Below, one piece after another: positions 1 to 64,000 of a DNA stretch of 64,000 bases. Positions within the stretch are counted from its first letter, which is position 1. The number at the start of each line of letters is the position of its first letter. Made by a program: the position numbers and the translations under genes. A model generated the notes under the pieces. The model saw only the letters and a list, made by a program, of their open reading frames with translations, was not told the origin of the DNA and ran no database searches. Origin of the DNA: Bradyrhizobium sp. CB3481 (lineage in GTDB: Bacteria > Pseudomonadota > Alphaproteobacteria > Rhizobiales > Xanthobacteraceae). Location: contig NZ_CP121647.1 of the NCBI RefSeq assembly GCF_029714305.1, positions 1,818,501 to 1,882,500 of the forward strand, written 5' to 3'.

Positions 1-126
1 ATATTCGAGTTCGCGCTCAAGCTTTGAGACACAATCTTCCAGCCTGAACATGTAGTCGCCGCGCGGATCGTCCATGCCGAGCGCTTCAGCCCAGCAATTC
101 AGACGTTCCCAGAAGCGCTTGAGCAT
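1..126 (-). CDS. Small hypothetical protein, N-terminal 42 residues (cut by window edge)
   Basis: The minus strand has an ATG at 126 and stays open to the window edge, giving 42 residues that begin MLKRFWERLN and contain a short acidic, amphipathic stretch with many Glu, Asp and Arg residues near the edge. I do not recognise a family with certainty; it looks like a small soluble helical protein. It lies 31 bp downstream of the alpha/beta hydrolase on the same strand and could be co-transcribed with it. No strong Shine-Dalgarno was identified. The call rests on the open frame and protein-like composition only. Confidence 0.45.
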   Translation of the reverse strand, partial: MLKRFWERLNCWAEALGMDDPRGDYMFRLEDCVSKLERELEY

Positions 127-157
127 CGTTGCGCACTCGTGTCGTCGATCACTGCGC

Positions 158-1009
158 TCAATCTGTCGCCAAGATCGCGCGAGCCAGCTCCGACGGATTC
201 TCGACAGCCGAGAAGTGGCCGGTATTCTTGAGCATCACCAATTGTGCGACAGGAATGAGTGACCGTGTACGTTCGCGTTCATTTGGCCGGGACCAATCGC
301 TATCGCCATAGATGAGCGTCACAGGCGCCGAGATTTGCCGATAATAATCGCGGGCCTTGCTCCAGGATCGCCAGCCTGCCAGCACCTTTCGTGCGACCCG
401 CCTGTATCCCGGGCGGTGGGCCACTTCATTGAACTCAGCGAGCAGATCGGCCGGCAGTTTGCCGGGGTCGTGATATCCGCCGCCCATAATCTTGCCGAGG
501 ACCATCTTGTTTTCGAGCGATGCATTGATCGCGCCGAGCAGCGGGATCTGCAAACTTCCGATGATAAGATTCGCAAACCAGTTGCCGCGTCGAATGCCGT
601 CGCCGTAGCGGGTCTCGTAGTCGTAGGGGTTGATCGCATAGACCCGCTTCACCCGCTGTGGAAGCGACGCCGCCACCGTGAGGGCCAATGCACCGCCGAT
701 CGACTCGCCAACAAGCGTCACGTTGGAGAGATCCAGTTCCTCGATGAAGCGAATGACGGCCCGCCTGAAATAGGGTTCGTCGAAGCTTGCGGTTGGATCG
801 ATTGGTGAGTGGCCGTGGCCAGGCAGATCAATGGCGTAGACCGTGTGCGAACTGGCGAGGAGGGGAGCCAGACTGCGAAAATATTCGAGCTGCGTCCGGA
901 TGGTATGTATCAGAAGCAGCGGAGGCCCGCTGCCGATCTTTTGAAAACGGACGCTTAACGTATCCGATAGTTTGAGCAGACTTGGTTTGACTTCAGTCGC
1001 GCTACGCAT
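158..1009 (-). CDS. Alpha/beta hydrolase
   Basis: A 283-residue alpha/beta-hydrolase-fold protein. The nucleophile elbow GESIGG supplies the catalytic Ser, a YGDSDW stretch offers the acid, and the C-terminal GHFSAVENP supplies the His. An oxyanion-type LLLIHT segment lies near the N-terminus. The substrate cannot be read from sequence; the family includes esterases, epoxide hydrolases and C-C hydrolases. I chose the ATG at 1009 because GGAGAGAG lies just upstream. A longer frame starts with TTG at 1042 and would overlap the stop of the upstream TetR gene by a few bases. Either way it follows that TetR gene on the same strand and is probably in its operon, so it may share control by the palindromes at 1632-1812. 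Confidence 0.9.
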   Translation of the reverse strand: MRSATEVKPSLLKLSDTLSVRFQKIGSGPPLLLIHTIRTQLEYFRSLAPLLASSHTVYAIDLPGHGHSPIDPTASFDEPYFRRAVIRFIEELDLSNVTLVGESIGGALALTVAASLPQRVKRVYAINPYDYETRYGDGIRRGNWFANLIIGSLQIPLLGAINASLENKMVLGKIMGGGYHDPGKLPADLLAEFNEVAHRPGYRRVARKVLAGWRSWSKARDYYRQISAPVTLIYGDSDWSRPNERERTRSLIPVAQLVMLKNTGHFSAVENPSELARAILATD

Positions 1010-1038
1010 TTGACTCTCTCCGCTTTGAAGGCGATCTC

Positions 1039-1617
1039 TCAAGCGGCAGCGGCTTCGCGAACCTGTTCAACTGCCGCATCCAGAAGTGCCTGAGCCAGAT
1101 CAGGGTCATTGACGACGCGCGATAGTGTCACCGCGCCGACCATCGTCGCGAGAATGGCCATGGCCTTGCTACTGGACGCCTCGCCACCGGCCTCGGCAAT
1201 GAAGCGGCCGAGCACTTCAAGATGTGCCTTTATTCCCGCTTCGAATGCCGCCTTCACGTCGGCTCCCTGTCTGGCGGCATCGGCGCCGAGCGCTACGATC
1301 GGGCAGCCGTCCATCTTTTCTTCGCGATGGTCGCCGCTGAGGTAAAACGCGATCACCGCGCCGAGCGGATCATCAGGATTTTTCGTTGCCGTGTCCGACC
1401 ATCGGAGGGAAGCGCCCTCCAACGCGCGCCTGGAGGCCTCTATCGCCAAATCCTCTTTTGACGCGAACTGCTTGTAGAAGGCGCCTTGTGTTAGCCCGGC
1501 CGCCTTCATCAGATCCTTCAGCCCGATGCCGTCGAAGCCGCGCTCCCTGAAGAGGCGACTTGCCACGTCAATCACGGTTTGGCGGTTCTCCGCGGCTTGA
1601 ACGCGACTCACACGCAT
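1039..1617 (-). CDS. TetR/AcrR-family transcriptional regulator
   Basis: A 192-residue TetR-type repressor. Residues about 10-55 form the helix-turn-helix, with the typical RLFRERGFDGIGLKDLMKAAGLTQGAFYKQFASKEDL pattern split here only by description: a GFDGIG turn, then the GAFYKQF recognition helix. The C-terminal ligand domain is generic. A GGAGGTG Shine-Dalgarno precedes the ATG. The gene is divergent from the membrane-fusion protein at 1832, and two pairs of a 20-bp palindrome sit between them, one pair next to each start. This is the usual layout for a repressor that controls itself and an efflux pump. The inducer is unknown. Confidence 0.92.
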   Translation of the reverse strand: MRVSRVQAAENRQTVIDVASRLFRERGFDGIGLKDLMKAAGLTQGAFYKQFASKEDLAIEASRRALEGASLRWSDTATKNPDDPLGAVIAFYLSGDHREEKMDGCPIVALGADAARQGADVKAAFEAGIKAHLEVLGRFIAEAGGEASSSKAMAILATMVGAVTLSRVVNDPDLAQALLDAAVEQVREAAAA

Positions 1618-1631
1618 GGTGCACCTCCATA

Positions 1632-1680
1632 TAGATTTCGATCGAACTCTATAGCCAAGATAGAGTTCGAACGAAATCTA
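1632..1680. promoter_or_regulatory. Tandem palindromic operators O1 and O2, TetR-proximal
   Basis: Two 20-bp palindromes of form TAGAkTTCGwwCGAAmTCTA at 1632-1651 and 1661-1680, start-to-start distance 29 bp. They lie 15 bp upstream of the TetR ATG at 1617, where they would cover its promoter. Likely binding sites of the adjacent TetR protein (inference). Confidence 0.75.
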
Positions 1681-1763
1681 TCAATAGCCAAGGCTGAATT
1701 TGGCTGCCGGAAAGGGCCGAAAGGCCGGCTTTTGGTGATCACGTTTCCGTCAGAGTCCAAATT

Positions 1764-1812
1764 TAGATTGCGATCGACATCTAAATGAACTATAGAGTTC
1801 GAACGAAATCTA
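1764..1812. promoter_or_regulatory. Tandem palindromic operators O3 and O4, efflux-proximal
   Basis: A second pair of the same palindrome at 1764-1783 (slightly degenerate, with GCGATCGAC at its centre) and 1793-1812 (identical to O2). The start-to-start distance is again 29 bp. The pair ends 20 bp before the membrane-fusion protein ATG at 1832, placing it over the efflux promoter. Confidence 0.75.
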
Positions 1813-1831
1813 AAGCGCACGGAGACATGCG

Positions 1832-2938
1832 ATGAGAAAGAGCAGACTTTTGGTCGTGGCTGGCGTCCTGATCGTGGCCTCCGGAGCCGCCGTTTTCGCT
1901 ACTCTCGCTATGTCCCCCAGAGCCTCCGCTGCGCGTGACCCGAGGCAGGAACCGCCGATGGTCAGATTGGTGACGGCCGCACGGGTGACCGGATCCGAAC
2001 GCGGTTTCACGGGCACCATAGGCGCCAAGGTGGAGAGCAATCTCGGTTTTCGCGTTGCCGGCAAGATCGTTGAGCGGCTCGTAAACGTCGGTGAGCAGGT
2101 CAAATCCGGGCAGCCGCTGATGCGGATCGATGAAACCGACCTCCGCCTGGCTGTCGCAGCGAAGCGCAACGCGGTTGCCGCCGCGCGTGCAGCTGTCGTT
2201 CAGACCGACGCCGATGAGCGGCGCTACGCCAACCTGGTGAACGACGGATGGACTTCCAAACAGCGCTACGAGCAGGCGAAGGCCGCATCGGACACCGCCA
2301 AAGCGCAGCTTGCCGCGGCGGAAGCCGAAGCGGGGGTCGCCGAGAACCAGGCGACCTATTCCGTCCTGGTGGCAGATGCGGACGGAACGATCACCCAAAC
2401 GCTTGGCGAACCCGGACAAGTCGTCTCCGCCGGCCAAGCGGTCGTTCGGCTGGCGCAGTCCGGCCCTCGCGAAGCTGTGGTGGCGCTTCCCGAAACGGTT
2501 CGGCCGGCGATTGGTTCGCTCGCCGATGCAAGCCTGTATGGCAGTGATGGTCGCCGCTATACCGCACATCTCCGGCAGTTGTCGGATTCCGCCGATCCCC
2601 AGACCCGCACCTACGAGGGCCGCTACGTGCTCGATGGTGAGGCCGCGGCAGCACCGCTTGGCGCGACCGTCACCATTCGGCTTGCAAGCCAGGATAGTCA
2701 GCCGGAAGTCCAGGTGCCGCTGGGAGCGGTGCTCGATGACGGCCGGACGACAGGCGTTTGGGTGTTCGACAACACCACTTCGTCGGTCCGCTTTCAACCT
2801 ATCAAGCTTCTGCGTGTGACCAGCGAAACGGCCGTTATTTCCGGATCGAACTCCGGTGACCAGATTGTTTCCCTCGGCGCTCACCTCCTGCACGAGGGCG
2901 CGCGCGTCAGGACTGCCTCTGAAAGCAGGAGCAACTGA
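1832..2938 (+). CDS. RND efflux membrane-fusion (periplasmic adaptor) protein
   Basis: A 368-residue adaptor of the AcrA/MexA type. Residues 1-33 form an N-terminal signal or anchor. The lipoyl half-domain follows (VAGKIVERLVNVGEQVKSGQPL, here only described as a G-rich strand pair around residues 75-100), then an Ala-rich alpha-helical hairpin (about 105-165), the second lipoyl half and beta-barrel domains. It should bridge the inner-membrane pump encoded next to an outer-membrane channel. GGAG precedes the ATG. The stop overlaps the RND start (ATGA), which implies translational coupling. Control by the four palindromes upstream is likely. No TolC-type gene is in the operon. Confidence 0.93.
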   Translation: MRKSRLLVVAGVLIVASGAAVFATLAMSPRASAARDPRQEPPMVRLVTAARVTGSERGFTGTIGAKVESNLGFRVAGKIVERLVNVGEQVKSGQPLMRIDETDLRLAVAAKRNAVAAARAAVVQTDADERRYANLVNDGWTSKQRYEQAKAASDTAKAQLAAAEAEAGVAENQATYSVLVADADGTITQTLGEPGQVVSAGQAVVRLAQSGPREAVVALPETVRPAIGSLADASLYGSDGRRYTAHLRQLSDSADPQTRTYEGRYVLDGEAAAAPLGATVTIRLASQDSQPEVQVPLGAVLDDGRTTGVWVFDNTTSSVRFQPIKLLRVTSETAVISGSNSGDQIVSLGAHLLHEGARVRTASESRSN

Positions 2939-5900
2939 TGAACCTCAATCTTTCCGCGGTCGCCGTTCGCGAGCGTGCTGTCACCCTGTTCTTCATCATC
3001 CTGTTGGCTGCCGCTGGCGCCTATGCCTTCTTCATGCTCGGGCGGGCTGAGGACCCGTCCTTCACCATCAAGACCTTGACGGTCACCACCGTCTGGCCGG
3101 GCGCGACGGCACGCGAGATGCAGGACCAGGTCGCCGAGCCGCTGGAGAAGCGGATTCAGGAGCTGACCTGGTACGACCGGGTGGAGACGACGACGCGGCC
3201 AGGCTATGCGTACATGACGGTTACGCTGAAGGACAGTACACCGCCATCCAGCGTGCAGGAGGAGTTCTACCAGGCCCGCAAGAAGCTTGGAGATGAAGCG
3301 CGCAAGCTGCCATCTGGCGTGCTCGGCCCCTTCGTCAACGACGAATATTCCGACGTGAGCTTCGCGCTCTATGCCCTCAAGGCCAAGGGCATGCCGATGC
3401 GCGAACTCGCCAGGCAAGCCGAGGTCATCCGTCAGGACCTCCTGCATGTGCCCGGCGTCAAGAAGATCAATATCCTCGGCGAGCGCCCCGAACAGATTTT
3501 CGTCGAGTTTTCCTATGCCAAACTGACGACCCTTGGCGTATCGGCACAGGATATCGTTGCCGCCTTGCAGCGGCAGAACACGGTGACGCCGGCAGGCTCG
3601 ATCGACACCAAGGGGCCGCAGGTCTTTATCCGGATCGATGGCGCTTATGACAGCGTCCAGGCGATCGCGGACACGCCGATCGTCGCTGCCGGGCGAACGC
3701 TGAAGCTTTCCGACATTGCCGAGGTCCGCCGCGGCTACGAGGATCCTCCCACCTACATCATCCGACACCAGGGTGAGCCCACCATCATGCTCGCTGCGGT
3801 TATGCAGGAGGGATGGAATGGTCTCGCGCTCGGCAAGGCGCTGGAAGAAAGGTCCGCAGCCATCGCACGGACGCTGCCACTCGGGATGACGCTGGCCAAG
3901 GTCAGCGACCAGGCCGTCAACATCACCTCGGCGGTCGACGAATTCATGATGAAGTTTGCGATGGCGCTGGGCGTGGTGCTGCTGGTGAGCCTGCTCAGCC
4001 TCGGCTGGCGCGTCGGCATCGTCGTGGCGGCCGCCGTCCCTCTGACACTTGCCGTCGTGTTCCTCATCATGCTGGAAACCGGCCGGTTCTTCGACCGCAT
4101 CACGCTCGGCGCCCTCATCCTGGCGCTCGGTCTCCTCGTCGACGACGCCATCATCGCCATCGAGGTGATGGTGGTGAAAATGGAAGAGGGCATGGACCGC
4201 ATCAAGGCGGCGGCCTACGCGTGGAGCCACACGGCGGCACCAATGTTGTCGGGCACGCTCGTGACCGTCGCCGGGTTCCTGCCGGTCGGCTTCGCGCGCT
4301 CGACGGCTGGCGAATACGCCGGCAACATCTTCTGGGTCGTAGGGTTCGCCCTTATCGTCTCCTGGATCGTCGCAGTGATCTTCACGCCATATCTTGGCGT
4401 CAAGATGCTGCCCGCGATCAAGCCGGTCGAAGGCGGTCACCACGCGATTTACGGCACGCCCAATTATCAGCGCCTGCGCGGGCTCATCACCTTCGCCGTG
4501 CGCCACAAGTTCGCAACAAGCGGCATCGTCGCTGTCGCCTTCGCGCTTTCCGTCGTCGGCATGGGCGGCGTCAAGCAGCAGTTCTTCCCGACCTCCGACC
4601 GCCCGGAAGTGCTGGTGGAGGTTCGTCTGCCGGAGGGCACTAGCATCGAGACGACGACTTCTACCGTCGAGAAGCTCGAAGGTTGGCTGCACCATCAATC
4701 CGAGGCCAAGATCATCACAAGCTATGTCGGTCAGGGTGCGCCGCGCTTCTTCTTCGCGATGGCGCCGGAGCTGCCCGATCCGGCCTTCGCCAAGATCGTC
4801 GTGCTGACACCGGACGCGGAGGCGCGCGAAGCTTTGAAGCACCGGCTCCGACAGGCAGTGTCAGAGGGGCTTGCGCCTGAGGCCAATGTGCGCGTCACTC
4901 AGCTTGTGTTCGGACCGTACACGCCTTTCCCCGTCGAGTTTCGGGTCATGGGACCTGATCCTGCGCAGTTGTACGCCATCTCTGAAAAAGCGCTCGATAT
5001 CATGCGTGGCGTTTCCGATGCGCGGCAAGCGAGCCGCGATTGGGGCAACCGCACACCCGTGCTCCGCTTCGTGCCGGATCAGGATCGACTGAACCTCATC
5101 GGCCTCTCGCCGTCGGAGGTGGGCCGACAGTTGCAGTTCCTCCTTACGGGTATCGCGGTGACGCAAGTTCGCGAGGACATTCGCAATGTCCCCATCGTGG
5201 CACGCAGCGCCGGCGGCGAGCGGCTGGATCCGGCGCGGCTGGCGGATTTCTCGCTGATGAGCCGGGACGGCCGCTCGATTCCGCTCGACCAGGTCGGCCA
5301 TTCGGAAATAGGGCTTGAAGAGCCGATCCTGAAGCGCCGCGATCGCACACCCGTAGTCACGATTCGCTCTGACATCAACGAGGCGACCCAACCTCCGGAG
5401 GTCTCCAAGGAAATTAATACGGCCCTGCAGCCGCTGATCGCATCTCTTCCGGCCGGCTACCGTATCGAATTGGGCGGATCGATCGAGGAGGCAACCAAGG
5501 CCAATGATGCGTTGGCGACGATCTTTCCCGCCATGATCGCCGCCATGTTGATCGTCATCATGCTGCAGGTGCGATCCTTCTCGACGATGGCCATGGTCGT
5601 ACTGACGGGACCGCTCGGCCTGGTCGGTGTCGTGCCAGCATTGCTCATCTTCAACCAGCCCTTCGGGTTCAACGCGATTCTGGGCCTGATCGGACTGGCG
5701 GGCATCCTGATGCGCAACACCCTAATCTTGACCGAACAAATCAAGGAGAACCTTGCCGCCGGTCTTGATGACTATCACGCCGTCATCGAGGCTACGGTGC
5801 AACGCACGCGGCCCGTGATCCTGACCGCACTTGCCGCCGTGCTGGCCTTCATCCCCCTCACGCATTCCGTGTTCTGGGGATCGATGGCCTATACGCTGAT

Positions 5901-6048
5901 CGGCGGCACGGCGGTCGGCACGGTGCTGATCCTGCTGTTCCTTCCAACGCTTTATGCCGCGTGGTTTCGGATCAAGCCGACGGCAGATGAGATCCATGGG
6001 GATTCGAAAGAGCAGTCGGAACCGCGAACGGCAATGGCTGCCGAGTAG
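2938..6048 (+). CDS. RND-family efflux transporter, inner-membrane pump
   Basis: A 1036-residue resistance-nodulation-division permease, full length for the HAE1-like family. An N-terminal membrane helix, two large periplasmic loops and two clusters of membrane helices are visible. The proton-relay Asp pair appears in the LGLLVDDAIIAIEVM helix at about residues 398-400, and a GLIGLAGILMRN motif lies in the second membrane cluster. It exports small hydrophobic or toxic compounds with the adaptor encoded just upstream. The composition (short motif variants, DDAIIAIE) is closer to the AcrB-like subgroup common next to TetR genes in Rhizobiales than to heavy-metal pumps. The substrate is not predictable. 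Confidence 0.95.
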   Translation: MNLNLSAVAVRERAVTLFFIILLAAAGAYAFFMLGRAEDPSFTIKTLTVTTVWPGATAREMQDQVAEPLEKRIQELTWYDRVETTTRPGYAYMTVTLKDSTPPSSVQEEFYQARKKLGDEARKLPSGVLGPFVNDEYSDVSFALYALKAKGMPMRELARQAEVIRQDLLHVPGVKKINILGERPEQIFVEFSYAKLTTLGVSAQDIVAALQRQNTVTPAGSIDTKGPQVFIRIDGAYDSVQAIADTPIVAAGRTLKLSDIAEVRRGYEDPPTYIIRHQGEPTIMLAAVMQEGWNGLALGKALEERSAAIARTLPLGMTLAKVSDQAVNITSAVDEFMMKFAMALGVVLLVSLLSLGWRVGIVVAAAVPLTLAVVFLIMLETGRFFDRITLGALILALGLLVDDAIIAIEVMVVKMEEGMDRIKAAAYAWSHTAAPMLSGTLVTVAGFLPVGFARSTAGEYAGNIFWVVGFALIVSWIVAVIFTPYLGVKMLPAIKPVEGGHHAIYGTPNYQRLRGLITFAVRHKFATSGIVAVAFALSVVGMGGVKQQFFPTSDRPEVLVEVRLPEGTSIETTTSTVEKLEGWLHHQSEAKIITSYVGQGAPRFFFAMAPELPDPAFAKIVVLTPDAEAREALKHRLRQAVSEGLAPEANVRVTQLVFGPYTPFPVEFRVMGPDPAQLYAISEKALDIMRGVSDARQASRDWGNRTPVLRFVPDQDRLNLIGLSPSEVGRQLQFLLTGIAVTQVREDIRNVPIVARSAGGERLDPARLADFSLMSRDGRSIPLDQVGHSEIGLEEPILKRRDRTPVVTIRSDINEATQPPEVSKEINTALQPLIASLPAGYRIELGGSIEEATKANDALATIFPAMIAAMLIVIMLQVRSFSTMAMVVLTGPLGLVGVVPALLIFNQPFGFNAILGLIGLAGILMRNTLILTEQIKENLAAGLDDYHAVIEATVQRTRPVILTALAAVLAFIPLTHSVFWGSMAYTLIGGTAVGTVLILLFLPTLYAAWFRIKPTADEIHGDSKEQSEPRTAMAAE

Positions 6049-6063
6049 GGCCTTGTTTTATCC

Positions 6064-6678
6064 ATGAATCGTCCAGTCCGAACGGGAATTGATCCCGATG
6101 AGGCGCGATCGCGCATCCTGGAGGTGGCGGAGGGGCACTTTCGCCACGTCGGTTATCACAAGACGTCAATGGCCGACATTGCCTCTGAACTCGGTATGAG
6201 TCCGGCGAATGTCTACCGCTTTTTCCCCTCCAGGGATGCAATCAATGAGTCGATTTGCGGGCGGGCCTTGAACGAGGTTGCTGATATCGCCTCTGCGATC
6301 GCATGCGTGAACGTGCCGGCCATGGAAAAACTCGACCGGCTCCTGACCGCCGTTCACCGCCACAACAAGATGACGCTGGTCGAGGAAAGGCACATGCACG
6401 ACCTGATTGTCGTCGCCATGCATGAGAACTGGACGATCATCAAGGCGCACGTCGAACGGATGGTGGCGATCCTTGAGGCGGTCATACGCGAGGGCATCGA
6501 AGAGGGCGAGTTCGAGGTGGAAGATGCCGCGCAAGCCGCGCGAGCTGTCAAAATGGCCTTCACGCCATTCTTCCATCCGACTCTGATCGAGCACTGCATT
6601 CGACATGGCGAGGACACCGAAGCGGACCTGCACAACCAGATCCGCTTCATACTGAAAGCGCTCGGCAGGTCCGGCTAA
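6064..6678 (+). CDS. TetR-family transcriptional regulator
   Basis: A 204-residue TetR protein. The N-terminal HTH includes DEARSRILEVAEGHFR and a KTSMADIASELGMS turn followed by NVYRFFPSRDAI, then a ligand-binding C-terminal domain with GEFEVEDAAQAARAV. It begins 15 bp after the RND stop on the same strand, so it is probably the last gene of the efflux operon. The pump locus therefore has two TetR genes, one divergent and one downstream. The downstream one may repress the operon by feedback or act elsewhere; the sequence does not decide. Confidence 0.9.
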   Translation: MNRPVRTGIDPDEARSRILEVAEGHFRHVGYHKTSMADIASELGMSPANVYRFFPSRDAINESICGRALNEVADIASAIACVNVPAMEKLDRLLTAVHRHNKMTLVEERHMHDLIVVAMHENWTIIKAHVERMVAILEAVIREGIEEGEFEVEDAAQAARAVKMAFTPFFHPTLIEHCIRHGEDTEADLHNQIRFILKALGRSG

Positions 6679-7014
6679 GCCAGCACGCATTCGGGTCTGC
6701 GGTTCCGAACCACCCACTTAGCAAGGCACATCGCAACGACCCGGCATCGGGCTGCGCCGTTGCTTGAATAGTCGTTCTCCAACGCCGGCGTTCCCGGCAA
6801 AGTTCTATACCAGAATCGACAGTGCCTTGCGAAATGGAGGAAGCGTGCCACCGCATCCTGACGCCCCACGTCTAATTGTCCGAACTAGGTCAACTCCACT
6901 TAGAGCCAAAAATGCCCGCCGTTTCGCAAATTCCAGCCCAGCGCGACACCATTTCGCAGCATAGCAATGTCCCGTCCCGAAGGCTTGCGGGGAGAATTAG
7001 ATCCTCGAATTGGC
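6679..7014. other. Non-coding stretch before the binding-protein promoter
   Basis: No convincing gene is seen here. An open frame runs into the binding-protein gene from 6876, but its first 86 codons lack protein-like character and precede a clear signal peptide with its own ribosome site, so I treat it as upstream DNA. Confidence 0.5.
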
Positions 7015-7043
7015 TTGACGAGTTCAAAAAAAGAACTGTACGT
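7015..7043 (+). promoter_or_regulatory. Promoter with AGTTC-N7-GAACT operator (site A)
   Basis: A TTGACG -35 box at 7015-7020 is followed directly by the palindrome AGTTC-AAAAAAA-GAACT at 7021-7037, with a poor -10 candidate from 7038. The operator fills the spacer, as at 11089 and 14683. It would drive the binding-protein gene, 91 bp downstream. Confidence 0.6.
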
Positions 7044-7133
7044 TGCGGGAAAGACGGTCGAACAATGGCCGCGGTTTGCAGGATCGCGACCCCCGCCGGG
7101 GATGCGCCTCAGCTATTCAGAAGGGAGGATGCA

Positions 7134-8342
7134 ATGCTCAGATGTTTCAATTTCAGACCTGCTTTCGCGCTGATGCTATTGACGCTGGGATCGTCCGCGT
7201 TTGCCGCAGATGCGCCGGGGGTAACAGCGGCCGAAATCAAGATCGGCGGCGTGTTTCCCTTCAGCGGACCGGCCTCATCGATCGGTCTCGTGGGTAAGGG
7301 ACTTATGGCCTATATCCAGTCGGTCAATGACCGCGGCGGCATCAATGGACGCAAGATCAACTACATCGCATATGACGATGCGTACAGCCCGCCAAAAACG
7401 GTGGAGCACGCCCGCAAACTCGTCGAGAGCGACGAAGTATCGTTCATGTTCGGCCAGCTCGGCACTCCCGGCATCTCGGCGACGGCAAAATACCTGCGGT
7501 CGAAAGGGGTGCCCAGCATCGCGATCATTTCCGGATCGTCCAAGTTCACGGATGTCACCAATTATCCGCTGACGACGACAGGCCTCGTCAGTTACGACAC
7601 TGAAGGAAAGATCTACGCCAAATACCTGACGAAGGCGCTGCCAAACGCCAAGTATGCCATCCTTTATCAGAACGACGACCTCGGCAAAGACTACCTGAGT
7701 GCCTTCAAGGCCTTTCTCGGCAAGGATTTCGACCGCAAGGTCGTGAGCGCTTCCTATGAGGTCACCGAACCGACAGTTGATTCACAGGTCGTCAATCTCA
7801 AGAGCTCCGGTGCGGAGGCTCTTGTGATCGCCGGCACACCGAAGTTCGCGGCGCAGGCCATCCGGCAAGCCTCGGTGATCGGCTGGAAAGCGACCGTGAT
7901 CCTTAACTTCCCATCTGGCTCCGTCGGAGGGACGCTCGCGCCCGCCGGTCTCGACAAATCTGTCGGCGTAATCGTGGGCACGACCTACAAGGATATTCTG
8001 GATCCGGCATGGAAAGATGATCCTGGCATGCAGGCCTACAGGGTGTTCTTTGAAAAATATTTGCCGGGCGCCGATATCACCAACGGCAGCTATCTCACCG
8101 GCTATCAGCAAGGCATCTTGCTCGAGCAGATTCTGAAGCAATGCGGGAATGATCTATCCCGCAAGAATATTCTTGCGCAAGCCAAGAACCTGAAGGACTT
8201 CGTCCTTGAAACGTCGCTGCCCGGCATCAAGGTCAACACCAGCGACAGCGAGAACATGATCTGGACGCAGATGCGCCTGCAGCGATGGACCGGCACGAGC
8301 TGGCAAGGCTTCGGGGAAGTGCTGGACGCGAGGTCCGAGTGA
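7134..8342 (+). CDS. Branched-chain amino-acid-type ABC transporter substrate-binding protein
   Basis: A 402-residue periplasmic binding protein of the LivK type (Peripla_BP_6). Residues 1-24 are a signal peptide ending at SSAFA-AD, followed by the family start ITAAEIKIGG-like segment and GPASSIGLVGKG. In Bradyrhizobium-like genomes this family often binds aromatic acids or other carboxylates rather than amino acids. The start at 7134 follows AGGGAGGA with correct spacing. No permease or ATPase genes are adjacent, so it is an orphan that must use components encoded elsewhere. The operator upstream ties it to the catabolic genes that follow, suggesting it captures their substrate (inference). 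Confidence 0.9.
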   Translation: MLRCFNFRPAFALMLLTLGSSAFAADAPGVTAAEIKIGGVFPFSGPASSIGLVGKGLMAYIQSVNDRGGINGRKINYIAYDDAYSPPKTVEHARKLVESDEVSFMFGQLGTPGISATAKYLRSKGVPSIAIISGSSKFTDVTNYPLTTTGLVSYDTEGKIYAKYLTKALPNAKYAILYQNDDLGKDYLSAFKAFLGKDFDRKVVSASYEVTEPTVDSQVVNLKSSGAEALVIAGTPKFAAQAIRQASVIGWKATVILNFPSGSVGGTLAPAGLDKSVGVIVGTTYKDILDPAWKDDPGMQAYRVFFEKYLPGADITNGSYLTGYQQGILLEQILKQCGNDLSRKNILAQAKNLKDFVLETSLPGIKVNTSDSENMIWTQMRLQRWTGTSWQGFGEVLDARSE

Positions 8343-8508
8343 TCTGACCAGCCAAGCCACGGGTGTGGCAGTTCGATGCGAGCTGCCCACCGTTCTGGCC
8401 GACAGCCCGATTGCCCCAGGCGGTGGGACCAGAGCCAACGGCCATTAGCGGGCGAAGCGCGTTCAGCAGGCGATCGGCTCCGCGCGTAAACGAAGGAGAT
8501 CAATCCCG

Positions 8509-10311
8509 ATGTCGACGAAGGCACTGACGTTTGCGCCAAAAGATGTTTGGATAGCGCGTCGAACCGACGGCACGCTCATATTGAGCTCGCCAATTCAGTT
8601 GGGCGAATGCGATTGGCGCATCACGGACTTCCTTCCGATCTGGGCAAATTCCGTTCCGGATAGAATCTTTCTTGCGCAGCGTAACGCGAAGGGAGGATGG
8701 GACGAAATTACCTATGGCGAGGCCTGGTTGCAGGTTCAGGCGGTCGGTCAAAGCCTGATCGATATGGGTGCCAAGCCGGGTGACAAGCTGGTAGTGCTTT
8801 CGGGCAACTCCATCGAGAACGCGGTAATCTCGTTCGCAGCGATGTCAATCGGGGTAATCCTGGCGCCAATATCGCCAAACTACACGCTGATGCCCGGCGG
8901 CCTGGCCCGCCTCAAGGACGTTGCGGAAGCACTGCGTCCGAATTTCGTTTTTGTTCAGAGCTGTCGCGACTATTCCGCCGGCCGCTCCATTGCCGAATTG
9001 GCAGCCGCGACCTGGATCAGCGTCGATGGCGCGCCGGACACGGTCCCCTTCCAGGCAATGACCGCCATGAACGGGAGTGACGGATTCCAGCGCGCATCAA
9101 GTGCGGTGTCTTGCGACGCCGTCGCAAAGATATTGTTCACGTCCGGTTCGACCGGTTTTCCGAAGGGCGTGCTCAACACCCACCGCATGATGGCGAGCTC
9201 CCTTCAGATGGGTGGCCTGCTGGTGTCGCCTCCGGATACGCCGATCCAGGTCGAGTGGCTGCCATGGCACCACACAATGGGCAGCAACGTGATCCTTCAC
9301 AGCATTCTCAAGAATGGCGGAACGCTCTACATCGACGACGGTCGGCCGCTGCCCCAGCTCTTCCACAAGACGGTCGCCAACCTCAGGGAGATTTCCCCGA
9401 CCGCCATGTTCAACGTGCCTGCCGGCTATAACCTCTTGTGTGATGCGATCGAGAAGGACCCCGAGCTAGGCGCCAGCGTGTTCAAGCGAATGGACAGAAT
9501 GAGCTATGCCGGCGCTGCAATTTCGCAAGGCACGCTCGAAAAGCTCTATCGATTGACGTCCTCAATTACCGGCCGGCGAATCCCCGTCATGTCGGGCTAT
9601 GGCACCACCGAAACGGCGCCAACGATCAGTACGACGCATTGGGCAACCGACCAGCCGGGAGAGATCGGTCTTCCCGCGCCGGGCCTGCAACTGAAGCTGA
9701 TCCCGGTTTCAGATACTTACGAGGCAAGGGTCAAGGGACCCAACGTTACCCCAGGCTATCTTGGAAGGCCGGATTTGACGGAAAAGGCCTTCGACGAGGA
9801 AGGCTTTTATCGCATCGGCGACACTGTTTCGTTTCTGGATCCCGAGAAGCCGGAGCTTGGGCTGCGTTTCACGGGCAGGATTTCCGAAAACTTCAAACTC
9901 GCGAACGGTACGTGGGTCTCGATCGGGAATATGCGCGCAGCGATCCTGGCGGCCACGCGCGGCATGTTGCTGGATGTTGTAATTGCCGGGGAAAATCGTG
10001 AATCGTGTGCGCTGCTCTGCTGGTTGAATCCGACCGAGGCTGCGCGGATTTCGAAGAGTCCAGGCTCAGATCTGACCTGCGACGCCGATGTGGTCGAATT
10101 TTTGAAGGAACGTTTTCGGGAATACAATGAAGCCGTTGGAAGCAGCGAAAGAATCTGCTCGTTCTCCTTGTTGAGGGAGCCGGCGTCAATGGCAGCAGGG
10201 GAAATCACCGACAAGGCCTACGTCAATCAACGTGCTGTGCTGAAGCATCGTGCCGAACAGGTCGAGCGCCTCTACTGCAACGAAGCAAGTCAAGATGTGA
10301 TACGCGTCTAA
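8509..10311 (+). CDS. Feruloyl-CoA synthase-like AMP-dependent acyl-CoA ligase
   Basis: A 600-residue ANL-superfamily adenylate-forming enzyme. The P-loop-like ILFTSGSTGFPKG motif lies at about 208-220 and the GYGTTETAPT motif at about 364. Length and N-terminal region (a lead-in before DFLPIWANSVPDRIFLAQR) fit the feruloyl-CoA synthase subgroup. It would activate a carboxylic acid, possibly a phenylpropanoid, to its CoA thioester using ATP. AAGGAGAT precedes the ATG. It follows the binding protein on the same strand after 166 bp and probably forms an uptake-activation unit with it. The C-terminal domain lacks a clear canonical catalytic Lys motif that I can point to, so substrate and activity are uncertain. 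Confidence 0.85.
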   Translation: MSTKALTFAPKDVWIARRTDGTLILSSPIQLGECDWRITDFLPIWANSVPDRIFLAQRNAKGGWDEITYGEAWLQVQAVGQSLIDMGAKPGDKLVVLSGNSIENAVISFAAMSIGVILAPISPNYTLMPGGLARLKDVAEALRPNFVFVQSCRDYSAGRSIAELAAATWISVDGAPDTVPFQAMTAMNGSDGFQRASSAVSCDAVAKILFTSGSTGFPKGVLNTHRMMASSLQMGGLLVSPPDTPIQVEWLPWHHTMGSNVILHSILKNGGTLYIDDGRPLPQLFHKTVANLREISPTAMFNVPAGYNLLCDAIEKDPELGASVFKRMDRMSYAGAAISQGTLEKLYRLTSSITGRRIPVMSGYGTTETAPTISTTHWATDQPGEIGLPAPGLQLKLIPVSDTYEARVKGPNVTPGYLGRPDLTEKAFDEEGFYRIGDTVSFLDPEKPELGLRFTGRISENFKLANGTWVSIGNMRAAILAATRGMLLDVVIAGENRESCALLCWLNPTEAARISKSPGSDLTCDADVVEFLKERFREYNEAVGSSERICSFSLLREPASMAAGEITDKAYVNQRAVLKHRAEQVERLYCNEASQDVIRV

Positions 10312-10435
10312 AGGCGAGTTCAGCCGTTCGCGACCTTCCCGCATGTCGGGCCCGCCAGATGGCGCGTGCGGATAATCCCCAGCTGCAAATTGCCAGAGCG
10401 AGGCTTGCGACGTCATATCCCGGCTGCGCGCGACC

Positions 10436-10951
10436 TCAAGCGGCTGCTTTGCGGCGCGCCTTGGCCTTCGGACTAGCGGGCACCTTTGCCGCTGGCGTGC
10501 TTCGGGCACCGGGGCCGGGATGCGTATGAACCTCCTTGGCCGAAAGCGGCTCGCCGCATTCGGAACACACCATCACCGGATCGAAGTTCTTTCCGCATTT
10601 GCGGTGCTGGTGCAGCAAGGGTCGCCCGCGTTCGTCGACCATGTGCGTGTCGCCCCAATGCACAATCGCCATCATGATCGGATAGAGATCGAGTCCCTTC
10701 TGAGTGAGGATGTATTCATGCCGCTTGGGCGACTCCTGATAGGGAATGCGGCGCAGGACACCGAGCCGGACCAGTTTCTTCAGTCGCTCCGCGAGCAAAT
10801 GCCGCGTGATCCCAAGTGCGGACTGAAATCCTTCGAAGCGGCGGGTTCGCAGGAAGCACTCCCGCAGGATCAAAAGGGTCCAGCGGTCGCCGATCACGCC
10901 GATGGTGCGGGCCATCGAACATGGTTCTTCTTCCAGTTGATCCCATCTCAT
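10436..10951 (-). CDS. HxlR-family transcriptional regulator with Cys-rich tail
   Basis: A 171-residue winged-helix HxlR regulator. The signature CSMARTIGVIGDRWTLLILR lies at residues 11-30, with the conserved N-terminal Cys at 11 that serves redox sensing in some HxlR proteins. Wing residues RHEYILTQKGLDLYP follow at about 77-91. The C-terminus is extended: Cys119, Cys129 and Cys132 with nearby His115 and His117 look like a small metal-binding knuckle, then a basic Lys/Arg/Ala tail. I prefer the ATG at 10951, preceded by GGAG; an in-frame ATG at 11020 overlaps an operator-like palindrome and lacks a ribosome site. It is divergent from the isomerase gene at 11191, and is the best candidate for the factor that binds AGTTC-N7-GAACT. 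Confidence 0.88.
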   Translation of the reverse strand: MRWDQLEEEPCSMARTIGVIGDRWTLLILRECFLRTRRFEGFQSALGITRHLLAERLKKLVRLGVLRRIPYQESPKRHEYILTQKGLDLYPIMMAIVHWGDTHMVDERGRPLLHQHRKCGKNFDPVMVCSECGEPLSAKEVHTHPGPGARSTPAAKVPASPKAKARRKAAA

Positions 10952-11017
10952 TCCTGCTCTCCGGTCTTCCGCGCTCGTTCTGCTCGAATCGTCAAGGGGG
11001 CTTTTTGGTTCCGCTAC

Positions 11018-11034
11018 CATTCTAGTTAGGTACT
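11018..11034. promoter_or_regulatory. Operator-like palindrome, site C
   Basis: On the minus strand this reads AGTAC-CTAACTA-GAATG, a degenerate copy of AGTTC-N7-GAACT. It lies upstream of the HxlR gene and suggests autoregulation. Confidence 0.5.
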
Positions 11035-11088
11035 AAACTCCAAACAATCCCCTTGCGTTCGCGTCAAATCAGGAAAATCCAGCATGAT

Positions 11089-11117
11089 TTGACAGTTCGA
11101 TTTTAGAACTGTAAAAG
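11089..11117 (+). promoter_or_regulatory. Promoter with AGTTC-N7-GAACT operator (site B)
   Basis: TTGACA at 11089-11094 and TAAAAG at 11112-11117 are 17 bp apart. The spacer holds AGTTC-GATTTTA-GAACT (11094-11110), whose arms extend to ACAGTTC/GAACTGT. It is the best promoter-like member of the series and faces the isomerase gene at 11191. Confidence 0.7.
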
Positions 11118-11190
11118 AAGGTGGCAAACTTGGGTTCACCCTGCTGATCGTCGAACCTGACCAACAACGCGCTCTCCGGGAGGAGTCGAC

Positions 11191-11823
11191 ATGCCCCTGA
11201 AGGTAGAATTCCAGTTCGATTTCGGCAGTCCTAACGCTTATTTGGCGGAACTTGCCATTCCGGGAATGGAGCGGCGCACCGGCGTGAAATTCGAGTATGT
11301 CCCGGTTCTGCTCGGCGGCATCTATAAGGCGACGGGCAACATGTCGCCGTTCGATTCACTTCGCGGCATCAAGAACAAGCCGGAATACCAGGCGCTGGAG
11401 ACCCAGCGCTTCATTCGCCGCCATAACGCAACGAAATTCCGGCAAAATCCGTTCTTTCCGGTCAACACGCTGGTGCTGATGCGGGGCGCTGTCGCCGCCC
11501 AGTTCGAAGGCGTATTCGAGCCCTATTTCCGTGCCGCCTACCATCATATGTGGGAGGAGCCGAAGAAAATGGATGATCCCGAAATCTTCCGGAACGCGTT
11601 TATTTCGTCAGGCGTCGATATCGACAGGTTGATTGCCCGCGCCCAACAGGATGACGTCAAGAAGAGGCTGATCGATCTGACCAACGACGCGGTCAGCCGG
11701 GGAGCATTCGGCTCACCGACCTTCTTCGTCGGAAAGGAAATGTTCTTCGGCAAGGACCAGCTCCGCGACGTCGAGGAGTCGATCGTCGAGCAGACGCGTC
11801 AGGCTGTTCCCAAGACGGCGTAG
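11191..11823 (+). CDS. DsbA-fold 2-hydroxychromene-2-carboxylate isomerase-like protein (GST kappa family)
   Basis: A 210-residue thioredoxin-fold protein. The N-terminal FQFDFGSPNAYLAE has the FGSP pattern of HCCA isomerases, where Ser replaces the DsbA redox Cys and interacts with glutathione. The cis-Pro loop GAFGSPTFFVG lies near residue 175. HCCA isomerases act in naphthalene-type ring degradation with glutathione, but many homologues have unknown substrates. GGGAGGAG precedes the ATG. It starts a run that continues with the CoA transferase (67 bp later). A GST gene and a glutaredoxin in the same region point to glutathione-linked chemistry. Confidence 0.85.
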   Translation: MPLKVEFQFDFGSPNAYLAELAIPGMERRTGVKFEYVPVLLGGIYKATGNMSPFDSLRGIKNKPEYQALETQRFIRRHNATKFRQNPFFPVNTLVLMRGAVAAQFEGVFEPYFRAAYHHMWEEPKKMDDPEIFRNAFISSGVDIDRLIARAQQDDVKKRLIDLTNDAVSRGAFGSPTFFVGKEMFFGKDQLRDVEESIVEQTRQAVPKTA

Positions 11824-11890
11824 AATTGAGCGCTTGACCGATAATCGAAGTTCGGCTCGGGTTCAGAATAACAAAATACAGGGGAGTGCC

Positions 11891-13090
11891 ATGCCTGGTC
11901 CGCTCAATGGTGTTCGTGTCCTCGATTTGACCGGCGTTGTCTCGGGCCCGTTCGCGACGATGTTTCTGGCGGATCAGGGCGCCGACGTGCTGAAGATCGA
12001 ACCGATCGGCGGCGATATTACCCGCCGCAGCCGTGCCACCATCGACAAGGATGGCGAGTTCTCGGCGCTATTCATTTCGTCGAATCGCGGCAAGCGTTCG
12101 CTGTCGATCGACGTCAAGAGCGCGGCCGGACGCGAGGTTCTCGGCAAGCTGGTCGCGCAGTCCGACGTGCTGGTACAGAACTTCCGGCCCGGTACCATGG
12201 AGCGCCTCGGTCTTGGCGTGGAGGAGTTGCGCCGCCGTAATCCGCGTCTGATCTATGTCTCGATCAGCGGCGTCGGCGATACCGGCCCATACGTGAAGAA
12301 GCGCGTCTACGACCCGATCATTCAGGGCTTGTCAGGCTTCGCCGATGTCCAGTCGCAGCCGGTCACCAACCGTCCGCAGATGATCCGGACGATCGTATGC
12401 GACAAGACCACCGCGGTGTTCACCGCCCAAGCGGTGGCGGCGGCGCTCTATGCCCGCGAGAAGACCGGGCAGGGCGATCATATCCAGGTTGCGATGCTGG
12501 ATGCGATGATCTCCTATTTGTGGCCGGAAGGCATGATGCAGTACACGGTGGTGGGAGCCGAGGCGGCCGCCACCGATCCCAACGACCGGCCGGATCTCGT
12601 GTTCAAGACCAGCGATGGCTACATCACCGCTGGCACCATCTCGGATTCCGAATGGCAGGGGTTTTGCCGGGCCACCGGCGATCCCGAACTTGCGAAGGAT
12701 CCGCGGTTTGCGACCCCCTCGGTGCGCTCGGTCAATGCCACCGCGCGCATCAACAAGATGGCGGAGTATATCGGGCAGCACACCACGGCCGAATGGCTGG
12801 AGCGCCTCGACGCCGCCGACGTGCCTTGCGCGCCGATCCTGCGCCGCAGCGAAATCATTCACAACGAGCAGGTGGTCGCACGCGAGATCATCGTGGAATT
12901 CGATCAGCCGAAAGTTGGGCGGGTGCGGCAGCCAAAGCCGGCGGCTCGCTTCGAAGTCAATGAGGCCGCAATCGGTGGACCGGCTCCCCGGGTCGGCGAG
13001 CACTCGCGTGATGTCTTACGCGAACTGGGGTACGACGACAGCGCGATCGACAGGATGGTTGCCGAGCGCAGCGTGCGCGTGGCCGTCTGA
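11891..13090 (+). CDS. Family III CoA transferase (CaiB/BaiF)
   Basis: A 399-residue family III CoA transferase. Visible marks are the start PLNGVRVLDLTGVVSGPFATM, DQGADVLKIEP, NRGKRSLSIDVKS, and QNFRPGTMERLG preceding the catalytic-Asp region. These enzymes move CoA between a CoA ester and a carboxylate through an aspartyl-CoA intermediate. I chose the ATG at 11891, which follows GGGGAG; the open frame extends 57 bp further. It probably shares the site B promoter with the isomerase. A paralogue is encoded at 24472. The acceptor acid is unknown. Confidence 0.9.
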   Translation: MPGPLNGVRVLDLTGVVSGPFATMFLADQGADVLKIEPIGGDITRRSRATIDKDGEFSALFISSNRGKRSLSIDVKSAAGREVLGKLVAQSDVLVQNFRPGTMERLGLGVEELRRRNPRLIYVSISGVGDTGPYVKKRVYDPIIQGLSGFADVQSQPVTNRPQMIRTIVCDKTTAVFTAQAVAAALYAREKTGQGDHIQVAMLDAMISYLWPEGMMQYTVVGAEAAATDPNDRPDLVFKTSDGYITAGTISDSEWQGFCRATGDPELAKDPRFATPSVRSVNATARINKMAEYIGQHTTAEWLERLDAADVPCAPILRRSEIIHNEQVVAREIIVEFDQPKVGRVRQPKPAARFEVNEAAIGGPAPRVGEHSRDVLRELGYDDSAIDRMVAERSVRVAV

Positions 13091-13127
13091 GCCCCAAGCA
13101 TCTCGGAGCGGCGAGTGGCTCTCAGAC
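13085..13127. terminator. Possible stem between convergent genes
   Basis: GTCTGAG at 13085-13091 and CTCAGAC at 13121-13127 are perfect complements with a 29-nt loop, spanning the stops of the CoA transferase and the GST. There is no T-run, so an intrinsic terminator is doubtful. Confidence 0.3.
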
Positions 13128-13805
13128 TCCGGCCGTCGTCTGCGTGATCGGTGCAAGCGGAACGTTCGCTGCGACGGCTCGCCGATAGGCCTCGCGGCTT
13201 TGGATGCGTTCAAGGTAGGGGCGCGCGTTGTCGCAAATTCCAACTCCGTACGCGATGGCCCAATCCAGGCACGTCGTAAGCAGGATGTCGGCACTGGTGA
13301 AGCGGTCACCCATCAGGAACTGCCGGCCGTCTGCCAGCGCGACCTCGACGTGTCGGAGTTGCTGCCGGAAGTATTCGCCCGCCTGGGCGACGACTTCGGG
13401 TGCTACTCCATAGATATGTCCTAAGGCGTCTGCACGATGGCGGCGCATGACGTAAAGGCTCGTAGAATCGAGTTCGGCCACGATAAAGAAGCACCATTCC
13501 AGCCACGCGGCGAATTCGCGCTGCGTCTCGGGGATCAGCGAGCGATCTGGCGTTGAGTAGGTCCGCGACAGATAGGCGACAATCGCGGCGCTTTCACCGA
13601 TGCAGAAGTCGCCGTCCTGCAATAGGGGAATCTTCTGGCGGGGATTGAGCTTGGTGTATTCGGCCGTCTTGGTCTCGCCTGTTCGCGGCCCGATCGGCCT
13701 GATCTTGTAGGTCAGGCCGAGTTCATGCATCGCCCAGTGCGCACGAATGGTCCGGCTTGTTCCAACGCCCCAGAGGGTAAGATCGGGTGCTCCGCTCATC
13801 ACCAT
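13122..13805 (-). CDS. Glutathione S-transferase
   Basis: A 227-residue GST. The N-terminal thioredoxin-like domain has TLWGVGTSRTIRAHWAMHEL, the KIPLLQDGDFCIGESAAIVAYL stretch (described here in part: cis-Pro in KIPLL, Glu-Ser for glutathione binding), and an all-helical C-terminal domain follows. It would conjugate or transfer glutathione; the role in this pathway is unknown. It overlaps the stop of the upstream SDR by a few bases (start ATG at 13805; an alternative at 13799), so the two are one operon on the minus strand. Confidence 0.9.
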   Translation of the reverse strand: MVMSGAPDLTLWGVGTSRTIRAHWAMHELGLTYKIRPIGPRTGETKTAEYTKLNPRQKIPLLQDGDFCIGESAAIVAYLSRTYSTPDRSLIPETQREFAAWLEWCFFIVAELDSTSLYVMRRHRADALGHIYGVAPEVVAQAGEYFRQQLRHVEVALADGRQFLMGDRFTSADILLTTCLDWAIAYGVGICDNARPYLERIQSREAYRRAVAANVPLAPITQTTAGV

Positions 13806-14542
13806 TTCTCCACGGACGGACGAAGATCGAGTTCATGAGTCCAGCCGTCTCGGCTCTGCTGATGGGCGAACCAGTACGCCTCGGCGATGGAGGACGTCTT
13901 CGTCAAGCTGTCCGGTGGGATCTCGCTTGCCTCGATTCCCTTTGCCGCCTTCATGCGCTGATGGATGGCTTCGCTATCCACGCCGGCGTCGATGATGAGA
14001 TGGACCACGTGAATGTTCTTCGGCCCCAGTTCGCGCGCCATGGCTTGGGCGACTGCGCGAAGTCCGAATTTCGCCGAAGAAAATGCCGCAAAGCCTTGGC
14101 CGCCCCGGACGCTGGCAGTTGCGCCCGTAAAGAGAATGGTGCCGCGTCCGCGCGGAACCATGACGCGCGCGGCCTCGCGCCCGACGAGGAATCCGGCGTA
14201 ACAGGCCAGTTCCCACGCCTTGAAGAATAGCTTCTCCGTGGTGTCCACCAAGGGCTTGCTGACATTCGATCCCGCGTTGAAAAGGCAGACCTCGATCGGG
14301 CCAATGTTGCGTTCGATGTCGGAGAAAAGCTTTTGAATCTCGGCTTCCTGACGCGCGTCAACGCTGAAAGCGTGAACAGCATGGCCCGCGGCGCTGAGCT
14401 CATCGACCAGCCTTTGGGATTTGGCCGCGTCACGCCGGCAGATACAAACCGTGTATCCGCCCTTGGCAAAACGCCGCGCGACCGCCGCGCCGATCGCGTC
14501 CCCTGCGCCCACCAGTATCGCTACACCGCGAGTGCCCACCAT
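13799..14542 (-). CDS. Short-chain dehydrogenase/reductase
   Basis: A 247-residue SDR. The cofactor site begins AILVGAGDAIGAAVARRFA, with GAGDAIG in place of the classical TGxxxGIG. The NAG motif appears as FNAGSN, and a catalytic Ser is likely in GATASVRGG. The usual YxxxK pair is not standard: FAAFSSAKFGLRA has Phe or Ser where Tyr normally stands, with Lys conserved. This matches the paralogue at 16351, which also has a non-standard site, so both may be a divergent subfamily. It leads the SDR-GST operon, divergent from the ligase at 14765, with an operator-like palindrome 15 bp upstream. Confidence 0.87.
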   Translation of the reverse strand: MVGTRGVAILVGAGDAIGAAVARRFAKGGYTVCICRRDAAKSQRLVDELSAAGHAVHAFSVDARQEAEIQKLFSDIERNIGPIEVCLFNAGSNVSKPLVDTTEKLFFKAWELACYAGFLVGREAARVMVPRGRGTILFTGATASVRGGQGFAAFSSAKFGLRAVAQAMARELGPKNIHVVHLIIDAGVDSEAIHQRMKAAKGIEASEIPPDSLTKTSSIAEAYWFAHQQSRDGWTHELDLRPSVEKW

Positions 14543-14556
14543 TTTCGTTTCCTTTA

Positions 14557-14573
14557 AGTTCTAATTTGGTACT
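14557..14573. promoter_or_regulatory. Operator-like palindrome, site E
   Basis: AGTTC-TAATTTG-GTACT, one mismatch from the AGTTC-N7-GAACT consensus, 15 bp upstream of the SDR start. Its minus-strand form closely matches site C at 11018. Confidence 0.5.
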
Positions 14574-14682
14574 TATAGCTACCGCCGATTGGCTGAATTG
14601 TAAACGAACTTTCTACAGTCCTAGGGAAAGTGGCAACATTACTGCCTCTTCTGTCATTGTCCGTGGATGCGCGAAATAGCAA

Positions 14683-14711
14683 TTGACGAGTTCTAAAAAA
14701 GAACGTTAACT
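14683..14711 (+). promoter_or_regulatory. Promoter with AGTTC-N7-GAACG operator (site D)
   Basis: TTGACG (14683-14688) and TTAACT (14706-14711) are separated by exactly 17 bp, and the spacer is AGTTC-TAAAAAA-GAACG. It points toward the ligase gene and has the same design as sites A and B. Confidence 0.7.
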
Positions 14712-14764
14712 TTGGCTCGAGTTCGCGACGGCAAAGGCGACGTTTTTTGATCGGGAGGTTGGTG

Positions 14765-16354
14765 GTGGCGGGTCCGTCAAGGGCGGTCGATATCGGCGAG
14801 ATTGCTGCAGGGCTGCCCCGCCGCATCCACGACGTCGTGGCTCACCGTGCCGCCCATGCCCCAGGCCGAGTCGCCTTGATCGAAGAGGGCGCCGCCTGGA
14901 GCTATGGCGAGCTGGATAGGCGAGCTACCGATATTGCCACCGCTCTCTCCTCGCTCGGGCTGCGAGCGGGTGATCGCATGATTATTGTCAGCGAAAACTG
15001 CATTCCGCTGGTGGCCTTGCTGCTGGCAGCGAGCCGACTTGACGCCTGGGCGATCGTCGCCAACCCAGGATTATCGGCACGCGAACTGGACCGGATTCGC
15101 GATCATAGCGGCGCTCGTCGAATGTTCTTTACGTCGAGTGTCTCGAAAGAGGCTGCTGCCCATGCCTCGCGCCTGGGAGCAAAGAACCGGCAGTTGGGGC
15201 CTCTGCCAGGGATCGGCGTTGGGCCGCTCGACGAACATGCGACCGTCGAACCGGTGGAAATTGGTGCGTCAAAGCAAGTCGCGGCTTTGATCTACACTGC
15301 GGGAACGACGGGAACGTCCAAGGGCGTGATGCTCTCGCACGATAACCTGTTGATCAGCGCCAAGGCGGCCGCGCATTTCCGCAACATGGATCATGATGAT
15401 AAGGTCTACCTGGTGTTGCCGATCTCGCATATCGTCGGCCTCTCGCTCCTGATCATGACCCTGATGGTCGGCGGCACCGTGCGCCTGGCCAGCCGATCCG
15501 ATCCTGCCATGCTTGCCAAGGCGCTGGTCGATGAAGGCATTACGATGCTCGATGGCGCGTCGGCGACTTACCAAGGTCTGCTCGAATACAAGAATATCGC
15601 AGGTCTGAAGCAGGTTGCCCGCGGCGCATTGCGTTTGATCGCCGTTTCTGGTTCCTCCCTCGATCTCAATCTGAAAAGGGGCGTAGAGCGGGAGTTTGGT
15701 TTACCTCTGCTGAACGGCTATGGGACCACCGAATGCTCATCAGGGATATCTGCCGTGCGCTTCGACGCGCCGCGGTTCGATGATGCGGTGGGTGCGCTGC
15801 TGCCGGGAGTTGCAGCACGGGTCAGAACGCTCGATGGCATACCGCTGTCAAGAGGAGAGGTCGGCGAGCTTCACGTGCGCGGACGCAGCGTGATGCGCGG
15901 CTACTATCGTGCGCCAGACCTGACGGCGAGGGTGATGGATACCGAGCGCTGGTTCAACACGGGCGATCTCGCGCGCTTCGAGGGCGATTGCCTCCACATC
16001 GTCGGCCGTAGCAAGGAGATGATAGGCGCGATCTCTGCCGGCATTGAGGCGATCCTCAATGCGCACAAACATGTGCATTCGTCCGTCGTCGGCCAGGCTC
16101 TCACCGGCAACGGAGAACTTGTCGCTTTCGTGCGGCCGTTGCCAGGATCGCGCATCAAGCCGATCGATCTGATGGAAGCCATCAAACCTCGGCTTACCTC
16201 CTATATTCGGCCGCCGAAGATCATTGTTGTCGACGTCTTGCCGGGAAGCTCAACCGGCAAGATCCGCGAGCACGAGCTTGCCGGCTGTCTGCGAGCCGAT
16301 CGAACTGCCGCCAAGCAGGCGGCGAAACTCCACCGACGAACTCACTTGACGTGA
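14765..16354 (+). CDS. AMP-dependent acyl-CoA ligase
   Basis: A roughly 529-residue adenylate-forming ligase. The ALIYTAGTTGTSKGVMLSH P-loop motif lies about residue 172, NGYGTTECSSG about 318, and the C-terminal GSSTGKIREHEL supplies the catalytic Lys. It should make a CoA thioester of an unidentified acid. The open frame begins with TTG at 14747, but GGGAGG at 14753-14758 favours a GTG start at 14765 (or 14762). It leads a long plus-strand run of catabolic genes to 25737 and overlaps the next SDR start. Confidence 0.9.
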   Translation: MAGPSRAVDIGEIAAGLPRRIHDVVAHRAAHAPGRVALIEEGAAWSYGELDRRATDIATALSSLGLRAGDRMIIVSENCIPLVALLLAASRLDAWAIVANPGLSARELDRIRDHSGARRMFFTSSVSKEAAAHASRLGAKNRQLGPLPGIGVGPLDEHATVEPVEIGASKQVAALIYTAGTTGTSKGVMLSHDNLLISAKAAAHFRNMDHDDKVYLVLPISHIVGLSLLIMTLMVGGTVRLASRSDPAMLAKALVDEGITMLDGASATYQGLLEYKNIAGLKQVARGALRLIAVSGSSLDLNLKRGVEREFGLPLLNGYGTTECSSGISAVRFDAPRFDDAVGALLPGVAARVRTLDGIPLSRGEVGELHVRGRSVMRGYYRAPDLTARVMDTERWFNTGDLARFEGDCLHIVGRSKEMIGAISAGIEAILNAHKHVHSSVVGQALTGNGELVAFVRPLPGSRIKPIDLMEAIKPRLTSYIRPPKIIVVDVLPGSSTGKIREHELAGCLRADRTAAKQAAKLHRRTHLT

Positions 16355-17106
16355 CCGGGAGAAGACCTTTGCAAAAGAGAAACGCAACCGTGGCCGTGAT
16401 CGGCGCCGGTGACTATATCGGCGGCGAGATCGCGAAGAAGTTCGCCTCAGAGGGGTTTACAGTATTTGCCGGGCGCCGCAACGGCGCCAAGCTCGAACCG
16501 CTCGTCAAGGAGATCGAAGAGGCCGGCGGCGAAATTCATGCGCGCTCGCTCGACGCACGCAAGGAGGAGGAGATCATCTCGTTCCTTGGCGATGCAGATA
16601 AGCATGCGCCGCTCGAGGTGTGCATCTTCAACATCGGCGCCAATGTCAACTTTCCCATTCTGGAAACCACCGAGCGCGTGTTTCGCAAGGTCTGGGAAAT
16701 GGCTTGCTACTCGGGCTTTCTTGCCGGCCGGGAGGCGGCGCGATTGATGTTGCCCCGGGGCAAAGGCAATATCTTCTTCACCGGGGCAACGGCAAGCTTG
16801 CGGGGCGGAAGCGGCTATGCGGCCTTTGCCAGTGCAAAGTTCGGTCTGCGAGCTGTCGCACAGGCGACCGCCCGCGAGTTGGGGCCCAAGAACATCCACG
16901 TGGCGCATCTCATCATCGATTCCGGCGTCGACACCGAATGGGTGCGTCAGCGGCGGATCGAAGCGCTCGGCCCGACCGCGCTTGATAATCCCGATGCATT
17001 GATGCCGCCGTCCTCGGTCGCCGAATCCTATTGGCTGCTCTATCAGCAGCCCAAAAGCGCCTGGACCTTCGAGCTGGAGATCCGTCCGTTCGGCGAGAAA
17101 TGGTAG
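16351..17106 (+). CDS. Short-chain dehydrogenase/reductase
   Basis: A 251-residue SDR, paralogous to the minus-strand SDR at 13799: both carry AGDxIG near the N-terminus, FTGATAS around residue 140, and a GYAAFASAKFGLRAVAQ segment. The usual catalytic Tyr of YxxxK is replaced, with Lys kept, so a classical alcohol dehydrogenase mechanism is not assured. GTG at 16351 overlaps the ligase stop; a TTG at 16369 preceded by GGGAGA is an alternative start. It lies inside the ligase-dehydrogenase-thiolase operon. Confidence 0.88.
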   Translation: MTGRRPLQKRNATVAVIGAGDYIGGEIAKKFASEGFTVFAGRRNGAKLEPLVKEIEEAGGEIHARSLDARKEEEIISFLGDADKHAPLEVCIFNIGANVNFPILETTERVFRKVWEMACYSGFLAGREAARLMLPRGKGNIFFTGATASLRGGSGYAAFASAKFGLRAVAQATARELGPKNIHVAHLIIDSGVDTEWVRQRRIEALGPTALDNPDALMPPSSVAESYWLLYQQPKSAWTFELEIRPFGEKW

Positions 17107-17120
17107 CGGAGCCTCGCACG

Positions 17121-18302
17121 ATGGAGCTCAATCTTTCCAGCGAGGACGCTGCATTTCGTGACGAGGTGCGCGCTTTTATTGCGGAGAATTATCCGCAGGA
17201 AATGCGCGTGCCAAATCCCGAAACTGATCTGACAAAGGAGCAGTCGCTGCTCTGGCACCGGATCCTCTACAAGAAGGGGTGGATTGCTCCGCTCTGGCCC
17301 AAGGAGTATGGCGGCCCGGGCTGGTCTGTCACGCAGCGCTTCATTTTCGAACAGGAGACGTCGCGCGCCGGGACGCTGCCGCCGCTGGCATTCAGCGTCA
17401 CCATGGTAGGCCCGGTCATCTACACGTTCGGCAACGAGGCGCAGAAGAAGAAGTTTCTGCCCCGGATTCTCTCGGGAGAGGATTGGTGGTGCCAGGGTTA
17501 TTCTGAGCCGGGCTCCGGCTCAGACCTTGCTTCGGTTCGCACCAAGGCGGTGCGCGACGGCGACCACTACATCGTGAACGGCCACAAGACCTGGACAACA
17601 CTGGCTCAGCATGCTGACTGGATATTTTGCCTAGTGCGGACAGACCCAGCAGCAAAGCCCCAGGCCGGCATCTCTTTCCTCTTGATTGATATGAAGTCGC
17701 CCGGCGTTACGGTGCGACCGATCATCACCATCGACGGCTCGCACGAGGTCAACGACGTCTTTCTTGAGGACGTCCGCGTCCCCGTGGATAATTTGATCGG
17801 TGAGGAGAACAAGGGCTGGACATACGCCAAATTTCTGCTTGGCAACGAGCGCACCAGCATGGCCGGCATCGGCCGGTCGACGCGCTATTTGGAGCGTCTC
17901 AAGCATATCGTGAAGTCCGAGGTCGGCGAGGACGATCCGGCGTTCGGGGAGTTCATCAGGGAAATCGCGCGCGTCGAGCTCGATGTGCTCGCGCTGGAGG
18001 CGACCGAACTGCGCATCGTCGCGCAGATGTCACGCGGCATCGACCCGGGACCGGCCGCATCGTTGTTCAAGATCAGGGGCACGGAGATATTCCAGCGTAT
18101 CACCGATCTGACGCACCAGGCGATCGGAAATTATGGTCTGGCCATCCGTGAGCACCCGGTAAGCGCCAATCGCTTCATGCCGGGACCCGACTATGGGCAT
18201 ACGGTGAGCGAAAAATATCTGAACTCCCGAAAGCTCAGCATTTACGGGGGATCGAATGAGATTCAGCGCAACATCATCGCGAAAGCGGTTTTGGGCCTCT
18301 GA
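17121..18302 (+). CDS. Acyl-CoA dehydrogenase, PimC-like large subunit
   Basis: A 393-residue acyl-CoA dehydrogenase. FAD-contact motifs WWCQGYSEPGSGSDLAS (about 125-141) and the C-terminal YGGSNEIQRNIIAKAVLGL are clear. From memory it closely resembles the pimeloyl-CoA dehydrogenase large subunit PimC of Rhodopseudomonas and Bradyrhizobium. It would oxidise an acyl-CoA to enoyl-CoA and pass electrons to ETF. The ATG at 17121 is used; an upstream ATG at 17100 overlaps the SDR stop. It is followed at 22 bp by a PimD-like gene, and such pairs usually form one heteromeric enzyme. Confidence 0.92.
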   Translation: MELNLSSEDAAFRDEVRAFIAENYPQEMRVPNPETDLTKEQSLLWHRILYKKGWIAPLWPKEYGGPGWSVTQRFIFEQETSRAGTLPPLAFSVTMVGPVIYTFGNEAQKKKFLPRILSGEDWWCQGYSEPGSGSDLASVRTKAVRDGDHYIVNGHKTWTTLAQHADWIFCLVRTDPAAKPQAGISFLLIDMKSPGVTVRPIITIDGSHEVNDVFLEDVRVPVDNLIGEENKGWTYAKFLLGNERTSMAGIGRSTRYLERLKHIVKSEVGEDDPAFGEFIREIARVELDVLALEATELRIVAQMSRGIDPGPAASLFKIRGTEIFQRITDLTHQAIGNYGLAIREHPVSANRFMPGPDYGHTVSEKYLNSRKLSIYGGSNEIQRNIIAKAVLGL

Positions 18303-18323
18303 CCGCATCGCACGAGGTATCCG

Positions 18324-19454
18324 ATGGATATTCAGTTGACGGAAGAACAGGAATTGCTCCGGTCCAGCATTCAACGCTTCCTGCGCGAGCAATATGATTT
18401 CGACGAGCGCCGCAAGATCGTTGCCACCGATGAAGGCTGGAGCCGCAGGCATTGGAAATCGTTCGCCGAACTCGGGCTCTGTGCCGCACCTTTCCAGGAG
18501 AGCTCCGGCGGGCTTGGCGGCGGCTCGCTCGTAACAATGATCGTGATGCAGGAGTTCGGTCGCAAGCTTGTCGTCGAGCCGTATTTTGAGACGGTTGTCC
18601 TTGCCGGTGGCCTGATCGAGGACGTCGGCTCGCTCGGGCAGCGCCAGGCGTTCCTGCCGAAGATCATGGAGGGCGAGGCGATATGGGCGCTGGCCTGGGC
18701 GGAAGGACGGTCACGTTATGACTTCAACAACGTCACCACCACTGCACGCCGCCAAGGAGACCATTTTATTCTCAGTGGAACCAAAGCTGCGGTGGTGGGA
18801 GCGCCATGGGCCGACAAGCTGATCGTTTCGGCGCGCACTTCGGGCAGCCCACGCGATCGGGACGGCGTAAGTCTGTTTGTCGTAGATCGCCATGCAACCA
18901 ATCTGCACCTGCAGAGCTTCAAGACCATGGACGGCCGGCGCGCCGCTGAACTCACGCTGATGAACGTCGAGGTGCCTGCCGCCCAGATGCTGGGCAATGA
19001 AGGCGAGGGCGTCGCGACCCTGGAGGCGGTCCGCGATCGCGCCATCGCAGCCCTTTGCGCCGAAGCGGTCGGCGCCATGACGGAGCTAAACTCTGCGACC
19101 CTTGAATACAGCAAGACGCGGAAGCAGTTCGGCGTTGCACTGGGGACGTTTCAGGTGCTGCAGCACCGCATGGTCGACATGTTCATCGCGCTCGAGGAAT
19201 CCATTTCGCTCACGCAGCATCTCAATCTAAGCCTGGCATCGAAGGAACCTAACGGATCGAAACTTGCGTCCGGCGCCAAGACGAAGGTGGGCTATGCCGC
19301 CCGTTTCGTCGCGGAGCAGGCCGTGCAGTTGCACGGCGGCATGGGCATGAGCGACGAGTTGAACGTCGGCCACTACTTCAAGCGAATAAGCTCCATCAAC
19401 GTCCAGTTCGGCGATCCCGCCTATCATCTGATGCGGTACGCGCAGCAGAACTGA
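18324..19454 (+). CDS. Acyl-CoA dehydrogenase, PimD-like small subunit
   Basis: A 376-residue acyl-CoA dehydrogenase-fold protein of the PimD kind. It has the N-terminal DIQLTEEQELLRSSIQRFL, a central beta domain, TRKQFGVALGTFQVLQHRMVDM (partly quoted) and LHGGMGMSDELNVGHYFKR at the C-terminus. The catalytic base Glu of classical enzymes is not obvious, which fits a partner subunit. With the gene at 17121 it probably forms a two-subunit dehydrogenase for dicarboxylyl- or branched acyl-CoA. A thiolase gene follows. Confidence 0.9.
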   Translation: MDIQLTEEQELLRSSIQRFLREQYDFDERRKIVATDEGWSRRHWKSFAELGLCAAPFQESSGGLGGGSLVTMIVMQEFGRKLVVEPYFETVVLAGGLIEDVGSLGQRQAFLPKIMEGEAIWALAWAEGRSRYDFNNVTTTARRQGDHFILSGTKAAVVGAPWADKLIVSARTSGSPRDRDGVSLFVVDRHATNLHLQSFKTMDGRRAAELTLMNVEVPAAQMLGNEGEGVATLEAVRDRAIAALCAEAVGAMTELNSATLEYSKTRKQFGVALGTFQVLQHRMVDMFIALEESISLTQHLNLSLASKEPNGSKLASGAKTKVGYAARFVAEQAVQLHGGMGMSDELNVGHYFKRISSINVQFGDPAYHLMRYAQQN

Positions 19455-19507
19455 ATTCCCTTCCATCGCAGCAAATATCGACTCCTGCACCCGCTCAGAG
19501 GTAGACA

Positions 19508-20695
19508 ATGACTGAAGCCGTGATCGTCTCGACCGCCCGTACTCCCATTGGCAAGGCTTACAAGGGCGCCCTCAACAATACCGAGGGCGCGACACTGCTG
19601 GGTCATGCCATTTCCGCTGCACTGTCGCGCGCTAACGTGGACGGCTCCGAGGTCGAAGATGTCGTGATGGGTTGCGCCATGCAACAGGGTACCACCGGCA
19701 CGAACATCGCGCGAAAGGCGCTGCTGCGTGCCGGACTTCCGGTGAGCGTGGCCGGAACCACCATCGACCGCCAATGCGCGTCCGGCCTCCAGGCGATTGC
19801 GCTGGCCGCACGTTCGGTGATTTTCGATGGCGTGGAAGTCGCCATCGGCGGCGGCGGCGAATCCATCAGCCTGGTTCAGAATAACCAGTTCAACAGCTTT
19901 CATGCCGTCGATCCCGAACTGCTTGCGATGAAAGGGGACGCCTATATTGCCATGCTGGATACCGCCGAGGTCGTGGCGAAACGCTACGGCATCTCGCGCG
20001 AACGCCAGGATGAGTACAGCCTGGAGAGCCAGCGCCGGACGGCGGCTGCGCAGCAGGCCGGACGGTTCAACGACGAACTCGCACCGATCAAGACCACGAT
20101 GGCGGTCACAGACAAGGCGACTGGCGCCGTCTCGTACCAGCAAGTGACGCTCTCGTCGGATGAAGGGCCGCGTCCGGACACCACGGCAGAAGGGCTCGCG
20201 GGAGTGAAGCCTGCCAAGGGGCCAGGGTTCACGGTTACCGGGGGCAATGCCAGTCAGCTTTCGGATGGCGCCAGCGCCGCTGTCATCATGAGCGATAAGC
20301 TCGCGGCGCAAAAGGGGCTGAAGCCACTTGGTATCTTCCGCGGCTTTGTCTCGGCTGGTTGTGAACCTGACGAGATGGGCGTTGGTCCGGTCTATGCCGT
20401 GCCCCGATTACTCAAGCGACATGGACTAAAGATCGACGACATCGACCTGTGGGAATTGAACGAGGCATTCGCGGTGCAAGTCATCCATTGCCGCGACAAG
20501 CTGGGGATCGATCCCGAAAAGCTCAATGTCAACGGGGGCTCGATTGCGGTCGGCCATCCCTACGGCATGACCGGGGCGCGGCTGACCGGCCATGCCCTGA
20601 TCGAGGGACGCCGGCGCAAAGCGAAGTATGCTGTTGTAACCATGTGTGTTGGCGGCGGCATGGGCGCCGCGGGCCTTCTCGAAATCATCCACTGA
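19508..20695 (+). CDS. Thiolase (acetyl-CoA acyltransferase)
   Basis: A 395-residue thiolase. The acylated Cys is in [11 protein letters not shown] (about residue 90), ELNEAFAVQ and [17 protein letters not shown] carry the catalytic His, and [13 protein letters not shown] holds the second Cys. It would cleave a 3-ketoacyl-CoA with CoA, ending the beta-oxidation-like sequence begun by the dehydrogenase pair upstream. The region lacks an obvious 3-hydroxyacyl-CoA dehydrogenase of the classical type; one of the SDRs might serve. AGAGGTA precedes the ATG. Confidence 0.94.
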
Positions 20696-20717
20696 CGAAG
20701 ACCGGGGCCATTGGGCC

Positions 20718-20730
20718 GTACATTTTGTAC
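20718..20730. promoter_or_regulatory. Palindrome GTAC-N5-GTAC
   Basis: GTAC-ATTTT-GTAC lies 15 bp before the flavoprotein start at 20745. Such GTAC repeats occur in binding sites of some HxlR and MarR proteins. It is short, so chance is possible. Confidence 0.3.
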
Positions 20731-20744
20731 TCTTGGAGGTACGT

Positions 20745-21749
20745 GTGAAGACAGCAATAACCGAGATGTTTGGCATCGAACATCCGATCATCCAGGGCGG
20801 AATGCACTACGTGGGATTCGCCGAACTCGCGGCCGCGGTGTCGAATGCCGGGGGGCTCGGCGTGATTACGGGCCTGACGCAGCGGACGCCGGAGCTATTG
20901 GCCAAGGAGATCGCGCGCTGCCGCGATATGACGGACAAGCCGTTCGGCGTGAACCTGACTTTTCTGCCGACCTTCACGGCGCCCCCGTATCCTGAATATA
21001 TCGCCGCCATCAGGGAGGGCGGCGTCAAGATCGTCGAAACCGCCGGGCGCAGCCCCGAACAGTATATGCCGGCCCTCAAGGCAGCCGGTATCAAGGTGAT
21101 CCACAAATGCACGTCCGTCCGGCATTCGCTGAAGGCTGAGCAAATCGGCTGCGATGCCGTCAGCGTCGACGGGTTTGAGTGCGGCGGTCATCCCGGCGAG
21201 GATGATATGCCCAACATGATCCTGTTGCCGCGTGCAGCCGAAGAACTCAAAATACCGTTCGTTGCTTCCGGCGGCATGGCGGACGCCCGCAGCCTGGTTG
21301 CGGCACTGGCAATGGGGGCTTCTGGCATGAACATGGGCACCCGCTTCATCGCCACCAAGGAAGCGCCGGTGCACGAGAACGTCAAGAATTCGCTGGTCAA
21401 GGCGTCGGAACTCGACACGCGCCTGGTCATGCGGGCGCTCAGGAATACCGAGCGGGTCTTGAACAACAAGGGCGTCGAGCACCTGCTCGAGATTGAACGC
21501 GAGAAAGGCAAGGGCCTGAAGATCGACGACATCCACGACCAGGTGGCAGGCGTCTATCCCAAGGTGATGATCGACGGCGATATGGATGCGGGCGCCTGGA
21601 GCTGCGGCATGGTCGTTGGACTCATTCACGACATTCCGACGGTGAAGGAGCTGATCGACCGCATCATGACGGATGCCGAGCGGCTGATCAGGGAAAGGCT
21701 TACGGGATTCCTGGACGCCGACAGCAAGCAAGCCCTGAAGGTTGCGTGA
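20745..21749 (+). CDS. Nitronate monooxygenase-like FMN protein
   Basis: A 334-residue TIM-barrel FMN protein of the nitronate monooxygenase / 2-nitropropane dioxygenase family. Marks are IEHPIIQGGMHYVG, SNAGGLGVITG, GFECGGHPGEDD (His and Gly for FMN and substrate) and GGMADARSLVAALAMGASG. Members in CoA-catabolic clusters may act as enoyl reductases or oxidise nitroalkane-like compounds, so nitronate need not be the substrate. The GTG at 20745 follows GGAGG with 5-nt spacing. It lies in the middle of the plus-strand catabolic operon. Confidence 0.88.
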   Translation: MKTAITEMFGIEHPIIQGGMHYVGFAELAAAVSNAGGLGVITGLTQRTPELLAKEIARCRDMTDKPFGVNLTFLPTFTAPPYPEYIAAIREGGVKIVETAGRSPEQYMPALKAAGIKVIHKCTSVRHSLKAEQIGCDAVSVDGFECGGHPGEDDMPNMILLPRAAEELKIPFVASGGMADARSLVAALAMGASGMNMGTRFIATKEAPVHENVKNSLVKASELDTRLVMRALRNTERVLNNKGVEHLLEIEREKGKGLKIDDIHDQVAGVYPKVMIDGDMDAGAWSCGMVVGLIHDIPTVKELIDRIMTDAERLIRERLTGFLDADSKQALKVA

Positions 21750-21764
21750 AGGCACGACGGGAAC

Positions 21765-22598
21765 ATGCACGTGGCAGAAGATCGGATCGAGGTCGACACC
21801 GGCACAGGGGAGTTGCTCTGTGAAATCCGGGATCGCGTCGCGCTCATCACGCTGAACCGGCCTGAGGCGCGCAACGCCTTGTCCGATCGACTGACTCCTG
21901 CGCTCCGACGCATGATCCGGCAGTGCGGCGACGAGGCCAACGTCGGCGCACTGCTTATCACCGGTGCCGGCAAGGCCTTTTGCGCCGGCGGCGATGTCAA
22001 GGGAATGGGGAGCAATTCTGCGAACGCTGAAACACCGATCGATGAGCGGATCGCCGACTTACGCATCAAACAGCGTACTCTCACGGGTGCGTTGGCGGCA
22101 TTGCGAAAGCCGACGATCGCGGCGCTTCCCGGGCCCGCGGCGGGCGCCGGGCTTGCGCTCGCGCTCGCCTGCGACATGCGAATCGCCGCTGAATCGGCGG
22201 TGATGACCACGGGATATGCCCGCATCGCCTTGACGGGGGATTACGGCATCGCCTGGCTGCTGACGCGGCTGGTGGGAACGTCCCGTGCACGCGAGTTGAT
22301 GTTCCTGTCGGAGCGGATCGACGCACGCCGCTGCGAAGCCCTGGGACTTGTCAACCGCGTGGTGGCCGACGCCGAGCTTCGCGAAGTTGCATTTGCACTT
22401 GCAAGGTCCTTGGCCGCAGGCCCCTTGCAGGCTTTCGCGGGCATCAAGGACAACCTTGACCATGCCTTGACCACGGACCTTCTGGATTCGATGGACCAGG
22501 AAGCGGCTTACATGGTCCGCTCCGCGCGGACGACGGATCACAAGGAAGCGGTGCGCGCCTTCGTCGACAAGCGCAAACCGGTATTCGTCGGGCACTAG
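21765..22598 (+). CDS. Enoyl-CoA hydratase/isomerase
   Basis: A 277-residue crotonase-fold protein. ALITLNRPEARNALSDRL starts the fold, GAGKAFCAGGDVKGMG forms the first oxyanion loop (about residues 65-80), and PTIAALPGPAAGAGLALALACDM the second. It probably hydrates the enoyl-CoA made by the PimC/PimD-like pair. It starts 15 bp after the flavoprotein stop, so the two are co-transcribed. A crotonase paralogue is encoded at 23673. Confidence 0.92.
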   Translation: MHVAEDRIEVDTGTGELLCEIRDRVALITLNRPEARNALSDRLTPALRRMIRQCGDEANVGALLITGAGKAFCAGGDVKGMGSNSANAETPIDERIADLRIKQRTLTGALAALRKPTIAALPGPAAGAGLALALACDMRIAAESAVMTTGYARIALTGDYGIAWLLTRLVGTSRARELMFLSERIDARRCEALGLVNRVVADAELREVAFALARSLAAGPLQAFAGIKDNLDHALTTDLLDSMDQEAAYMVRSARTTDHKEAVRAFVDKRKPVFVGH

Positions 22599-22621
22599 CG
22601 TGCGTTAATCTGGAGGCCCGT

Positions 22622-22804
22622 TTGATCCCGAAGAGATCGTCAATGGATGCGCGGCAGGCCGCTGCCGGCGCAATTGCAACCATGGTCGGTTCGATCGTGC
22701 TCGCGCGCGCGGCCGGCGACAAGCGGCTGTCTGACGCTCTTCTGGAGGCGGGTCGGCAGGCCGTGCGCGATCAGGCCACGAGCGCAGGCGCGGAGTGCGG
22801 CTAG
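22622..22804 (+). pseudogene. TetR-family regulator, C-terminal remnant
   Basis: A 60-codon frame whose residues 8-50 (ARQAAAGAIATMVGSIVLAR and onward) match the pattern at the C-terminus of TetR regulators, such as ATMVGAVTLSRVVNDPDLAQ in the 1039 protein. The DNA-binding domain is absent, so I read it as the tail of a deleted regulator gene. Its strand fits the operon, and its loss may have freed the neighbouring genes from a local repressor. Confidence 0.6.
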
Positions 22805-22808
22805 GCGA

Positions 22809-22825
22809 ATGTTCAACACGAACAT
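22809..22825. promoter_or_regulatory. Palindrome ATGTTC-N5-GAACAT
   Basis: Perfect 6-bp arms (22809-22814 and 22820-22825) with AACAC in between, directly after the TetR remnant and 43 bp before the flavin reductase start. It may be an operator, possibly left from the lost TetR system. Confidence 0.4.
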
Positions 22826-22867
22826 CACTGTTGGTTGAGGATCAAGTCATCTGGGAGGCGTTTCAGC

Positions 22868-23518
22868 GTGGATACCGAAAACATACACTTCTACGAGCCA
22901 TCCAAGGGGCATGGACTTCATAACCCGTTCAACGCGATCATTGCGCCGCGTCCCATCGGCTGGATTTCCTCCCGAAACGCGAAGGGGCAACTCAACCTTG
23001 CGCCTTACAGCTTCTTCAATGCGTTCAATTATGACCCGCCGATCCTGGGATTTGCATCCATTTCCTGGAAAGACAGCGTCCAGAACGTGTTGGAAACGCG
23101 TGAGTTCGTCTGGAACCTCGTGACCAGGGAATTGGGCGAACAGATGAACAAGACGGCGGCCCCGCTGGCACACGGTGTAAGTGAATTCGAGAGCGCAGGA
23201 TTGACGGCCGCGCCTAGCCGCCATGTCAGCGTCCCGCGCGTGCGCGAATGCCGGGCGGCGATGGAATGCAAAGTGACCGAGGTCGTCCAGTTCAAGAACT
23301 GGAAGGGCGAGACGGTCCAGGGATGGCTTGTTCTCGGCGAGGTCGTCGCGGTTTACATCGACAAAACCCTCATCAAAGACGGCGTTTATCAGACCGCGCT
23401 TGCCAATCCGATCCTTCGTGCTGGACGGGGCGGGGACTACGTCGAGGTAACCGAGGACCGAATGTTCGAAATGGATCGACCGCCCGGCAGCAGTCATCCT
23501 GCTTTCCATGGCTCCTAG
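22868..23518 (+). CDS. Flavin reductase-like (FMN-binding split-barrel) protein
   Basis: A 216-residue protein of the flavin-reductase-like domain family. The N-terminal NAIIAPRPIGWISSRNAKGQLNLAPYSFF is the family hallmark (FMN-contact RPIGWIS and the NLAPYSFFNA segment). Many such proteins are FMN-binding reductases or esterase-like enzymes and supply reduced flavin to monooxygenases. No partner oxygenase is next to it. The GTG at 22868 follows GGGAGG; the longer TTG start at 22835 looks less likely. Confidence 0.87.
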   Translation: MDTENIHFYEPSKGHGLHNPFNAIIAPRPIGWISSRNAKGQLNLAPYSFFNAFNYDPPILGFASISWKDSVQNVLETREFVWNLVTRELGEQMNKTAAPLAHGVSEFESAGLTAAPSRHVSVPRVRECRAAMECKVTEVVQFKNWKGETVQGWLVLGEVVAVYIDKTLIKDGVYQTALANPILRAGRGGDYVEVTEDRMFEMDRPPGSSHPAFHGS

Positions 23519-23586
23519 GGAGATCGCAGGGCACGAGCGCAGGCATGCTGTTTTCGTTCGGCATTTGATGCAGGACAAAATTATAG

Positions 23587-23601
23587 CTTGCAAAATGCAA
23601 G
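23587..23601. promoter_or_regulatory. Palindrome CTTGC-N5-GCAAG
   Basis: Perfect arms around AAAAT, 71 bp upstream of the next crotonase gene, in an AT-richer patch likely to be a promoter. Its arms differ from those of the AGTTC series, so another regulator is implied if it is a true operator. Confidence 0.4.
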
Positions 23602-23672
23602 TCATGATGTAGCGTTGCGATTACGGTTAGAATAATCGCGGTCGCGAGAGCCGCCGGCAATAGGAGGCAGCT

Positions 23673-24470
23673 TTGTCCGAGGATGCATTGGTAACGCGCG
23701 AGCAGCGCGGCAATATCTCCGTTTTGACGATGGTTTACCGGCCGTACAACCTGCTCGGCCCCAAGCTCCTCAACGCGATCGTGGAGCACGTGGAGGCAGC
23801 GCAAAGGGCAGGCAGCCGCGCCATCGTCATCCGTAGCGGACTGCGGCATTTCTCCGCCGGTGCAGATCTGGATATCTTCGAGAAGCGGGTCGAGGCAGGC
23901 AGCGGAGATCAGGTCGGTGAAAATCGGCGGCTGAACGGCGTCGAATTCCTGCGCTTCATGGAACTGCTACCAATTCCGTTAATCGCCAGCGTTCACGGCG
24001 TTTGCCTGGGCGGCGGTCTGGAGCTTGCGCTGTCGTGCGATTACATCATCGCGGCATCTTCGGCGAAGATCGGCTCTGTCGAAGCGACGCTTGGGCTACA
24101 TCCTTTGCTGGGCGGAATCCAGCGCCAGGTGCAGCGGATCGGCGCGCAGCGCGCAAAGGAGATGTCGATGCTGGCGCGGCGCTACGATGCGCCGACGCTG
24201 GAGAAGTGGGGATTGATCAATCTCACGGTTCCGGAAGAGTCGTTGGAGACGGCGACCATGGCCATCGCGGAGGAGTTTGCGCAAGGCCCCACGGTGGCGC
24301 ATGCCGCGACCAAGGAGCTCGCGCATATCGCCGTCAATCAAGGCGTGGTAGCTGCGGACGAGGCGATGGCAAGAGTACAGGCGCCGATCTGGGCATCGGA
24401 AGATCTCAAGACCGGCCTTGCGTCGTTCCGCAAGAACGGACCCGGCCTCGCCAAGTTCGCGGGGCGCTGA
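23673..24470 (+). CDS. Enoyl-CoA hydratase/isomerase
   Basis: A 265-residue crotonase-family protein. RHFSAGADLDIF gives the first oxyanion loop and GVCLGGGLELALSCDYI the second; Glu residues around SVEATLGLHPLLGG sit where catalytic residues lie in hydratases. The family also includes isomerases, ring hydrolases and thioesterases, so the reaction is open. TTG at 23673 is preceded by AGGAGG. It ends 2 bp before the next CoA transferase ATG, a tight operon. Confidence 0.9.
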   Translation: MSEDALVTREQRGNISVLTMVYRPYNLLGPKLLNAIVEHVEAAQRAGSRAIVIRSGLRHFSAGADLDIFEKRVEAGSGDQVGENRRLNGVEFLRFMELLPIPLIASVHGVCLGGGLELALSCDYIIAASSAKIGSVEATLGLHPLLGGIQRQVQRIGAQRAKEMSMLARRYDAPTLEKWGLINLTVPEESLETATMAIAEEFAQGPTVAHAATKELAHIAVNQGVVAADEAMARVQAPIWASEDLKTGLASFRKNGPGLAKFAGR

Positions 24471-24471
24471 C

Positions 24472-25737
24472 ATGAGTGGCCCCTTGAATGGAATCCGTGT
24501 CGTCGACTTCTCCCGCGTGCTGGCTGGTCCGCTGTGCGCTCGAACGTTGCAGGACCTCGGAGCCGAGGTCATCAAGATCGAACCGCCAAGTCCCGATGTC
24601 TCGCGCTTCGCGTTTCCTTCGACCGACGGGATGTCGGGCTATTACGCCCAGCAGAACGCCGGCAAGCGCAATGTCAGTATCAATCTCAATATCCCGGGCG
24701 CCTATGAGCTGGCGCTGAGACTCTGCGACACCGCCGATATCGTGGTCGAAAACTTCCGTGCCGGCACGCTGGGTTTCTTCGGCCTCGATTACGAGACTCT
24801 GTCCAAACGCAATCCGCGCCTGATCTACGCCTCGATTACCGGCTACGGCCAGGGTGGTCCGTGGCGGAGCCGGATGGCCTATGCGCCAACCGTGCAGGCC
24901 GAGGCCGGCTTCACCGAAAACAGCGTTCGTCACTACGGCAGCGCGCTGACCGAGCCGCGTACCGACAGCCTGTCACATGCCGACGTCTATGCTGGACTCC
25001 AGGCGGTGATCGCGATTCTTGCGGCGCTCAACAGCCGGCAGAAGACCGGACAGGGCCAGTATATCGATGTCGCGATGGCGGCAACGCTGCTCGCGGTTAA
25101 CGAACGCGCGCATGTCGACCTGTCGGATGACGACATCGGGGCAGAGCCCGCAGTGCTCGGGGCCACAGACTGCTCGTTCTTCACAGGGCCGCAAGGCGAG
25201 CACTTCACCGTCGCGACCAGCATCGTCGGAAGCCGGACCTTTCCGTCGTGGCTGCGCGCCATGCGCCGCGTCGATCTGATAGACGATCCGCGGTTCTCCA
25301 CTGCCGCCGCGCGCCGGCTGAATTTCGGCGTGCTGCACCAGATCATCCAGTCCTGGATCCTGACGTTTCCGGATATGGCGACCCTCGATGCCCAGTTCGA
25401 CGAGGCCAAGATCGCCATGGGTGAGATCCGGTCGATCAAGGAGCTAACGGCGTCGGAGTGGAGCGATTACTGGGGTGCCGTGCAACACGTTTCCGACCGC
25501 AGCGGCGGCGAGTATCGACTGCCGGGCCGGCCGTGGCGATTCTCGGCCGAAGAGTTGACGCCAATTGGCACGCCTGCTTTTCAGGGCGAGCATAATTTCG
25601 CGGTCTTCAGCGAGCTCGGCGTCAGCGAGGCGGAGCTGAAGCGCCTGAGCGAAGCAGGCGTACTCGTCACGCATCGCCGCGCGCTGGAGCCTGAGATCGC
25701 AGCCAAAGCGCAGGCCGAGCCGGGTCAGGCCGCCTGA
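24472..25737 (+). CDS. Family III CoA transferase (CaiB/BaiF)
   Basis: A 421-residue CaiB/BaiF protein, paralogous to the one at 11891: GPLNGIRVVDFSRVLAGPL, LGAEVIKIEPPSPDVSRF, QNAGKRNVSINLN and VENFRAGTLGFFGLDYETL match family landmarks. The catalytic Asp region (SHADVYAGL, about residue 165) is present. It probably moves CoA to the acid used by the neighbouring hydratase. It starts just after the crotonase stop and ends the plus-strand run. Confidence 0.9.
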   Translation: MSGPLNGIRVVDFSRVLAGPLCARTLQDLGAEVIKIEPPSPDVSRFAFPSTDGMSGYYAQQNAGKRNVSINLNIPGAYELALRLCDTADIVVENFRAGTLGFFGLDYETLSKRNPRLIYASITGYGQGGPWRSRMAYAPTVQAEAGFTENSVRHYGSALTEPRTDSLSHADVYAGLQAVIAILAALNSRQKTGQGQYIDVAMAATLLAVNERAHVDLSDDDIGAEPAVLGATDCSFFTGPQGEHFTVATSIVGSRTFPSWLRAMRRVDLIDDPRFSTAAARRLNFGVLHQIIQSWILTFPDMATLDAQFDEAKIAMGEIRSIKELTASEWSDYWGAVQHVSDRSGGEYRLPGRPWRFSAEELTPIGTPAFQGEHNFAVFSELGVSEAELKRLSEAGVLVTHRRALEPEIAAKAQAEPGQAA

Positions 25738-25769
25738 TAATGAAGCGCGGAAGGGCTCTGGACATACGC

Positions 25770-25801
25770 GAATTCCGCTCAATATGGTATGAGCTGAGTT
25801 C
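25770..25801. promoter_or_regulatory. Imperfect 32-bp palindrome before HxlR gene
   Basis: Twelve-base arms around an 8-nt centre, 10 of 12 pairs matching (GAATTCCGCTCA against GAACTCAGCTCA). It ends 15 bp before the HxlR start at 25817, a typical autoregulatory position. Confidence 0.45.
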
Positions 25802-25816
25802 GGGGTTGAAAGAGCT

Positions 25817-26365
25817 ATGTCTAGTGTCAAGCAAAGCCGTCTTGCCAACAAGGAATGTTCCATGGCGCGCGCCATGGAAATTGTCGGCGACCGCTGGTCC
25901 ATCCTGATCCTGCGCGAGGCCTATTACGGCGTAAAACGCTTCGACGAGTTTGAATATTATGTCGGGATCGCTCCCAATATCCTGAGCACCCGGCTGAAGA
26001 AGTTCGTCGAGGCGGGCGTGATGACGCGGGTGCCGCTGCCCGAACACGCCGGTCGATATGAGTACGTTCTGACCGAGAAGGGTCGTGATTTCTTTCCGGC
26101 CTATCTCGCGCTCAAGAAATGGGGTGACGACTGGCTGGCGGAGCCAGCCGGGCCGCAGGTCGTGTTCCGCGACCGTATTGCCGGGCGCCCGATCGAATAT
26201 CCGGAATTGCGGACGGCAGGCGGCAAGCCGCTGCGGCTCGAGGACGTCGAGATCGTCGCCGGGGCAGGTGCTGTTCCGTTCAACCGCAGGCGATTTGGCG
26301 GCGATGCCGCTGATCGAACGACGGCCGGCGCGAAGGCTCCCGTCTCACGACGAAAGCGCAAGTAG
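25817..26365 (+). CDS. HxlR-family transcriptional regulator
   Basis: A 182-residue HxlR regulator. The signature CSMARAMEIVGDRWSILILR lies at 14-33, with conserved Cys14. LSTRLKKFVEAGVM is the recognition region and RYEYVLTEKGRDFFP the wing. A basic tail (RRKRK) ends the protein. It follows the CoA-transferase operon by 79 bp on the same strand. The next genes are convergent, and its last 21 bases overlap the end of the molybdenum-hydroxylase FAD-subunit gene. Confidence 0.88.
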   Translation: MSSVKQSRLANKECSMARAMEIVGDRWSILILREAYYGVKRFDEFEYYVGIAPNILSTRLKKFVEAGVMTRVPLPEHAGRYEYVLTEKGRDFFPAYLALKKWGDDWLAEPAGPQVVFRDRIAGRPIEYPELRTAGGKPLRLEDVEIVAGAGAVPFNRRRFGGDAADRTTAGAKAPVSRRKRK

Positions 26366-27199
26366 CGCCCGCGTGGTCTCGATGCGGATGAGATTGGCGC
26401 GGTATTCCGCTGAGGCGTAGCGGTCCGAGAGACACTCGGTGGTCTCGCTCAGCAATTTTGCTGCCTGATCGATGTTTTCCCGCGAAAGCATCTTGCCCGT
26501 CAGGAAATCGGCGGCTCTGTGACCGACGAACGCGTGGTTCGCTGCACCGGTGACGCCAACGGAAATCTCGGCAACCACGCCCTGCTGCAATCGAACGCCG
26601 ACCGCGATTCCCACGACGGCAAAGCCGCTCGCGGGGTGCCGGATCTTTCGGTAGAGGAAGCGCGTGCCTGCCTTCGGCCGCGGGATATGGATGCTGGCGA
26701 GAATTTCGTTCGGTTCCAGAACCGTCGAAAAGATATCGACGAAGAAGTCCCGTGCCGCCACCCTTCTCAGGCCATTCGGGCCTGCGATCTCGATCTCTGC
26801 CTGCAGCGCCACCACGACCCCCGGCCAGTCAGCCGCGGGATCGGCGTTCGCGAGCGAGCCACCGATCGTGCCGCGGTTACGTACCTGGGGATCGGCAATG
26901 AGGCTGGCCGCCTGGCGAAAGACCGGCAACTCCTTGTTCAGCGGCTCGGAAGCAAAGAGTTCGGCATGCGTCGTCAGTGCGCCGATCCTGACGCCGGTCT
27001 TGCTAATCGCGATTCCCTTGAGTTCGGCGAGGCCTCCAATATCGATCAGGAGCGCGGGCGACGCCAGCCGCAGCTTCAGCGCCGGCAGCAAGGTATGGCC
27101 ACCGGCCAAAAGCTTCGTTTCGTCGGGATCGTCACGCAACAGATCGATCGCTTGGTTGAGCGTTGACGCGCGGACATAATAGAAGGCTGCGGGGATCAT
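26345..27199 (-). CDS. Molybdenum hydroxylase FAD-binding (medium) subunit
   Basis: A 284-residue CoxM-like subunit. FAD motifs are visible: LLAGGHTLLP (about residue 31) and TIGGSLANADPAADWP (about 112). The medium subunit passes electrons between the iron-sulphur and molybdenum subunits to an acceptor. The start ATG at 27199 overlaps the large-subunit stop by 4 bases; the open frame extends further upstream but inside the preceding gene. Gene order hypothetical, small, large, medium is consistent with an operon from about 30.8 kb. Confidence 0.92.
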   Translation of the reverse strand: MIPAAFYYVRASTLNQAIDLLRDDPDETKLLAGGHTLLPALKLRLASPALLIDIGGLAELKGIAISKTGVRIGALTTHAELFASEPLNKELPVFRQAASLIADPQVRNRGTIGGSLANADPAADWPGVVVALQAEIEIAGPNGLRRVAARDFFVDIFSTVLEPNEILASIHIPRPKAGTRFLYRKIRHPASGFAVVGIAVGVRLQQGVVAEISVGVTGAANHAFVGHRAADFLTGKMLSRENIDQAAKLLSETTECLSDRYASAEYRANLIRIETTRALLALSS

Positions 27200-29568
27200 T
27201 GCGAGGCTCCCGTGCGTGCCTCTTGTACCGCCGCCCAGATTCGGGGAGGCGTCAGCGGCATGTCGAGATGGGTGATACCGAACGGTGACAAGGCATCGAG
27301 CACGGCGTGAACCATGCATGGTGGGGCGGCGATCGAGCCGCTCTCGCCGATACCCTTGACGCCGATCGGATTGGTCGGCGACGGCGTTTCCTGGAACAGC
27401 GATCGGATATTCGGGACATGCTCGGCGCGCGGAACGGCATAGTCGAGCAGCGAGCCGGTCAGCAACTGCCCATTGTCGGGATCGTAGCTGACCTCTTCAT
27501 AGAGTGCCTGCGCAATGCCCTGCACGACGCCGCCATGGATCTGGCCGGCCGCGAGGCGAGGATTGATCAGTGTGCCGACGTCGTCGACGGCGACATAGTC
27601 GAGAATGTCGACGATCCCGGTCTCCGGATCGACTTCGACATAGGAGAGATGGATGCCGGACGGCGACCCCATGCCGGTCGGGTCGTAAAACACCGTTTCA
27701 TCAAGGCCCGGCGCAACACCGTCCGGAAGCTTGTGGCCGACATAGGCCATGCGGGCCACCGTCGAGAACGTTACCGGCGCAATATCCGTGCCGGGCACGC
27801 TGAACGCGCCCGCCGAATAGGAAACATCCTTTTCGTCAACTTCCAGCATGCCCGCCGCAATCTTCCTGGCCTTGGCGACGATGCGCTGCGAGGACACGTG
27901 CACGCTGGATCCGCCGACCGCCATGGAACGGGAATTGAACGTGCCGTGGCCGGCTTGGACCTGGCGCGTGTCGCCTTGCACGATGTCGATGTTTTCAATC
28001 GGAATCTGCAGCACGTCTGCCGCGATCTGCGATAGCGACGTGATGTGGCCTTGTCCCTGGCTCATCGAGCCCGAATAGATCGTGGCTCGCCCGCTGGAAT
28101 CGATGCTGACACGCGCGCTTTCCCAGCCGCCACGGTCAAATCCGCTCATGGCCAACCGGCGTGACGGTGCCATCCCGCACATATGTGTGTAGGCGGCGAC
28201 GCCAATGCCGCGATAGATGCCGCTTGCGCGCAGGGCTTCGCATTCGCTGCGGCGTCCGTCATAGTCGAAAGCCACGAGCGCCTTGTCGAGAAGTCCCTGA
28301 TAGTTGCCGCTGTCATACATCACCCCCATGCTGCCGTAGGGCCGATAGGGAAATTCCGCCGGTTGAACGAAATTCTTCCGCCGGACCTCGACCTGGTCGA
28401 GCTTGAGATGGCGCGCCACCGCATCGATTGCACGCTCGGCAATATAGGCGCCTTCGGGCCGGCCATAGCCGCGATAGGCATCAACCGGCACCGTATTGGT
28501 GACGACGACGCGGGAAATGGCTTCGTAATTGTCGATCTTGTAGGTGCCGGTGCCGAAATTGATGGTGTTTACCGTTGGACCGCCGCTCGCCATGTTGGAG
28601 AGGTAGGCGCCGACATTGCCGAGCGTTCCCACCTTGAGGCCGAGGATGGTGCCGTCGTTCTTGAAAGCGATTTCGATATTCTCGGTATGAGCACGACCGT
28701 GGCTGGTCGATTGATGGCTCTCGGACCGGCTTTCCCACCATTTGACCGGCGCGCCGAGTTCGCGAGCGAGATAGGGGCAGAGCAGGTCCTCCGGATACAA
28801 ATGCATCTTGGCGCCGAAGCCGCCCCCGATATCAGGTGCGACCACCCGCAATTGATGTTCGGGAATGCCGACCGTCTCGGCGATCCAACGCCGGTGCATG
28901 TGGGGGACCTGACTGCCGATATAGACCGTCAGCGTGCCGTCCGGTTCTGGCGAGGCAATGATCGCGCGCGTTTCCATGCAGGTCGGGATCAGGCGGTTAT
29001 TGACGACGCGCAGTGCGATGACCTGATCGGCCTCGCGAGTAGCTTTCTGGTAGTCGCCCCCGCGCACCTTGTAGATCGTCGTAATGTTGCCGGGAACGTT
29101 GTCATGGAGTTGCGGCGCGTCTTCTCGGATCGCGGCCTCTTCGTCGGTCACCGCGGGGAGCACCTCGTAATCGACGTCGATCAGACCGATCGCGTCATAG
29201 GCTTCTGCCAGCGTTTCCGCCACCACCAGCGCCACGCACTCGCCGACAAATCGAACGCGATCGGTTGCGACCACGGGACGGAACGGCACCTTGCTGCCGG
29301 GGATGATCCAGTTCGGCACGATCGGGCCCATTTTGCCGTCGAGCGCCTTGCCAGACAGGACGAGGCGAACACCCGGTGCAGCTTTGGCTGCGGACAGATC
29401 GACGCTTGTGATCGCGGCGTGGGCGTGCGGCGACCGCAGGACCGCCATATGCAGCATGCCCGGCAACCTGACGTCATCGACGTATCGGCCCTTGCCGGCG
29501 AGGAACTTGAAATCTTCCCGTCGCCTGAGCGGCTGACCGATATGGCGGATCGCAGTCGTATCGTTCAT
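27196..29568 (-). CDS. Molybdenum hydroxylase large (molybdopterin) subunit, xanthine-dehydrogenase family
   Basis: A 790-residue molybdopterin-binding subunit. Active-site region [14 protein letters not shown] (about residues 363-376), [12 protein letters not shown] (about 240) and the C-terminal [15 protein letters not shown], whose Glu is the likely catalytic base. True CO dehydrogenases carry an AYxCSFR loop and form II enzymes AYRGAGR; here it is AYRGYGR, so an aromatic or heterocyclic substrate is more likely than CO. I chose the ATG at 29568, overlapping the small-subunit stop. The partner HxlR at 30968 and shared operon suggest substrate-linked control. Confidence 0.93.
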
Positions 29569-30056
29569 GGCTGATCGCCTTTCGATGCCAGGCTTTCGAC
29601 GGCGCGGACGATGTTGTGATAGCCGGTGCAGCGACAGATGTTCCCGGCCAGACCATGTCGGATGTCGTGCTCGCTCGGATCCGGCTGATCCTTCAAAAGC
29701 TGGCGCACGCTCATGACCATACCCGGCGTGCAGAAGCCACATTGCAGCGCGTGATGCTCGTGGAATGCCGCCTGGATCGGATTAAGCTCGGCGCCCGCGG
29801 CGGTCAGGCCCTCGATCGTCGTGATCGACGCGCCATCGGCCATCACGGCCAGCACGGTGCAGGACTTGACCGCCTTTCCGTCGATCTCCACAGTGCAGGC
29901 GCCACACTGCGAGGTATCGCAGCCGACATGCGTACCGGTGAGGCCAAGGTCGTCCCTGATCAGGTGGACCAGCAACCTTCGTGCCTCGACGGCGACGGTC
30001 TTGCGCGTGCCGTTGATCTCCAGGGTCACGACGTGACGGTTGTCGGGCTCGGGCAT
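29565..30056 (-). CDS. Molybdenum hydroxylase iron-sulphur (small) subunit
   Basis: A 163-residue 2Fe-2S subunit. The plant-type cluster ligands are CDTSQCGAC and a downstream Cys (residues about 46-66), and the second cluster has CGFC and CRC (about 105-145). It carries electrons from the molybdenum site to FAD. The stop overlaps the large-subunit start by 4 bases. A hypothetical gene lies 39 bp upstream on the same strand. Confidence 0.94.
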
Positions 30057-30095
30057 CGATCCTCCTGATAGCGGCGCGCTGGCCTTCGCATTTCT

Positions 30096-30812
30096 CTATG
30101 AGAGCCGGATGTGGGCGATGTCGATGGCAACCACAACGCCGTCTGTTATCGCGGTGCCGTCCGTCTTTCTGCGATAAGCGCGCCGCTTGGTTGCAATCCG
30201 GATTCCATCGAAATCCCGGTAATCCGAGAGGTAATGCGCTGTTGGGATCCCGCCGGTCACGTCCGCGCTGTAATCGAGCCGCGCGATCAGGCCTGCATCG
30301 GTGATGTGAAAGACCTGTTCTAGACAATGCGTCGCGACTGAATCCGGAAACGTCACCTTCAGCCGGCGTCGCCTTTCACCGTGCTCGTCCCACGGCTCGA
30401 TCTCTTCGGTCCTGACGCCCGGCAACTGAAAGAGAAACGGGGTATTGAGATAATTCCAGATCGCATAGCCGCTGAAATAGGCGAGATGCAGATCATCCCA
30501 GGCCGCCTCGACCGTGTGGCCTTGGAAGGCAGCACGGGGATTTACTCGGCTCTTGATGGACTTTCCGTCCTGCGTCTCGATGGCCACCGCCTCGGGTTGA
30601 TAGACGCTGCGCCAATCCGGCTTCGTGAATGGCTGGTAACTGGCCCGCTGGCCGTCGGTATCGGCCGTCACATGAACCTGCTTGAGCGCATCGGGCCAGC
30701 CTTTTCGGGCCCATAGCAGACCGGTGATCGACATATCGCCCTCGATCGTCCTGGCCGTTTTCCAACGTGCGACGCCATGGGCGTCGAGGACAATGTCGCG
30801 CAGTTCGTTCAT
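30096..30812 (-). CDS. Hypothetical protein preceding the molybdenum hydroxylase
   Basis: A 238-residue protein with no family I recognise. It is rich in beta-strand-like patterns (YSADVTGGIPTAHYLSDYRDF, RRRRLKVTFPDS), Trp and Arg, and has no signal peptide or membrane segment. It might bind lipid or substrate, but that is a guess. It is the first gene of the hydroxylase operon, with a perfect palindromic operator 29 bp upstream, so it is likely to be part of the same function. Confidence 0.7.
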   Translation of the reverse strand: MNELRDIVLDAHGVARWKTARTIEGDMSITGLLWARKGWPDALKQVHVTADTDGQRASYQPFTKPDWRSVYQPEAVAIETQDGKSIKSRVNPRAAFQGHTVEAAWDDLHLAYFSGYAIWNYLNTPFLFQLPGVRTEEIEPWDEHGERRRRLKVTFPDSVATHCLEQVFHITDAGLIARLDYSADVTGGIPTAHYLSDYRDFDGIRIATKRRAYRRKTDGTAITDGVVVAIDIAHIRLS

Positions 30813-30840
30813 GTCTATTGTCCTCCCGTAGCCATCGCGC

Positions 30841-30865
30841 AGTAACTCTAATAATAAGAGTTACT
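30841..30865. promoter_or_regulatory. Perfect 25-bp palindrome AGTAACTCT-N7-AGAGTTACT
   Basis: Nine-base perfect arms with an AATAATA centre, 29 bp upstream of the first hydroxylase-operon gene. Probable operator for the adjacent HxlR protein; the same geometry recurs at 30929. Confidence 0.7.
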
Positions 30866-30928
30866 TCAACGCAAGTTAATTTTTGCACGGGATTCCGGCC
30901 GGGGCCCTTGGATGGCATGCTCGGCGCA

Positions 30929-30952
30929 GCTACTCTGGTAATGAGAGTTATT
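30929..30952. promoter_or_regulatory. Second palindrome TACTCT-N7-AGAGTTA
   Basis: A slightly degenerate copy of the 30841 palindrome, 16 bp upstream of the HxlR start. The two sites face the two divergent genes, as with the TetR operators. Confidence 0.6.
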
Positions 30953-30967
30953 CGGAGGTTGACGCGA

Positions 30968-31462
30968 ATGCGCTCGAAGAGCTTTGCGGGAATGGCGTGC
31001 TCGATCGCCGGCGTGCTCGACGCCGTCGGTGACCGTTGGGCCATGCTAATTCTGCGCGATTTGTCGCTGGGCTTGAGCAAATACGAGGAACTGAGGAAAT
31101 CTACCGGCGTCACCCACGCCACCCTATCGGACCGGCTGAGGCATCTTGAGGAAAACGAATTGATCGAGCGGCGGCAGTATCAGTCGGCTCCTGATCGCTA
31201 CGAGTATCTTCTGACCCGGAAGGGTAGGGACGTCATTCTGGTCATTCAGGCGCTTGCCCAGGTGGGAGACAAGTGGGCGATCACCGGGAATGCGGGGCCG
31301 CCGCTCAAATTTATCAACAAGAATAGCGGCCGTCCGGTGAAGCTCGCGCTCGTCGATGACAAGTCGGGCGAAACGGTGCGCTTAAGGGACGTCCAACCGC
31401 AGGCCGGTCCGGGCGCCGACGACCTGGTCAGGTGGCGATTGGCCAAGTTCGACCAACGATGA
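30968..31462 (+). CDS. HxlR-family transcriptional regulator
   Basis: A 164-residue HxlR regulator with CSIAGVLDAVGDRWAMLILR at 11-30 (conserved Cys11), an LSDRLRHLEENELI recognition segment and the RYEYLLTRKGRDVI wing. ATG at 30968 follows GGAGG with 9-nt spacing. It is divergent from the molybdenum-hydroxylase operon and likely controls it through the palindromes at 30841 and 30929. It ends 13 bp before the convergent MFS stop. Confidence 0.9.
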   Translation: MRSKSFAGMACSIAGVLDAVGDRWAMLILRDLSLGLSKYEELRKSTGVTHATLSDRLRHLEENELIERRQYQSAPDRYEYLLTRKGRDVILVIQALAQVGDKWAITGNAGPPLKFINKNSGRPVKLALVDDKSGETVRLRDVQPQAGPGADDLVRWRLAKFDQR

Positions 31463-31475
31463 TTTAGGTTTGTCG

Positions 31476-32705
31476 CTAACCGGCGCCCGGCTTCAGCGCG
31501 TACAGGCCAAGCGCAGCCAGCGAAAAGATCGTCAGTACGACGCCGAGCGCGAACATGGCTTCATGCGACACGGTGGCGGCCAGCCATACACCGACCGCGG
31601 CGTTCAACATTTGCCAGAAACCGAGCAGTGCTGAGGCCGCACCGGCTTTCTCCCCAAACGGAGAGAGCGCCTGCGCAGTGCCCAGCGGGCTGACGATACC
31701 CATGCCAAGGAGGAACATGCTCATCGCGCAGAGGTAGGGCAGGAAGGTCGGGCTGAACAGCGAGACGAGCAGGATCCCCAGGCTGCCTGCGGCCGTTGCC
31801 CACAAACCGGCATGGATCGAGCGTTTGAGCCCGTGGCGTGCTGCCAATTTCGTCGCCAGCATGCCGGCCGCGAATACGATCAGGACAGTGCCGGCGAAAA
31901 AGAGACCTAGCTGGATCGGGGTGAATTGAAGTGCTTCGATGACGATGCGGGGAGAGGCCGAAAACATCGAGAACAATCCGCCTATGGTCAGGCTGACCGT
32001 CGCGGCGGGGACAGCGAAGCGGCGATCTCCTATCAGGCTGATATAGGCTCGAATGATGGCGAACGGATCGAGCGGAGTTCGGACCGAATGGTGGGTTTCG
32101 CCAAGCACGATGCCATGGGCAATGGCACCAATCACCGCAAAAACGGCGACGAGGGCGAACTCGGAGCGCCAACCAAAGGTGTGATCGAGCGCGCCGCCAA
32201 GCAGCGGCGAGAAGCCAGGGGCGGCCGACATCGCAATCATGATAAGCGCCATCGCACGTCCCAGCGCCGCGCCATTGAACAAGTCGCGGGCGATGGCACG
32301 CGATAGCACCGATGTCGCGCAAGCACCCAAAGCTTGCAAGACACGGCCGATCAGAAGATTCGGCAGGTCGCTTGCCAGGCCGCACCAGACGCTGCCTGCG
32401 AAAAACACCGCAAAGCCGACCAAAATCGGCCAGCGCCTTCCGTAGCGATCTGAAAGCGGTCCGACCAGGAGCTGACCAAATGCGAACGCCGCAAGATAAA
32501 TTGTGATGGCGGACGTGACCGCCGCGCTTGTGACGTTCAATGATATCGCCATCTGCGGCAGCGACGGCAGCATGATATTGGTTGCGAGCGTTCCCGTTGA
32601 CGCCAGCGCGGCAAGGACTGCGATCTGCAAGGCGCCGGAGGCTGGCGCGCGCGGTGGTGCAGTCGCGACCGCTTCGCTCTGGTCGGCCATGAGAACTTTC
32701 GTCAC
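31476..32705 (-). CDS. MFS multidrug transporter, Bcr/CflA-type
   Basis: A 409-residue major facilitator with about twelve hydrophobic helices. GPLSDRYGRRWPILVGFAVF is the motif-A loop between helices 2 and 3; the N-terminal SGALQIAVLAALASTGTLAT starts helix 1. The Bcr/CflA branch exports drugs or metabolites with protons. GTG at 32705 opens the frame; ATG at 32690 is an alternative, and neither has a strong ribosome site. It is the last gene of a minus-strand pair with the thiolase at 32794. It may release a toxic intermediate. Confidence 0.9.
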   Translation of the reverse strand: MTKVLMADQSEAVATAPPRAPASGALQIAVLAALASTGTLATNIMLPSLPQMAISLNVTSAAVTSAITIYLAAFAFGQLLVGPLSDRYGRRWPILVGFAVFFAGSVWCGLASDLPNLLIGRVLQALGACATSVLSRAIARDLFNGAALGRAMALIMIAMSAAPGFSPLLGGALDHTFGWRSEFALVAVFAVIGAIAHGIVLGETHHSVRTPLDPFAIIRAYISLIGDRRFAVPAATVSLTIGGLFSMFSASPRIVIEALQFTPIQLGLFFAGTVLIVFAAGMLATKLAARHGLKRSIHAGLWATAAGSLGILLVSLFSPTFLPYLCAMSMFLLGMGIVSPLGTAQALSPFGEKAGAASALLGFWQMLNAAVGVWLAATVSHEAMFALGVVLTIFSLAALGLYALKPGAG

Positions 32706-32793
32706 GTTGAGCTACCAGCTTCTGGGTGCGCTACAAGATGTCGCGCGACACCGTTCGTGCCGTTCATCGCGTATGTTTCGCCTGGACACCCTG

Positions 32794-33990
32794 TCAGCGG
32801 ACGAGACGCTCGACCGCGATGGCGGTGGCCTCACCGCCGCCGATGCAGAGCGCCGCCACCCCGCGCTTCAGATTTTGCGCTTCGAGTGCGTGCAGCAGCG
32901 TTACGATGAGGCGCGCGCCGGTGGCGCCGATCGGGTGGCCGAGCGCGCAGGCGCCGCCGTTCACGTTCAGCTTTTCGCGGGGAATGCCGAGATCCTTCTG
33001 TGCGGCCATTGCCACCACCGCAAAAGCTTCATTGATCTCGAACAGATCGACGTCGGCGACGCTCCAGCCGATTTTATCAAGCAGCTTGCGAATGGCCGGA
33101 ATCGGCGCCGTCGTAAACCATTGCGGCTCCTGGCTATGGGTGGCGTGGCCCTTGATTTCGGCGAGGGCAGGCAAGCCGTCGCGATCGGCGAGCGAGCGTT
33201 TTGCCAGGATGAGCGCCGCTGCGCCATCGGCATTGGCCGAGGAGGCGGCCGGCGTGATGGTGCCGCTGGCGCGGAAGGCGGGCTTCAGGCCAGGTATTTT
33301 CGCGGGATCGACTTTCAGCGGGTGCTCGTCATTGGCGATGGTCAGGGGGCCGGCCTTGTCGGCGAGTGTGACCGGCGCGATCTCGGCCCTGAAGGCGCCG
33401 CCTTCCACCGCCTTGCGGGCACGGGTCAGCGTCTCCATCGCGTAGGCGTCCTGGTCGGCGCGGGTGAACTGGTAGGCTTCCGCGGTCGCTTCGCCGAAAT
33501 CGCCCATCGAGCGGCCGGTCTCGTAGGCATCTTCCAGCCCGTCCATCAGCATGTGATCGATGATCCGATCGTGGCCGACGCGATAGCCGCCGCGCGCCTT
33601 GGCAAGCAGATAGGGTGCGTTGCTCATGCTCTCCATGCCGCCGGATACCACGATGCTGGCGGAACCGGCGTGGATGATGTCGTGCGCCAGCATGGTCGCC
33701 TTCATGCCGGAGCCGCATACCTTGTTGACCGTGGTGGCACCGGTGGCATCCGGCAGTTTGGCGCCGCGCGCAGCCTGTCGCGCCGGGGCTTGGCCTTGGC
33801 CAGCCGGGAGCACGTTGCCCATGAAGACCTCGTCGATCCGCTCCGGCGAGAGCTTCGCGCGTTCCAGCGCCGCGCCGATGACATGCGAGCCGAGCCTGTG
33901 GGCGGCAAGCGGCGACAGCTCTCCCATGAAGCGGCCCAGCGGAGTGCGGGCGGCGGAAAGGACGACGACGGGGTCGTGGGCAGCGGCCAT
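32794..33990 (-). CDS. Acetyl-CoA acetyltransferase (thiolase)
   Basis: A 398-residue thiolase, second in the window. VNKVCGSGMKATMLA contains the acyl-Cys (about residue 91), NEAFAVV and GGACALGHPIGATGAR the catalytic His, and ALCIGGGEATAI the second Cys. Its motifs are of the AtoB/PhaA kind, so acetoacetyl-CoA is a plausible substrate, in contrast to the thiolase at 19508. Upstream, an ATTAT-N6-ATAAT inverted repeat (34018-34033) and an operator-like site at 34114 lie in its promoter region. Confidence 0.94.
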   Translation of the reverse strand: MAAAHDPVVVLSAARTPLGRFMGELSPLAAHRLGSHVIGAALERAKLSPERIDEVFMGNVLPAGQGQAPARQAARGAKLPDATGATTVNKVCGSGMKATMLAHDIIHAGSASIVVSGGMESMSNAPYLLAKARGGYRVGHDRIIDHMLMDGLEDAYETGRSMGDFGEATAEAYQFTRADQDAYAMETLTRARKAVEGGAFRAEIAPVTLADKAGPLTIANDEHPLKVDPAKIPGLKPAFRASGTITPAASSANADGAAALILAKRSLADRDGLPALAEIKGHATHSQEPQWFTTAPIPAIRKLLDKIGWSVADVDLFEINEAFAVVAMAAQKDLGIPREKLNVNGGACALGHPIGATGARLIVTLLHALEAQNLKRGVAALCIGGGEATAIAVERLVR

Positions 33991-34113
33991 GACTGGTTCT
34001 CCTGCTTGTCGCGAACTATTATATGACGATAATCATCTATGAAGCGGAATGCAATGCAGTATTGGCGGCTCTATGCCCCGAGATCGCCGGCATCGCAAAA
34101 AAGTGCTCTAGTT

Positions 34114-34130
34114 AATTCTATTTTGGAATT
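34114..34130. promoter_or_regulatory. Operator-like palindrome, site G
   Basis: AATTC-TATTTTG-GAATT, the same 5-7-5 geometry as the AGTTC series, 124 bp from the thiolase start. Its minus-strand form shares AAAATAGAAT with site F. Confidence 0.45.
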
Positions 34131-34215
34131 GATTTTCCGCGAAATCGATCGTTTGGTGCGCATTCCGAGTGCTCTCCCAAGGCAAGCGGCACGGCGTCCG
34201 CTGGCTTGGACTTTG

Positions 34216-34246
34216 GGCCGGCTGCTTTTGCGGCCGGCCTCCTTTT
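34216..34246. terminator. GC-rich hairpin with T-run
   Basis: GGCCGGC (34216-34222) pairs with GCCGGCC (34233-34239) around GC-TTTT-GC, followed by TCCTTTT. The plus-strand sense fits an intrinsic terminator, possibly of a short untranslated transcript upstream of the glutaredoxin gene. Confidence 0.4.
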
Positions 34247-34324
34247 ACTAGACAGGGCAGAGCCGCGGACCAACAGGGAGACCGTGCCGCTTCTCCCGAC
34301 CAATCGAGCCGGAGGCAAGCTAAA

Positions 34325-34341
34325 AGTTCTAAAATAGAATG
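34325..34341. promoter_or_regulatory. Operator-like palindrome, site F
   Basis: AGTTC-TAAAATA-GAATG, one of the 5-7-5 series, 59 bp before the glutaredoxin ATG. No clear -35 box abuts it. Confidence 0.5.
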
Positions 34342-34400
34342 TCAGGCTTGGCTGATAAATGGAAGCTAGGCTCTGGTCGATTCAGATGGAGGGAAAGATC

Positions 34401-34721
34401 ATGAGTGTTGCAGATTTCATCCGCAGCGAGGTGAACTCCAACGAAATCGTTCTGTTTATGAAAGGCACGCAAGCCGCACCGGCTTGCGGATTCTCTGCGC
34501 AGGTGGTCCGAATACTCGACCATCTCGGCGTAGCCTTCAAATCGCACAACATCTACGAGTCCGAGGAGCTGCGGCAGGGCATCAAGGATTACTCGGATTG
34601 GCCGACGATCCCGCAGCTGTACGTGCAAGGTGAGTTCATTGGCGGTTGCGACATCGTAACTGAGATGTTCCATTCCGGAGAATTGCAGGCCCTTTTCAAG
34701 AAGGTGCCAGCGCAGTCCTGA
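34401..34721 (+). CDS. Monothiol glutaredoxin, CGFS type (Grx4-like)
   Basis: A 106-residue glutaredoxin. The MKGTQAAPACGFSAQ segment gives the CGFS active site (about residues 26-34), and WPTIPQLYVQGEFIGGCDI has the cis-Pro and GGCD glutathione-binding loop. CGFS glutaredoxins carry iron-sulphur clusters with glutathione and BolA partners. The ATG at 34401 follows GGAGGGAA. A glutaredoxin beside a catabolic cluster is unusual, and the site F palindrome would place it in the same regulon; it might serve the iron-sulphur subunit at 29565 (inference). Confidence 0.93.
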   Translation: MSVADFIRSEVNSNEIVLFMKGTQAAPACGFSAQVVRILDHLGVAFKSHNIYESEELRQGIKDYSDWPTIPQLYVQGEFIGGCDIVTEMFHSGELQALFKKVPAQS

Positions 34722-35278
34722 GCGTCCTGTGGCTACATCGAAAGCCCGTCGATGCATTGCACGGTTGCGCAGGCGACCTTGGGTATTACAAGGGTTCGCA
34801 TCACCACATCGACTTGTATTGTGAATACCCAGTCGAAAATGAAGGCGCACACCGGCCAGTAGAATTCAGAGTATTGTGGAATGGTCTGTAGCCCGATGGT
34901 TGCTATCGAGCTTCATCCTGAACTGAAGCGTCGATGAAATCAAACAGGGACACCTCGTTGCGTTGACGTTGGGACTGCTTTGGGCGGCGCAACTTGCTCT
35001 TTGGCTTGCGCCGTGACGCGCAATTGCGCGGCACTTTTGTCACGAATCCCTACAAATTTCGAATTCGCGGTTGGAGATCAATAACGTAGAAGCTGCGCAC
35101 TGTCGTCGGAACGCAGGAGTCAAATCGTAACTTGGACTGAATCTCAGCGATCAATTGGACGCGGACGGCAGGTCTTGCAGACGGTTGGATTTTTCGCTGT
35201 AAGCCATTGATCTGCAATATTCGGATGCCGGCTTGGTCGGGAAAATTCTCTTGAAAAATCAAAGCGAACAGCATTTCG
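34722..35278. other. Non-coding interval with inverted repeats
   Basis: No gene is supported. It contains GGCGCAA-N13-TTGCGCC (34986-35012) followed by the palindrome CGCGCAATTGCGCG (35017-35030), either of which could end transcription. The stretch before the tRNA fragment is of lower coding quality and may be island-junction debris. Confidence 0.5.
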
Positions 35279-35319
35279 CTTAATCAGCGGTCCGAGGTTC
35301 GAACCCTGGTGCGCCCACC
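35279..35319 (+). other. Truncated tRNA-Lys(CUU) 3' end, likely attachment-site duplicate
   Basis: The bases from CTTAATCAGCGG to GCGCCCACC reproduce the 3' part of a tRNA, from the anticodon loop through the T-arm GAGGTTCGAACCC to the acceptor. Compared with tRNA-Lys(CUU) as I remember it, one G is missing before TCC and the T-stem has one mismatch. There is no 5' half, so it is not a functional tRNA. Such 3' copies are left where an integrase inserted DNA into a tRNA gene. Confidence 0.65.
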
Positions 35320-35477
35320 GAAGCACTCTCACATAAATTCAAAGCTTCACGATCAAAACGAAACGTGATCGTGCGATCAGTGGCGGTCTGTGATGTCTCT
35401 GCAGGTTACCTCCACCCGCGCCTTTCCGGCCGCCGCAACTCATCGCATCGTGATGGTGTTCTCCGTCCGGGGTCGAG
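35320..35477. other. Short non-coding interval
   Basis: Nothing recognisable beyond the downstream end of the membrane-fusion gene on the other strand. Confidence 0.4.
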
Positions 35478-37379
35478 CTACCGTTCGACAAATGCGCGAC
35501 CCATTTGCTCGGTGATCGGCTTTAGCAAATAGCTCATCATGGTCCGGCTGCCGGTCTGCATGAAGACTTCGGCCGGCATGCCTGGGACGAGTTGCAGGCC
35601 GCCGAGCCGGCGACGTTCATCATCGGGCAGCACGACCCTTACCGTGAAATAGGGGGCATTGGTCTGCTGATCACGGCTAGTATCGGCCGACACCAGGGAC
35701 ACCGTGCCGGAGAGTTGCGGTGTCACCCGCTGGTTGAAGGCCGAGAAGCGGACGAACGCCTTCTGGCCGGCACGAACCTGGTCGATATCCTGCGGCTGCA
35801 ACCTTGCTTCGACCAATAGGTCATCCGTATCGGGCACGATTTCCATTATGACGTCGCCGGGACGGATGACGCCGCCGATGGTATGCGCGGCAAGTTTGTG
35901 GATCACGCCCGATGTCGGCGCACGCATTTCGATCCGATCGAGCAGATCCCGCGCGGCGACGCCGCGCTCGACGAGTTCGGCTTCCTTGCCCTGCGTTTCG
36001 CCAAGTTCCTTGACAACTTCGGTACGAAAATCCTGATCGAGGCGCGCGATCTGAAGCTGTGTCTCGCCGACCTTTGATTTCGTCTCGGCGATCGAGGATA
36101 TCAATTGCCCGCGCTCGCCTTCAATCCGAGCGGTTTCACGCTGCAACGTCGTGAGACGCGTCAGCGGCACCAGTCGCTTGTCGTAGAGGTCCTTGACCCC
36201 AACAAGTTCGCCCGCAATCAACTCAAGCTGCTTGGCTTTGGAGTCCACTTGGGCCTCTTGTCCTGAAACCTCCTGACCGAGCTGCCCGATCTTGCTCTGC
36301 AAAACTTCCTTCTGACTCTTGCGCCCTTCGGATCGCGCCCTGAACAGCAAAGTCTCCGATGCCAGCAGGCTTCGGATGTTGTCCTCACCGACACGCGACA
36401 TCAATGCCGGAGGAAATTCCAGCTGGTTCAGTCCGTCCCGTTCGGCGGTTAATCGCGCGATCCGCGCGCGCACCTCGTCGAGCTGCTTGCTCACAATCTG
36501 AAGACCGGTCTGGGCCTGGGTGGCGTCAAGCCGCAACAGCAAATCGCCGGCGGCGACGTGCGCACCGTTGGCGACCGTGATCTCGGCGACGACCCCGCCG
36601 GTGGGATGCTGGATGGTCTTGACATTGGATTGCACAACAAGATTTCCGGGCACCACCACGGCACCTGCAAGCGGCACGAGGGCAAACCAGCCGCCGCCCA
36701 GCACGGTGGACAGGAGCAGTATTCGAAGGCCGGCCCGCAACTGATTTTCAAACGACCAGCCGGCATCCGCCATCAGGCCGGCATCGGTCGCGGCGTTCGC
36801 CGGGGTGTGCGCGTTGCCATTGAGCAGGAATGAACCCGCAGCGACCAGGTTAGCGCCCCCAGTTCGAAGCAAGCGCGCAACGACTGTTGCCGGCATTGGC
36901 TGCCCGGAAAGCTTCGATTGCGCATTCGGGAGGGCCATCGACCGATGTGCAGCTTCCGGCGCGGGGATGGCCGGCCCCGGTTTTGTCAATTCCATCGATA
37001 GCGGATGGCCCGGTGCGAGACTCGGACTCGGATATCGCGGCGGCGCGACGGGAGCCGCGTCCGTCGGCTCTCTCTTGGGCTGCACTGGCACGACCGACCT
37101 GAGCCCGACCTGTTCAAGACAGTAGTCAATAACACGTCCCACCTTGCCCTTTTTCCGGCGTTTGAGCCGGCTGGTCTTGGTACGACCGCGTCCCGGTGAA
37201 ACGTCAGGCGTTGGGCGACGGGCTCGCGATGCGTGCTGATTGTCCTCTGTCTCTCTGTCGAAGTCGCGGCTCAAGCGTTCCAATTCGAGAATCAGGGCCG
37301 CGCCTGGCGAACCATGCGCATCGCGCGCGACGCACTGCGCGGTCTCATTTGGGTGCAATGTGTTCTGCCGGGGCCGCAT
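35478..37379 (-). CDS. Type I secretion membrane-fusion protein (HlyD family), extended N-terminus
   Basis: A 633-residue HlyD/PrtE-like adaptor. The single membrane helix (LLLSTVLGGGWFALVPLAG) sits at about residue 219-240, the lipoyl half-domain (TIQHPTGGVVAEITVANGAH) follows at about 257-276, then a coiled coil (about 290-450) and a beta-barrel with VRFSAFNQRVTPQLSG. Typical members have the helix within the first 60 residues; here about 215 Pro/Arg-rich cytosolic residues precede it, with a basic patch RLKRRKKGKVGR at about 72-83. ATG at 37379 follows GAGGAAG; an overlapping TTG lies 6 bp upstream. It overlaps the ABC gene stop region and forms an operon with it. Confidence 0.9.
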   Translation of the reverse strand: MRPRQNTLHPNETAQCVARDAHGSPGAALILELERLSRDFDRETEDNQHASRARRPTPDVSPGRGRTKTSRLKRRKKGKVGRVIDYCLEQVGLRSVVPVQPKREPTDAAPVAPPRYPSPSLAPGHPLSMELTKPGPAIPAPEAAHRSMALPNAQSKLSGQPMPATVVARLLRTGGANLVAAGSFLLNGNAHTPANAATDAGLMADAGWSFENQLRAGLRILLLSTVLGGGWFALVPLAGAVVVPGNLVVQSNVKTIQHPTGGVVAEITVANGAHVAAGDLLLRLDATQAQTGLQIVSKQLDEVRARIARLTAERDGLNQLEFPPALMSRVGEDNIRSLLASETLLFRARSEGRKSQKEVLQSKIGQLGQEVSGQEAQVDSKAKQLELIAGELVGVKDLYDKRLVPLTRLTTLQRETARIEGERGQLISSIAETKSKVGETQLQIARLDQDFRTEVVKELGETQGKEAELVERGVAARDLLDRIEMRAPTSGVIHKLAAHTIGGVIRPGDVIMEIVPDTDDLLVEARLQPQDIDQVRAGQKAFVRFSAFNQRVTPQLSGTVSLVSADTSRDQQTNAPYFTVRVVLPDDERRRLGGLQLVPGMPAEVFMQTGSRTMMSYLLKPITEQMGRAFVER

Positions 37380-37381
37380 GT

Positions 37382-39202
37382 TCAAACTTCCTCTAGGGCG
37401 GCTACGCGAGGCGTCGCAGGCGCGGTCCGTGCAGCCGGCGGCTTTGCTCCAGGCGCGCCGGGCCCTCTTCCAACCCGTGCAAAGACCTCCTCACTTGGAC
37501 CAAACGCAATCGCCCGGCCCTCATAGAGCACCATCGCCATATTCAGTACGGCAAGGGCGCTAGGGCGGTGCGATATGACGATGACGATGCTGCCGCTGCT
37601 GCGCAGAGTCTCGATAGCTCGGCTCAGGGAATTCTCGCCATCGGTGTCGAGGTTCGCGTTGGGCTCATCAAGCACAATCAGAAACGGGTCGCCGAAGGCG
37701 GCTCGCGCCAGACCGATCCGCTGGCGCTGACCGGCCGAGAGGGTCATACCGCCCTGGCCGATGCGCGTCGCATATCCCTGCGGCAGGCGCAGAATGAGAT
37801 CGTGCACGCCGGCAATCCGCGCAGCCTTTAATATCGCTTCCGACGTCGCCCGCTCATCGAACCGGCAGATATTTTCAGCCACCGTACCCTCGAGCAGCGC
37901 CACATCCTGAGGCAAGTAGCCGATATGCCGGCCCAGATCTTCGTTGCGCCATTGATCGATAGCCGCTCCGTCGAGCCGCACGACACCTTCTCTGGCCGGC
38001 CAGATTCCGACGAGCGCCCTCGACAGTGAGGTCTTGCCGGAGGCACTGGCGCCGAGCAGCGCGAGCCCCATACCCGCTTTAAGCGAGAATGAAACGCCTG
38101 ATACGATGGGCTTATCCATACCCGGAGCCGCGACCGCAAGATGTTCTACCGAGAGCTCTCGGCAGGGGCGCGGCAACGCAACTGGCGGCACAGGCGGCGG
38201 CGCCGTCGCCTCGCAGATGTCGCGCAGGCGGGCGAGCCCCTGGCGCGCGGTGACAAGCTGCTTCCAATTGCCGAGCACGACTTCAACCGGCGCCAGCGCG
38301 CGGCCCATCATGATCGATGAGGCGATCATGATGCCGCCCGAGGCCTGGTCGACCACGACGAGATAGGCGCCAATCCCCAGCATGCCGGACTGCAGTACGT
38401 AGCGCAGCAGCTTCGCTACCGATCCGAGATTGGCATATATGTCGTTGGCTCGGATGTTTTCGCGCAGATAGCGCTCATTGGCCTGCGACCAACGCACCGT
38501 GAAGCGGTCAATCATACCGAACGCGCGGATTACTTCGGCATTGCGCTGGGTCGTGTCCGCCAGTACCTGCCGGCGTGCACTTGAGTCCATCGCGGCCCTG
38601 GCCGCGCCGCGCGACAGCCGCTCTGTGAGCAAAGTCATCGCGATGATTGCAATAGTTCCAAGTAGCGCGGCAGCACCGATCGCTGGATGAAACAGAAACA
38701 GCGTGACCAGAAAAATCGGAATCCAGGGCATGTCCAGAAACGCCGTCGGTCCCATTCCCGACATGAAGGTGCGCACCTGGTCAAGATCGCGCAGCGGCTG
38801 CTGGAGCAGCATCGGGTTCGCGCCACGAAGCGGCAGCGTAGCGAGCGCATTATGGATCGGTTCCTGCATGCCGACATCGAACATGGTTGCTACCCGGCAC
38901 AGCATCCGGGCGCGCAACGCCTCGAAATATGCTTGTATCAAGTAAGCGAGCAGCACCATCAATGAGAGGCCGAGCAGGGTCGCGATGTTGCGGCTCGGGA
39001 TCACACGGTCATAGACCTGCAACATATAAAGAGAGCCGGACAGCATCAGGATGTTCACGACTCCGCTGAACCCGGCGACGCCGATCATACGTCGCGCGCT
39101 TTCGCGCAACCCAACAGCTACCGGGTTGTCGCCGGCCATCGCGGACAGTGGATTCGGTAAACCGAAGGACGGCATTCGCACGCGACTTTGAGCAACACTC
39201 AT
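37382..39202 (-). CDS. Type I secretion ABC transporter (PrtD-like)
   Basis: A 606-residue permease-ATPase. The membrane domain spans about 45-320, with hydrophobic helices near 50, 75, 160 and 280. The ATPase has Walker A GASASGKTS (384-392), Q-loop PQD (about 431), signature LSAGQRQRIGLARA (488-501) and Walker B FLIVLDEP (507-514). No N-terminal C39 peptidase is present, so cargo would carry C-terminal secretion signals. It lies upstream of the HlyD gene in the same operon and just downstream of the beta-helix gene. No outer-membrane TolC gene is in the window. Confidence 0.93.
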   Translation of the reverse strand: MSVAQSRVRMPSFGLPNPLSAMAGDNPVAVGLRESARRMIGVAGFSGVVNILMLSGSLYMLQVYDRVIPSRNIATLLGLSLMVLLAYLIQAYFEALRARMLCRVATMFDVGMQEPIHNALATLPLRGANPMLLQQPLRDLDQVRTFMSGMGPTAFLDMPWIPIFLVTLFLFHPAIGAAALLGTIAIIAMTLLTERLSRGAARAAMDSSARRQVLADTTQRNAEVIRAFGMIDRFTVRWSQANERYLRENIRANDIYANLGSVAKLLRYVLQSGMLGIGAYLVVVDQASGGIMIASSIMMGRALAPVEVVLGNWKQLVTARQGLARLRDICEATAPPPVPPVALPRPCRELSVEHLAVAAPGMDKPIVSGVSFSLKAGMGLALLGASASGKTSLSRALVGIWPAREGVVRLDGAAIDQWRNEDLGRHIGYLPQDVALLEGTVAENICRFDERATSEAILKAARIAGVHDLILRLPQGYATRIGQGGMTLSAGQRQRIGLARAAFGDPFLIVLDEPNANLDTDGENSLSRAIETLRSSGSIVIVISHRPSALAVLNMAMVLYEGRAIAFGPSEEVFARVGRGPGAPGAKPPAARTAPATPRVAALEEV

Positions 39203-39484
39203 TTGGTTGCGTCCCCTACCAACATGTGAACAAAAGTAGCTTGACCGCCGACACGGACCATTTTCGGCAAAAAAGGGATCACTGAGGTTTTATGCGGGCA
39301 ATTCCGTGACCATCAAACCCCCTGGGGAGCCGACGGCCGTCCAAATCTCAACTTGCGCGCGAGAATGTGCACGGTCTCGAAGGCGGCCGTCACATCTCGG
39401 CCGCCCTTCTTGGGACTTCGTTCAATCCTAAATTCCGAAGGGCTGTCTTCCGGCAGGTCGCGCCGGAAGACAGTTCGCCGAGTC

Positions 39485-41074
39485 CTAGTGGTGCCAGAAG
39501 TTCGCGTGCTGTTGCCAATCCTGGCCGCCCGTCGGGCTCGTCATCGAACCGGCAGACAATTGCTGCCAGTGGTGGCCCCATCCGTCTGATAACGAGTCCG
39601 CTGAGACGATCGTCGATGCAACCTCGGCCATCGAATGAGTGGACACTTGTTGCCACCAAGCGCGGCCGCCTCCTACCGCGTCCGGCGAGACGGATGTTGA
39701 TGTATCGTCCGCTGAAAGATTATCAAATGCCTGCTGCAGCCAATGGTGACCACCTCGTACAAGTTCCTGCGAGACAGTCGCGGATGTATCCTGCTGCCAC
39801 CATTGGTGGCCACCTCGCGCCGGATGCGGCGCCGTTGCTACGGGTGTATCTTCCGTGGTCGTGGAAGTACCATCGGTGGTCGATGTACCTCCCGTGGCCG
39901 TGGACGTGCTGCCGGTAGTCGTGGAGGTATCGTCCGTGGGCGTGGAAGTGCCGCCCGTGGTCGATGTACCTTCCATGCCTGTGGATGTCCCGCCAGCCGT
40001 CGTGGAAGTACCGTCCGTGGTCGAACCTGTGGCCGTCGACGTATTGTCGGTCGTTGTGGAGGTACCATCAGTGGCCATGGAGGTACCATCGGTTGAAGGA
40101 GCGCTGCCGGTCGTAGTGCCCGGATCCGAACCCGAGGCGGTCGGCGTCTCCTCCACCGGTGGTTGCTCGGTGACGGGGGGCGGCACAGTCGTCCCGGTGT
40201 TGCCTTCGTGATTCTCGATCCAATTCGCTTTGGCCTGCGCCCAGTAATCGCGGGCCGCCTGTCCCTGGAGAACTGTCCACCCCGCCGGCGGCATCGGGTA
40301 GTCGCTGGGGAGAGGCTCGTCGGACAAATTGAGGAGATAGTTGTTCGAGGACTCGATGGTGTGGTCCCACGCATCGAACATGCTGCGGTAGCTGTGATGG
40401 TGGACGTCCTCGATCGCGAAGACATTGTTCTTGAACACCAGGTTCGGCGTGACCTCGCCATCGGTCGCAGAGTCGGTCTTGATCATCGCCGAGTGCGTCA
40501 TCTCGCCCTCGTAGAGGTACGACTTCATGCGCATGAGCACGCCATCGAGCGTCACGGTCTGGCCGCTGCCGTCAACCGGGCTCGCCGAGGACGGATCGAT
40601 GCTGATGCCGCCGAAGACGCCGTCGAACAGACTGTCGCGGATGGTACCGGTCTGCAGCCTGTCGTTCTCGACAGCATCATCGCGGGCGTTCTCCACCCAG
40701 ACGTCCTCGATGAGGAAATTTGGGCTGTTCCAGGAGACGCGGACCGCGTCCCAGGTGTTGGTGATGTGCCAGTCACGGATGACGACGTTCGGCGTGTCCT
40801 CTGTTCTGACGGCGGCCGAGTTGCCGTCACTGTACACGGTGCGCCAGTCGCTCGTCTGGTCGATCTGCCCGTTGATCGTACCGCCATCGAGGACGGCGCC
40901 GGGCGAGCTGTATACTTGGAAGGGGTAGTCGTTGCTCCCGCTTCCGGAGTTCGACTGGATCCACGATGCTGTCTCGGCATCGATGACTGTCCCGGACGCG
41001 AGACCGGATACCTTGTATGGCTGAGTGCCATAGCTGCCGGCCAGGGTAATCGTCGTCATGTACTGTTTCTCCAT
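39485..41074 (-). CDS. Beta-helix protein with Ser/Thr/Gly linker and Trp-Gln-Gln repeats
   Basis: A 529-residue protein. Residues about 55-250 look like a right-handed parallel beta-helix (VVIRDWHITNTWDAVRVS, FLIEDVWVENARDDA, LVFKNNVFAIEDV), as in pectate-lyase-like and polysaccharide-binding proteins. Residues about 300-415 are a low-complexity Ser/Thr/Gly linker of TST/GGTST units. The C-terminus repeats a Gly/His-rich unit ending in WQQ (near 421, 441, 469, 498 and 516). No Sec signal peptide is seen, and the adjacent type I genes make it a likely cargo. The first ATG is used; ATG at 41059 is possible. Confidence 0.8.
   Translation of the reverse strand: MEKQYMTTITLAGSYGTQPYKVSGLASGTVIDAETASWIQSNSGSGSNDYPFQVYSSPGAVLDGGTINGQIDQTSDWRTVYSDGNSAAVRTEDTPNVVIRDWHITNTWDAVRVSWNSPNFLIEDVWVENARDDAVENDRLQTGTIRDSLFDGVFGGISIDPSSASPVDGSGQTVTLDGVLMRMKSYLYEGEMTHSAMIKTDSATDGEVTPNLVFKNNVFAIEDVHHHSYRSMFDAWDHTIESSNNYLLNLSDEPLPSDYPMPPAGWTVLQGQAARDYWAQAKANWIENHEGNTGTTVPPPVTEQPPVEETPTASGSDPGTTTGSAPSTDGTSMATDGTSTTTDNTSTATGSTTDGTSTTAGGTSTGMEGTSTTGGTSTPTDDTSTTTGSTSTATGGTSTTDGTSTTTEDTPVATAPHPARGGHQWWQQDTSATVSQELVRGGHHWLQQAFDNLSADDTSTSVSPDAVGGGRAWWQQVSTHSMAEVASTIVSADSLSDGWGHHWQQLSAGSMTSPTGGQDWQQHANFWHH
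39488..39817 (-). repeat. Trp-Gln-Gln repeat region
   Basis: Encodes about five units of the form Gly-Gly/Trp-x-x-Trp-x-Gln-Gln (GGHQWWQQ, GGHHWLQQ, GGRAWWQQ, GWGHHWQQ, GGQDWQQ). Spacings are 20-29 residues. I do not know a named repeat of this form. Confidence 0.65.
39845..40147 (-). repeat. Ser/Thr/Gly tandem-repeat linker
   Basis: Encodes the TST/GGTST-type low-complexity segment (about residues 310-410 of the beta-helix protein). DNA copies vary, with GTGGAAGTA/GTACC-type units in the plus-strand sense. Such tracts are prone to expansion. Confidence 0.7.
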
Positions 41075-41682
41075 CCATCCTTTCGCTGTGCATTCCCGTA
41101 GTCTGGCTCAGCGACAAACGAGGCTGAATGAAGGTCGCTTCGAGATAAGATGAGGGCTGGGACACGGCGACGCCTTGAAGCGACATTGATATCGTTGGAG
41201 AATCAATCAGTGCTTGCGAGGGACCGCCATAGTTGTCTGCGGTGCAGACAGTCATCGTCACGTTCGTCGAATCAAACGCCTTAGGCTGAGGACAAGATCG
41301 ATATCGCCAAGTTCAAGTGCGTGGTCTCGGTTTCGTGTGAAAGGTAATCTGATAAACTGGTGAAAGGTAGTTTGATAAGGAAGTCACGCGGCGCTGTGGT
41401 GAGCTCTCCTGCTGCTGGCCCCCTTGAAGAGGGCATCACGCCAGGGATGTTGAACAAGGTGCTGCTGCATTCCGATCCGGGCGTTGGAGCTTGCGAGCTG
41501 CCTCGACCTCATCGATTGCGAGTAACCAGCATTCCCGGGAGAGCGCTTGAGGGAATGGCCGAGCGGCTGGCCCATCATCCACAATGGGTACCTCTTTTTG
41601 ACTGCCGGTAGCTCCGTTTGTCCGAAGGAATCGCTGCAACGCGCATGCTATTCTGTTTTCAGATAGAGGACGGAGTGTTGCC
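41075..41682. other. Intergenic region with a tandem 18-bp direct repeat
   Basis: No gene is supported here. At 41338-41355 and 41361-41378 an 18-bp near-perfect repeat (TGAAAGGTAnTnTGATAA) recurs with 23-bp period, which could bind a regulator of the small peptide gene or be a relic. The rest shows nothing else recognisable. Confidence 0.45.
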
Positions 41683-41943
41683 ATGACGACTGAAAATCCA
41701 AAGGGCGCCGAGAGCGTCTCCAAACCGATCGCCTCGGAAGATCAAGCGCGCCGCGACTTTCTCAAGAAGGCGGGCCGCTTCGCGGTCGTGACACCCCCGG
41801 CGATAACGCTTCTCCTTGGCACGAGCCTGAATTCGCGAGCGATAGCCGGCTCGGCCGGCTCGGGCGGCAAGGGCGGTTCGCGTCCGGGCTGGGGTTTCGG
41901 AGATTCAAATCACACCCATATCGGCCCGCCAGGCAAGAGGTAG
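41683..41943 (+). CDS. Tat-signal mini-protein, candidate modified-peptide precursor
   Basis: An 86-residue protein. RRDFLKK (residues 23-29) is a textbook twin-arginine motif, followed by the hydrophobic VVTPPAITLLLG and a possible cleavage after SRAIA (about residue 55). The remaining 31-residue tail is Gly-rich and ends with a Gly-Trp-Gly-Phe, then Asn-His-Thr-His and Gly-Pro-Pro-Gly sequence. GGACGGAG precedes the ATG. A PqqD-like/kinase fusion gene and a nucleotidyltransferase gene follow on the same strand, so this looks like the substrate of that pair. Its function is unknown. Confidence 0.75.
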   Translation: MTTENPKGAESVSKPIASEDQARRDFLKKAGRFAVVTPPAITLLLGTSLNSRAIAGSAGSGGKGGSRPGWGFGDSNHTHIGPPGKR

Positions 41944-42129
41944 CGGTACTCGGGATGTCCGGCAGAACTCGTGTGTGATCGGCGGCCTGCCTGGCTGATG
42001 GGGGCCGCCGGCCAGTTGTCAAGCTTCCCATGTTTAGCGCGGTGACTTGCCCCGGCTATCGGACGAGTGCCGTCCGAGCCTGGGTGACGATGAACATAAG
42101 CCTGGTCAGGCGTCAGAAGGCATGTCACC

Positions 42130-43290
42130 GTGAACGCTCGAAACGCGCGGTCGATTGATCAAGCAGCGGTGCGAAGCCCTGGTCTTCATGCTGCGGCAGG
42201 ATTCGTGATGCGAGGCCAGCTTGTGCGCATCCGAAACCAAAACATCCTATTTAGTCCGTCGCGGCAGGCGCTTTTCGCACTCAACGATATGGGCGGCGAT
42301 ATCTGGCGTTCTCTTGAAGACGGATTGTTGCCCGAAGCCATCTCATCCGAAATCGCGAGCAGGGGCGTCGATCGGCAGCAGGCGGTCGAGCATGTCGGCG
42401 CTGCGGTCAGGCAGTGGGAACGCCAGGGCCTGATCGACTTTCCCTCGAATTGGCTCTCTACATCGTCGGACGATCAGGTGAGCCAGGTCGTCGCGGTTGC
42501 GGGCTGCTGTGTCCAAATCGTCTATCCGATAGCGTACGCATTCCCAGCGGCGACGGTGTTTGGGCACCTTGAGGTCCATGAGGCCGTTGCCAACGTTGTG
42601 CTCAAATTGGTTGACTGCGGCGAGCGTCTCCACCTGTTCCGAGATCAGCAATGGATTCAATCATGCCGGCCCGACGAACTTGCCGTCGTGCTGAAGGGGC
42701 AACTCCTTACCGAAGTTCTTCAGCGTGCTACCTATGAACTTGCCCTCCATGCGGCCGCGCTCACGCGAGACGACCGCATCCTGCTCCTTTGCGGCAGCCC
42801 AGGTGCGGGTAAGACCACGCTAGCCTTGGGACTCCTGCAATCCGGGTTCGGCTTCGCGGGAGATGACGTGACGCTCCTTGATTCGACTGGATGTGGCGTG
42901 GGCATTCCTTTTGCTCCTGCCGTGAAAGCGGGAGCATTGCCCATCCTGGCAAAATATCTGCCGGACCTTGATCGCGCTGCAGTTTGGCGCCGCCCCGACC
43001 GCAGGCGCGTCCGCTTTCCTGTGCCTAAGGAACTCGCTTCATCCTCTCCCCGCAAGGTGGGCTGGGTCGTCTTGCTGCGCCGGCGGGCCAACTCAAGTGC
43101 CACGTTGACGCCGGTCGATGCGGTCGACGCCCTGCGCGGCCTGCTCAATGGTTCATTTGCCCCCTGCGGAGAATTGAGCTGCACTGCGTTTGACGCTCTG
43201 ACCAAGATTATCGAATCGGCAAACATCTACTGCCTGACCTATTCGCATCTGGAGGATGCGATGGCGCTGATGCAGAAGGCCTGCCGATGA
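42130..43290 (+). CDS. PqqD-like / HprK-like kinase fusion protein
   Basis: A 386-residue two-domain protein. Residues about 30-102 resemble a PqqD-type peptide chaperone (VRIRNQNILFSPSRQALFAL, IWRSLEDG, then two helices and LIDF). Residues about 200-300 resemble the P-loop domain of HPr kinase: LHAAAL with His207, the nucleotide loop GSPGAGKTT at 222-230 and FAGDDVTLLD with Asp245/246. HprK-like kinases in peptide-modifying clusters phosphorylate Ser on precursors. GTG at 42130 is preceded by AGAAGG. It overlaps the nucleotidyltransferase start by 4 bases, indicating coupling. Confidence 0.8.
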   Translation: MNARNARSIDQAAVRSPGLHAAAGFVMRGQLVRIRNQNILFSPSRQALFALNDMGGDIWRSLEDGLLPEAISSEIASRGVDRQQAVEHVGAAVRQWERQGLIDFPSNWLSTSSDDQVSQVVAVAGCCVQIVYPIAYAFPAATVFGHLEVHEAVANVVLKLVDCGERLHLFRDQQWIQSCRPDELAVVLKGQLLTEVLQRATYELALHAAALTRDDRILLLCGSPGAGKTTLALGLLQSGFGFAGDDVTLLDSTGCGVGIPFAPAVKAGALPILAKYLPDLDRAAVWRRPDRRRVRFPVPKELASSSPRKVGWVVLLRRRANSSATLTPVDAVDALRGLLNGSFAPCGELSCTAFDALTKIIESANIYCLTYSHLEDAMALMQKACR

Positions 43291-44288
43291 TGCAGTCGGG
43301 TGCCGCGCTTGAGGTGTTGATCGCCGGACTTCGTGGACACGCGCTGCGCACGGCCGATTGGCGGCCGGTCATCGCCCTCGCAAATCGGACTTTGCTTACT
43401 CCGGCCTTGTTCTCAGCCCTCGTGCACAGCGGCGAGATCAATCGGCTGCCCGACGATGTACGCGAGTACTTGGGCTTTATTCACGACCGCAACGGGGAAC
43501 GCAATGCGCGCCTGCGTGCGCAACTCGCTGAAGCCATCACTGCCCTGAACCGTCGGAGGATCGCTCCGCTCCTGCTCAAGGGGGCCGTTCCCCTGTTTTT
43601 TTCTAACGGCAATCAGATTACGCCTCGAATAACTAGCGACCTCGATCTGAGCGTGGACCCGGCGGAGGAGGAAAGCGCGCTGGAGTGCCTTGGCGGACTT
43701 GGTTATCTGCCATTGACGGACGGACGAGGCCTGGTGCGGCCGCTGGATGTCGGAGTCTTGGAGCTCCGGCGGACTCAAGAAAGCGAGCTGCGGCCATCGA
43801 CGCCCGTCGAACTGGGCGGTCTCTTGGCGAAAATTCCGTCGCCGCAGTCTCGCGCCCTGCACTGGATCGTTCATGATCTCTTCAAAGAGGGCGACTATTG
43901 GCGCGGCAGAATTGACCTCAGGCATCTGCACGATCTCGCGCAACTGGCGGAAAGCGCCAGTTTGGACTGGACGTTGCTGCGAGCAGCAATGCCGGACCGA
44001 AGAAGTCGCAACGCGCTTGATACTCAACTCCTTGCCTTGCGCGAACTCTTTGGGGTGACAATTCCCTTTGAGCCCACGCGACGTCCGATGGTTCGCTACC
44101 AGCACTGGAGACGCATTTTCACCGCGAGACATCCCATAATAGGTGCGCCGGTGCGACTGGTCGGCAATCTGGCATGGGGCGCGTGGCGGCTGTCACAGGC
44201 CGGCGATTTGGTGCAACGTGGTCCCGTTGACCTTGGGCGTCGCATGGTCCGCACACTGCTGGAAAGTGATCACCGGGCGAAGATCTAG
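43287..44288 (+). CDS. Nucleotidyltransferase-family protein
   Basis: A 333-residue protein of the NTP-transferase 5 type. LLLKGAVPLF (about 95-104) and ITSDLDLSVDP (about 115-125) give the metal-binding Asp pair of the family. Relatives occur beside HprK-like kinases in lasso-peptide and related clusters. It probably transfers a nucleotide to a peptide, sugar or phosphate, possibly using the phosphate added by its neighbour (inference). The start overlaps the kinase stop (ATGA). Confidence 0.82.
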   Translation: MMQSGAALEVLIAGLRGHALRTADWRPVIALANRTLLTPALFSALVHSGEINRLPDDVREYLGFIHDRNGERNARLRAQLAEAITALNRRRIAPLLLKGAVPLFFSNGNQITPRITSDLDLSVDPAEEESALECLGGLGYLPLTDGRGLVRPLDVGVLELRRTQESELRPSTPVELGGLLAKIPSPQSRALHWIVHDLFKEGDYWRGRIDLRHLHDLAQLAESASLDWTLLRAAMPDRRSRNALDTQLLALRELFGVTIPFEPTRRPMVRYQHWRRIFTARHPIIGAPVRLVGNLAWGAWRLSQAGDLVQRGPVDLGRRMVRTLLESDHRAKI

Positions 44289-44496
44289 TATTTCGCGCGC
44301 CTAAACATGTCGGCAGCCAAAGGCTGCACTCAGGTACGGGCGTTTACCTACGGTGTGGGCGTTCTCCTACAAGTGTCAAATCTGGCGATACCACTCAAGA
44401 GCCGTAGATCGCTTCCAAAGGATACTTGGCCCCTCCCAAGAATTGTGGCTCGGTCTCATCTGTGCATGGGGCGCCGCCTTTCTCGAGGAGCCAGTG

Positions 44497-44745
44497 ATGG
44501 CTCGCTACTTTTTTCATGTTAGCGACGGCACTTTGGTGTTGGATGACGTCGGCGTGGAGCTGCCGGACATCACCTCCGCGCAAGCGACAGCTCTTCAGTT
44601 GATTGCTGAAATTCTCAAGGATGGGATGATCGGGCCGTCGTGCAATGAGCTTTGCTGGCGTGTCGAAGTGACCGACAGCCCCGAGTTAGGCGGCGAAAGG
44701 TTCTTCGTGGTCAATTTTTCCATCACCCCATTAACGAGCCCATGA
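44497..44745 (+). CDS. Small DUF6894-like protein
   Basis: An 82-residue protein beginning MARYFFHVSDGTLVLDDVG, the pattern of a Rhizobiales DUF family whose function is unknown. It is an alpha/beta mini-domain with no signal sequence. GAGGAG precedes the ATG at 44497. The open frame extends further upstream, but the ribosome site selects this start. It may be a stand-alone gene. Confidence 0.75.
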   Translation: MARYFFHVSDGTLVLDDVGVELPDITSAQATALQLIAEILKDGMIGPSCNELCWRVEVTDSPELGGERFFVVNFSITPLTSP

Positions 44746-44886
44746 ACCAGCGCCAAGTCGGCCTACAAGGTCCTGTGTGGCTAACGAAGACTAACGCGGC
44801 GGCAGTGTAGCCACGCCCGTGGAGAACTGGCGCAGGAATTCGCCGCAGCAAATAGGTTGTTCATGCCGCCCCCTCGGGCGATCGCA

Positions 44887-45612
44887 TTAGTCGCGTGCGG
44901 ACTTGATTTCATCGGCGATAGTGGAGTGCGTTCCGGGTGAAGCTTCGAATGACCCCTCACCATCTTCCTGGGAGGCGTCCAGCTTGTGAACTTGTGAGAT
45001 GGCGAGGGTCGCGAGCACCGTCCGATTGCTTACATCGAGCTTCTGGAAGATACGATGAAGATGAACCTTTATTGTGCCATCGGTTAGATTCAGTCGGCGA
45101 GCAATTTCCTTGTTCGACAATCCCTCAGACACTAGACGCATAATCTGACGCTCCCGGTCAGTGAGGGCATGCGTTGCTTTGGCCTTGTTCGGGGTTTCCT
45201 GAGCTGATTCCAACTCATATGAAGTGGGTGGCGATGATATGTGATGGTTCGCAACTTGCCGCAGAATCTGCAGCAAAAGGTTGGGCTCTGTATCCTTGGA
45301 GATAACACTGTGGGCACCTCCCGAAGCCAGGATCGCTATATCGCTCTCATAGATATCGCCTGTGAAAAGAACGACGCGCGTGCGAAGTGTCTCCGCCCTG
45401 ATCACGGCGAGAATTTTTCTCCCGCCGATATTGGGCAATGTCGGATCGACAAGGGCGATCTCCGGCGCGAATAGCCTGATCGCTTCGATGCAGCTCGGTC
45501 CATCACCGCAGCAGGCGACTAACCTGAAATCACGTTCTGTCCCGAGTACGTTAGCCAGGCCTTGCCGAACTATGGGATGGCGATCCGCAATAACCACACG
45601 GATACAATGCAC
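44887..45612 (-). CDS. NarL/FixJ-type response regulator
   Basis: A 241-residue two-domain regulator. The receiver (about 1-120) has VVIADRHPIVRQGL, the phospho-acceptor Asp in ALVDPTLP (about residue 56) and the conserved Lys at VISKDTEP (about 106). The LuxR HTH (LTDRERQIMRLVSEGLSNKEIA) lies near 150-205. No histidine kinase is adjacent, so it is an orphan. It is divergent from the 45995 regulator across 382 bp of AT-richer DNA. Confidence 0.9.
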   Translation of the reverse strand: MHCIRVVIADRHPIVRQGLANVLGTERDFRLVACCGDGPSCIEAIRLFAPEIALVDPTLPNIGGRKILAVIRAETLRTRVVLFTGDIYESDIAILASGGAHSVISKDTEPNLLLQILRQVANHHISSPPTSYELESAQETPNKAKATHALTDRERQIMRLVSEGLSNKEIARRLNLTDGTIKVHLHRIFQKLDVSNRTVLATLAISQVHKLDASQEDGEGSFEASPGTHSTIADEIKSARD

Positions 45613-45994
45613 ACGCGAACTCCAATAAACGCGTATTCAAGAACGTCATTAAACTATCACAAAAATGTCGCGTCATTTAGGCTTTGTTGTGCCGGGCAGC
45701 GTTAGGTTCCCACCCAACGGCAATGCATTCGTTCATGGGAACTCTACTTGTGTGACTGCGACATTCCGCAGCAAATGTCGTTTTCGGAGACGCCGTTATA
45801 ACGAGAGATATATGGTGATATCGGGTATTTAACTCTAACATGACACACATATGACGAAAGTCCAGCGGGAGGGTGACCTCAGATTGGCAGACTGAGGCTT
45901 AAATAGGGGGGTAAGTGCCCAGCACATATTGACGATCGCTTAGAAGGGCGGATCCAACCGCAGCCGACGCCTTGTCTTTTGTCCGGAGTTCATC
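45613..45994. other. AT-richer divergent control region
   Basis: The interval between the two divergent regulator genes is less GC-rich than its surroundings. I see no clear promoter boxes with confidence, but its composition suggests transferred or regulatory DNA. Confidence 0.45.
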
Positions 45995-46786
45995 ATGAAG
46001 CGGCGACGCGATTTTTCAATCATACTTGTCGGAGAACGAGGTCTACTTAGAGAGGGAATCGAGCGAATCTTACGCTCAGCCAATTTCCGCATCAGGGCTT
46101 CGGTAGCGCCGGGCGATGATCTGATCTCTAGTCAGGTTGGAGCCGACCAGTTGCTTTTTGTGATGGTTCAAGCCGGCGATGACTTTGATGTCACCATCGA
46201 GCAAATCGAATTTCTAAGAAATCACCATCCCGGTGCGCGCGTCGCTATTGTCGATACCCACTATCGGCTGGACGATGTGGTGGCAGCTTTCCGCGCAGGG
46301 GCTAATGGCTATTTTGCTGACGTCACGAGTTGCGAGGTCTTCGCCAAGTCGGTGGAATTGGTGATGCTGGGTGAACTCGTCTTTCCTCCGGCATTCCTGT
46401 CGTTTCCTCTTGTTGACGATCATCACGTCAGTAACCGTGCACCGACTGTCGGCAGCAGTCGAACGGTGCTCGCAACCGGCACCATCGACCCACGGCTCTC
46501 TCCGCGTGAGCGGTCTATTTTGCGCTGTCTGATTGAGGGCGATTCGAACAAATGCATCGCCCGAAAGATCGAAATTGCTGAAGCTACCGTAAAGGTCCAT
46601 ATCAAGGCGATTCTTCGCAAAATCCAGGTTCAGAACCGGACACAGGCCGCGATCTGGGGCGTCAACCATCCGTTCCTGGCAGAGGCGCCCGAGACTGCCT
46701 TGGTGCCATCGAATGCAGTCGCCAACGGCGAACTTCCTGTTCCTTGCAATGGCGGAGAACGGCAGTTCAGAGTTGAAGGCAAGTAG
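45995..46786 (+). CDS. LuxR/NarL-type regulator with degenerate receiver
   Basis: A 263-residue protein. The N-terminal part (IILVGERGLLREGIERIL) is receiver-like, but the acidic pocket is replaced (GER in place of the usual Asp pair) and the phospho-acceptor position reads VMVQAGDD, with Gln where Asp is expected. The C-terminal HTH is intact: LSPRERSILRCLIEGDSNKCIARKIEIAEATVKVH. It is probably constitutive or controlled by another input. It is a paralogue of the protein at 47064. Confidence 0.85.
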   Translation: MKRRRDFSIILVGERGLLREGIERILRSANFRIRASVAPGDDLISSQVGADQLLFVMVQAGDDFDVTIEQIEFLRNHHPGARVAIVDTHYRLDDVVAAFRAGANGYFADVTSCEVFAKSVELVMLGELVFPPAFLSFPLVDDHHVSNRAPTVGSSRTVLATGTIDPRLSPRERSILRCLIEGDSNKCIARKIEIAEATVKVHIKAILRKIQVQNRTQAAIWGVNHPFLAEAPETALVPSNAVANGELPVPCNGGERQFRVEGK

Positions 46787-47063
46787 CCGTCGCGAGCATT
46801 GGCTTCTCACGAATAGGTGCGACAACAGCCGCACTGCACTGCATGGAGCGGTCTCCAGAGCCGCTTGCCGCGGAGCGAGGTGGCACAGCTTCAGCACAAG
46901 CTCCGATTCGTGAACAGGGTTGAAAACCGACGTGGTAGCCGCGATTGCTCGCTTCTCGCGCCGCTGCTTCTTGGCTGCTCTGTTACGGCCTGCCGGCCCT
47001 CAGCTGGAGGGATGCTTGTTCGCACCATGCGAGAATGAAGTGACGCGCAGGATTCCCGCGCTC

Positions 47064-47915
47064 TTAGTTCGCCAGCCGGCCAAGCGAGGTGTGTTTTTCA
47101 GCGGGTGCGGCGGCTTCCGCAACTTGATCGTGTGATATACCGTTCTTTGCCGAAATAAGCGGAGCTGAACTTATCGCCCAAATAGCGGCCTGCGTGCGAT
47201 TGTGGACCCGGATCTTTCGAAGGATCGATTTGACATGGACCTTCGCAGTCGCCTCGGAAATGGCCAGCTTACGCGCGATACTTTTGTTGGAATCACCCTG
47301 GATAAGGCAACGCAGGATCGATTGTTGCCGCGTTGACAGTGGCGTTAGGCTGGCCATGTCGTGCGGCACAAGTTCATTCGTTCCCTCCTTGATCCCGACC
47401 ATCTCGGCAGCATCTCCATGCTTATCTTCAGAAGCAGTCATGGGGTGAGCTGCGTCGCCGCAATGGCTGGCCGCTTGGCCGCGGTTTTGCTCTTGCTGGT
47501 AACAGATGAAACTCAGTATTTCAGGAGGCAAAAACGTCACGCCGAGCATGACCAACTCTAGGGTCTTGATAAACGTATCGCTCGCTACGGACTTGGCCAA
47601 ATAAGCGTTGGCGCCCAGCCGAAATGCCGAGATCATTGTACTTAGCTGGCGCTGATGAGCCAGCAATGCAACGCGTCCTGCCGGACATCGCTGCTTAAAC
47701 GACTTCAGTTGTGCGAATGCCACATCGACGTCATCGCCGACATCGATGACGAGCAGGATCGGCGGCTGTTGAGGGAACGAGTTCGGGATCAGCTCGTCAA
47801 CGCTGCATCCCGATGCGAAAATACGAAAGCCAGCCGAACTCAAAATCCGAGCGAGGCCTTCCCTTAGCAGCGCATTTTGGCCGACAAGAAGGGTATCCGT
47901 AGTTGCACGGGTCAT
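47064..47915 (-). CDS. LuxR/NarL-type regulator, paralogue of the 45995 protein
   Basis: A 283-residue paralogue: [31 protein letters not shown] (here the acceptor Asp is kept) and the [38 protein letters not shown] align with the 45995 product. It begins with ATG at 47915 after GAGG; an upstream TTG at 47951 gives a longer frame. The linker between receiver and HTH is longer than in its paralogue. The two genes converge. Confidence 0.85.
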
Positions 47916-48351
47916 GGTGGCCTCGCTGATCTGGGGCGGCCTATTGGCCAACCCCGTGGCTGTTGCGCCCCCTTGATTTCAATCAGCGAAACGCCACCCG
48001 CGTTTCGATTTAACCGTGCCGCCCCATGTCAAGTTGGTGATGGTGGCCTGTCAGGCGCCGCCATGCGCCATCGAAGAAGGTTAAATGAAAATTTAGCACA
48101 ATCAAACAATCAAAGTGATTACCCCTTTATGCAGGGGAGCCGTGTCGTCGCTACGCCTAGCGGACTATTCAATGATTGGCGCGATATCGACGCGCCAATC
48201 GGGTAGTTCCCGCGCAATTTTTTACCATCGCAGCAATGGGAAACGGCCATTCAATTGGCCGTCTCGTTGCGCGGGCACCGTTCGGAGGAGGCGCCCATTA
48301 TTGCGGCTGGCGATGCGCATGGCTCCTCATCGCGTGTCGGCCTCTCGGCCG
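47916..48351. other. Interval with perfect inverted repeats
   Basis: No gene. GATTGGCGCG (48174-48183) and CGCGCCAATC (48191-48200) are perfect 10-base arms with a 7-nt centre, and ACGGCCA-N6-TGGCCGT lies at 48243-48262. Neither has a T-run; they may be operators or rho-dependent stem structures downstream of the secreted-protein gene. Confidence 0.5.
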
Positions 48352-50628
48352 CTATACGAACAGCAACGCGCTCTGAAGGTCGATCTCGATCATGCGACCA
48401 TCGCTGACGTGGGAATTTCCGTAGTCGGCGACATAGAGATTGAGCTTGCCGGGATCGTCGTTCGGGTCGCTGCTTGGCGCCAGTTCGAGGTCCTTGACCT
48501 TGGCTGACGTGTCGGTGTTTCGGAACCCCTCGAGCACGTCAAGCTTTTGTAGGATGTTGCCGCTGCGGTCGACGACCCAGATGTCCGGGCTGAAGCCGCC
48601 GCCGACAAAGAAGACGTTGTGAGCGGCGTCGTATGCCAGCGCCTCGGGATCCTTGATTTCTGCGGGCAGCGTGATGGTCGAGAAGACCTGAGTACCGGTG
48701 TTGTTGATCTCGACGATCGAGCGGCCTCCAACACTCCCGTTCGCGATGAACAGGTGGCCGTTGCTCGGATTGACAGCCACGTCCTCCGGATCATTGCAGC
48801 CAAGGGGCTTCAGATCGAATTGTCCCTGCCTGACGGTGGGATTGGCCGGATCAACCCAGTATAGTTTGAATGCGTCGTCATCGGAGATGTACAGGCGCTG
48901 CGTGCTGGAGTCGAAGGCCAGGCCGGTCGGCTCATCCGTGAAATTCAACAGGCTAAACGACTTGACGAGAGTGCCGTCGGTTTGCAGCTTCCACAGATTT
49001 GTCGCGCGGGAGAATGGGGATTCTTCAACTTCGGAATCGCAGACGAACAGTCCCATTCCGGGCACGTAGGCGATCCCAGACGGGTCGGTGCTACCGAGCG
49101 CCGCCATGTTGGTGCTCGCGACGACTGTCGGTGTTCCGCTACTGTCGTCATTGGTGATGGTGCCGAGGCCCTGGCCGTCGGTGATGGTGCCCCCGTTGGT
49201 GGGGTGGGTGAGGTTGAGGAAGAACGTCTCGTTAGGTTCGACCGCGGTGTCGCCGTTGACCGTCACCGAGACGGTCCCCGTCGCCTGTCCGGCAGCGAAG
49301 TTCAAGGTCCCTCCCGCAGCCAAGTAATCAGAGCCAGCGGTCGCCGTGCCGTTGGCGGTGGCGAAGTCAACGGCGAATGCTGCGCTGCCGGTGTGGCTCA
49401 CAGTGAAAGTCGCCGTCTTAGTCCCGCTGTTGCCCTCGGTGATCGTTGCGTCGCTGATCGAGATATTGCCGACGACAGCCGGGACGTCATCATTGGTGAT
49501 GGTGCCGAGGCCCTGGCCATCGACGATGGTGCCGCCGTTGGTGGCGTTGGCCAGATTGAGCAAGAACGTTTCGTTGGGTTCGATGACGGTGTCGCCATTG
49601 ATTGTCACCGAGACCGTCCGACTGGCCTGTCCCGCCGCGAAGTTCAACGTGCCCCCGGCTGCCAGGTAGTCGGAACCAGCCGTCGCCGAGCCGTCGGCAG
49701 TGGCGAAGTCGACGGCAAAGGCCGCGGTCCCGGTGCGGCTTACCGTGAAGGTTGCCGTCCTGGTCCCGCTGTTGCCTTCTGCAATCATGACATCGCTGAT
49801 CGAGATATCGCCAACGTCGGGGGTGGCGGTAGCTCCGGAGATCGCGAAACTACTGGCGCTAACGGCAGCGCCCGTCTGCAATGTCGCCAGCGCTATGCCG
49901 GCGCTGGCACCGGATCCGTCGGGATCCCACATCACTGAGCGGGTAGTGCCATTGTAGAGGAATTGGCCATGGCCAGCGGCCGTGCCTTGGTTCCCGGTCA
50001 CAGTGGCAAACCAAGCTGGATCGAGGACCAAGTCACCGGAGCCATTGTCGATGAGGCCGCTGCCCCCGCTCAGTCCGTAGTCGCTGGCAGTGATGCCGAA
50101 CTTGTCCTCGGCCGCGAAATCCGTGATGGTGACGGTGTTGGCTGCATCGGCCGGGCCGAACTTGAACGTATCACCTCCCAAGCCGCCGGTGAGTGTATCC
50201 TTGCCGCCACCCCCGCTGATGATGTTGGCGTTCGAGTTGCCGACGATCGTGTTGACTTGGGCGTTGCCAGTGGCGCTGATGGCGACGGCGGACTCCAGTA
50301 GCACCAACCTCTCGAGGAATGGACTTAGGGTGTAGCTCACGGTGCTGTAGACCCTATCAGTGCCGCCGTCGTCCACGCCGGAACTAGTCGTTTCGCTGAC
50401 GATGTCGTTCACATCGTCGACGTAGTAGTCGTCGCTGCCGGTCCCGCCGAACATGGTGTCCGCGCCGGCATCGCCGTGCATGGCGTCGTTACCGGCCCCG
50501 CCAAATAGCGTATCGTCGCCGGCACCCCCGTTAAGGTGATCACGCCCGCCCAGACCCGAGATGGTATCGGATTCGGCTGTGCCAGTGAGATCGGGGTCGT
50601 CGAGTTCAGTGCCGATAATGTTTGCCAT
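48352..50628 (-). CDS. RTX / Calx-beta / beta-propeller secreted-type protein
   Basis: A 758-residue protein. RTX calcium-binding nonapeptides (LNGGAGDDTLFGGAGND and onward) lie at about residues 25-70 and 130-150. Two Calx-beta domains, about 80 percent identical by eye, follow at about 265-375 and 378-487. The C-terminus (about 500-758) reads as a beta-propeller (LYISDDDAFKLYWVDPANPT, HLFIANGS, VFFVGGGFSPDIWVVD). No Sec signal peptide; RTX repeats and the hydrophobic end SALLFV suggest type I secretion. I chose the ATG at 50628, after GGAG. A paralogue is at 59217. Confidence 0.85.
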   Translation of the reverse strand: MANIIGTELDDPDLTGTAESDTISGLGGRDHLNGGAGDDTLFGGAGNDAMHGDAGADTMFGGTGSDDYYVDDVNDIVSETTSSGVDDGGTDRVYSTVSYTLSPFLERLVLLESAVAISATGNAQVNTIVGNSNANIISGGGGKDTLTGGLGGDTFKFGPADAANTVTITDFAAEDKFGITASDYGLSGGSGLIDNGSGDLVLDPAWFATVTGNQGTAAGHGQFLYNGTTRSVMWDPDGSGASAGIALATLQTGAAVSASSFAISGATATPDVGDISISDVMIAEGNSGTRTATFTVSRTGTAAFAVDFATADGSATAGSDYLAAGGTLNFAAGQASRTVSVTINGDTVIEPNETFLLNLANATNGGTIVDGQGLGTITNDDVPAVVGNISISDATITEGNSGTKTATFTVSHTGSAAFAVDFATANGTATAGSDYLAAGGTLNFAAGQATGTVSVTVNGDTAVEPNETFFLNLTHPTNGGTITDGQGLGTITNDDSSGTPTVVASTNMAALGSTDPSGIAYVPGMGLFVCDSEVEESPFSRATNLWKLQTDGTLVKSFSLLNFTDEPTGLAFDSSTQRLYISDDDAFKLYWVDPANPTVRQGQFDLKPLGCNDPEDVAVNPSNGHLFIANGSVGGRSIVEINNTGTQVFSTITLPAEIKDPEALAYDAAHNVFFVGGGFSPDIWVVDRSGNILQKLDVLEGFRNTDTSAKVKDLELAPSSDPNDDPGKLNLYVADYGNSHVSDGRMIEIDLQSALLFV

Positions 50629-51109
50629 GGTACTGGCTCCGGGGCGCAATTGGGGTTTTGCTTGGATTTTGCTGCGACACCCGCAGACGAACTATCAGGA
50701 GGAATGACAGGGGTCGCTGCTGATTCAACCTATACGATTGACGCCGCTGCGGGTAACGCCGCTGTTGGGCTACCTCATATTTTCCGTTTGATATTGAAAT
50801 CGGCGCCCTTGTTGGATGCTCTCTGACGTGGCGTAACGCGCCATCGAGTCATTCCTGCTCGCTGAGAGCAGTGTCTGACGGTGCGCGGTGGCGGCGAGCA
50901 TTTGAAGGAACCGACTGCATTCACGCGTACCGACGGATTAACTCGGTGTGGCGTAGTGTCTTAGCCGAAAATCGCTTTATTCTTCTCGCGCAACGCGGGC
51001 CTGAAGGATCGTCAATCGGGCGGCATTTCCCCAGACATTGCCCCCGCCACTGAGCAGCACGACTGAATGGCCAACCGATCAAAATGAACCTCATGAATGG
51101 GGTAGTCGC
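50629..51109. other. Intergenic region upstream of UDP-glucose dehydrogenase
   Basis: A 481-bp interval between divergent genes. No reading frame in it is convincing. It must hold both promoters, but I cannot identify their boxes with confidence. Confidence 0.4.
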
Positions 51110-52477
51110 ATGCGGATCGCCATGATTGGCACGGGCTATGTGGGACTGGTGTCCGGCGCCTGTTTCGCCGATTTCGGTCACCACGTCACCTGCGTGGACA
51201 GGGATGCCGACAAGATCGAAGCTCTGCGCCGAGGCAAGATTCCAATTTTCGAACCCGGCTTAGACGAGCTCGTGGCCTCCAACGTCAAGGCCAGGCGCCT
51301 GGATTTCACCGCCGACCTTAACAAGCCGGTCGCGGAAGCGGATGCCGTGTTCATCGCCGTCGGAACGCCGTCGCGGCGAGGCGACGGCCACGCCGACCTC
51401 ACTTACGTCTATAGCGCGGCGCGCGAGATCGCGGCCGCGCTGTCCGGCTTCACCGTTGTGGTGACGAAATCGACCGTGCCGGTCGGCACCGGCGACGAGG
51501 TCGAGCGGCTGATTCGTGAAGCCAATCCATCAGCCGAGGTGGTGGTGGCCTCCAATCCCGAATTTTTGCGCGAGGGCGCCGCGATCCGCGATTTCAAATT
51601 CCCCGACCGTATCGTGGTCGGCACTGATGATGAGCGTGGGCGCAGGGTGCTGGAGGACGTCTACCGGCCGCTGTCGCTCAACCAGGCGCCGCTGATGTAC
51701 ACCGGGCGCCGCACGGCCGAACTGATCAAATACGCAGCGAACGCCTTCCTCGCTACCAAGATCACCTTCATAAATGAGATCGCCGATCTCTCGGAAAAGG
51801 TCGGCGCAGACGTGCAGGAAGTAGCTCGCGGCATCGGGCTCGACAATCGCATTGGTACCAAGTTCCTTCACGCTGGCCCGGGCTTTGGCGGCTCCTGCTT
51901 TCCCAAGGACACCCGCGCCTTGATTCAGATCGCGCAGGATCACGACGTGCAACTGCGCATCGTCGAAGCCGTGCTCGGCGTCAACGACAACCGCAAACGC
52001 GCGATGGCGCGCAAGGTCGTCAACCTTGCCGGCGGCTCGCTGCGTGGCAAGACCGTCGCCGTGCTCGGCCTCACCTTCAAGCCGGATACCGACGACATGC
52101 GCGAGGCGCCGTCGATTCCACTGGTGACGGGCCTACTCGACATGGGCGCCAAGGTGCGCGCGCATGATCCGGCCGGTATGGAGCAGGCGAAGAGGGAGTT
52201 GCCCGACATCGACTATTGCGACGATCCCTACGTCTGCGTTCGCGGCGCCGACGCGCTCGTGATTGTGACGGAATGGGCGCAGTTTCGCGCGCTCGATCTG
52301 GAACGGCTCAAGCGTGAAATGGCGAAGCCCGTCATGGTCGATCTGCGCAACATCTATCGCGCTGAAGACATGGCAGCCCTCGGCTTCATTTACGAGGGCA
52401 TTGGGCGGCAACGAAGGATTCGGTTCGATGTTGTGGAGGGTGGCCGAGCCAGGGTAGCATCATCCAGGCGACGCTAG
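51110..52477 (+). CDS. ugd: UDP-glucose 6-dehydrogenase
   Basis: A 455-residue UDP-glucose dehydrogenase. The NAD site GTGYVGLVSGACFAD starts at residue 7, the catalytic Cys is in GGSCFPKD (about residue 265), and KSTVPVGTGDEVE and ELIKYAANAFLATK are conserved. It oxidises UDP-glucose to UDP-glucuronate in two NAD-dependent steps. The C-terminus runs about 20 basic residues past the usual end. The epimerase gene at 52656 acts on the product. This is the start of the surface-polysaccharide cluster. Confidence 0.95.
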   Translation: MRIAMIGTGYVGLVSGACFADFGHHVTCVDRDADKIEALRRGKIPIFEPGLDELVASNVKARRLDFTADLNKPVAEADAVFIAVGTPSRRGDGHADLTYVYSAAREIAAALSGFTVVVTKSTVPVGTGDEVERLIREANPSAEVVVASNPEFLREGAAIRDFKFPDRIVVGTDDERGRRVLEDVYRPLSLNQAPLMYTGRRTAELIKYAANAFLATKITFINEIADLSEKVGADVQEVARGIGLDNRIGTKFLHAGPGFGGSCFPKDTRALIQIAQDHDVQLRIVEAVLGVNDNRKRAMARKVVNLAGGSLRGKTVAVLGLTFKPDTDDMREAPSIPLVTGLLDMGAKVRAHDPAGMEQAKRELPDIDYCDDPYVCVRGADALVIVTEWAQFRALDLERLKREMAKPVMVDLRNIYRAEDMAALGFIYEGIGRQRRIRFDVVEGGRARVASSRRR

Positions 52478-52655
52478 CCTTGGTCAGGATGCTACGATTG
52501 CTCTCGGATGTGCTTACGGCGTTGAAGCAAGCCAAAATAGCTTTTTCTTTAGTGGAATCCCCCTGACAACGCCGCGCTGAGTAATGGGGCACCTCAATAC
52601 GGCAAGTAGAAAGGGCGGTCGACGAAGCGGGGTCGAAGTGCCTTCCAAGGACGCC

Positions 52656-53684
52656 ATGTCGGATCAGGCAATATTGGTCACGGGAGCGGCGGGTTTCATC
52701 GGCTTTCATGTCGCTCGCCGGCTGTTGGCCGAAGGCCGCGCCGTTATCGGGCTCGACAGTCTCAACTCCTATTACGATCCGGCGCTGAAACGCGCGCGGC
52801 TGGATATTTTGTGCGGGAAGCAGGGTTTCGCGTTTGAGCAGATCGATCTCGCCGATCGCCCGTCCGTGGAGCGCCTGTTCGCCCAGCACCGTTTTGCGCG
52901 GGTGGTGCATCTGGCGGCGCAGGCCGGCGTGCGCTACTCGATCGATCATCCGCATGCCTATGTCGACGCCAATCTCGCCGGCTTCGTCAACCTGCTGGAG
53001 GGATGCCGGCACCATGGATGCGGCCATCTGGTCTATGCCTCGTCCTCGTCGGTCTATGGCGCCAATACCAAGCAGCCATTCTCGGTGGACGATAGGACCG
53101 ATCATCCGATCAGCCTCTATGCCGCGACCAAGAAGGCCAATGAGCTAATCGCGCATTCCTACAGCCACCTCTACCGGCTGCCGCTGACGGGCCTGCGGTT
53201 CTTTACCATCTACGGCCCCTGGGGCCGGCCCGATATGGCGTATTTCATCTTTACCAAGGCGATCGTGGAGGGCACGCCGATCAGGCTGTTTAACCATGGC
53301 CGGATGCGGCGCGATTTTACCTATATCGGAGATGCGGCCCAGGCGGTCGTGCAACTGGTTGACCTGCCCCCACGCGACGGCGGCGAGCGCGCCGGACCGC
53401 CAGCGAAAGTTTACAATATCGGCAATAATCATCCGGAAGAGCTGATCCATGTGGTAGCGGTTCTGGAGCGGGAGCTCGGCCGCACGGCGGTCACGGAAAT
53501 GTTGCCGATGCAGCCCGGAGACGTGACTGAGACCTTCGCCGATGTAACCGAACTGATGCGCGACACCGGCTTTAGGCCGCAGACCTCGATCGAGGACGGG
53601 CTGCGCGAGTTTGTCGCCTGGTATCGCGACTACCACCGGATTTCAGGATCCATCCCTTCACAGGTCAGCATAGTTGAAGGATGA
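52656..53684 (+). CDS. UDP-glucuronate 4-epimerase-like SDR
   Basis: A 342-residue extended SDR. TGAAGFIGFHVA at residue 9 binds NAD, the catalytic triad includes SSSSVYG and YAATKKANE (YxxxK), and RFFTIYGPWGRPDMAYF is shared with the CapI/LspL group that turns UDP-glucuronate into UDP-galacturonate. This fits the dehydrogenase gene just upstream. The ATG at 52656 follows AAGGA; the open frame continues 72 bp upstream. Convergent to the LegB-like gene. Confidence 0.9.
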   Translation: MSDQAILVTGAAGFIGFHVARRLLAEGRAVIGLDSLNSYYDPALKRARLDILCGKQGFAFEQIDLADRPSVERLFAQHRFARVVHLAAQAGVRYSIDHPHAYVDANLAGFVNLLEGCRHHGCGHLVYASSSSVYGANTKQPFSVDDRTDHPISLYAATKKANELIAHSYSHLYRLPLTGLRFFTIYGPWGRPDMAYFIFTKAIVEGTPIRLFNHGRMRRDFTYIGDAAQAVVQLVDLPPRDGGERAGPPAKVYNIGNNHPEELIHVVAVLERELGRTAVTEMLPMQPGDVTETFADVTELMRDTGFRPQTSIEDGLREFVAWYRDYHRISGSIPSQVSIVEG

Positions 53685-53718
53685 AAGAACTAACCTGAAC
53701 GCAATCAGGCCGGTATGG

Positions 53719-54765
53719 TCACGTGATGAAGTCCCGCTGTCGCCTGACCTTGCTAGCCGAGAGGCGGCCCCGCCACCAGTCAACGGTTCGTTCCAGTCCA
53801 CGCCGCATGGGCACCTGCGGTGACCACCCTGTTATCTTTGTGAAGCTGCTACAATCTGCAAGTAGCGCCCGCACTTCCGAATTTGCCGGCCGTAGACGTT
53901 TCTCATCCTGCAGCACCGGCTTTCCGCTCGACGAAAGATCGACAATGAGATCGATCAGATCGGCGATCACGATCGCCCGCCCGCTGCCGGCGTTGTATGC
54001 CTGACCAAATTCGATGCCATCGGCCAAGCCGGCGGCCATGAATGCAGCAGCGGTGTCTGTAACAAATGTGAGATCGCGCACCGTTGTCGCATCTCCAACC
54101 ATTATAGCAGGACAGGAGGGATCAAGCGCCTGACGTATAATACTGGCGATGATCGCTCTTTCGCTTTGTCTCGGTCCAAAGGTGTTAAATGGCCGGAGGA
54201 TCACGACCGGGACTCCGAAGGACCTCGCATAGGCCTCTGCCATCATGTCCGCGCCTATTTTGGAGGCAGAGTAGGGCGACTGTCCCTGTAGCGGATGGGA
54301 TTCATCGATCGGCATCTTCAGCGCAGTGCCGTAGACTTCGCTGGTCGAAGTGTGAACAATGCGCTCAATTCCGTGTTCGCGCGCCGCCTCAAGCATATGC
54401 AAAGTACCTAGCACATTCGTCTCAACGTAGGACTGCGGCGCGGCATAGGAATGAGGAATAGCGATCAGCGCTGCCAGATGGAAGACGATCTCGTGGCCGC
54501 GTACCAGGCGGTCAACAAAAGCAGCATCGCGAACATCCCCGCGCACGACACGGATTTGCCACCGCACCGCCTCCGGCAGATCGTCGAGCCAACCATGGCT
54601 ATCGAATGAATTATATTGCGCAAGAGCGGTAACTTCGGCTCCCTCCGAAACCAGCGCTTCAGCCAGATGAGAGCCGATGAATCCATCGGCTCCGGTCACA
54701 AGAACCTTTGCACCAAGATACTTCTTTGTAGCAGGTGTCCATGTCATGTTGCCGACTCGCTTCAT
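53719..54765 (-). CDS. LegB-like NAD-dependent sugar 4,6-dehydratase
   Basis: A 348-residue extended SDR. VLVTGADGFIGSHLAEAL (about 20-37) is the NAD site, YNSFDSHGWLDDLP resembles the LegB group, TSTSEVYG and YSASKIGAD give the catalytic residues. LegB proteins dehydrate GDP- or UDP-N-acetylglucosamine at C4/C6 on the way to bacillosamine- or legionaminic-type sugars. ATG at 54765 follows AAGGA; start overlaps the sugar transferase stop by 4 bp. Last gene of the operon 57348-53719. Confidence 0.87.
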   Translation of the reverse strand: MKRVGNMTWTPATKKYLGAKVLVTGADGFIGSHLAEALVSEGAEVTALAQYNSFDSHGWLDDLPEAVRWQIRVVRGDVRDAAFVDRLVRGHEIVFHLAALIAIPHSYAAPQSYVETNVLGTLHMLEAAREHGIERIVHTSTSEVYGTALKMPIDESHPLQGQSPYSASKIGADMMAEAYARSFGVPVVILRPFNTFGPRQSERAIIASIIRQALDPSCPAIMVGDATTVRDLTFVTDTAAAFMAAGLADGIEFGQAYNAGSGRAIVIADLIDLIVDLSSSGKPVLQDEKRLRPANSEVRALLADCSSFTKITGWSPQVPMRRGLERTVDWWRGRLSASKVRRQRDFIT

Positions 54766-55427
54766 CGATCCTTTCGAGCCATGGACTGCGCAACGATTGC
54801 GCAACCGGCACGAACAACCCAACCGATATCGGAAGCCGCGGTTCGCCGAGGATAGTAGGCCAGGTCAATTTTCGCTTTGGCTGGAAAGACGACTTCTCGA
54901 TAGAAGTCCTGCACGCTGCTGCCCGCTGGAAAAAGCTTGCTTTCGTGTCGGAAGATGACTTGACAGGGTCCAAACAGGCCGGGCTTGTGTTCGAGTATCT
55001 TTTCGAAGCCGTTGGCGAAACAATCGGCAAATGCAAGCGACTCCGGCCGCGGTCCAACAATGGACATGTCCCCGCGCAGGACGTTCCAGAATTGCGGCAA
55101 CTCGTCCAACTTGAAAGCAGCGAGGACGCGGCCAATCCTTGTTAATCGATCGTCATGTTCCATCGTGAGTGGACTGCCGCGGTCGTCACAGTCGGCTCTG
55201 AACTTTCGGAACTTATAGATGCGAAATACCGTTCCATTCTGTCCGAGGCGAAGCTGCGAATACAGAATGGGGCGGCCGCTTTCGAGCCAGATTGCTGCCG
55301 CGAGAATAAGGAATACGGGCGCTAAAACGATTCCGGCGACACCGGCACTTAGGATATCAATCGAGCGCCGCAAACTCATGTCTCCGGCTGAAGATCGCGG
55401 GCTAAGCTGGTCAATTGTGGTGCTCAT
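54762..55427 (-). CDS. Bacterial sugar transferase (initiating phosphoglycosyltransferase)
   Basis: A 221-residue monotopic PglC-like transferase. N-terminal hydrophobic segment (residues about 24-50), then KFRKFRADCDD, DELPQFWNVLRGDMSIVGPRPE, the family signature. It should attach the first sugar phosphate to undecaprenyl phosphate at the inner membrane. The preceding dehydratase and aminotransferase would provide an amino-deoxy sugar. It overlaps the LegB-like start and follows the aminotransferase. Confidence 0.92.
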   Translation of the reverse strand: MSTTIDQLSPRSSAGDMSLRRSIDILSAGVAGIVLAPVFLILAAAIWLESGRPILYSQLRLGQNGTVFRIYKFRKFRADCDDRGSPLTMEHDDRLTRIGRVLAAFKLDELPQFWNVLRGDMSIVGPRPESLAFADCFANGFEKILEHKPGLFGPCQVIFRHESKLFPAGSSVQDFYREVVFPAKAKIDLAYYPRRTAASDIGWVVRAGCAIVAQSMARKDR

Positions 55428-55429
55428 GC

Positions 55430-56566
55430 CTATGCCACCGCGCTAGTGAGAAGCGGCGCACCAAGCGCGACCGCCAGGGAGTGAACCACATGCTCGACGT
55501 CGGCTGGGGTCATCCCAGGATGAAGCGGCAATGTAAGCTCCCGTTGAGCGAAATCTTCGGTGTTCGGCAGCGGCGTACTTGGATAAAGATCGCTATAAAA
55601 CGTGAGGCGATGCACCGGCGGATAATGCACAGTGGTCTGAACACCAGCTTCACGGAGTTGGTCGATGAGTGATTGCCGGTCGGCTGCTTTCGGCACAACG
55701 ATTGGAAAAATATGGTGCGCGGACAGCCACGAGGCGTCGAAGGGCACCATCACGGACGGACAAAATTCGAGAATCAGCCGACGATAGTAGTGCGACAGAT
55801 GTCGTCTTGTATCATTCCACCCCGGCAATTTTCTCAGCTGTACGAGACCAACTGCGGCGCGCAGCTCGTCCATGCGGTAGTTAAAACCGAGCATTGTCAC
55901 GTCATAATCCGGACTGCGAGAAGCCAGACGCTGCCGAGTGTTGCTCGTCATTCCATGCGATCTGGCCCGCCTGATCATATCGCTCAAGGCTCGGCTTCGC
56001 GTAATGATCGCTCCGCCTTCAGCCGTAGTCATGTTCTTGTTGCCGTAGAAACTGAATGCGGCCGCTTCACCGAACGTTCCGACCGCTGGCAAGCCTGGCG
56101 CATGAGCGGCGTCTTCGACCAGGTGCAAGTCTTTGCTGCGAGCGAAAGCTTGCCAGTCTTCACGGTCCGCCAGGTAGCCGGCAAAATGCACCAGGATGAC
56201 GGCTTTCGTTCGCGAAGTGCACTTGGCCTTGGCGTCATCCAGCGACATCAACGGGACGGCGGTTGAATCCACATCAACGAACACAGGTCGCGCGCCTACG
56301 TAGAGAACGGCGTTTGCCGTTGCGACGAATGTCAGAGACGGAACGAGAACTTCGTCGCCCGGCCCAATACCGAGCGCGTGCAGGATCAGATGCAGCGCCG
56401 CCGTGCAGGAGCCGACGGCGATTGATTCGTCGGCGCCATGCATGCGGGCGAACACCTGCTCGAATTCGTGCACGCGATCTCCCATGGTCACCCAGCCGCT
56501 ATCGATGACAGCGGCGAGGGCAGCCCTCTCGTCTGCTCCGAGTACCGGTTCTGATACCAACAGCAT
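55430..56566 (-). CDS. DegT/DnrJ/EryC1-type sugar aminotransferase
   Basis: A 378-residue PLP enzyme. SCTAALHLILHALGIGPGDEV is the cofactor phosphate region, HLVEDAAHAPG contains the Asp, and FSFYGNKNMTTAEGG gives the Schiff-base Lys (about residue 185). It would transaminate the 4-keto sugar from the LegB-like dehydratase. ATG at 56566 is preferred over GTG at 56572; upstream AAGG-type signal. A decayed copy of its first 25 codons exists at 61898. Confidence 0.93.
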   Translation of the reverse strand: MLLVSEPVLGADERAALAAVIDSGWVTMGDRVHEFEQVFARMHGADESIAVGSCTAALHLILHALGIGPGDEVLVPSLTFVATANAVLYVGARPVFVDVDSTAVPLMSLDDAKAKCTSRTKAVILVHFAGYLADREDWQAFARSKDLHLVEDAAHAPGLPAVGTFGEAAAFSFYGNKNMTTAEGGAIITRSRALSDMIRRARSHGMTSNTRQRLASRSPDYDVTMLGFNYRMDELRAAVGLVQLRKLPGWNDTRRHLSHYYRRLILEFCPSVMVPFDASWLSAHHIFPIVVPKAADRQSLIDQLREAGVQTTVHYPPVHRLTFYSDLYPSTPLPNTEDFAQRELTLPLHPGMTPADVEHVVHSLAVALGAPLLTSAVA

Positions 56567-56628
56567 ATGCACGCCTTCCCGTTCGAGCCAGGTGAAAGTG
56601 GCAAAACATTTTGCCGCGCGGCACTACC

Positions 56629-57348
56629 TCACGCGGCAATGGAGACCGCGGACGCGGGAGACTGCTCATCCCACGCGACATCCTGGGCTTTGAGGAAGTC
56701 GTCGACACGGCCAATATCGAGCCATAGGCCGTTGTGCTTGAAAACGTTCACAGGCGCTTCGTCCTCGAGCATCTGGAACATCAAATCATCGAAGCCAAAC
56801 GGGACGCCCGACGGGATGCGTTCAAGTATGATGGGATCCATGCAATAGATGCCCATGCTAACGAGATGCGCCAACTCCGGCTTTTCGCGGAATCCGGTGA
56901 CACTTCCATCTGTCTCGTCGATCACGCCAAAGTCCATCTTGGTGATACGAGTTGCGGTGGCGATCGTGACGCCGGCATTGTGCTGCCGATGGCTGTGGAT
57001 GAACTGGTTGAGATTGAGGTCCGTCAACACATCGCCGTTAAGGACCAGGAACGGTTCGTCAAGCTCTTCGCGCAGCAGCGATAGCGGACCTATCGTTCCA
57101 AGCGGTTCAACTTCCTGGGTGTAGGAGATCCGCATATTCCACTGATTGCCGTCGCCAACGACGCTGCGGATCAGATGCCCCAAATATCCAGTCGTAATGA
57201 AAACGTCCCTGATCCCGTTCCGCCTCAACCATTTGAGCACGAGTTCGAGAACAGGCCGCGCACCAATCGGCATCAGAGGTTTTGGCAAGATCGATGTGTG
57301 CGGACGCAATCGAGTGCCTTTTCCACCGCACTGAACCACTGCCTTCAT
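56629..57348 (-). CDS. Sugar nucleotidyltransferase (NDP-sugar pyrophosphorylase)
   Basis: A 239-residue nucleotidyltransferase of the glucose-1-P thymidylyl/guanylyl family. VQCGGKGTRLRPHTSILPKPLMPI holds the substrate-binding loop (GGKGTRLRP, residues 8-16) and LVLNGDVLTD the metal site. It would activate the sugar phosphate that the LegB-like dehydratase uses. ATG at 57348 follows GGAGG with 6 nt. First gene of the operon running to 53719. Its C-terminus AWDEQSPASAVSIAA has a relic copy at 61787. Confidence 0.92.
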   Translation of the reverse strand: MKAVVQCGGKGTRLRPHTSILPKPLMPIGARPVLELVLKWLRRNGIRDVFITTGYLGHLIRSVVGDGNQWNMRISYTQEVEPLGTIGPLSLLREELDEPFLVLNGDVLTDLNLNQFIHSHRQHNAGVTIATATRITKMDFGVIDETDGSVTGFREKPELAHLVSMGIYCMDPIILERIPSGVPFGFDDLMFQMLEDEAPVNVFKHNGLWLDIGRVDDFLKAQDVAWDEQSPASAVSIAA

Positions 57349-57598
57349 CTTGGTCCTCCGGGTTGCTGAGCGCGAAATGATCACGCGTGAGGTTCATCGC
57401 TTCGATGCGAAGTCACGCGAGGATACTCTCACCCGCGTCCTTTACGCATGACTACCCCGAGTTATAACCAGCAAGTGTTACTGCTTCGAAGCGCACAGTT
57501 GCTCACCAATGGATGCTAAGCGCGACGAGATCACATTTGACGAACGCCCGGCAACGCAGGCTATCCGTCATGCTTCGCAATGCTCCGCGAACCGCCCC

Positions 57599-59164
57599 TC
57601 ACAAAACAGACCAGACGGCTCGCATTGTGGTCCGCAGGGTTTCATCCAACGGCCGGCTCGTATCGATCTTGATCGCGGTAGTTTGGGAAGCCTCGGTCCG
57701 GCTTTCTAGTTCCCAACGTCGCCGTACAGCCGCGGCATCGGGGCCACCCTGCTTCACGCGGCGGGCGTCCCTTTCGATTGTCGTCTCGATCGGAGCCTCC
57801 AGGCAAAGCAGGAGGTCCGGCTTCGGCAAGCCCTTGTAGAGAGCGCCTTCCCGATTCATCAACCAACGCTTCAGCGCAGAGTTGCAGTTTGCCAACGCAA
57901 CTTCATCAAAGCAGCAGCTATCGATGGCTCCCACGCTTTCCGAGGGATACCGGTCTGCGATGACGACGGAGCCGCTGCTCGCAGCCCGCAGAGCGCGGCT
58001 AAGTAGCTTGCGGCGATCGTAGGCAAGGAGGGTCATTCGCAGAACGTATAGCAGCGAATACTGCTTCTCGCGGCGACGTTCAGGTTTCTGGTATTCTCCA
58101 GCGCGTTCCTTTGAGAACAGATGGCGCGCCGCCGGAACGAGAAGGCGAGGTAACAGCGTAAGCACCGTCGCGGGCGGCTTGCCGGCGTGAATCGGCAGTA
58201 CGTTGAGATGCTCGCCTAGGCGAGTAGACAGCGCGTGCGCGATAGTGGACTTGCCGGTTGCTTTCGGTCCGACGAGTGCAATGATCATTCCGCCCGTCTG
58301 CGGCACAAGGTCGCCACGCCGCCTTAATCGTTTAACAAGCAACGAGAGCACTCGCCAGAGCCGGGAAATAGCTCCGCGCATCATGCTCAGCCTGCGCAAT
58401 TCCCGCAGCCGCCGGGCGACGCGCCAGCCAAGGACGACGCGTCGAAACAAAGCGTGCTCGGCCTCGATGGCGTCCAACAGCTGTCGAAACAAAGGCGGAT
58501 CGATGCTCGGGAACCAAGCCGCGCAAAGCGCCTCAGCGCGCTCTGTATTCGCTGCCTCGCGCAGCCAGTCCAACTCCTTCGAAACAGTTCGGTAGTGGCG
58601 ATTTGCCATCAAGATCTCGATTGGGCTTGTGTGCTTGAGTGCGACGCGAAGCACGAAAAGCACCAGCTCCGCTTCGGGTGTTGGGACCCTCACGCCATGC
58701 AGGTAACGGGTTTGCTCCAGGAGAAGCCTTTCGATTGGCAGCCGGTAATTCTTGACCAGGCTATCTCCGCTCACGATCTGGAAATAAGCGTGCACGTGCA
58801 CAACGTCGGCGCTTGCCTGGTCGAGTCCCAACGCGTGGAAGACGCCTGGGTGCCCGATGCCGGATCGCGATTGCGTCAGCTTGAAGCCATGTTCGAGCAA
58901 GACGGCGTGGAATAGCCGGGCATCACGTTGGTCGATGAGGAGATCAATGTCTTCCGCAGCCGCAAGGGTCTCTTCTAGGCGGATATTGCTTTTCCAGTGG
59001 CAGTGGCGGATTCCCTTCTGTTCAAGCGAGTTGAAGAGCCTCCGGACGGCCGCTTTGCTCGATATTTCTGATCCAGCTTCGTCCGATTTTACCGATACGG
59101 CTTCTCTTCCCCAGTGCGAGGCGTCCAAACTTTCGACCTTTGCAGATACCGTCTCCTGACGCAT
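57599..59164 (-). CDS. Nucleotidyltransferase-like / P-loop kinase fusion protein
   Basis: A 521-residue fusion. Residues about 36-200 resemble an MNT/nucleotidyltransferase domain with AEDIDLLIDQRD (about 70-81). Residues about 290-521 form a P-loop kinase: GPKATGKST at 299-307 and DRYPSES near 398, as in thymidylate kinase. Basic helices (RRLRELRRL) link the parts. The combination suggests activation or phosphorylation of a sugar or polymer component; I do not know its reaction. AGGA precedes the ATG. It stands alone, upstream of the nucleotidyltransferase operon. Confidence 0.8.
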   Translation of the reverse strand: MRQETVSAKVESLDASHWGREAVSVKSDEAGSEISSKAAVRRLFNSLEQKGIRHCHWKSNIRLEETLAAAEDIDLLIDQRDARLFHAVLLEHGFKLTQSRSGIGHPGVFHALGLDQASADVVHVHAYFQIVSGDSLVKNYRLPIERLLLEQTRYLHGVRVPTPEAELVLFVLRVALKHTSPIEILMANRHYRTVSKELDWLREAANTERAEALCAAWFPSIDPPLFRQLLDAIEAEHALFRRVVLGWRVARRLRELRRLSMMRGAISRLWRVLSLLVKRLRRRGDLVPQTGGMIIALVGPKATGKSTIAHALSTRLGEHLNVLPIHAGKPPATVLTLLPRLLVPAARHLFSKERAGEYQKPERRREKQYSLLYVLRMTLLAYDRRKLLSRALRAASSGSVVIADRYPSESVGAIDSCCFDEVALANCNSALKRWLMNREGALYKGLPKPDLLLCLEAPIETTIERDARRVKQGGPDAAAVRRRWELESRTEASQTTAIKIDTSRPLDETLRTTMRAVWSVL

Positions 59165-59216
59165 CGCACGATCCTCGTAAATTCAGAATCCTCGTCACGC
59201 TGCAACCGATGGAAGG

Positions 59217-61250
59217 TTAGGCCATGAGCAACCCGCCATGGAGGTCGATCTCGAGCATGCGGCCGTCGCTGACATGAGATGCTCCGTAATCGGCGACATA
59301 GAGGTTTAATATGCCGGGATCATCGTTGGGGTCACTGCTGGGCGCGAGCACCAGGTCCTTGACGCCCGCCGCCGTATTGTTCGTCTCATGACGGTATCCC
59401 TCCAGAACGTCTATTTTCTGGAGGATGTTGCCACTGTGGTCGACGGCCCAAATATCAGGGCTGAAGCCGCCGCCTACATAGAAGACGTCGTGAGTTGCGT
59501 CGTACGTCAAAGCCTCGGAGTCCATGATCTCTGCCGGCAGATGGATGACCGAAAAGACTTGCGTGCCGGTGTTATCGATCTCTACGATTGTATTCGCTGT
59601 CGGACCCGGGACCTGATCACCATTGACGATGAACAGGTGGCCGTTTTGCGGATTGACCGCCACGTCCTCGGGATCATTGCAGCCCAGCTGCTTGATATCA
59701 AATTCCCCAAGCTTGACGGTGGGATTGGCTGGATCAACCCAGTAGATCTTGAATTTATCGTCATCCGAGATGTACAGGCGGTTCGTTCCGGAATCGTAGG
59801 CCAGGCCTGTGGGCTCACGCGTGAAATCCAAGAGGCTGAACGATTGGACGAGGGTTCCGTCCGGTTGCAGCTTCCACATATTGGTGGAACGGAAGAACGG
59901 GCTCTCCTCAACTTCCGAATCGGTGACGAAGAGTCCCATTCCGGGCACATAGGCTATTCCGGCTGGATCGGTGCTGCCGAGCGCCGCCATGTCGGTGCTC
60001 CCGACAACTTGGGGGCCTAGCGGCTCGATGGAGCCATTGGCCGTGGCGCCTATAATGGAAAGTGCCGTGCCACTCGCCACGCCTGTGGCGGACTCAAGCT
60101 GGAGCGTGAAGGACTCGACGGCCTCCGCAACATTGTCGCCGAGCACATCGATCAAGACCGTGGCGCTTGTGCTGCCGGCAGGTATCACGACCTGGCTGTG
60201 GGAGACCCCGACGAAGTCGCTGCCGGCGACGGCGGTGCCGTTCATCGTGGAGTAAGTCAGAACGACATCTTCGTTCCACGGAGCGGACAGATCAATCCTG
60301 AAGGCCGCGTGGGCGTCGTCGCGTTCGGGCGCCGGGTCCGACGAAGTGCTTATGGTGACAGACGGGGGAGAAGTCGTCACCGCGAAATCGGCGGCGCTCA
60401 ACGTGACGCCCGAGTTGAAGGTAGCGAGCGCAACGCCGTGCGAGAGGCCGGCGCCATCGGCGTCCCACATGAGTGTCCAGGTCGAGGCGGTGGATGAGAA
60501 TACGAACTGCCCGTGACCAGAGGCCGTGCCCTGTATTGTGCTTGCCGAACCTGCAACAGCAGCGAAGTACGCGGGATCGAGGACCAGCTTGCCGGTTCCG
60601 TCGGCAACTAGGCCGTGACCTAGGCTCAGGCCATAATCCGCTGCATAAATCCCGATCTGATCAACACCAGTCGAATAGTCTCTGACCTTGTCAGTACTCG
60701 TTGCGTCGGGAAAGCGGAAGACGAACGTGTCCGATCCTGCGCCTCCCCAGAGCTCGTCCTTCCCGGTGCCGCCGATCAGGATGTCGTCACCCCCGTTTCC
60801 GTAGATCAGGTCGTCACCACCCTGTCCGCTCATCACGTTGGCCGCATCGTTCCCGGTCAGCCTGTTGGCGAGGCCATTTCCTGTCCCGTTGATTGCCTCC
60901 GTCCCTTTCAGCGTTAACTTCTCGATGAATGCACCGAGCGAGTAGGTGATCGTGCTTTCGACTGCATCTACGCCGCCGTCATCGATCCCGGGGCTCGTCG
61001 TTTCGCTCACGACGTCCGCAAGATTATCGACCCGGTACAGATCGTCGCCCGCCCCGCCATACATGACATCAGCGCCGGCGCCGCCATCCAACAGATCGTT
61101 TCCGGCGCCGCCATAGAGCTGATCGTCGCCGTCCTTGCCATAAAGCCGGTCCTTGCCGCCAAAGCCATAGAGCTGTTCACGCCCGCTGCTGCCGATGAGA
61201 TCCTCATCCGAATCGGTTCCGAGAATTTGTCTGAATTCCGGGACTCTCAT
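59217..61250 (-). CDS. RTX / beta-propeller secreted-type protein, second paralogue
   Basis: A 677-residue protein. RTX nonapeptides (YGGAGNDLLDGGAGADVMYGGAGDD) cover about 30-70 and 135-170, one degenerate Calx-beta-like domain lies at about 310-400, and the C-terminal beta-propeller (about 415-677) matches that of the 48352 protein almost line by line (GIAYVPGMGLFV, LYISDDDKFKIYWVDPANPT, DIWAVDHSGNILQKIDVLEG). No Sec signal; a type I substrate is likely. AAGG precedes the ATG. Confidence 0.85.
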   Translation of the reverse strand: MRVPEFRQILGTDSDEDLIGSSGREQLYGFGGKDRLYGKDGDDQLYGGAGNDLLDGGAGADVMYGGAGDDLYRVDNLADVVSETTSPGIDDGGVDAVESTITYSLGAFIEKLTLKGTEAINGTGNGLANRLTGNDAANVMSGQGGDDLIYGNGGDDILIGGTGKDELWGGAGSDTFVFRFPDATSTDKVRDYSTGVDQIGIYAADYGLSLGHGLVADGTGKLVLDPAYFAAVAGSASTIQGTASGHGQFVFSSTASTWTLMWDADGAGLSHGVALATFNSGVTLSAADFAVTTSPPSVTISTSSDPAPERDDAHAAFRIDLSAPWNEDVVLTYSTMNGTAVAGSDFVGVSHSQVVIPAGSTSATVLIDVLGDNVAEAVESFTLQLESATGVASGTALSIIGATANGSIEPLGPQVVGSTDMAALGSTDPAGIAYVPGMGLFVTDSEVEESPFFRSTNMWKLQPDGTLVQSFSLLDFTREPTGLAYDSGTNRLYISDDDKFKIYWVDPANPTVKLGEFDIKQLGCNDPEDVAVNPQNGHLFIVNGDQVPGPTANTIVEIDNTGTQVFSVIHLPAEIMDSEALTYDATHDVFYVGGGFSPDIWAVDHSGNILQKIDVLEGYRHETNNTAAGVKDLVLAPSSDPNDDPGILNLYVADYGASHVSDGRMLEIDLHGGLLMA

Positions 61251-61786
61251 GGCACACCTTTCTGGATGACGGACTCTCCATCCGAGATGAGGGACTTACA
61301 TCCGGGCCCGACGCGAGGCCAGTTGCTATTCCGGGGATTAGACGATCTCCTTCAGGATTACCTATTCAGACCTCGGCAAGAGCGCGAGCGCTGGGTTGTG
61401 GCAGCAGAGCCGACTTATGTCGCGTTTCGCAGCACCAACGAAGAACGATGGGCGTCGCACCGCGATCAGCATAAGACGGAAGGACACCACCGCGGGGTAA
61501 CCCACATTGATAACTCCCCGGACTCCTGCCAGGGACCAACTATGGACAGATGGACAAGACGATGGGGTGAAATCGGCGGCCGCGTACGAAACTGCGTTGT
61601 TCGCATGGTTCATTCGATCGCCTACTTCGATCATCTGTCCGCAACTCGAAGACGTCTCATGCAAATGAACGAAGACGCGCGAAAAATTCCTCTCTAGCCT
61701 CTTCAACTCACCGCCCTTTACCGAACTGGTATGACCGAAATGTTGATTGTTCTTGCGTTTCAGTAGCCTGCAAGATCGAGATGGGC
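61251..61786. other. Intergenic region before gene relics
   Basis: Plus-strand frames here (for example from 61227) have no protein-like character. The stretch probably holds the RTX gene promoter on the minus strand and decayed DNA from the rearrangement described for 61787-61975. Confidence 0.45.
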
Positions 61787-61837
61787 GTCGCGCGGGATGA
61801 GCAGTCTCCCGTATCAGCGGTATCCATCGCCGCGTGA
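61787..61837 (+). pseudogene. Relic of sugar nucleotidyltransferase C-terminus
   Basis: Codons here read VARDEQSPVSAVSIAA and a stop, matching the end AWDEQSPASAVSIAA of the gene at 56629. Only the last 16 codons remain recognisable. The relic lies on the opposite strand from its parent. Confidence 0.8.
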
Positions 61838-61897
61838 AGCAATGCCGCGACGAAATGCGTTGCCACTTTCGCGTGGCTCGAACGGGAATGCGTGCAC

Positions 61898-61975
61898 ATG
61901 CTGTTGCTATCAGAACCGGTACTCGGAGCAGGCGAGAAGGGTGCTCTGGGCTCAATTATCGATAGGGGGTGGTAA
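61898..61975 (+). pseudogene. Relic of DegT aminotransferase N-terminus
   Basis: ATG at 61898 opens a 25-codon frame, MLLLSEPVLGAGEKGALGSI and five more codons, then TAA, matching MLLVSEPVLGADERAALAAV of the gene at 55430-56566. Together with the 61787 relic, the intergenic DNA between them is also similar to 56566-56629, so it is a single decayed copy of that junction in inverted orientation. Confidence 0.85.
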
Positions 61976-61979
61976 TCAC

Positions 61980-63248
61980 ATGACGCTCCGGTTCGGTCGC
62001 GAAATCGTTCTATGGTGCAGCGTCTTCATGGCACTCGCCATTTCAAGGACCGTCGCAACGGAAACAATCGAGGCGGCGCAACCCGTCCTTGCACCTCGCA
62101 TGGACCTGCCGGGCTATCTCGTACCGACCGTCGATACGTCCATAGGCACCACCTTCGTCCGTGTGACTTCACCCGAAAGCCCCTTGGGGAACGGACTGGC
62201 CTGCAGACGCTCCTACTGTACGCATCGCTATTCCAGCGCGCAGGCCTGGAATGCCGACCAGACCCTGCTCCTTATTGTCAACGGTTGTAACGGCTTGTGC
62301 TTCCTCGACGGGAAAACATACGCTCCGCTTTTTCAGCGACGTCGCTCTGACGGTGAATGCGAGTGGCATCCGCAGGATCCTGAACTCATGATTTGCGTCG
62401 GTGGGCAGCGGATTTCGCATTGGGCTCCGCGGAACAATAGAGAAAAGGTGGTCTTTGATTTGGATGGATATCGTGGAATCCGGTTTGGCCCTTCCAAGGG
62501 CAATCCGTCATGGGATGGGAACCGTATCGCGGTGCGCGCCACAACCCGGCAGGGAGCCCTTGTCGCGTTTGCGGTCGACCTTTCGGCCCGCGAGAAATTT
62601 CCAGATATCGATCTGGCAAAGCTTCCCGGGAAAAACAGCTATTGCGGCATCTCCCCGCTCGGCCGCTACATATTCTGCCAACAGGTTGGGGCCACGGATC
62701 AGGGATTTGTCTTCGACATCGATGGCACTTTGGTTCAGAGCTGGACCGAGCATCATCGGCCCGGCCATGGCGATATGACAGTCGACGAGGACGGTAGTGA
62801 AGTCTATGTCGGCATCAGCAAGTCAGATCCCGACAAGTACCAGGTGATCAAGCGGAGACTCAATGATGGACTGGTCACCGCGCTGGCTCCATATGGCGAG
62901 GCTCAGCATGCTTCGACGCGCGCGATACGCCGCCCAGGCTGGGTTATCGTGAGCTATGCCGGTAATACGCCGGCGTCAGCTCAACGTCCGCGTCAGCCTC
63001 CATTTGCTCAGGAAGTAATCGCGCTGAAAATTGACGGGAGCGGAAAGTTTCGACGGATCGCACACACGGTGAACGCGCCGTACGACTACCGGAGCGAAAC
63101 ACATGGTTCTCCATCCCCCGACGCATCGCAGATCATCTGGTCGAGCAATTGGGGCCGGGCAGGGGGGCCGGTTTTCGATTTCGTCTCCCGCCTCAGCTGG
63201 GAGGACCGCGATGTTCGGCAAGGAGTGGCACAGGGAGATCGTCCATGA
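61980..63248 (+). CDS. Secreted beta-propeller-like protein, unknown function
   Basis: A 422-residue protein with a signal peptide (LWCSVFMALAISRTVATE, residues about 10-28). It has repeating beta motifs such as LLIVNGCNGLCFLDGKTY, GQRISHWAPR, SPLGRYIFCQQ and DASQIIWSSNWG, and six or seven Cys, indicating a disulphide-bonded periplasmic propeller (TolB/oligo-type). I do not recognise a named family. It stops 4 bp into the polysaccharide export gene (ATGA overlap). Its ribosome region lies within the aminotransferase relic, ATG at 61980. Confidence 0.8.
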   Translation: MTLRFGREIVLWCSVFMALAISRTVATETIEAAQPVLAPRMDLPGYLVPTVDTSIGTTFVRVTSPESPLGNGLACRRSYCTHRYSSAQAWNADQTLLLIVNGCNGLCFLDGKTYAPLFQRRRSDGECEWHPQDPELMICVGGQRISHWAPRNNREKVVFDLDGYRGIRFGPSKGNPSWDGNRIAVRATTRQGALVAFAVDLSAREKFPDIDLAKLPGKNSYCGISPLGRYIFCQQVGATDQGFVFDIDGTLVQSWTEHHRPGHGDMTVDEDGSEVYVGISKSDPDKYQVIKRRLNDGLVTALAPYGEAQHASTRAIRRPGWVIVSYAGNTPASAQRPRQPPFAQEVIALKIDGSGKFRRIAHTVNAPYDYRSETHGSPSPDASQIIWSSNWGRAGGPVFDFVSRLSWEDRDVRQGVAQGDRP

Positions 63249-64000
63249 AGAGAAGAAGGCGCGGCAATATCTTCAGCTTTGTCTCGGCGGTCTTTTTGGC
63301 GGGAACTGTTGTATCCATCAGCAGCGGCAGCTGCTTCGGAGCTCAATATAAACTCGCGCCAGGTGACACGGTCGAGGTATCGATCGGCGGTTTGCCCGAT
63401 CAGCGTAGTCGAGGGCAGATACAGATCGACGGCACCATTGCTCTTTCCGGCGTAGGTACGGTGGAGGTTGCAGGGTTGACTCCATCGGAGATGCAGAGCC
63501 GCATCGAAACACTGCTGCAGTCAAAGATACTGCGTCATCGCTCAGCTGACGGCCGCGATCAGACGTTCGTCATCAAGCCGGGCGACGTTACCGCGAGCGT
63601 TGTGGAATATCGACCGATCTACGTTTCCGGCGACGTGCTAACCCCCGGTCAGCAGGCATATCGGGCTTCGATGACGGTGCGGCAGGCGGTCGCGGTCGCG
63701 GGAGGCTTCAGCTTGTTGCGCTCGCGCGGTCACCTCGGCGCCGTCGATCCGGCGGATCTTGTTCGCGATTATGAATCGTTGGCCACGGAGTACGTCAAAG
63801 AGTACTTCCACATCGTCCGCATCAACGCAGAACTTGACGGCCGCGACACCTTCGATCAGTCCGTGCCAAACGATGTTTCTCTGCCCGCGGTGGTGGTTAC
63901 CTCTGTTGTGCGGGCGGAGGCGGAATCCTTGAAGACCTCGCAAAATGACTTCCGTACTGAAAAGCGCTTTCTACAGGATGCAGTAACACAAACCGATACC
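63245..64000 (+). CDS. Polysaccharide export outer-membrane protein (Wza/ExoF-type), open at window end
   Basis: An open frame of 252 codons to the last base, starting MKRRRRGNIFSFVSAVFLAG (signal peptide) then YKLAPGDTVEVSIGGLPDQR, the start of the polysaccharide biosynthesis/export domain, and a second SLBB-like segment RPIYVSGDVLTPGQQAYR. It forms a periplasmic/outer-membrane channel for polysaccharide. The start overlaps the upstream propeller stop (ATGA), so the two are coupled. The C-terminus, about a third or more, lies outside the window. Confidence 0.9.
   Translation, partial: MKRRRRGNIFSFVSAVFLAGTVVSISSGSCFGAQYKLAPGDTVEVSIGGLPDQRSRGQIQIDGTIALSGVGTVEVAGLTPSEMQSRIETLLQSKILRHRSADGRDQTFVIKPGDVTASVVEYRPIYVSGDVLTPGQQAYRASMTVRQAVAVAGGFSLLRSRGHLGAVDPADLVRDYESLATEYVKEYFHIVRINAELDGRDTFDQSVPNDVSLPAVVVTSVVRAEAESLKTSQNDFRTEKRFLQDAVTQTDT

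Follow-up and report, generated by a model that had tools for sequence, protein, structure and literature searches.

The window analysed here, a stretch of 64,000 nucleotides from Bradyrhizobium sp. CB3481, contains a compact cassette of three genes on the forward (+) strand. The first gene (41683..41943), an open reading frame, encodes a mini-protein of 86 amino acids, the putative precursor, with a Tat-type leader and a variable tail. The leader (residues 1-55, 41683..41847) carries an RRxFLK motif, spans 33 residues from the arginine pair RR23-24 to A55 and ends on an AIA site. The precursor reads RRDFLKKAGRFAVVTPPAITLLLGTSLNSRAIA up to this site and continues with GSAG... into the predicted mature peptide of 31 residues (residues 56-86, 41848..41940; GSAGSGGKGGSRPGWGFGDSNHTHIGPPGKR), in which Ser57 (41851..41853), at mature position 2, is our proposed phospho-acceptor. 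The second gene (42130..43290) encodes a 386 aa fusion of a PqqD-type RRE domain and an HprK-like kinase, and the third (43287..44288) a nucleotidyltransferase of 333 aa with a DLD motif at residues 118-120; the reading frames of the two enzymes overlap by 4 bp (ATGA). The start of the fusion gene is uncertain (GTG 42130 or ATG 42208), and with the 42130 start the whole length is matched by relatives, for example P0148, a Mesorhizobium protein of 386 aa. A NarL/LuxR-type response regulator (PF00196 and PF00072) is encoded beside the cassette on the reverse (-) strand (44887..45612). A sequence-only reading had described this Tat-signal protein, the PqqD-HprK fusion and the overlapping nucleotidyltransferase, and all three descriptions are borne out by the searches reported below.

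Within the fusion, the RRE domain (residues 39-102, 42244..42435) is recognized by PF05402 (E 3.5e-7, 30.9 bits, cut-off 23.4) and matches B1 proteins of lasso peptide systems both in profile and in fold. In particular, the profile matches TbiB1 (5v1u, E 4.7e-5) as well as 9x90 and TfuB1 (6jx3), and in an AlphaFold2 model of the fusion (mean pLDDT 88.7) the RRE part aligns by Foldseek with 5v1u_B (TbiB1) at a TM score of 0.80 on the target and an rmsd of 1.8; HprK/P is likewise matched by the fusion model. Residues 197-382 are homologous to the HprK-related kinase A family (TIGR04352, E 1.7e-21) but score 76.6 bits where the cut-off is 200. With HPr kinase/phosphatase (TIGR00679) the protein reaches 17.2 bits, the cut-off being 240, so that membership in either family was rejected. 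The active-site segment (42748..42867), comprising His207, the P-loop 222-229 and Asp245-Asp246, is intact: across 73 kinase rows H207, G222, P224, G225, G227, K228 and D245 do not vary and D246 hardly varies, and the His, P-loop and DD residues align with the HprK chain 3tqf. The nucleotidyltransferase belongs to PF14907 (NTP_transf_5; E 8.6e-23, 81.6 bits, cut-off 31.2), and its D118 and D120 do not vary across 65 rows. A fold search with its structure model (pLDDT 87.0) placed 5uvd, ANT(2'')-Ia and LnuA nearest, none at E<=1e-3, and a sequence search against the PDB returned no match at E<=10.

The mini-protein has 3,044 relatives at E<=1e-3 (clustered; 7,985 were scored in the profile search), and no Pfam domain was found in the best 120 of them. 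Our literature searches turned up no description of this Tat-leader family, and the leader sequence strings matched no paper. The whole words kinase, HPr, nucleotidyltransferase and Tat are absent from the main texts of PMC7470986 (RRE-Finder) and PMC12710340, and the passages of PMC11340318 contain no HPr, nucleotidyltransferase or PqqD. Throughout the family the leaders are nearly invariant and the tails variable. The leader consensus is DRRxFLxxCGRFAxVTPPAxTLLLSTSLxSxAIA, in which R23, R24, F26, L27, P38, P39, L45 and A53 are invariant among 30 diverse rows, and the distance from RR to the cleavage Ala is 33 residues in 180/180 unique sequences fitting the cleavage pattern, with 9 listed rows off that pattern and 2 without an RR anchor. 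The features of Tat export are present, namely the RRxFLK motif, a hydrophobic stretch (best 15-residue Kyte-Doolittle mean 1.67), the AxA site and a TatC encoded in the CB3481 genome.

Among 198 unique sequences with the anchor (111 taken solely from the search's best 120 proteins, 87 from loci), 196 have Ser at the predicted mature position 2, one has Thr and one Ala, and this is the sole near-invariant hydroxyl within the first 22 mature positions. Of the 282 rows in the pool, 18 (9 of them distinct) were missed by the anchor, including distant Tat peptides of two genomes (G476 and G691), which are matched by the profile and have no Ser at mature position 2. A count of 180/180 for this Ser was made with a pattern that itself required Ser/Thr; a recount free of that condition gave 188 Ser and 1 Thr among 189, after five nucleotidyltransferase rows from a loose anchor were removed. 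The Ser could also be kept for reasons of signal-peptidase or Tat recognition. The stress that the sequence-only reading had laid on the Gly/His/Pro-rich tail does not hold: this tail type occurs in 5 of the 198 sequences, and the parts conserved throughout are the leader and the one Ser. We therefore rejected the tail as the conserved, modified part of the family. The CB3481 tail motif is common to three Mesorhizobium loci (L142, L143 and L144) and the Ensifer protein P0001.

Hydroxyl residues are likewise conserved in the leader, where Thr37, Thr42, Thr47, Ser48 and Ser51 are invariant in a 17-row alignment and nearly so in the larger set. Together with the constant leader length these residues would suit a control of export, in which the RRE domain would be a chaperone devoted to Tat export and phosphorylation of leader Ser/Thr (TPP, STSLxS) by the kinase would set its timing, with no modification of the mature tail. 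We regard this as improbable. Seven distant members (L102, L103, L104, L156, L157, L158 and L161) lack STSLxS, and mature position 2 is nevertheless Ser in five of them and Thr in one, the residue of L161 being shifted by a one-residue deletion; LppK and PadeK, in the passages of their published accounts, phosphorylate a core Ser rather than the leader.

A second copy of the mini-protein gene in the CB3481 genome (locus L003, 7879-8082, -) is probably a fragment, because an in-frame TAG lies just 5' of the RR codons and there is no evident start, although 28 of its 32 changed codons are synonymous (28 synonymous versus 4 non-synonymous in 66 codons compared). It is not claimed as a functional substrate. 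This substitution pattern, the number of relatives and the conserved gene association nevertheless indicate that the mini-protein is more than a chance reading frame. In the genus sample matches to it are scattered, with up to 7 per genome.

The association of mini-protein and kinase is real. Among 117 genomes of the genus sample, 27 have the mini-protein (including one weak match, in G035, which lacks RRxFL at the aligned place and is not accepted as a mini-protein), 28 the kinase and 25 both (Fisher p 5e-20). The corresponding numbers are 25, 32 and 22 of 296 genomes in the family sample (p 1e-22) and 11, 22 and 8 of 385 in the class sample (p 4e-9), where the 8 include G476, with peptides of the distant kind on contigs other than that of its weak kinase. 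These p values ignore kinship and are inflated by it. The samples also share genomes (G000 and G021 among them) and were cut at different thresholds, and for many genomes scoring covered only part of the first-look candidates. The nucleotidyltransferase adjoins 50 of 51 distinct kinase loci (E<1e-40), and a mini-protein lies within the examined stretch in 31; for 19 of the remaining 20 the genome encodes mini-proteins at another place. In the sister genera, 12 genomes have a mini-protein gene as the direct divergent neighbour of the kinase. All 8 alphaproteobacterial loci among 13 listed from named genomes have both partners, including those of Novosphingobium and Qipengyuania. Five loci that the kinase profile detects in beta/gamma-proteobacterial or unclassified genomes (L150-L154) have no significant mini-protein or nucleotidyltransferase match. 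Among the weaker kinases of the class sample (E>1e-30) a mini-protein match occurs in only 2 of 15. Other Tat-like small reading frames lie around some weaker kinases (L162, L165, L166, L168, L170 and L171).

The observation that would have refuted the sequence-only reading, a mini-protein in relatives without the two enzymes, is not made in most genomes, with exceptions on both sides. Five genomes have the mini-protein and no convincing kinase: in G050 and G511 the best kinase matches have E 4e-5 and 7e-6 and there is no nucleotidyltransferase, in G351 (77% complete) the kinase match is only E 0.004, again with no nucleotidyltransferase, G519 has weak enzyme matches only (4.5e-10 and 0.003), and G691 has neither enzyme. 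Conversely, G053 and G102 contain the kinase-nucleotidyltransferase pair, and G226 as many as 5 kinase and 6 nucleotidyltransferase matches, with no mini-protein match.

Polysaccharide genes are common around the pair. They adjoin the kinase in 11 of the 12 stretches centred on it, with Wzz/Wzc, a sugar transferase and dTDP-rhamnose genes around the kinase and nucleotidyltransferase, and they are found at 51-57 kb in the CB3481 window. An ABC transporter with an HlyD-type partner, type I secretion-like, lies 2.5 kb upstream of the cassette on the opposite strand and has relatives of its cluster in L073, L076, L077 and L080. The protein cluster of the response regulator recurs near mini-proteins in L065, L071, L075, L077, L080 and L081; we interpret the regulator as a conserved companion, not proven to be part of the cassette. 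A shared surface regulon is possible because 19 of the 27 strong same-genus kinase loci have no mini-protein near the kinase. The mini-proteins would then be small Tat-exported surface or matrix proteins, while the kinase and nucleotidyltransferase would act on another target of polysaccharide synthesis, the two being linked by a common surface trait. The location of the enzymes in polysaccharide loci, the same-genus mini-proteins often distant from the kinase and near response-regulator, H-NS-like and Crp-like genes, and the genomes with one side only are all consistent with it. We nevertheless consider a mere regulon rather unlikely: an RRE domain should have a peptide partner, the divergent pairing in the sister genera is direct, and the leader is conserved beyond an RR motif, a hydrophobic stretch and an AxA site.

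A lasso ring needs an acidic residue at core position 7, 8 or 9. Such residues are rare at these mature positions of the mini-proteins (8, 7 and 3 of 198), which argues against a lasso or other macrocyclic peptide with its cyclase and protease elsewhere in the genome. No protein of the entire CB3481 genome matches PF13471, the family of lasso B2 leader proteases, at E<=0.001 (control genomes were positive in 2 of 14), and because of this absence we rejected the lasso reading, to which we give a very small probability. The absence of a lasso cyclase or protease from the locus, noted in the sequence-only reading, extends to all 21 window proteins covered by the Pfam scan, among them the main ORFs up to ~6 kb on each side of the cassette. 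The combination of kinase, nucleotidyltransferase and RRE is known from paeninodin-, pseudomycoidin- and Bsf-type lasso clusters. In the passages of the published accounts (PMC8498205, PMC7533575, PMC10368454) an HprK homologue phosphorylates a core Ser of paeninodin, and the nucleotidyltransferase PsmN is reported to add one or two hexoses to the phosphate of pseudomycoidin. The acceptor Ser is C-terminal there, whereas it is predicted at the N-terminal end of the core in CB3481.

The closest known system is that of the linear polyphosphorylated peptides (LPP) of Bacillota. According to the passages of their description (PMC13381572, Nat Commun 2026), an RRE, an HprK and an NTP transferase act on one to three precursors per cluster, each of 35-200 aa, with a conserved N-terminus and a variable C-terminus, core Ser3 is phosphorylated, the loci are capsule loci, and loss of the nucleotidyltransferase had no detectable effect. 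Both systems have an HprK-like kinase and an NTP transferase (PF14907 in CB3481), need no cyclase, have short precursors of the same layout (86 aa here) and lie in a capsule or polysaccharide neighbourhood; a Ser close to the core N-terminus is likewise shared, Ser3 in LPP and predicted position 2 here. By contrast, the RRE is discrete in LPP and fused to the kinase in CB3481. The LPP leader is YxxPxVLxHQxIxFETxxS, and that of CB3481 is of Tat type with no YxxP motif. An SpI-like leader peptidase belongs to the LPP cluster, whereas none is found among the 21 scanned window proteins. The LPP cluster also has an MsbA-like transporter; near the CB3481 cassette lies the HlyD-partnered ABC transporter described above, and no exporter is assigned to the cassette. 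The substrates of the CB3481 type are scattered, and the hosts are Alphaproteobacteria rather than Bacillota. The CB3481 trio looks like a new branch of this recently described family of phosphorylated peptides encoded next to surface-sugar genes.

A leader that doubles as an export signal is likewise seen in the precursors of bufferins and other RiPPs modified by MNIO enzymes, where, in the main text of PMC12452194, the signal is Sec rather than Tat and the words Tat and twin-arginine are absent. In bufferins, and by prediction in the CB3481 system, the leader is the export signal, so that modification would have to precede export.

The sequence-only reading had proposed a non-lasso system in which kinase and nucleotidyltransferase act on the exported peptide. 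Co-occurrence, adjacency, the B1-like RRE and the near-invariant Ser speak for this proposal, and the genomes with one partner only against it. We think it fairly probable that the product of the cassette is a linear, phosphorylated, Tat-exported peptide, guided by the RRE and probably destined for the cell surface or exopolysaccharide. In the cytoplasm the RRE domain of the fusion would grip the conserved leader, and the attached kinase would phosphorylate, perhaps polyphosphorylate, the Ser at mature position 2. The nucleotidyltransferase may then attach a sugar, a nucleotide or a sugar-phosphate to the phosphate on this Ser. The modified peptide would be exported by Tat, because the same leader carries the twin-arginine signal, and the general signal peptidase would cut it free at AIA. 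Several scattered substrates may be served by one kinase-nucleotidyltransferase pair. More tentatively, and with the odds somewhat against it, the mini-proteins may form an unnamed, widespread alphaproteobacterial RiPP-like class, in which the twin-arginine signal is the leader for an RRE-kinase fusion, one enzyme pair acts, ahead of export, on one conserved Ser of dispersed substrates that differ in their tails, and the N-terminus, once phosphorylated and perhaps phosphoglycosylated, links these tails to surface polysaccharide or primes it.

This assignment provides a large unannotated family of Tat-type peptides with a probable modifying enzyme and with one predicted site of modification. 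If true, phosphorylated linear RiPPs would extend beyond Bacillota, Tat would be an export route for them, and there would be a handle on the reason why HprK-nucleotidyltransferase pairs sit in polysaccharide loci.

The three genes lie consecutively on the + strand of the 8.03 Mb, single-contig window genome, which also encodes TatC: the 86-aa mini-protein (41683-41943), which bears the twin-arginine motif RRDFLKK, a 386-aa protein combining a PqqD-type with an HprK-like domain (the kinase, 42130-43290) and, overlapping the kinase gene by 4 bp, a 333-aa PF14907 nucleotidyltransferase (NTase, 43287-44288). Profile matching relates the N-terminal domain of the kinase protein to the lasso RREs TbiB1 (5v1u, E 4.7e-5), 9x90 and TfuB1 (6jx3), and its predicted fold resembles 5v1u_B (TM 0.80 on target, rmsd 1.8; pLDDT of the kinase model 88.7); 5v1u, 5v1v and 6jx3 are leader-peptide complexes according to their structure titles. 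The C-terminal domain resembles PEP carboxykinase and HprK/P in its predicted fold, and His207, the P-loop and Asp245-246, aligned with HprK 3tqf, show no or almost no variation across 73 rows. D118 and D120 of the NTase are kept in 65 rows. The best matches in its fold search (5uvd, ANT(2'')-Ia, LnuA and, lower, FKRP) all fall short of E<=1e-3.

Of 7,985 candidates scored with a profile built from 17 mini-protein examples, 3,044 qualify as relatives (E<=1e-3); the best 120 of these contain no Pfam domain and are named, as far as shown, 'hypothetical' or 'Uncharacterized protein'. The leader is uniform and the tails are diverse. The span from RR to the end of AxA measures 33 residues in each of the 180 unique sequences that match the cleavage pattern (nine listed rows off this pattern and two without the anchor were left out), and R23, R24, F26, L27, P38, P39, L45 and A53 do not vary among 30 diverse rows. 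Rough pattern sorting of 198 unique sequences, 111 of which come only from the best 120 proteins of the search and thus bias the shares, distinguishes short GNNGxGNGG (138), long SFFDN (17), W/L-rich C-terminal (16), Thr-rich (3) and other (19) tails, besides the GWGDxNHxHxGPPG type of the window mini-protein itself (5). Mature position 2 is Ser in 196 of the 198, Thr in one and Ala in one (locus L161, in which the loss of one residue puts the Ser at position 1 in this numbering); Ser/Thr reach at most 39% at every other one of the first 22 mature positions. The anchor missed 18 of 282 pool rows (9 distinct). Outside it lie the distant Tat peptides of genomes G476 and G691, which have no Ser at mature position 2, and a Mesorhizobium copy (L143) with disturbed RR spacing. 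Mini-proteins near the kinase at L102, L103 and L104 (genomes G210, G335 and G257) have tails of Thr-rich repeats with a mucin-like look, and the mini-protein P0001 of Ensifer sp. Root278 carries the leader in tandem duplicate, followed after the second copy by the tail PGWGFGDKNHTHNGPPG.

The window genome holds a second mini-protein copy, which matches from residue 21 on with 82% DNA and 94% protein identity. The two copies differ by 28 synonymous vs 4 non-synonymous codon changes (dN 0.051, dS 1.05, NG86), 13 vs 2 in the last 30 codons, a pattern from which we conclude that selection acts, or used to act, on the gene. The second copy is probably a fragment by now, since an in-frame TAG lies just upstream and no start is evident.

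Mini-protein and kinase occur together in 25 of 117 genomes of the genus sample (27 and 28 in total, respectively), 22 of 296 of the family sample (25 and 32) and 8 of 385 of the class sample (11 and 22), with Fisher p values, inflated by kinship, of 5e-20, 1e-22 and 4e-9. Class kinases are accompanied by a mini-protein in 6/7 cases at E<1e-30 and in 2/15 of the weaker ones. The mini-protein alone was found in G035 (E 5e-4, without RRxFL) and G050 (real) of the genus, in G351 (77% complete) and, as weak matches, G360 and G373 of the family, and in G511, G519 and G691 of the class; a laxer kinase search returned nothing convincing in G050, G351, G511 and G691, and weak kinases in G519. Kinases alone are weak in the genus (G026, G053, G102; E 1e-13 to 1e-15); in the family they comprise G040, G226 and a further eight weak matches. 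G226 has five kinase and six NTase matches and no mini-protein match. No mini-protein was found in G040, whose kinase and NTase matches each contain an internal stop; the whole system was possibly lost together. These two remnants adjoin each other (G040:C22:259172-260181; L131, L214).

Among 64 distinct kinase loci (profile E<=1e-20), the NTase lies beside the kinase in 55 and a mini-protein in the stretch in 34; at E<1e-40 the figures are 50/51 and 31/51, respectively. At 19 of the 34 loci, including 12 genomes of sister genera, the mini-protein gene lies immediately upstream of the kinase in divergent orientation. Nineteen of the 20 strong loci without a nearby mini-protein are same-genus (of 27), and their genomes have mini-proteins elsewhere; the remaining one is L159 (G710). 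Scanning named genomes gave at least 13 kinase loci; among those listed, both partners are present at the eight from Alphaproteobacteria (three Mesorhizobium, Ensifer, Sinorhizobium, a Hyphomicrobiales, Novosphingobium, Qipengyuania), and the other five show neither mini-protein nor NTase. At some weaker kinases (L162, L165, L166, L168, L170, L171) other small Tat-like ORFs adjoin the kinase, e.g. LRRRLLKTGAAAVPVIISLQSGTAWA, which suggests that the pairing of Tat peptide and kinase may be broader than this leader family.

Three LuxR/NarL-type regulators follow the cassette (44887-45612, -; 45995-46786, +; 47064-47951, -), and at L065, L071, L075, L077, L080 and L081 the same protein cluster recurs close to mini-protein genes or between them. 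In L075, L077, L080 and L081 a short and a long mini-protein are paired about 2.8 kb apart (e.g. L080 7750-11064), a layout seen, away from the kinase, in many same-genus genomes, in a stretch that also holds an H-NS-like and a response-regulator gene.

Of 12 stretches of 20 kb centred on the kinase, 11 carry polysaccharide genes near it (dTDP-rhamnose in 6, Wzz/Wzc plus sugar transferase in 5), and sugar-nucleotide and sugar-transferase genes occupy 51-57 kb of the window. In the polysaccharide region, a 521-aa protein (57599-59164, -) matches NTP_transf_5 below threshold (E 5e-4), and its second half, inspected by eye, shows a P-loop-like motif; the protein possibly represents another NTase and kinase in a single chain. 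Genes near a type I secretion pair (35478-39202, -) encode two RTX/Calx-beta/NHL proteins (48352-50649 and 59217-61250, both -) and a beta-helix protein (39485-41074, -) that contains Thr/Ser repeats.

A tree of 43 kinases groups the window kinase with those of Mesorhizobium, Sinorhizobium, Ensifer, Pseudaminobacter, Pararhizobium and one Bradyrhizobium strain in a clade of 14 rows (100/100), separate from an 18-row clade (99/98) of its own genus and family; two further family kinases sit elsewhere on long branches. The tail motif parallels the kinase clade, its GWGDxNHxHxGPPG or PGWGFGD form being common to the Mesorhizobium and Ensifer relatives. The cassette may have been transferred between families.

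The linear polyphosphorylated peptides (LPP) of Bacillota are described as combining an RRE, an HprK-like kinase and an NTP transferase with linear precursors of conserved N-terminus and variable C-terminus, at loci among capsule genes; LppK reportedly places several phosphates onto core Ser3, deletion of LppN is reported to cause no detectable change in a heterologous host, and the authors place LPPs and paeninodins in Bacillota only (PMC13381572). In the case of a phosphorylated lasso peptide, the NTase PsmN reportedly attaches hexoses (PMC8498205). Among RiPPs, leaders of the Sec signal type are described as rare, with export by Sec proven experimentally only for bufferins (PMC12452194). 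Here the RRE is fused to the kinase instead of discrete, the LPP leader motif is lacking and the window proteins scanned include no LPP-type peptidase; we therefore place the system outside LPP itself, as a variant working in the same manner. By analogy with LPP and PsmN, the RRE domain would hold the mini-protein leader, and the HprK-like kinase would act on Ser57 (mature position 2), with possible extension of the phosphate by the NTase. A Tat leader would permit modification inside the cell and export afterwards; we infer these steps for the window genes. The system is real, conserved and so far uncharacterised, and is best read as an LPP-like family in Alphaproteobacteria that combines Tat leaders and an RRE-kinase fusion with multi-copy substrates at scattered sites.
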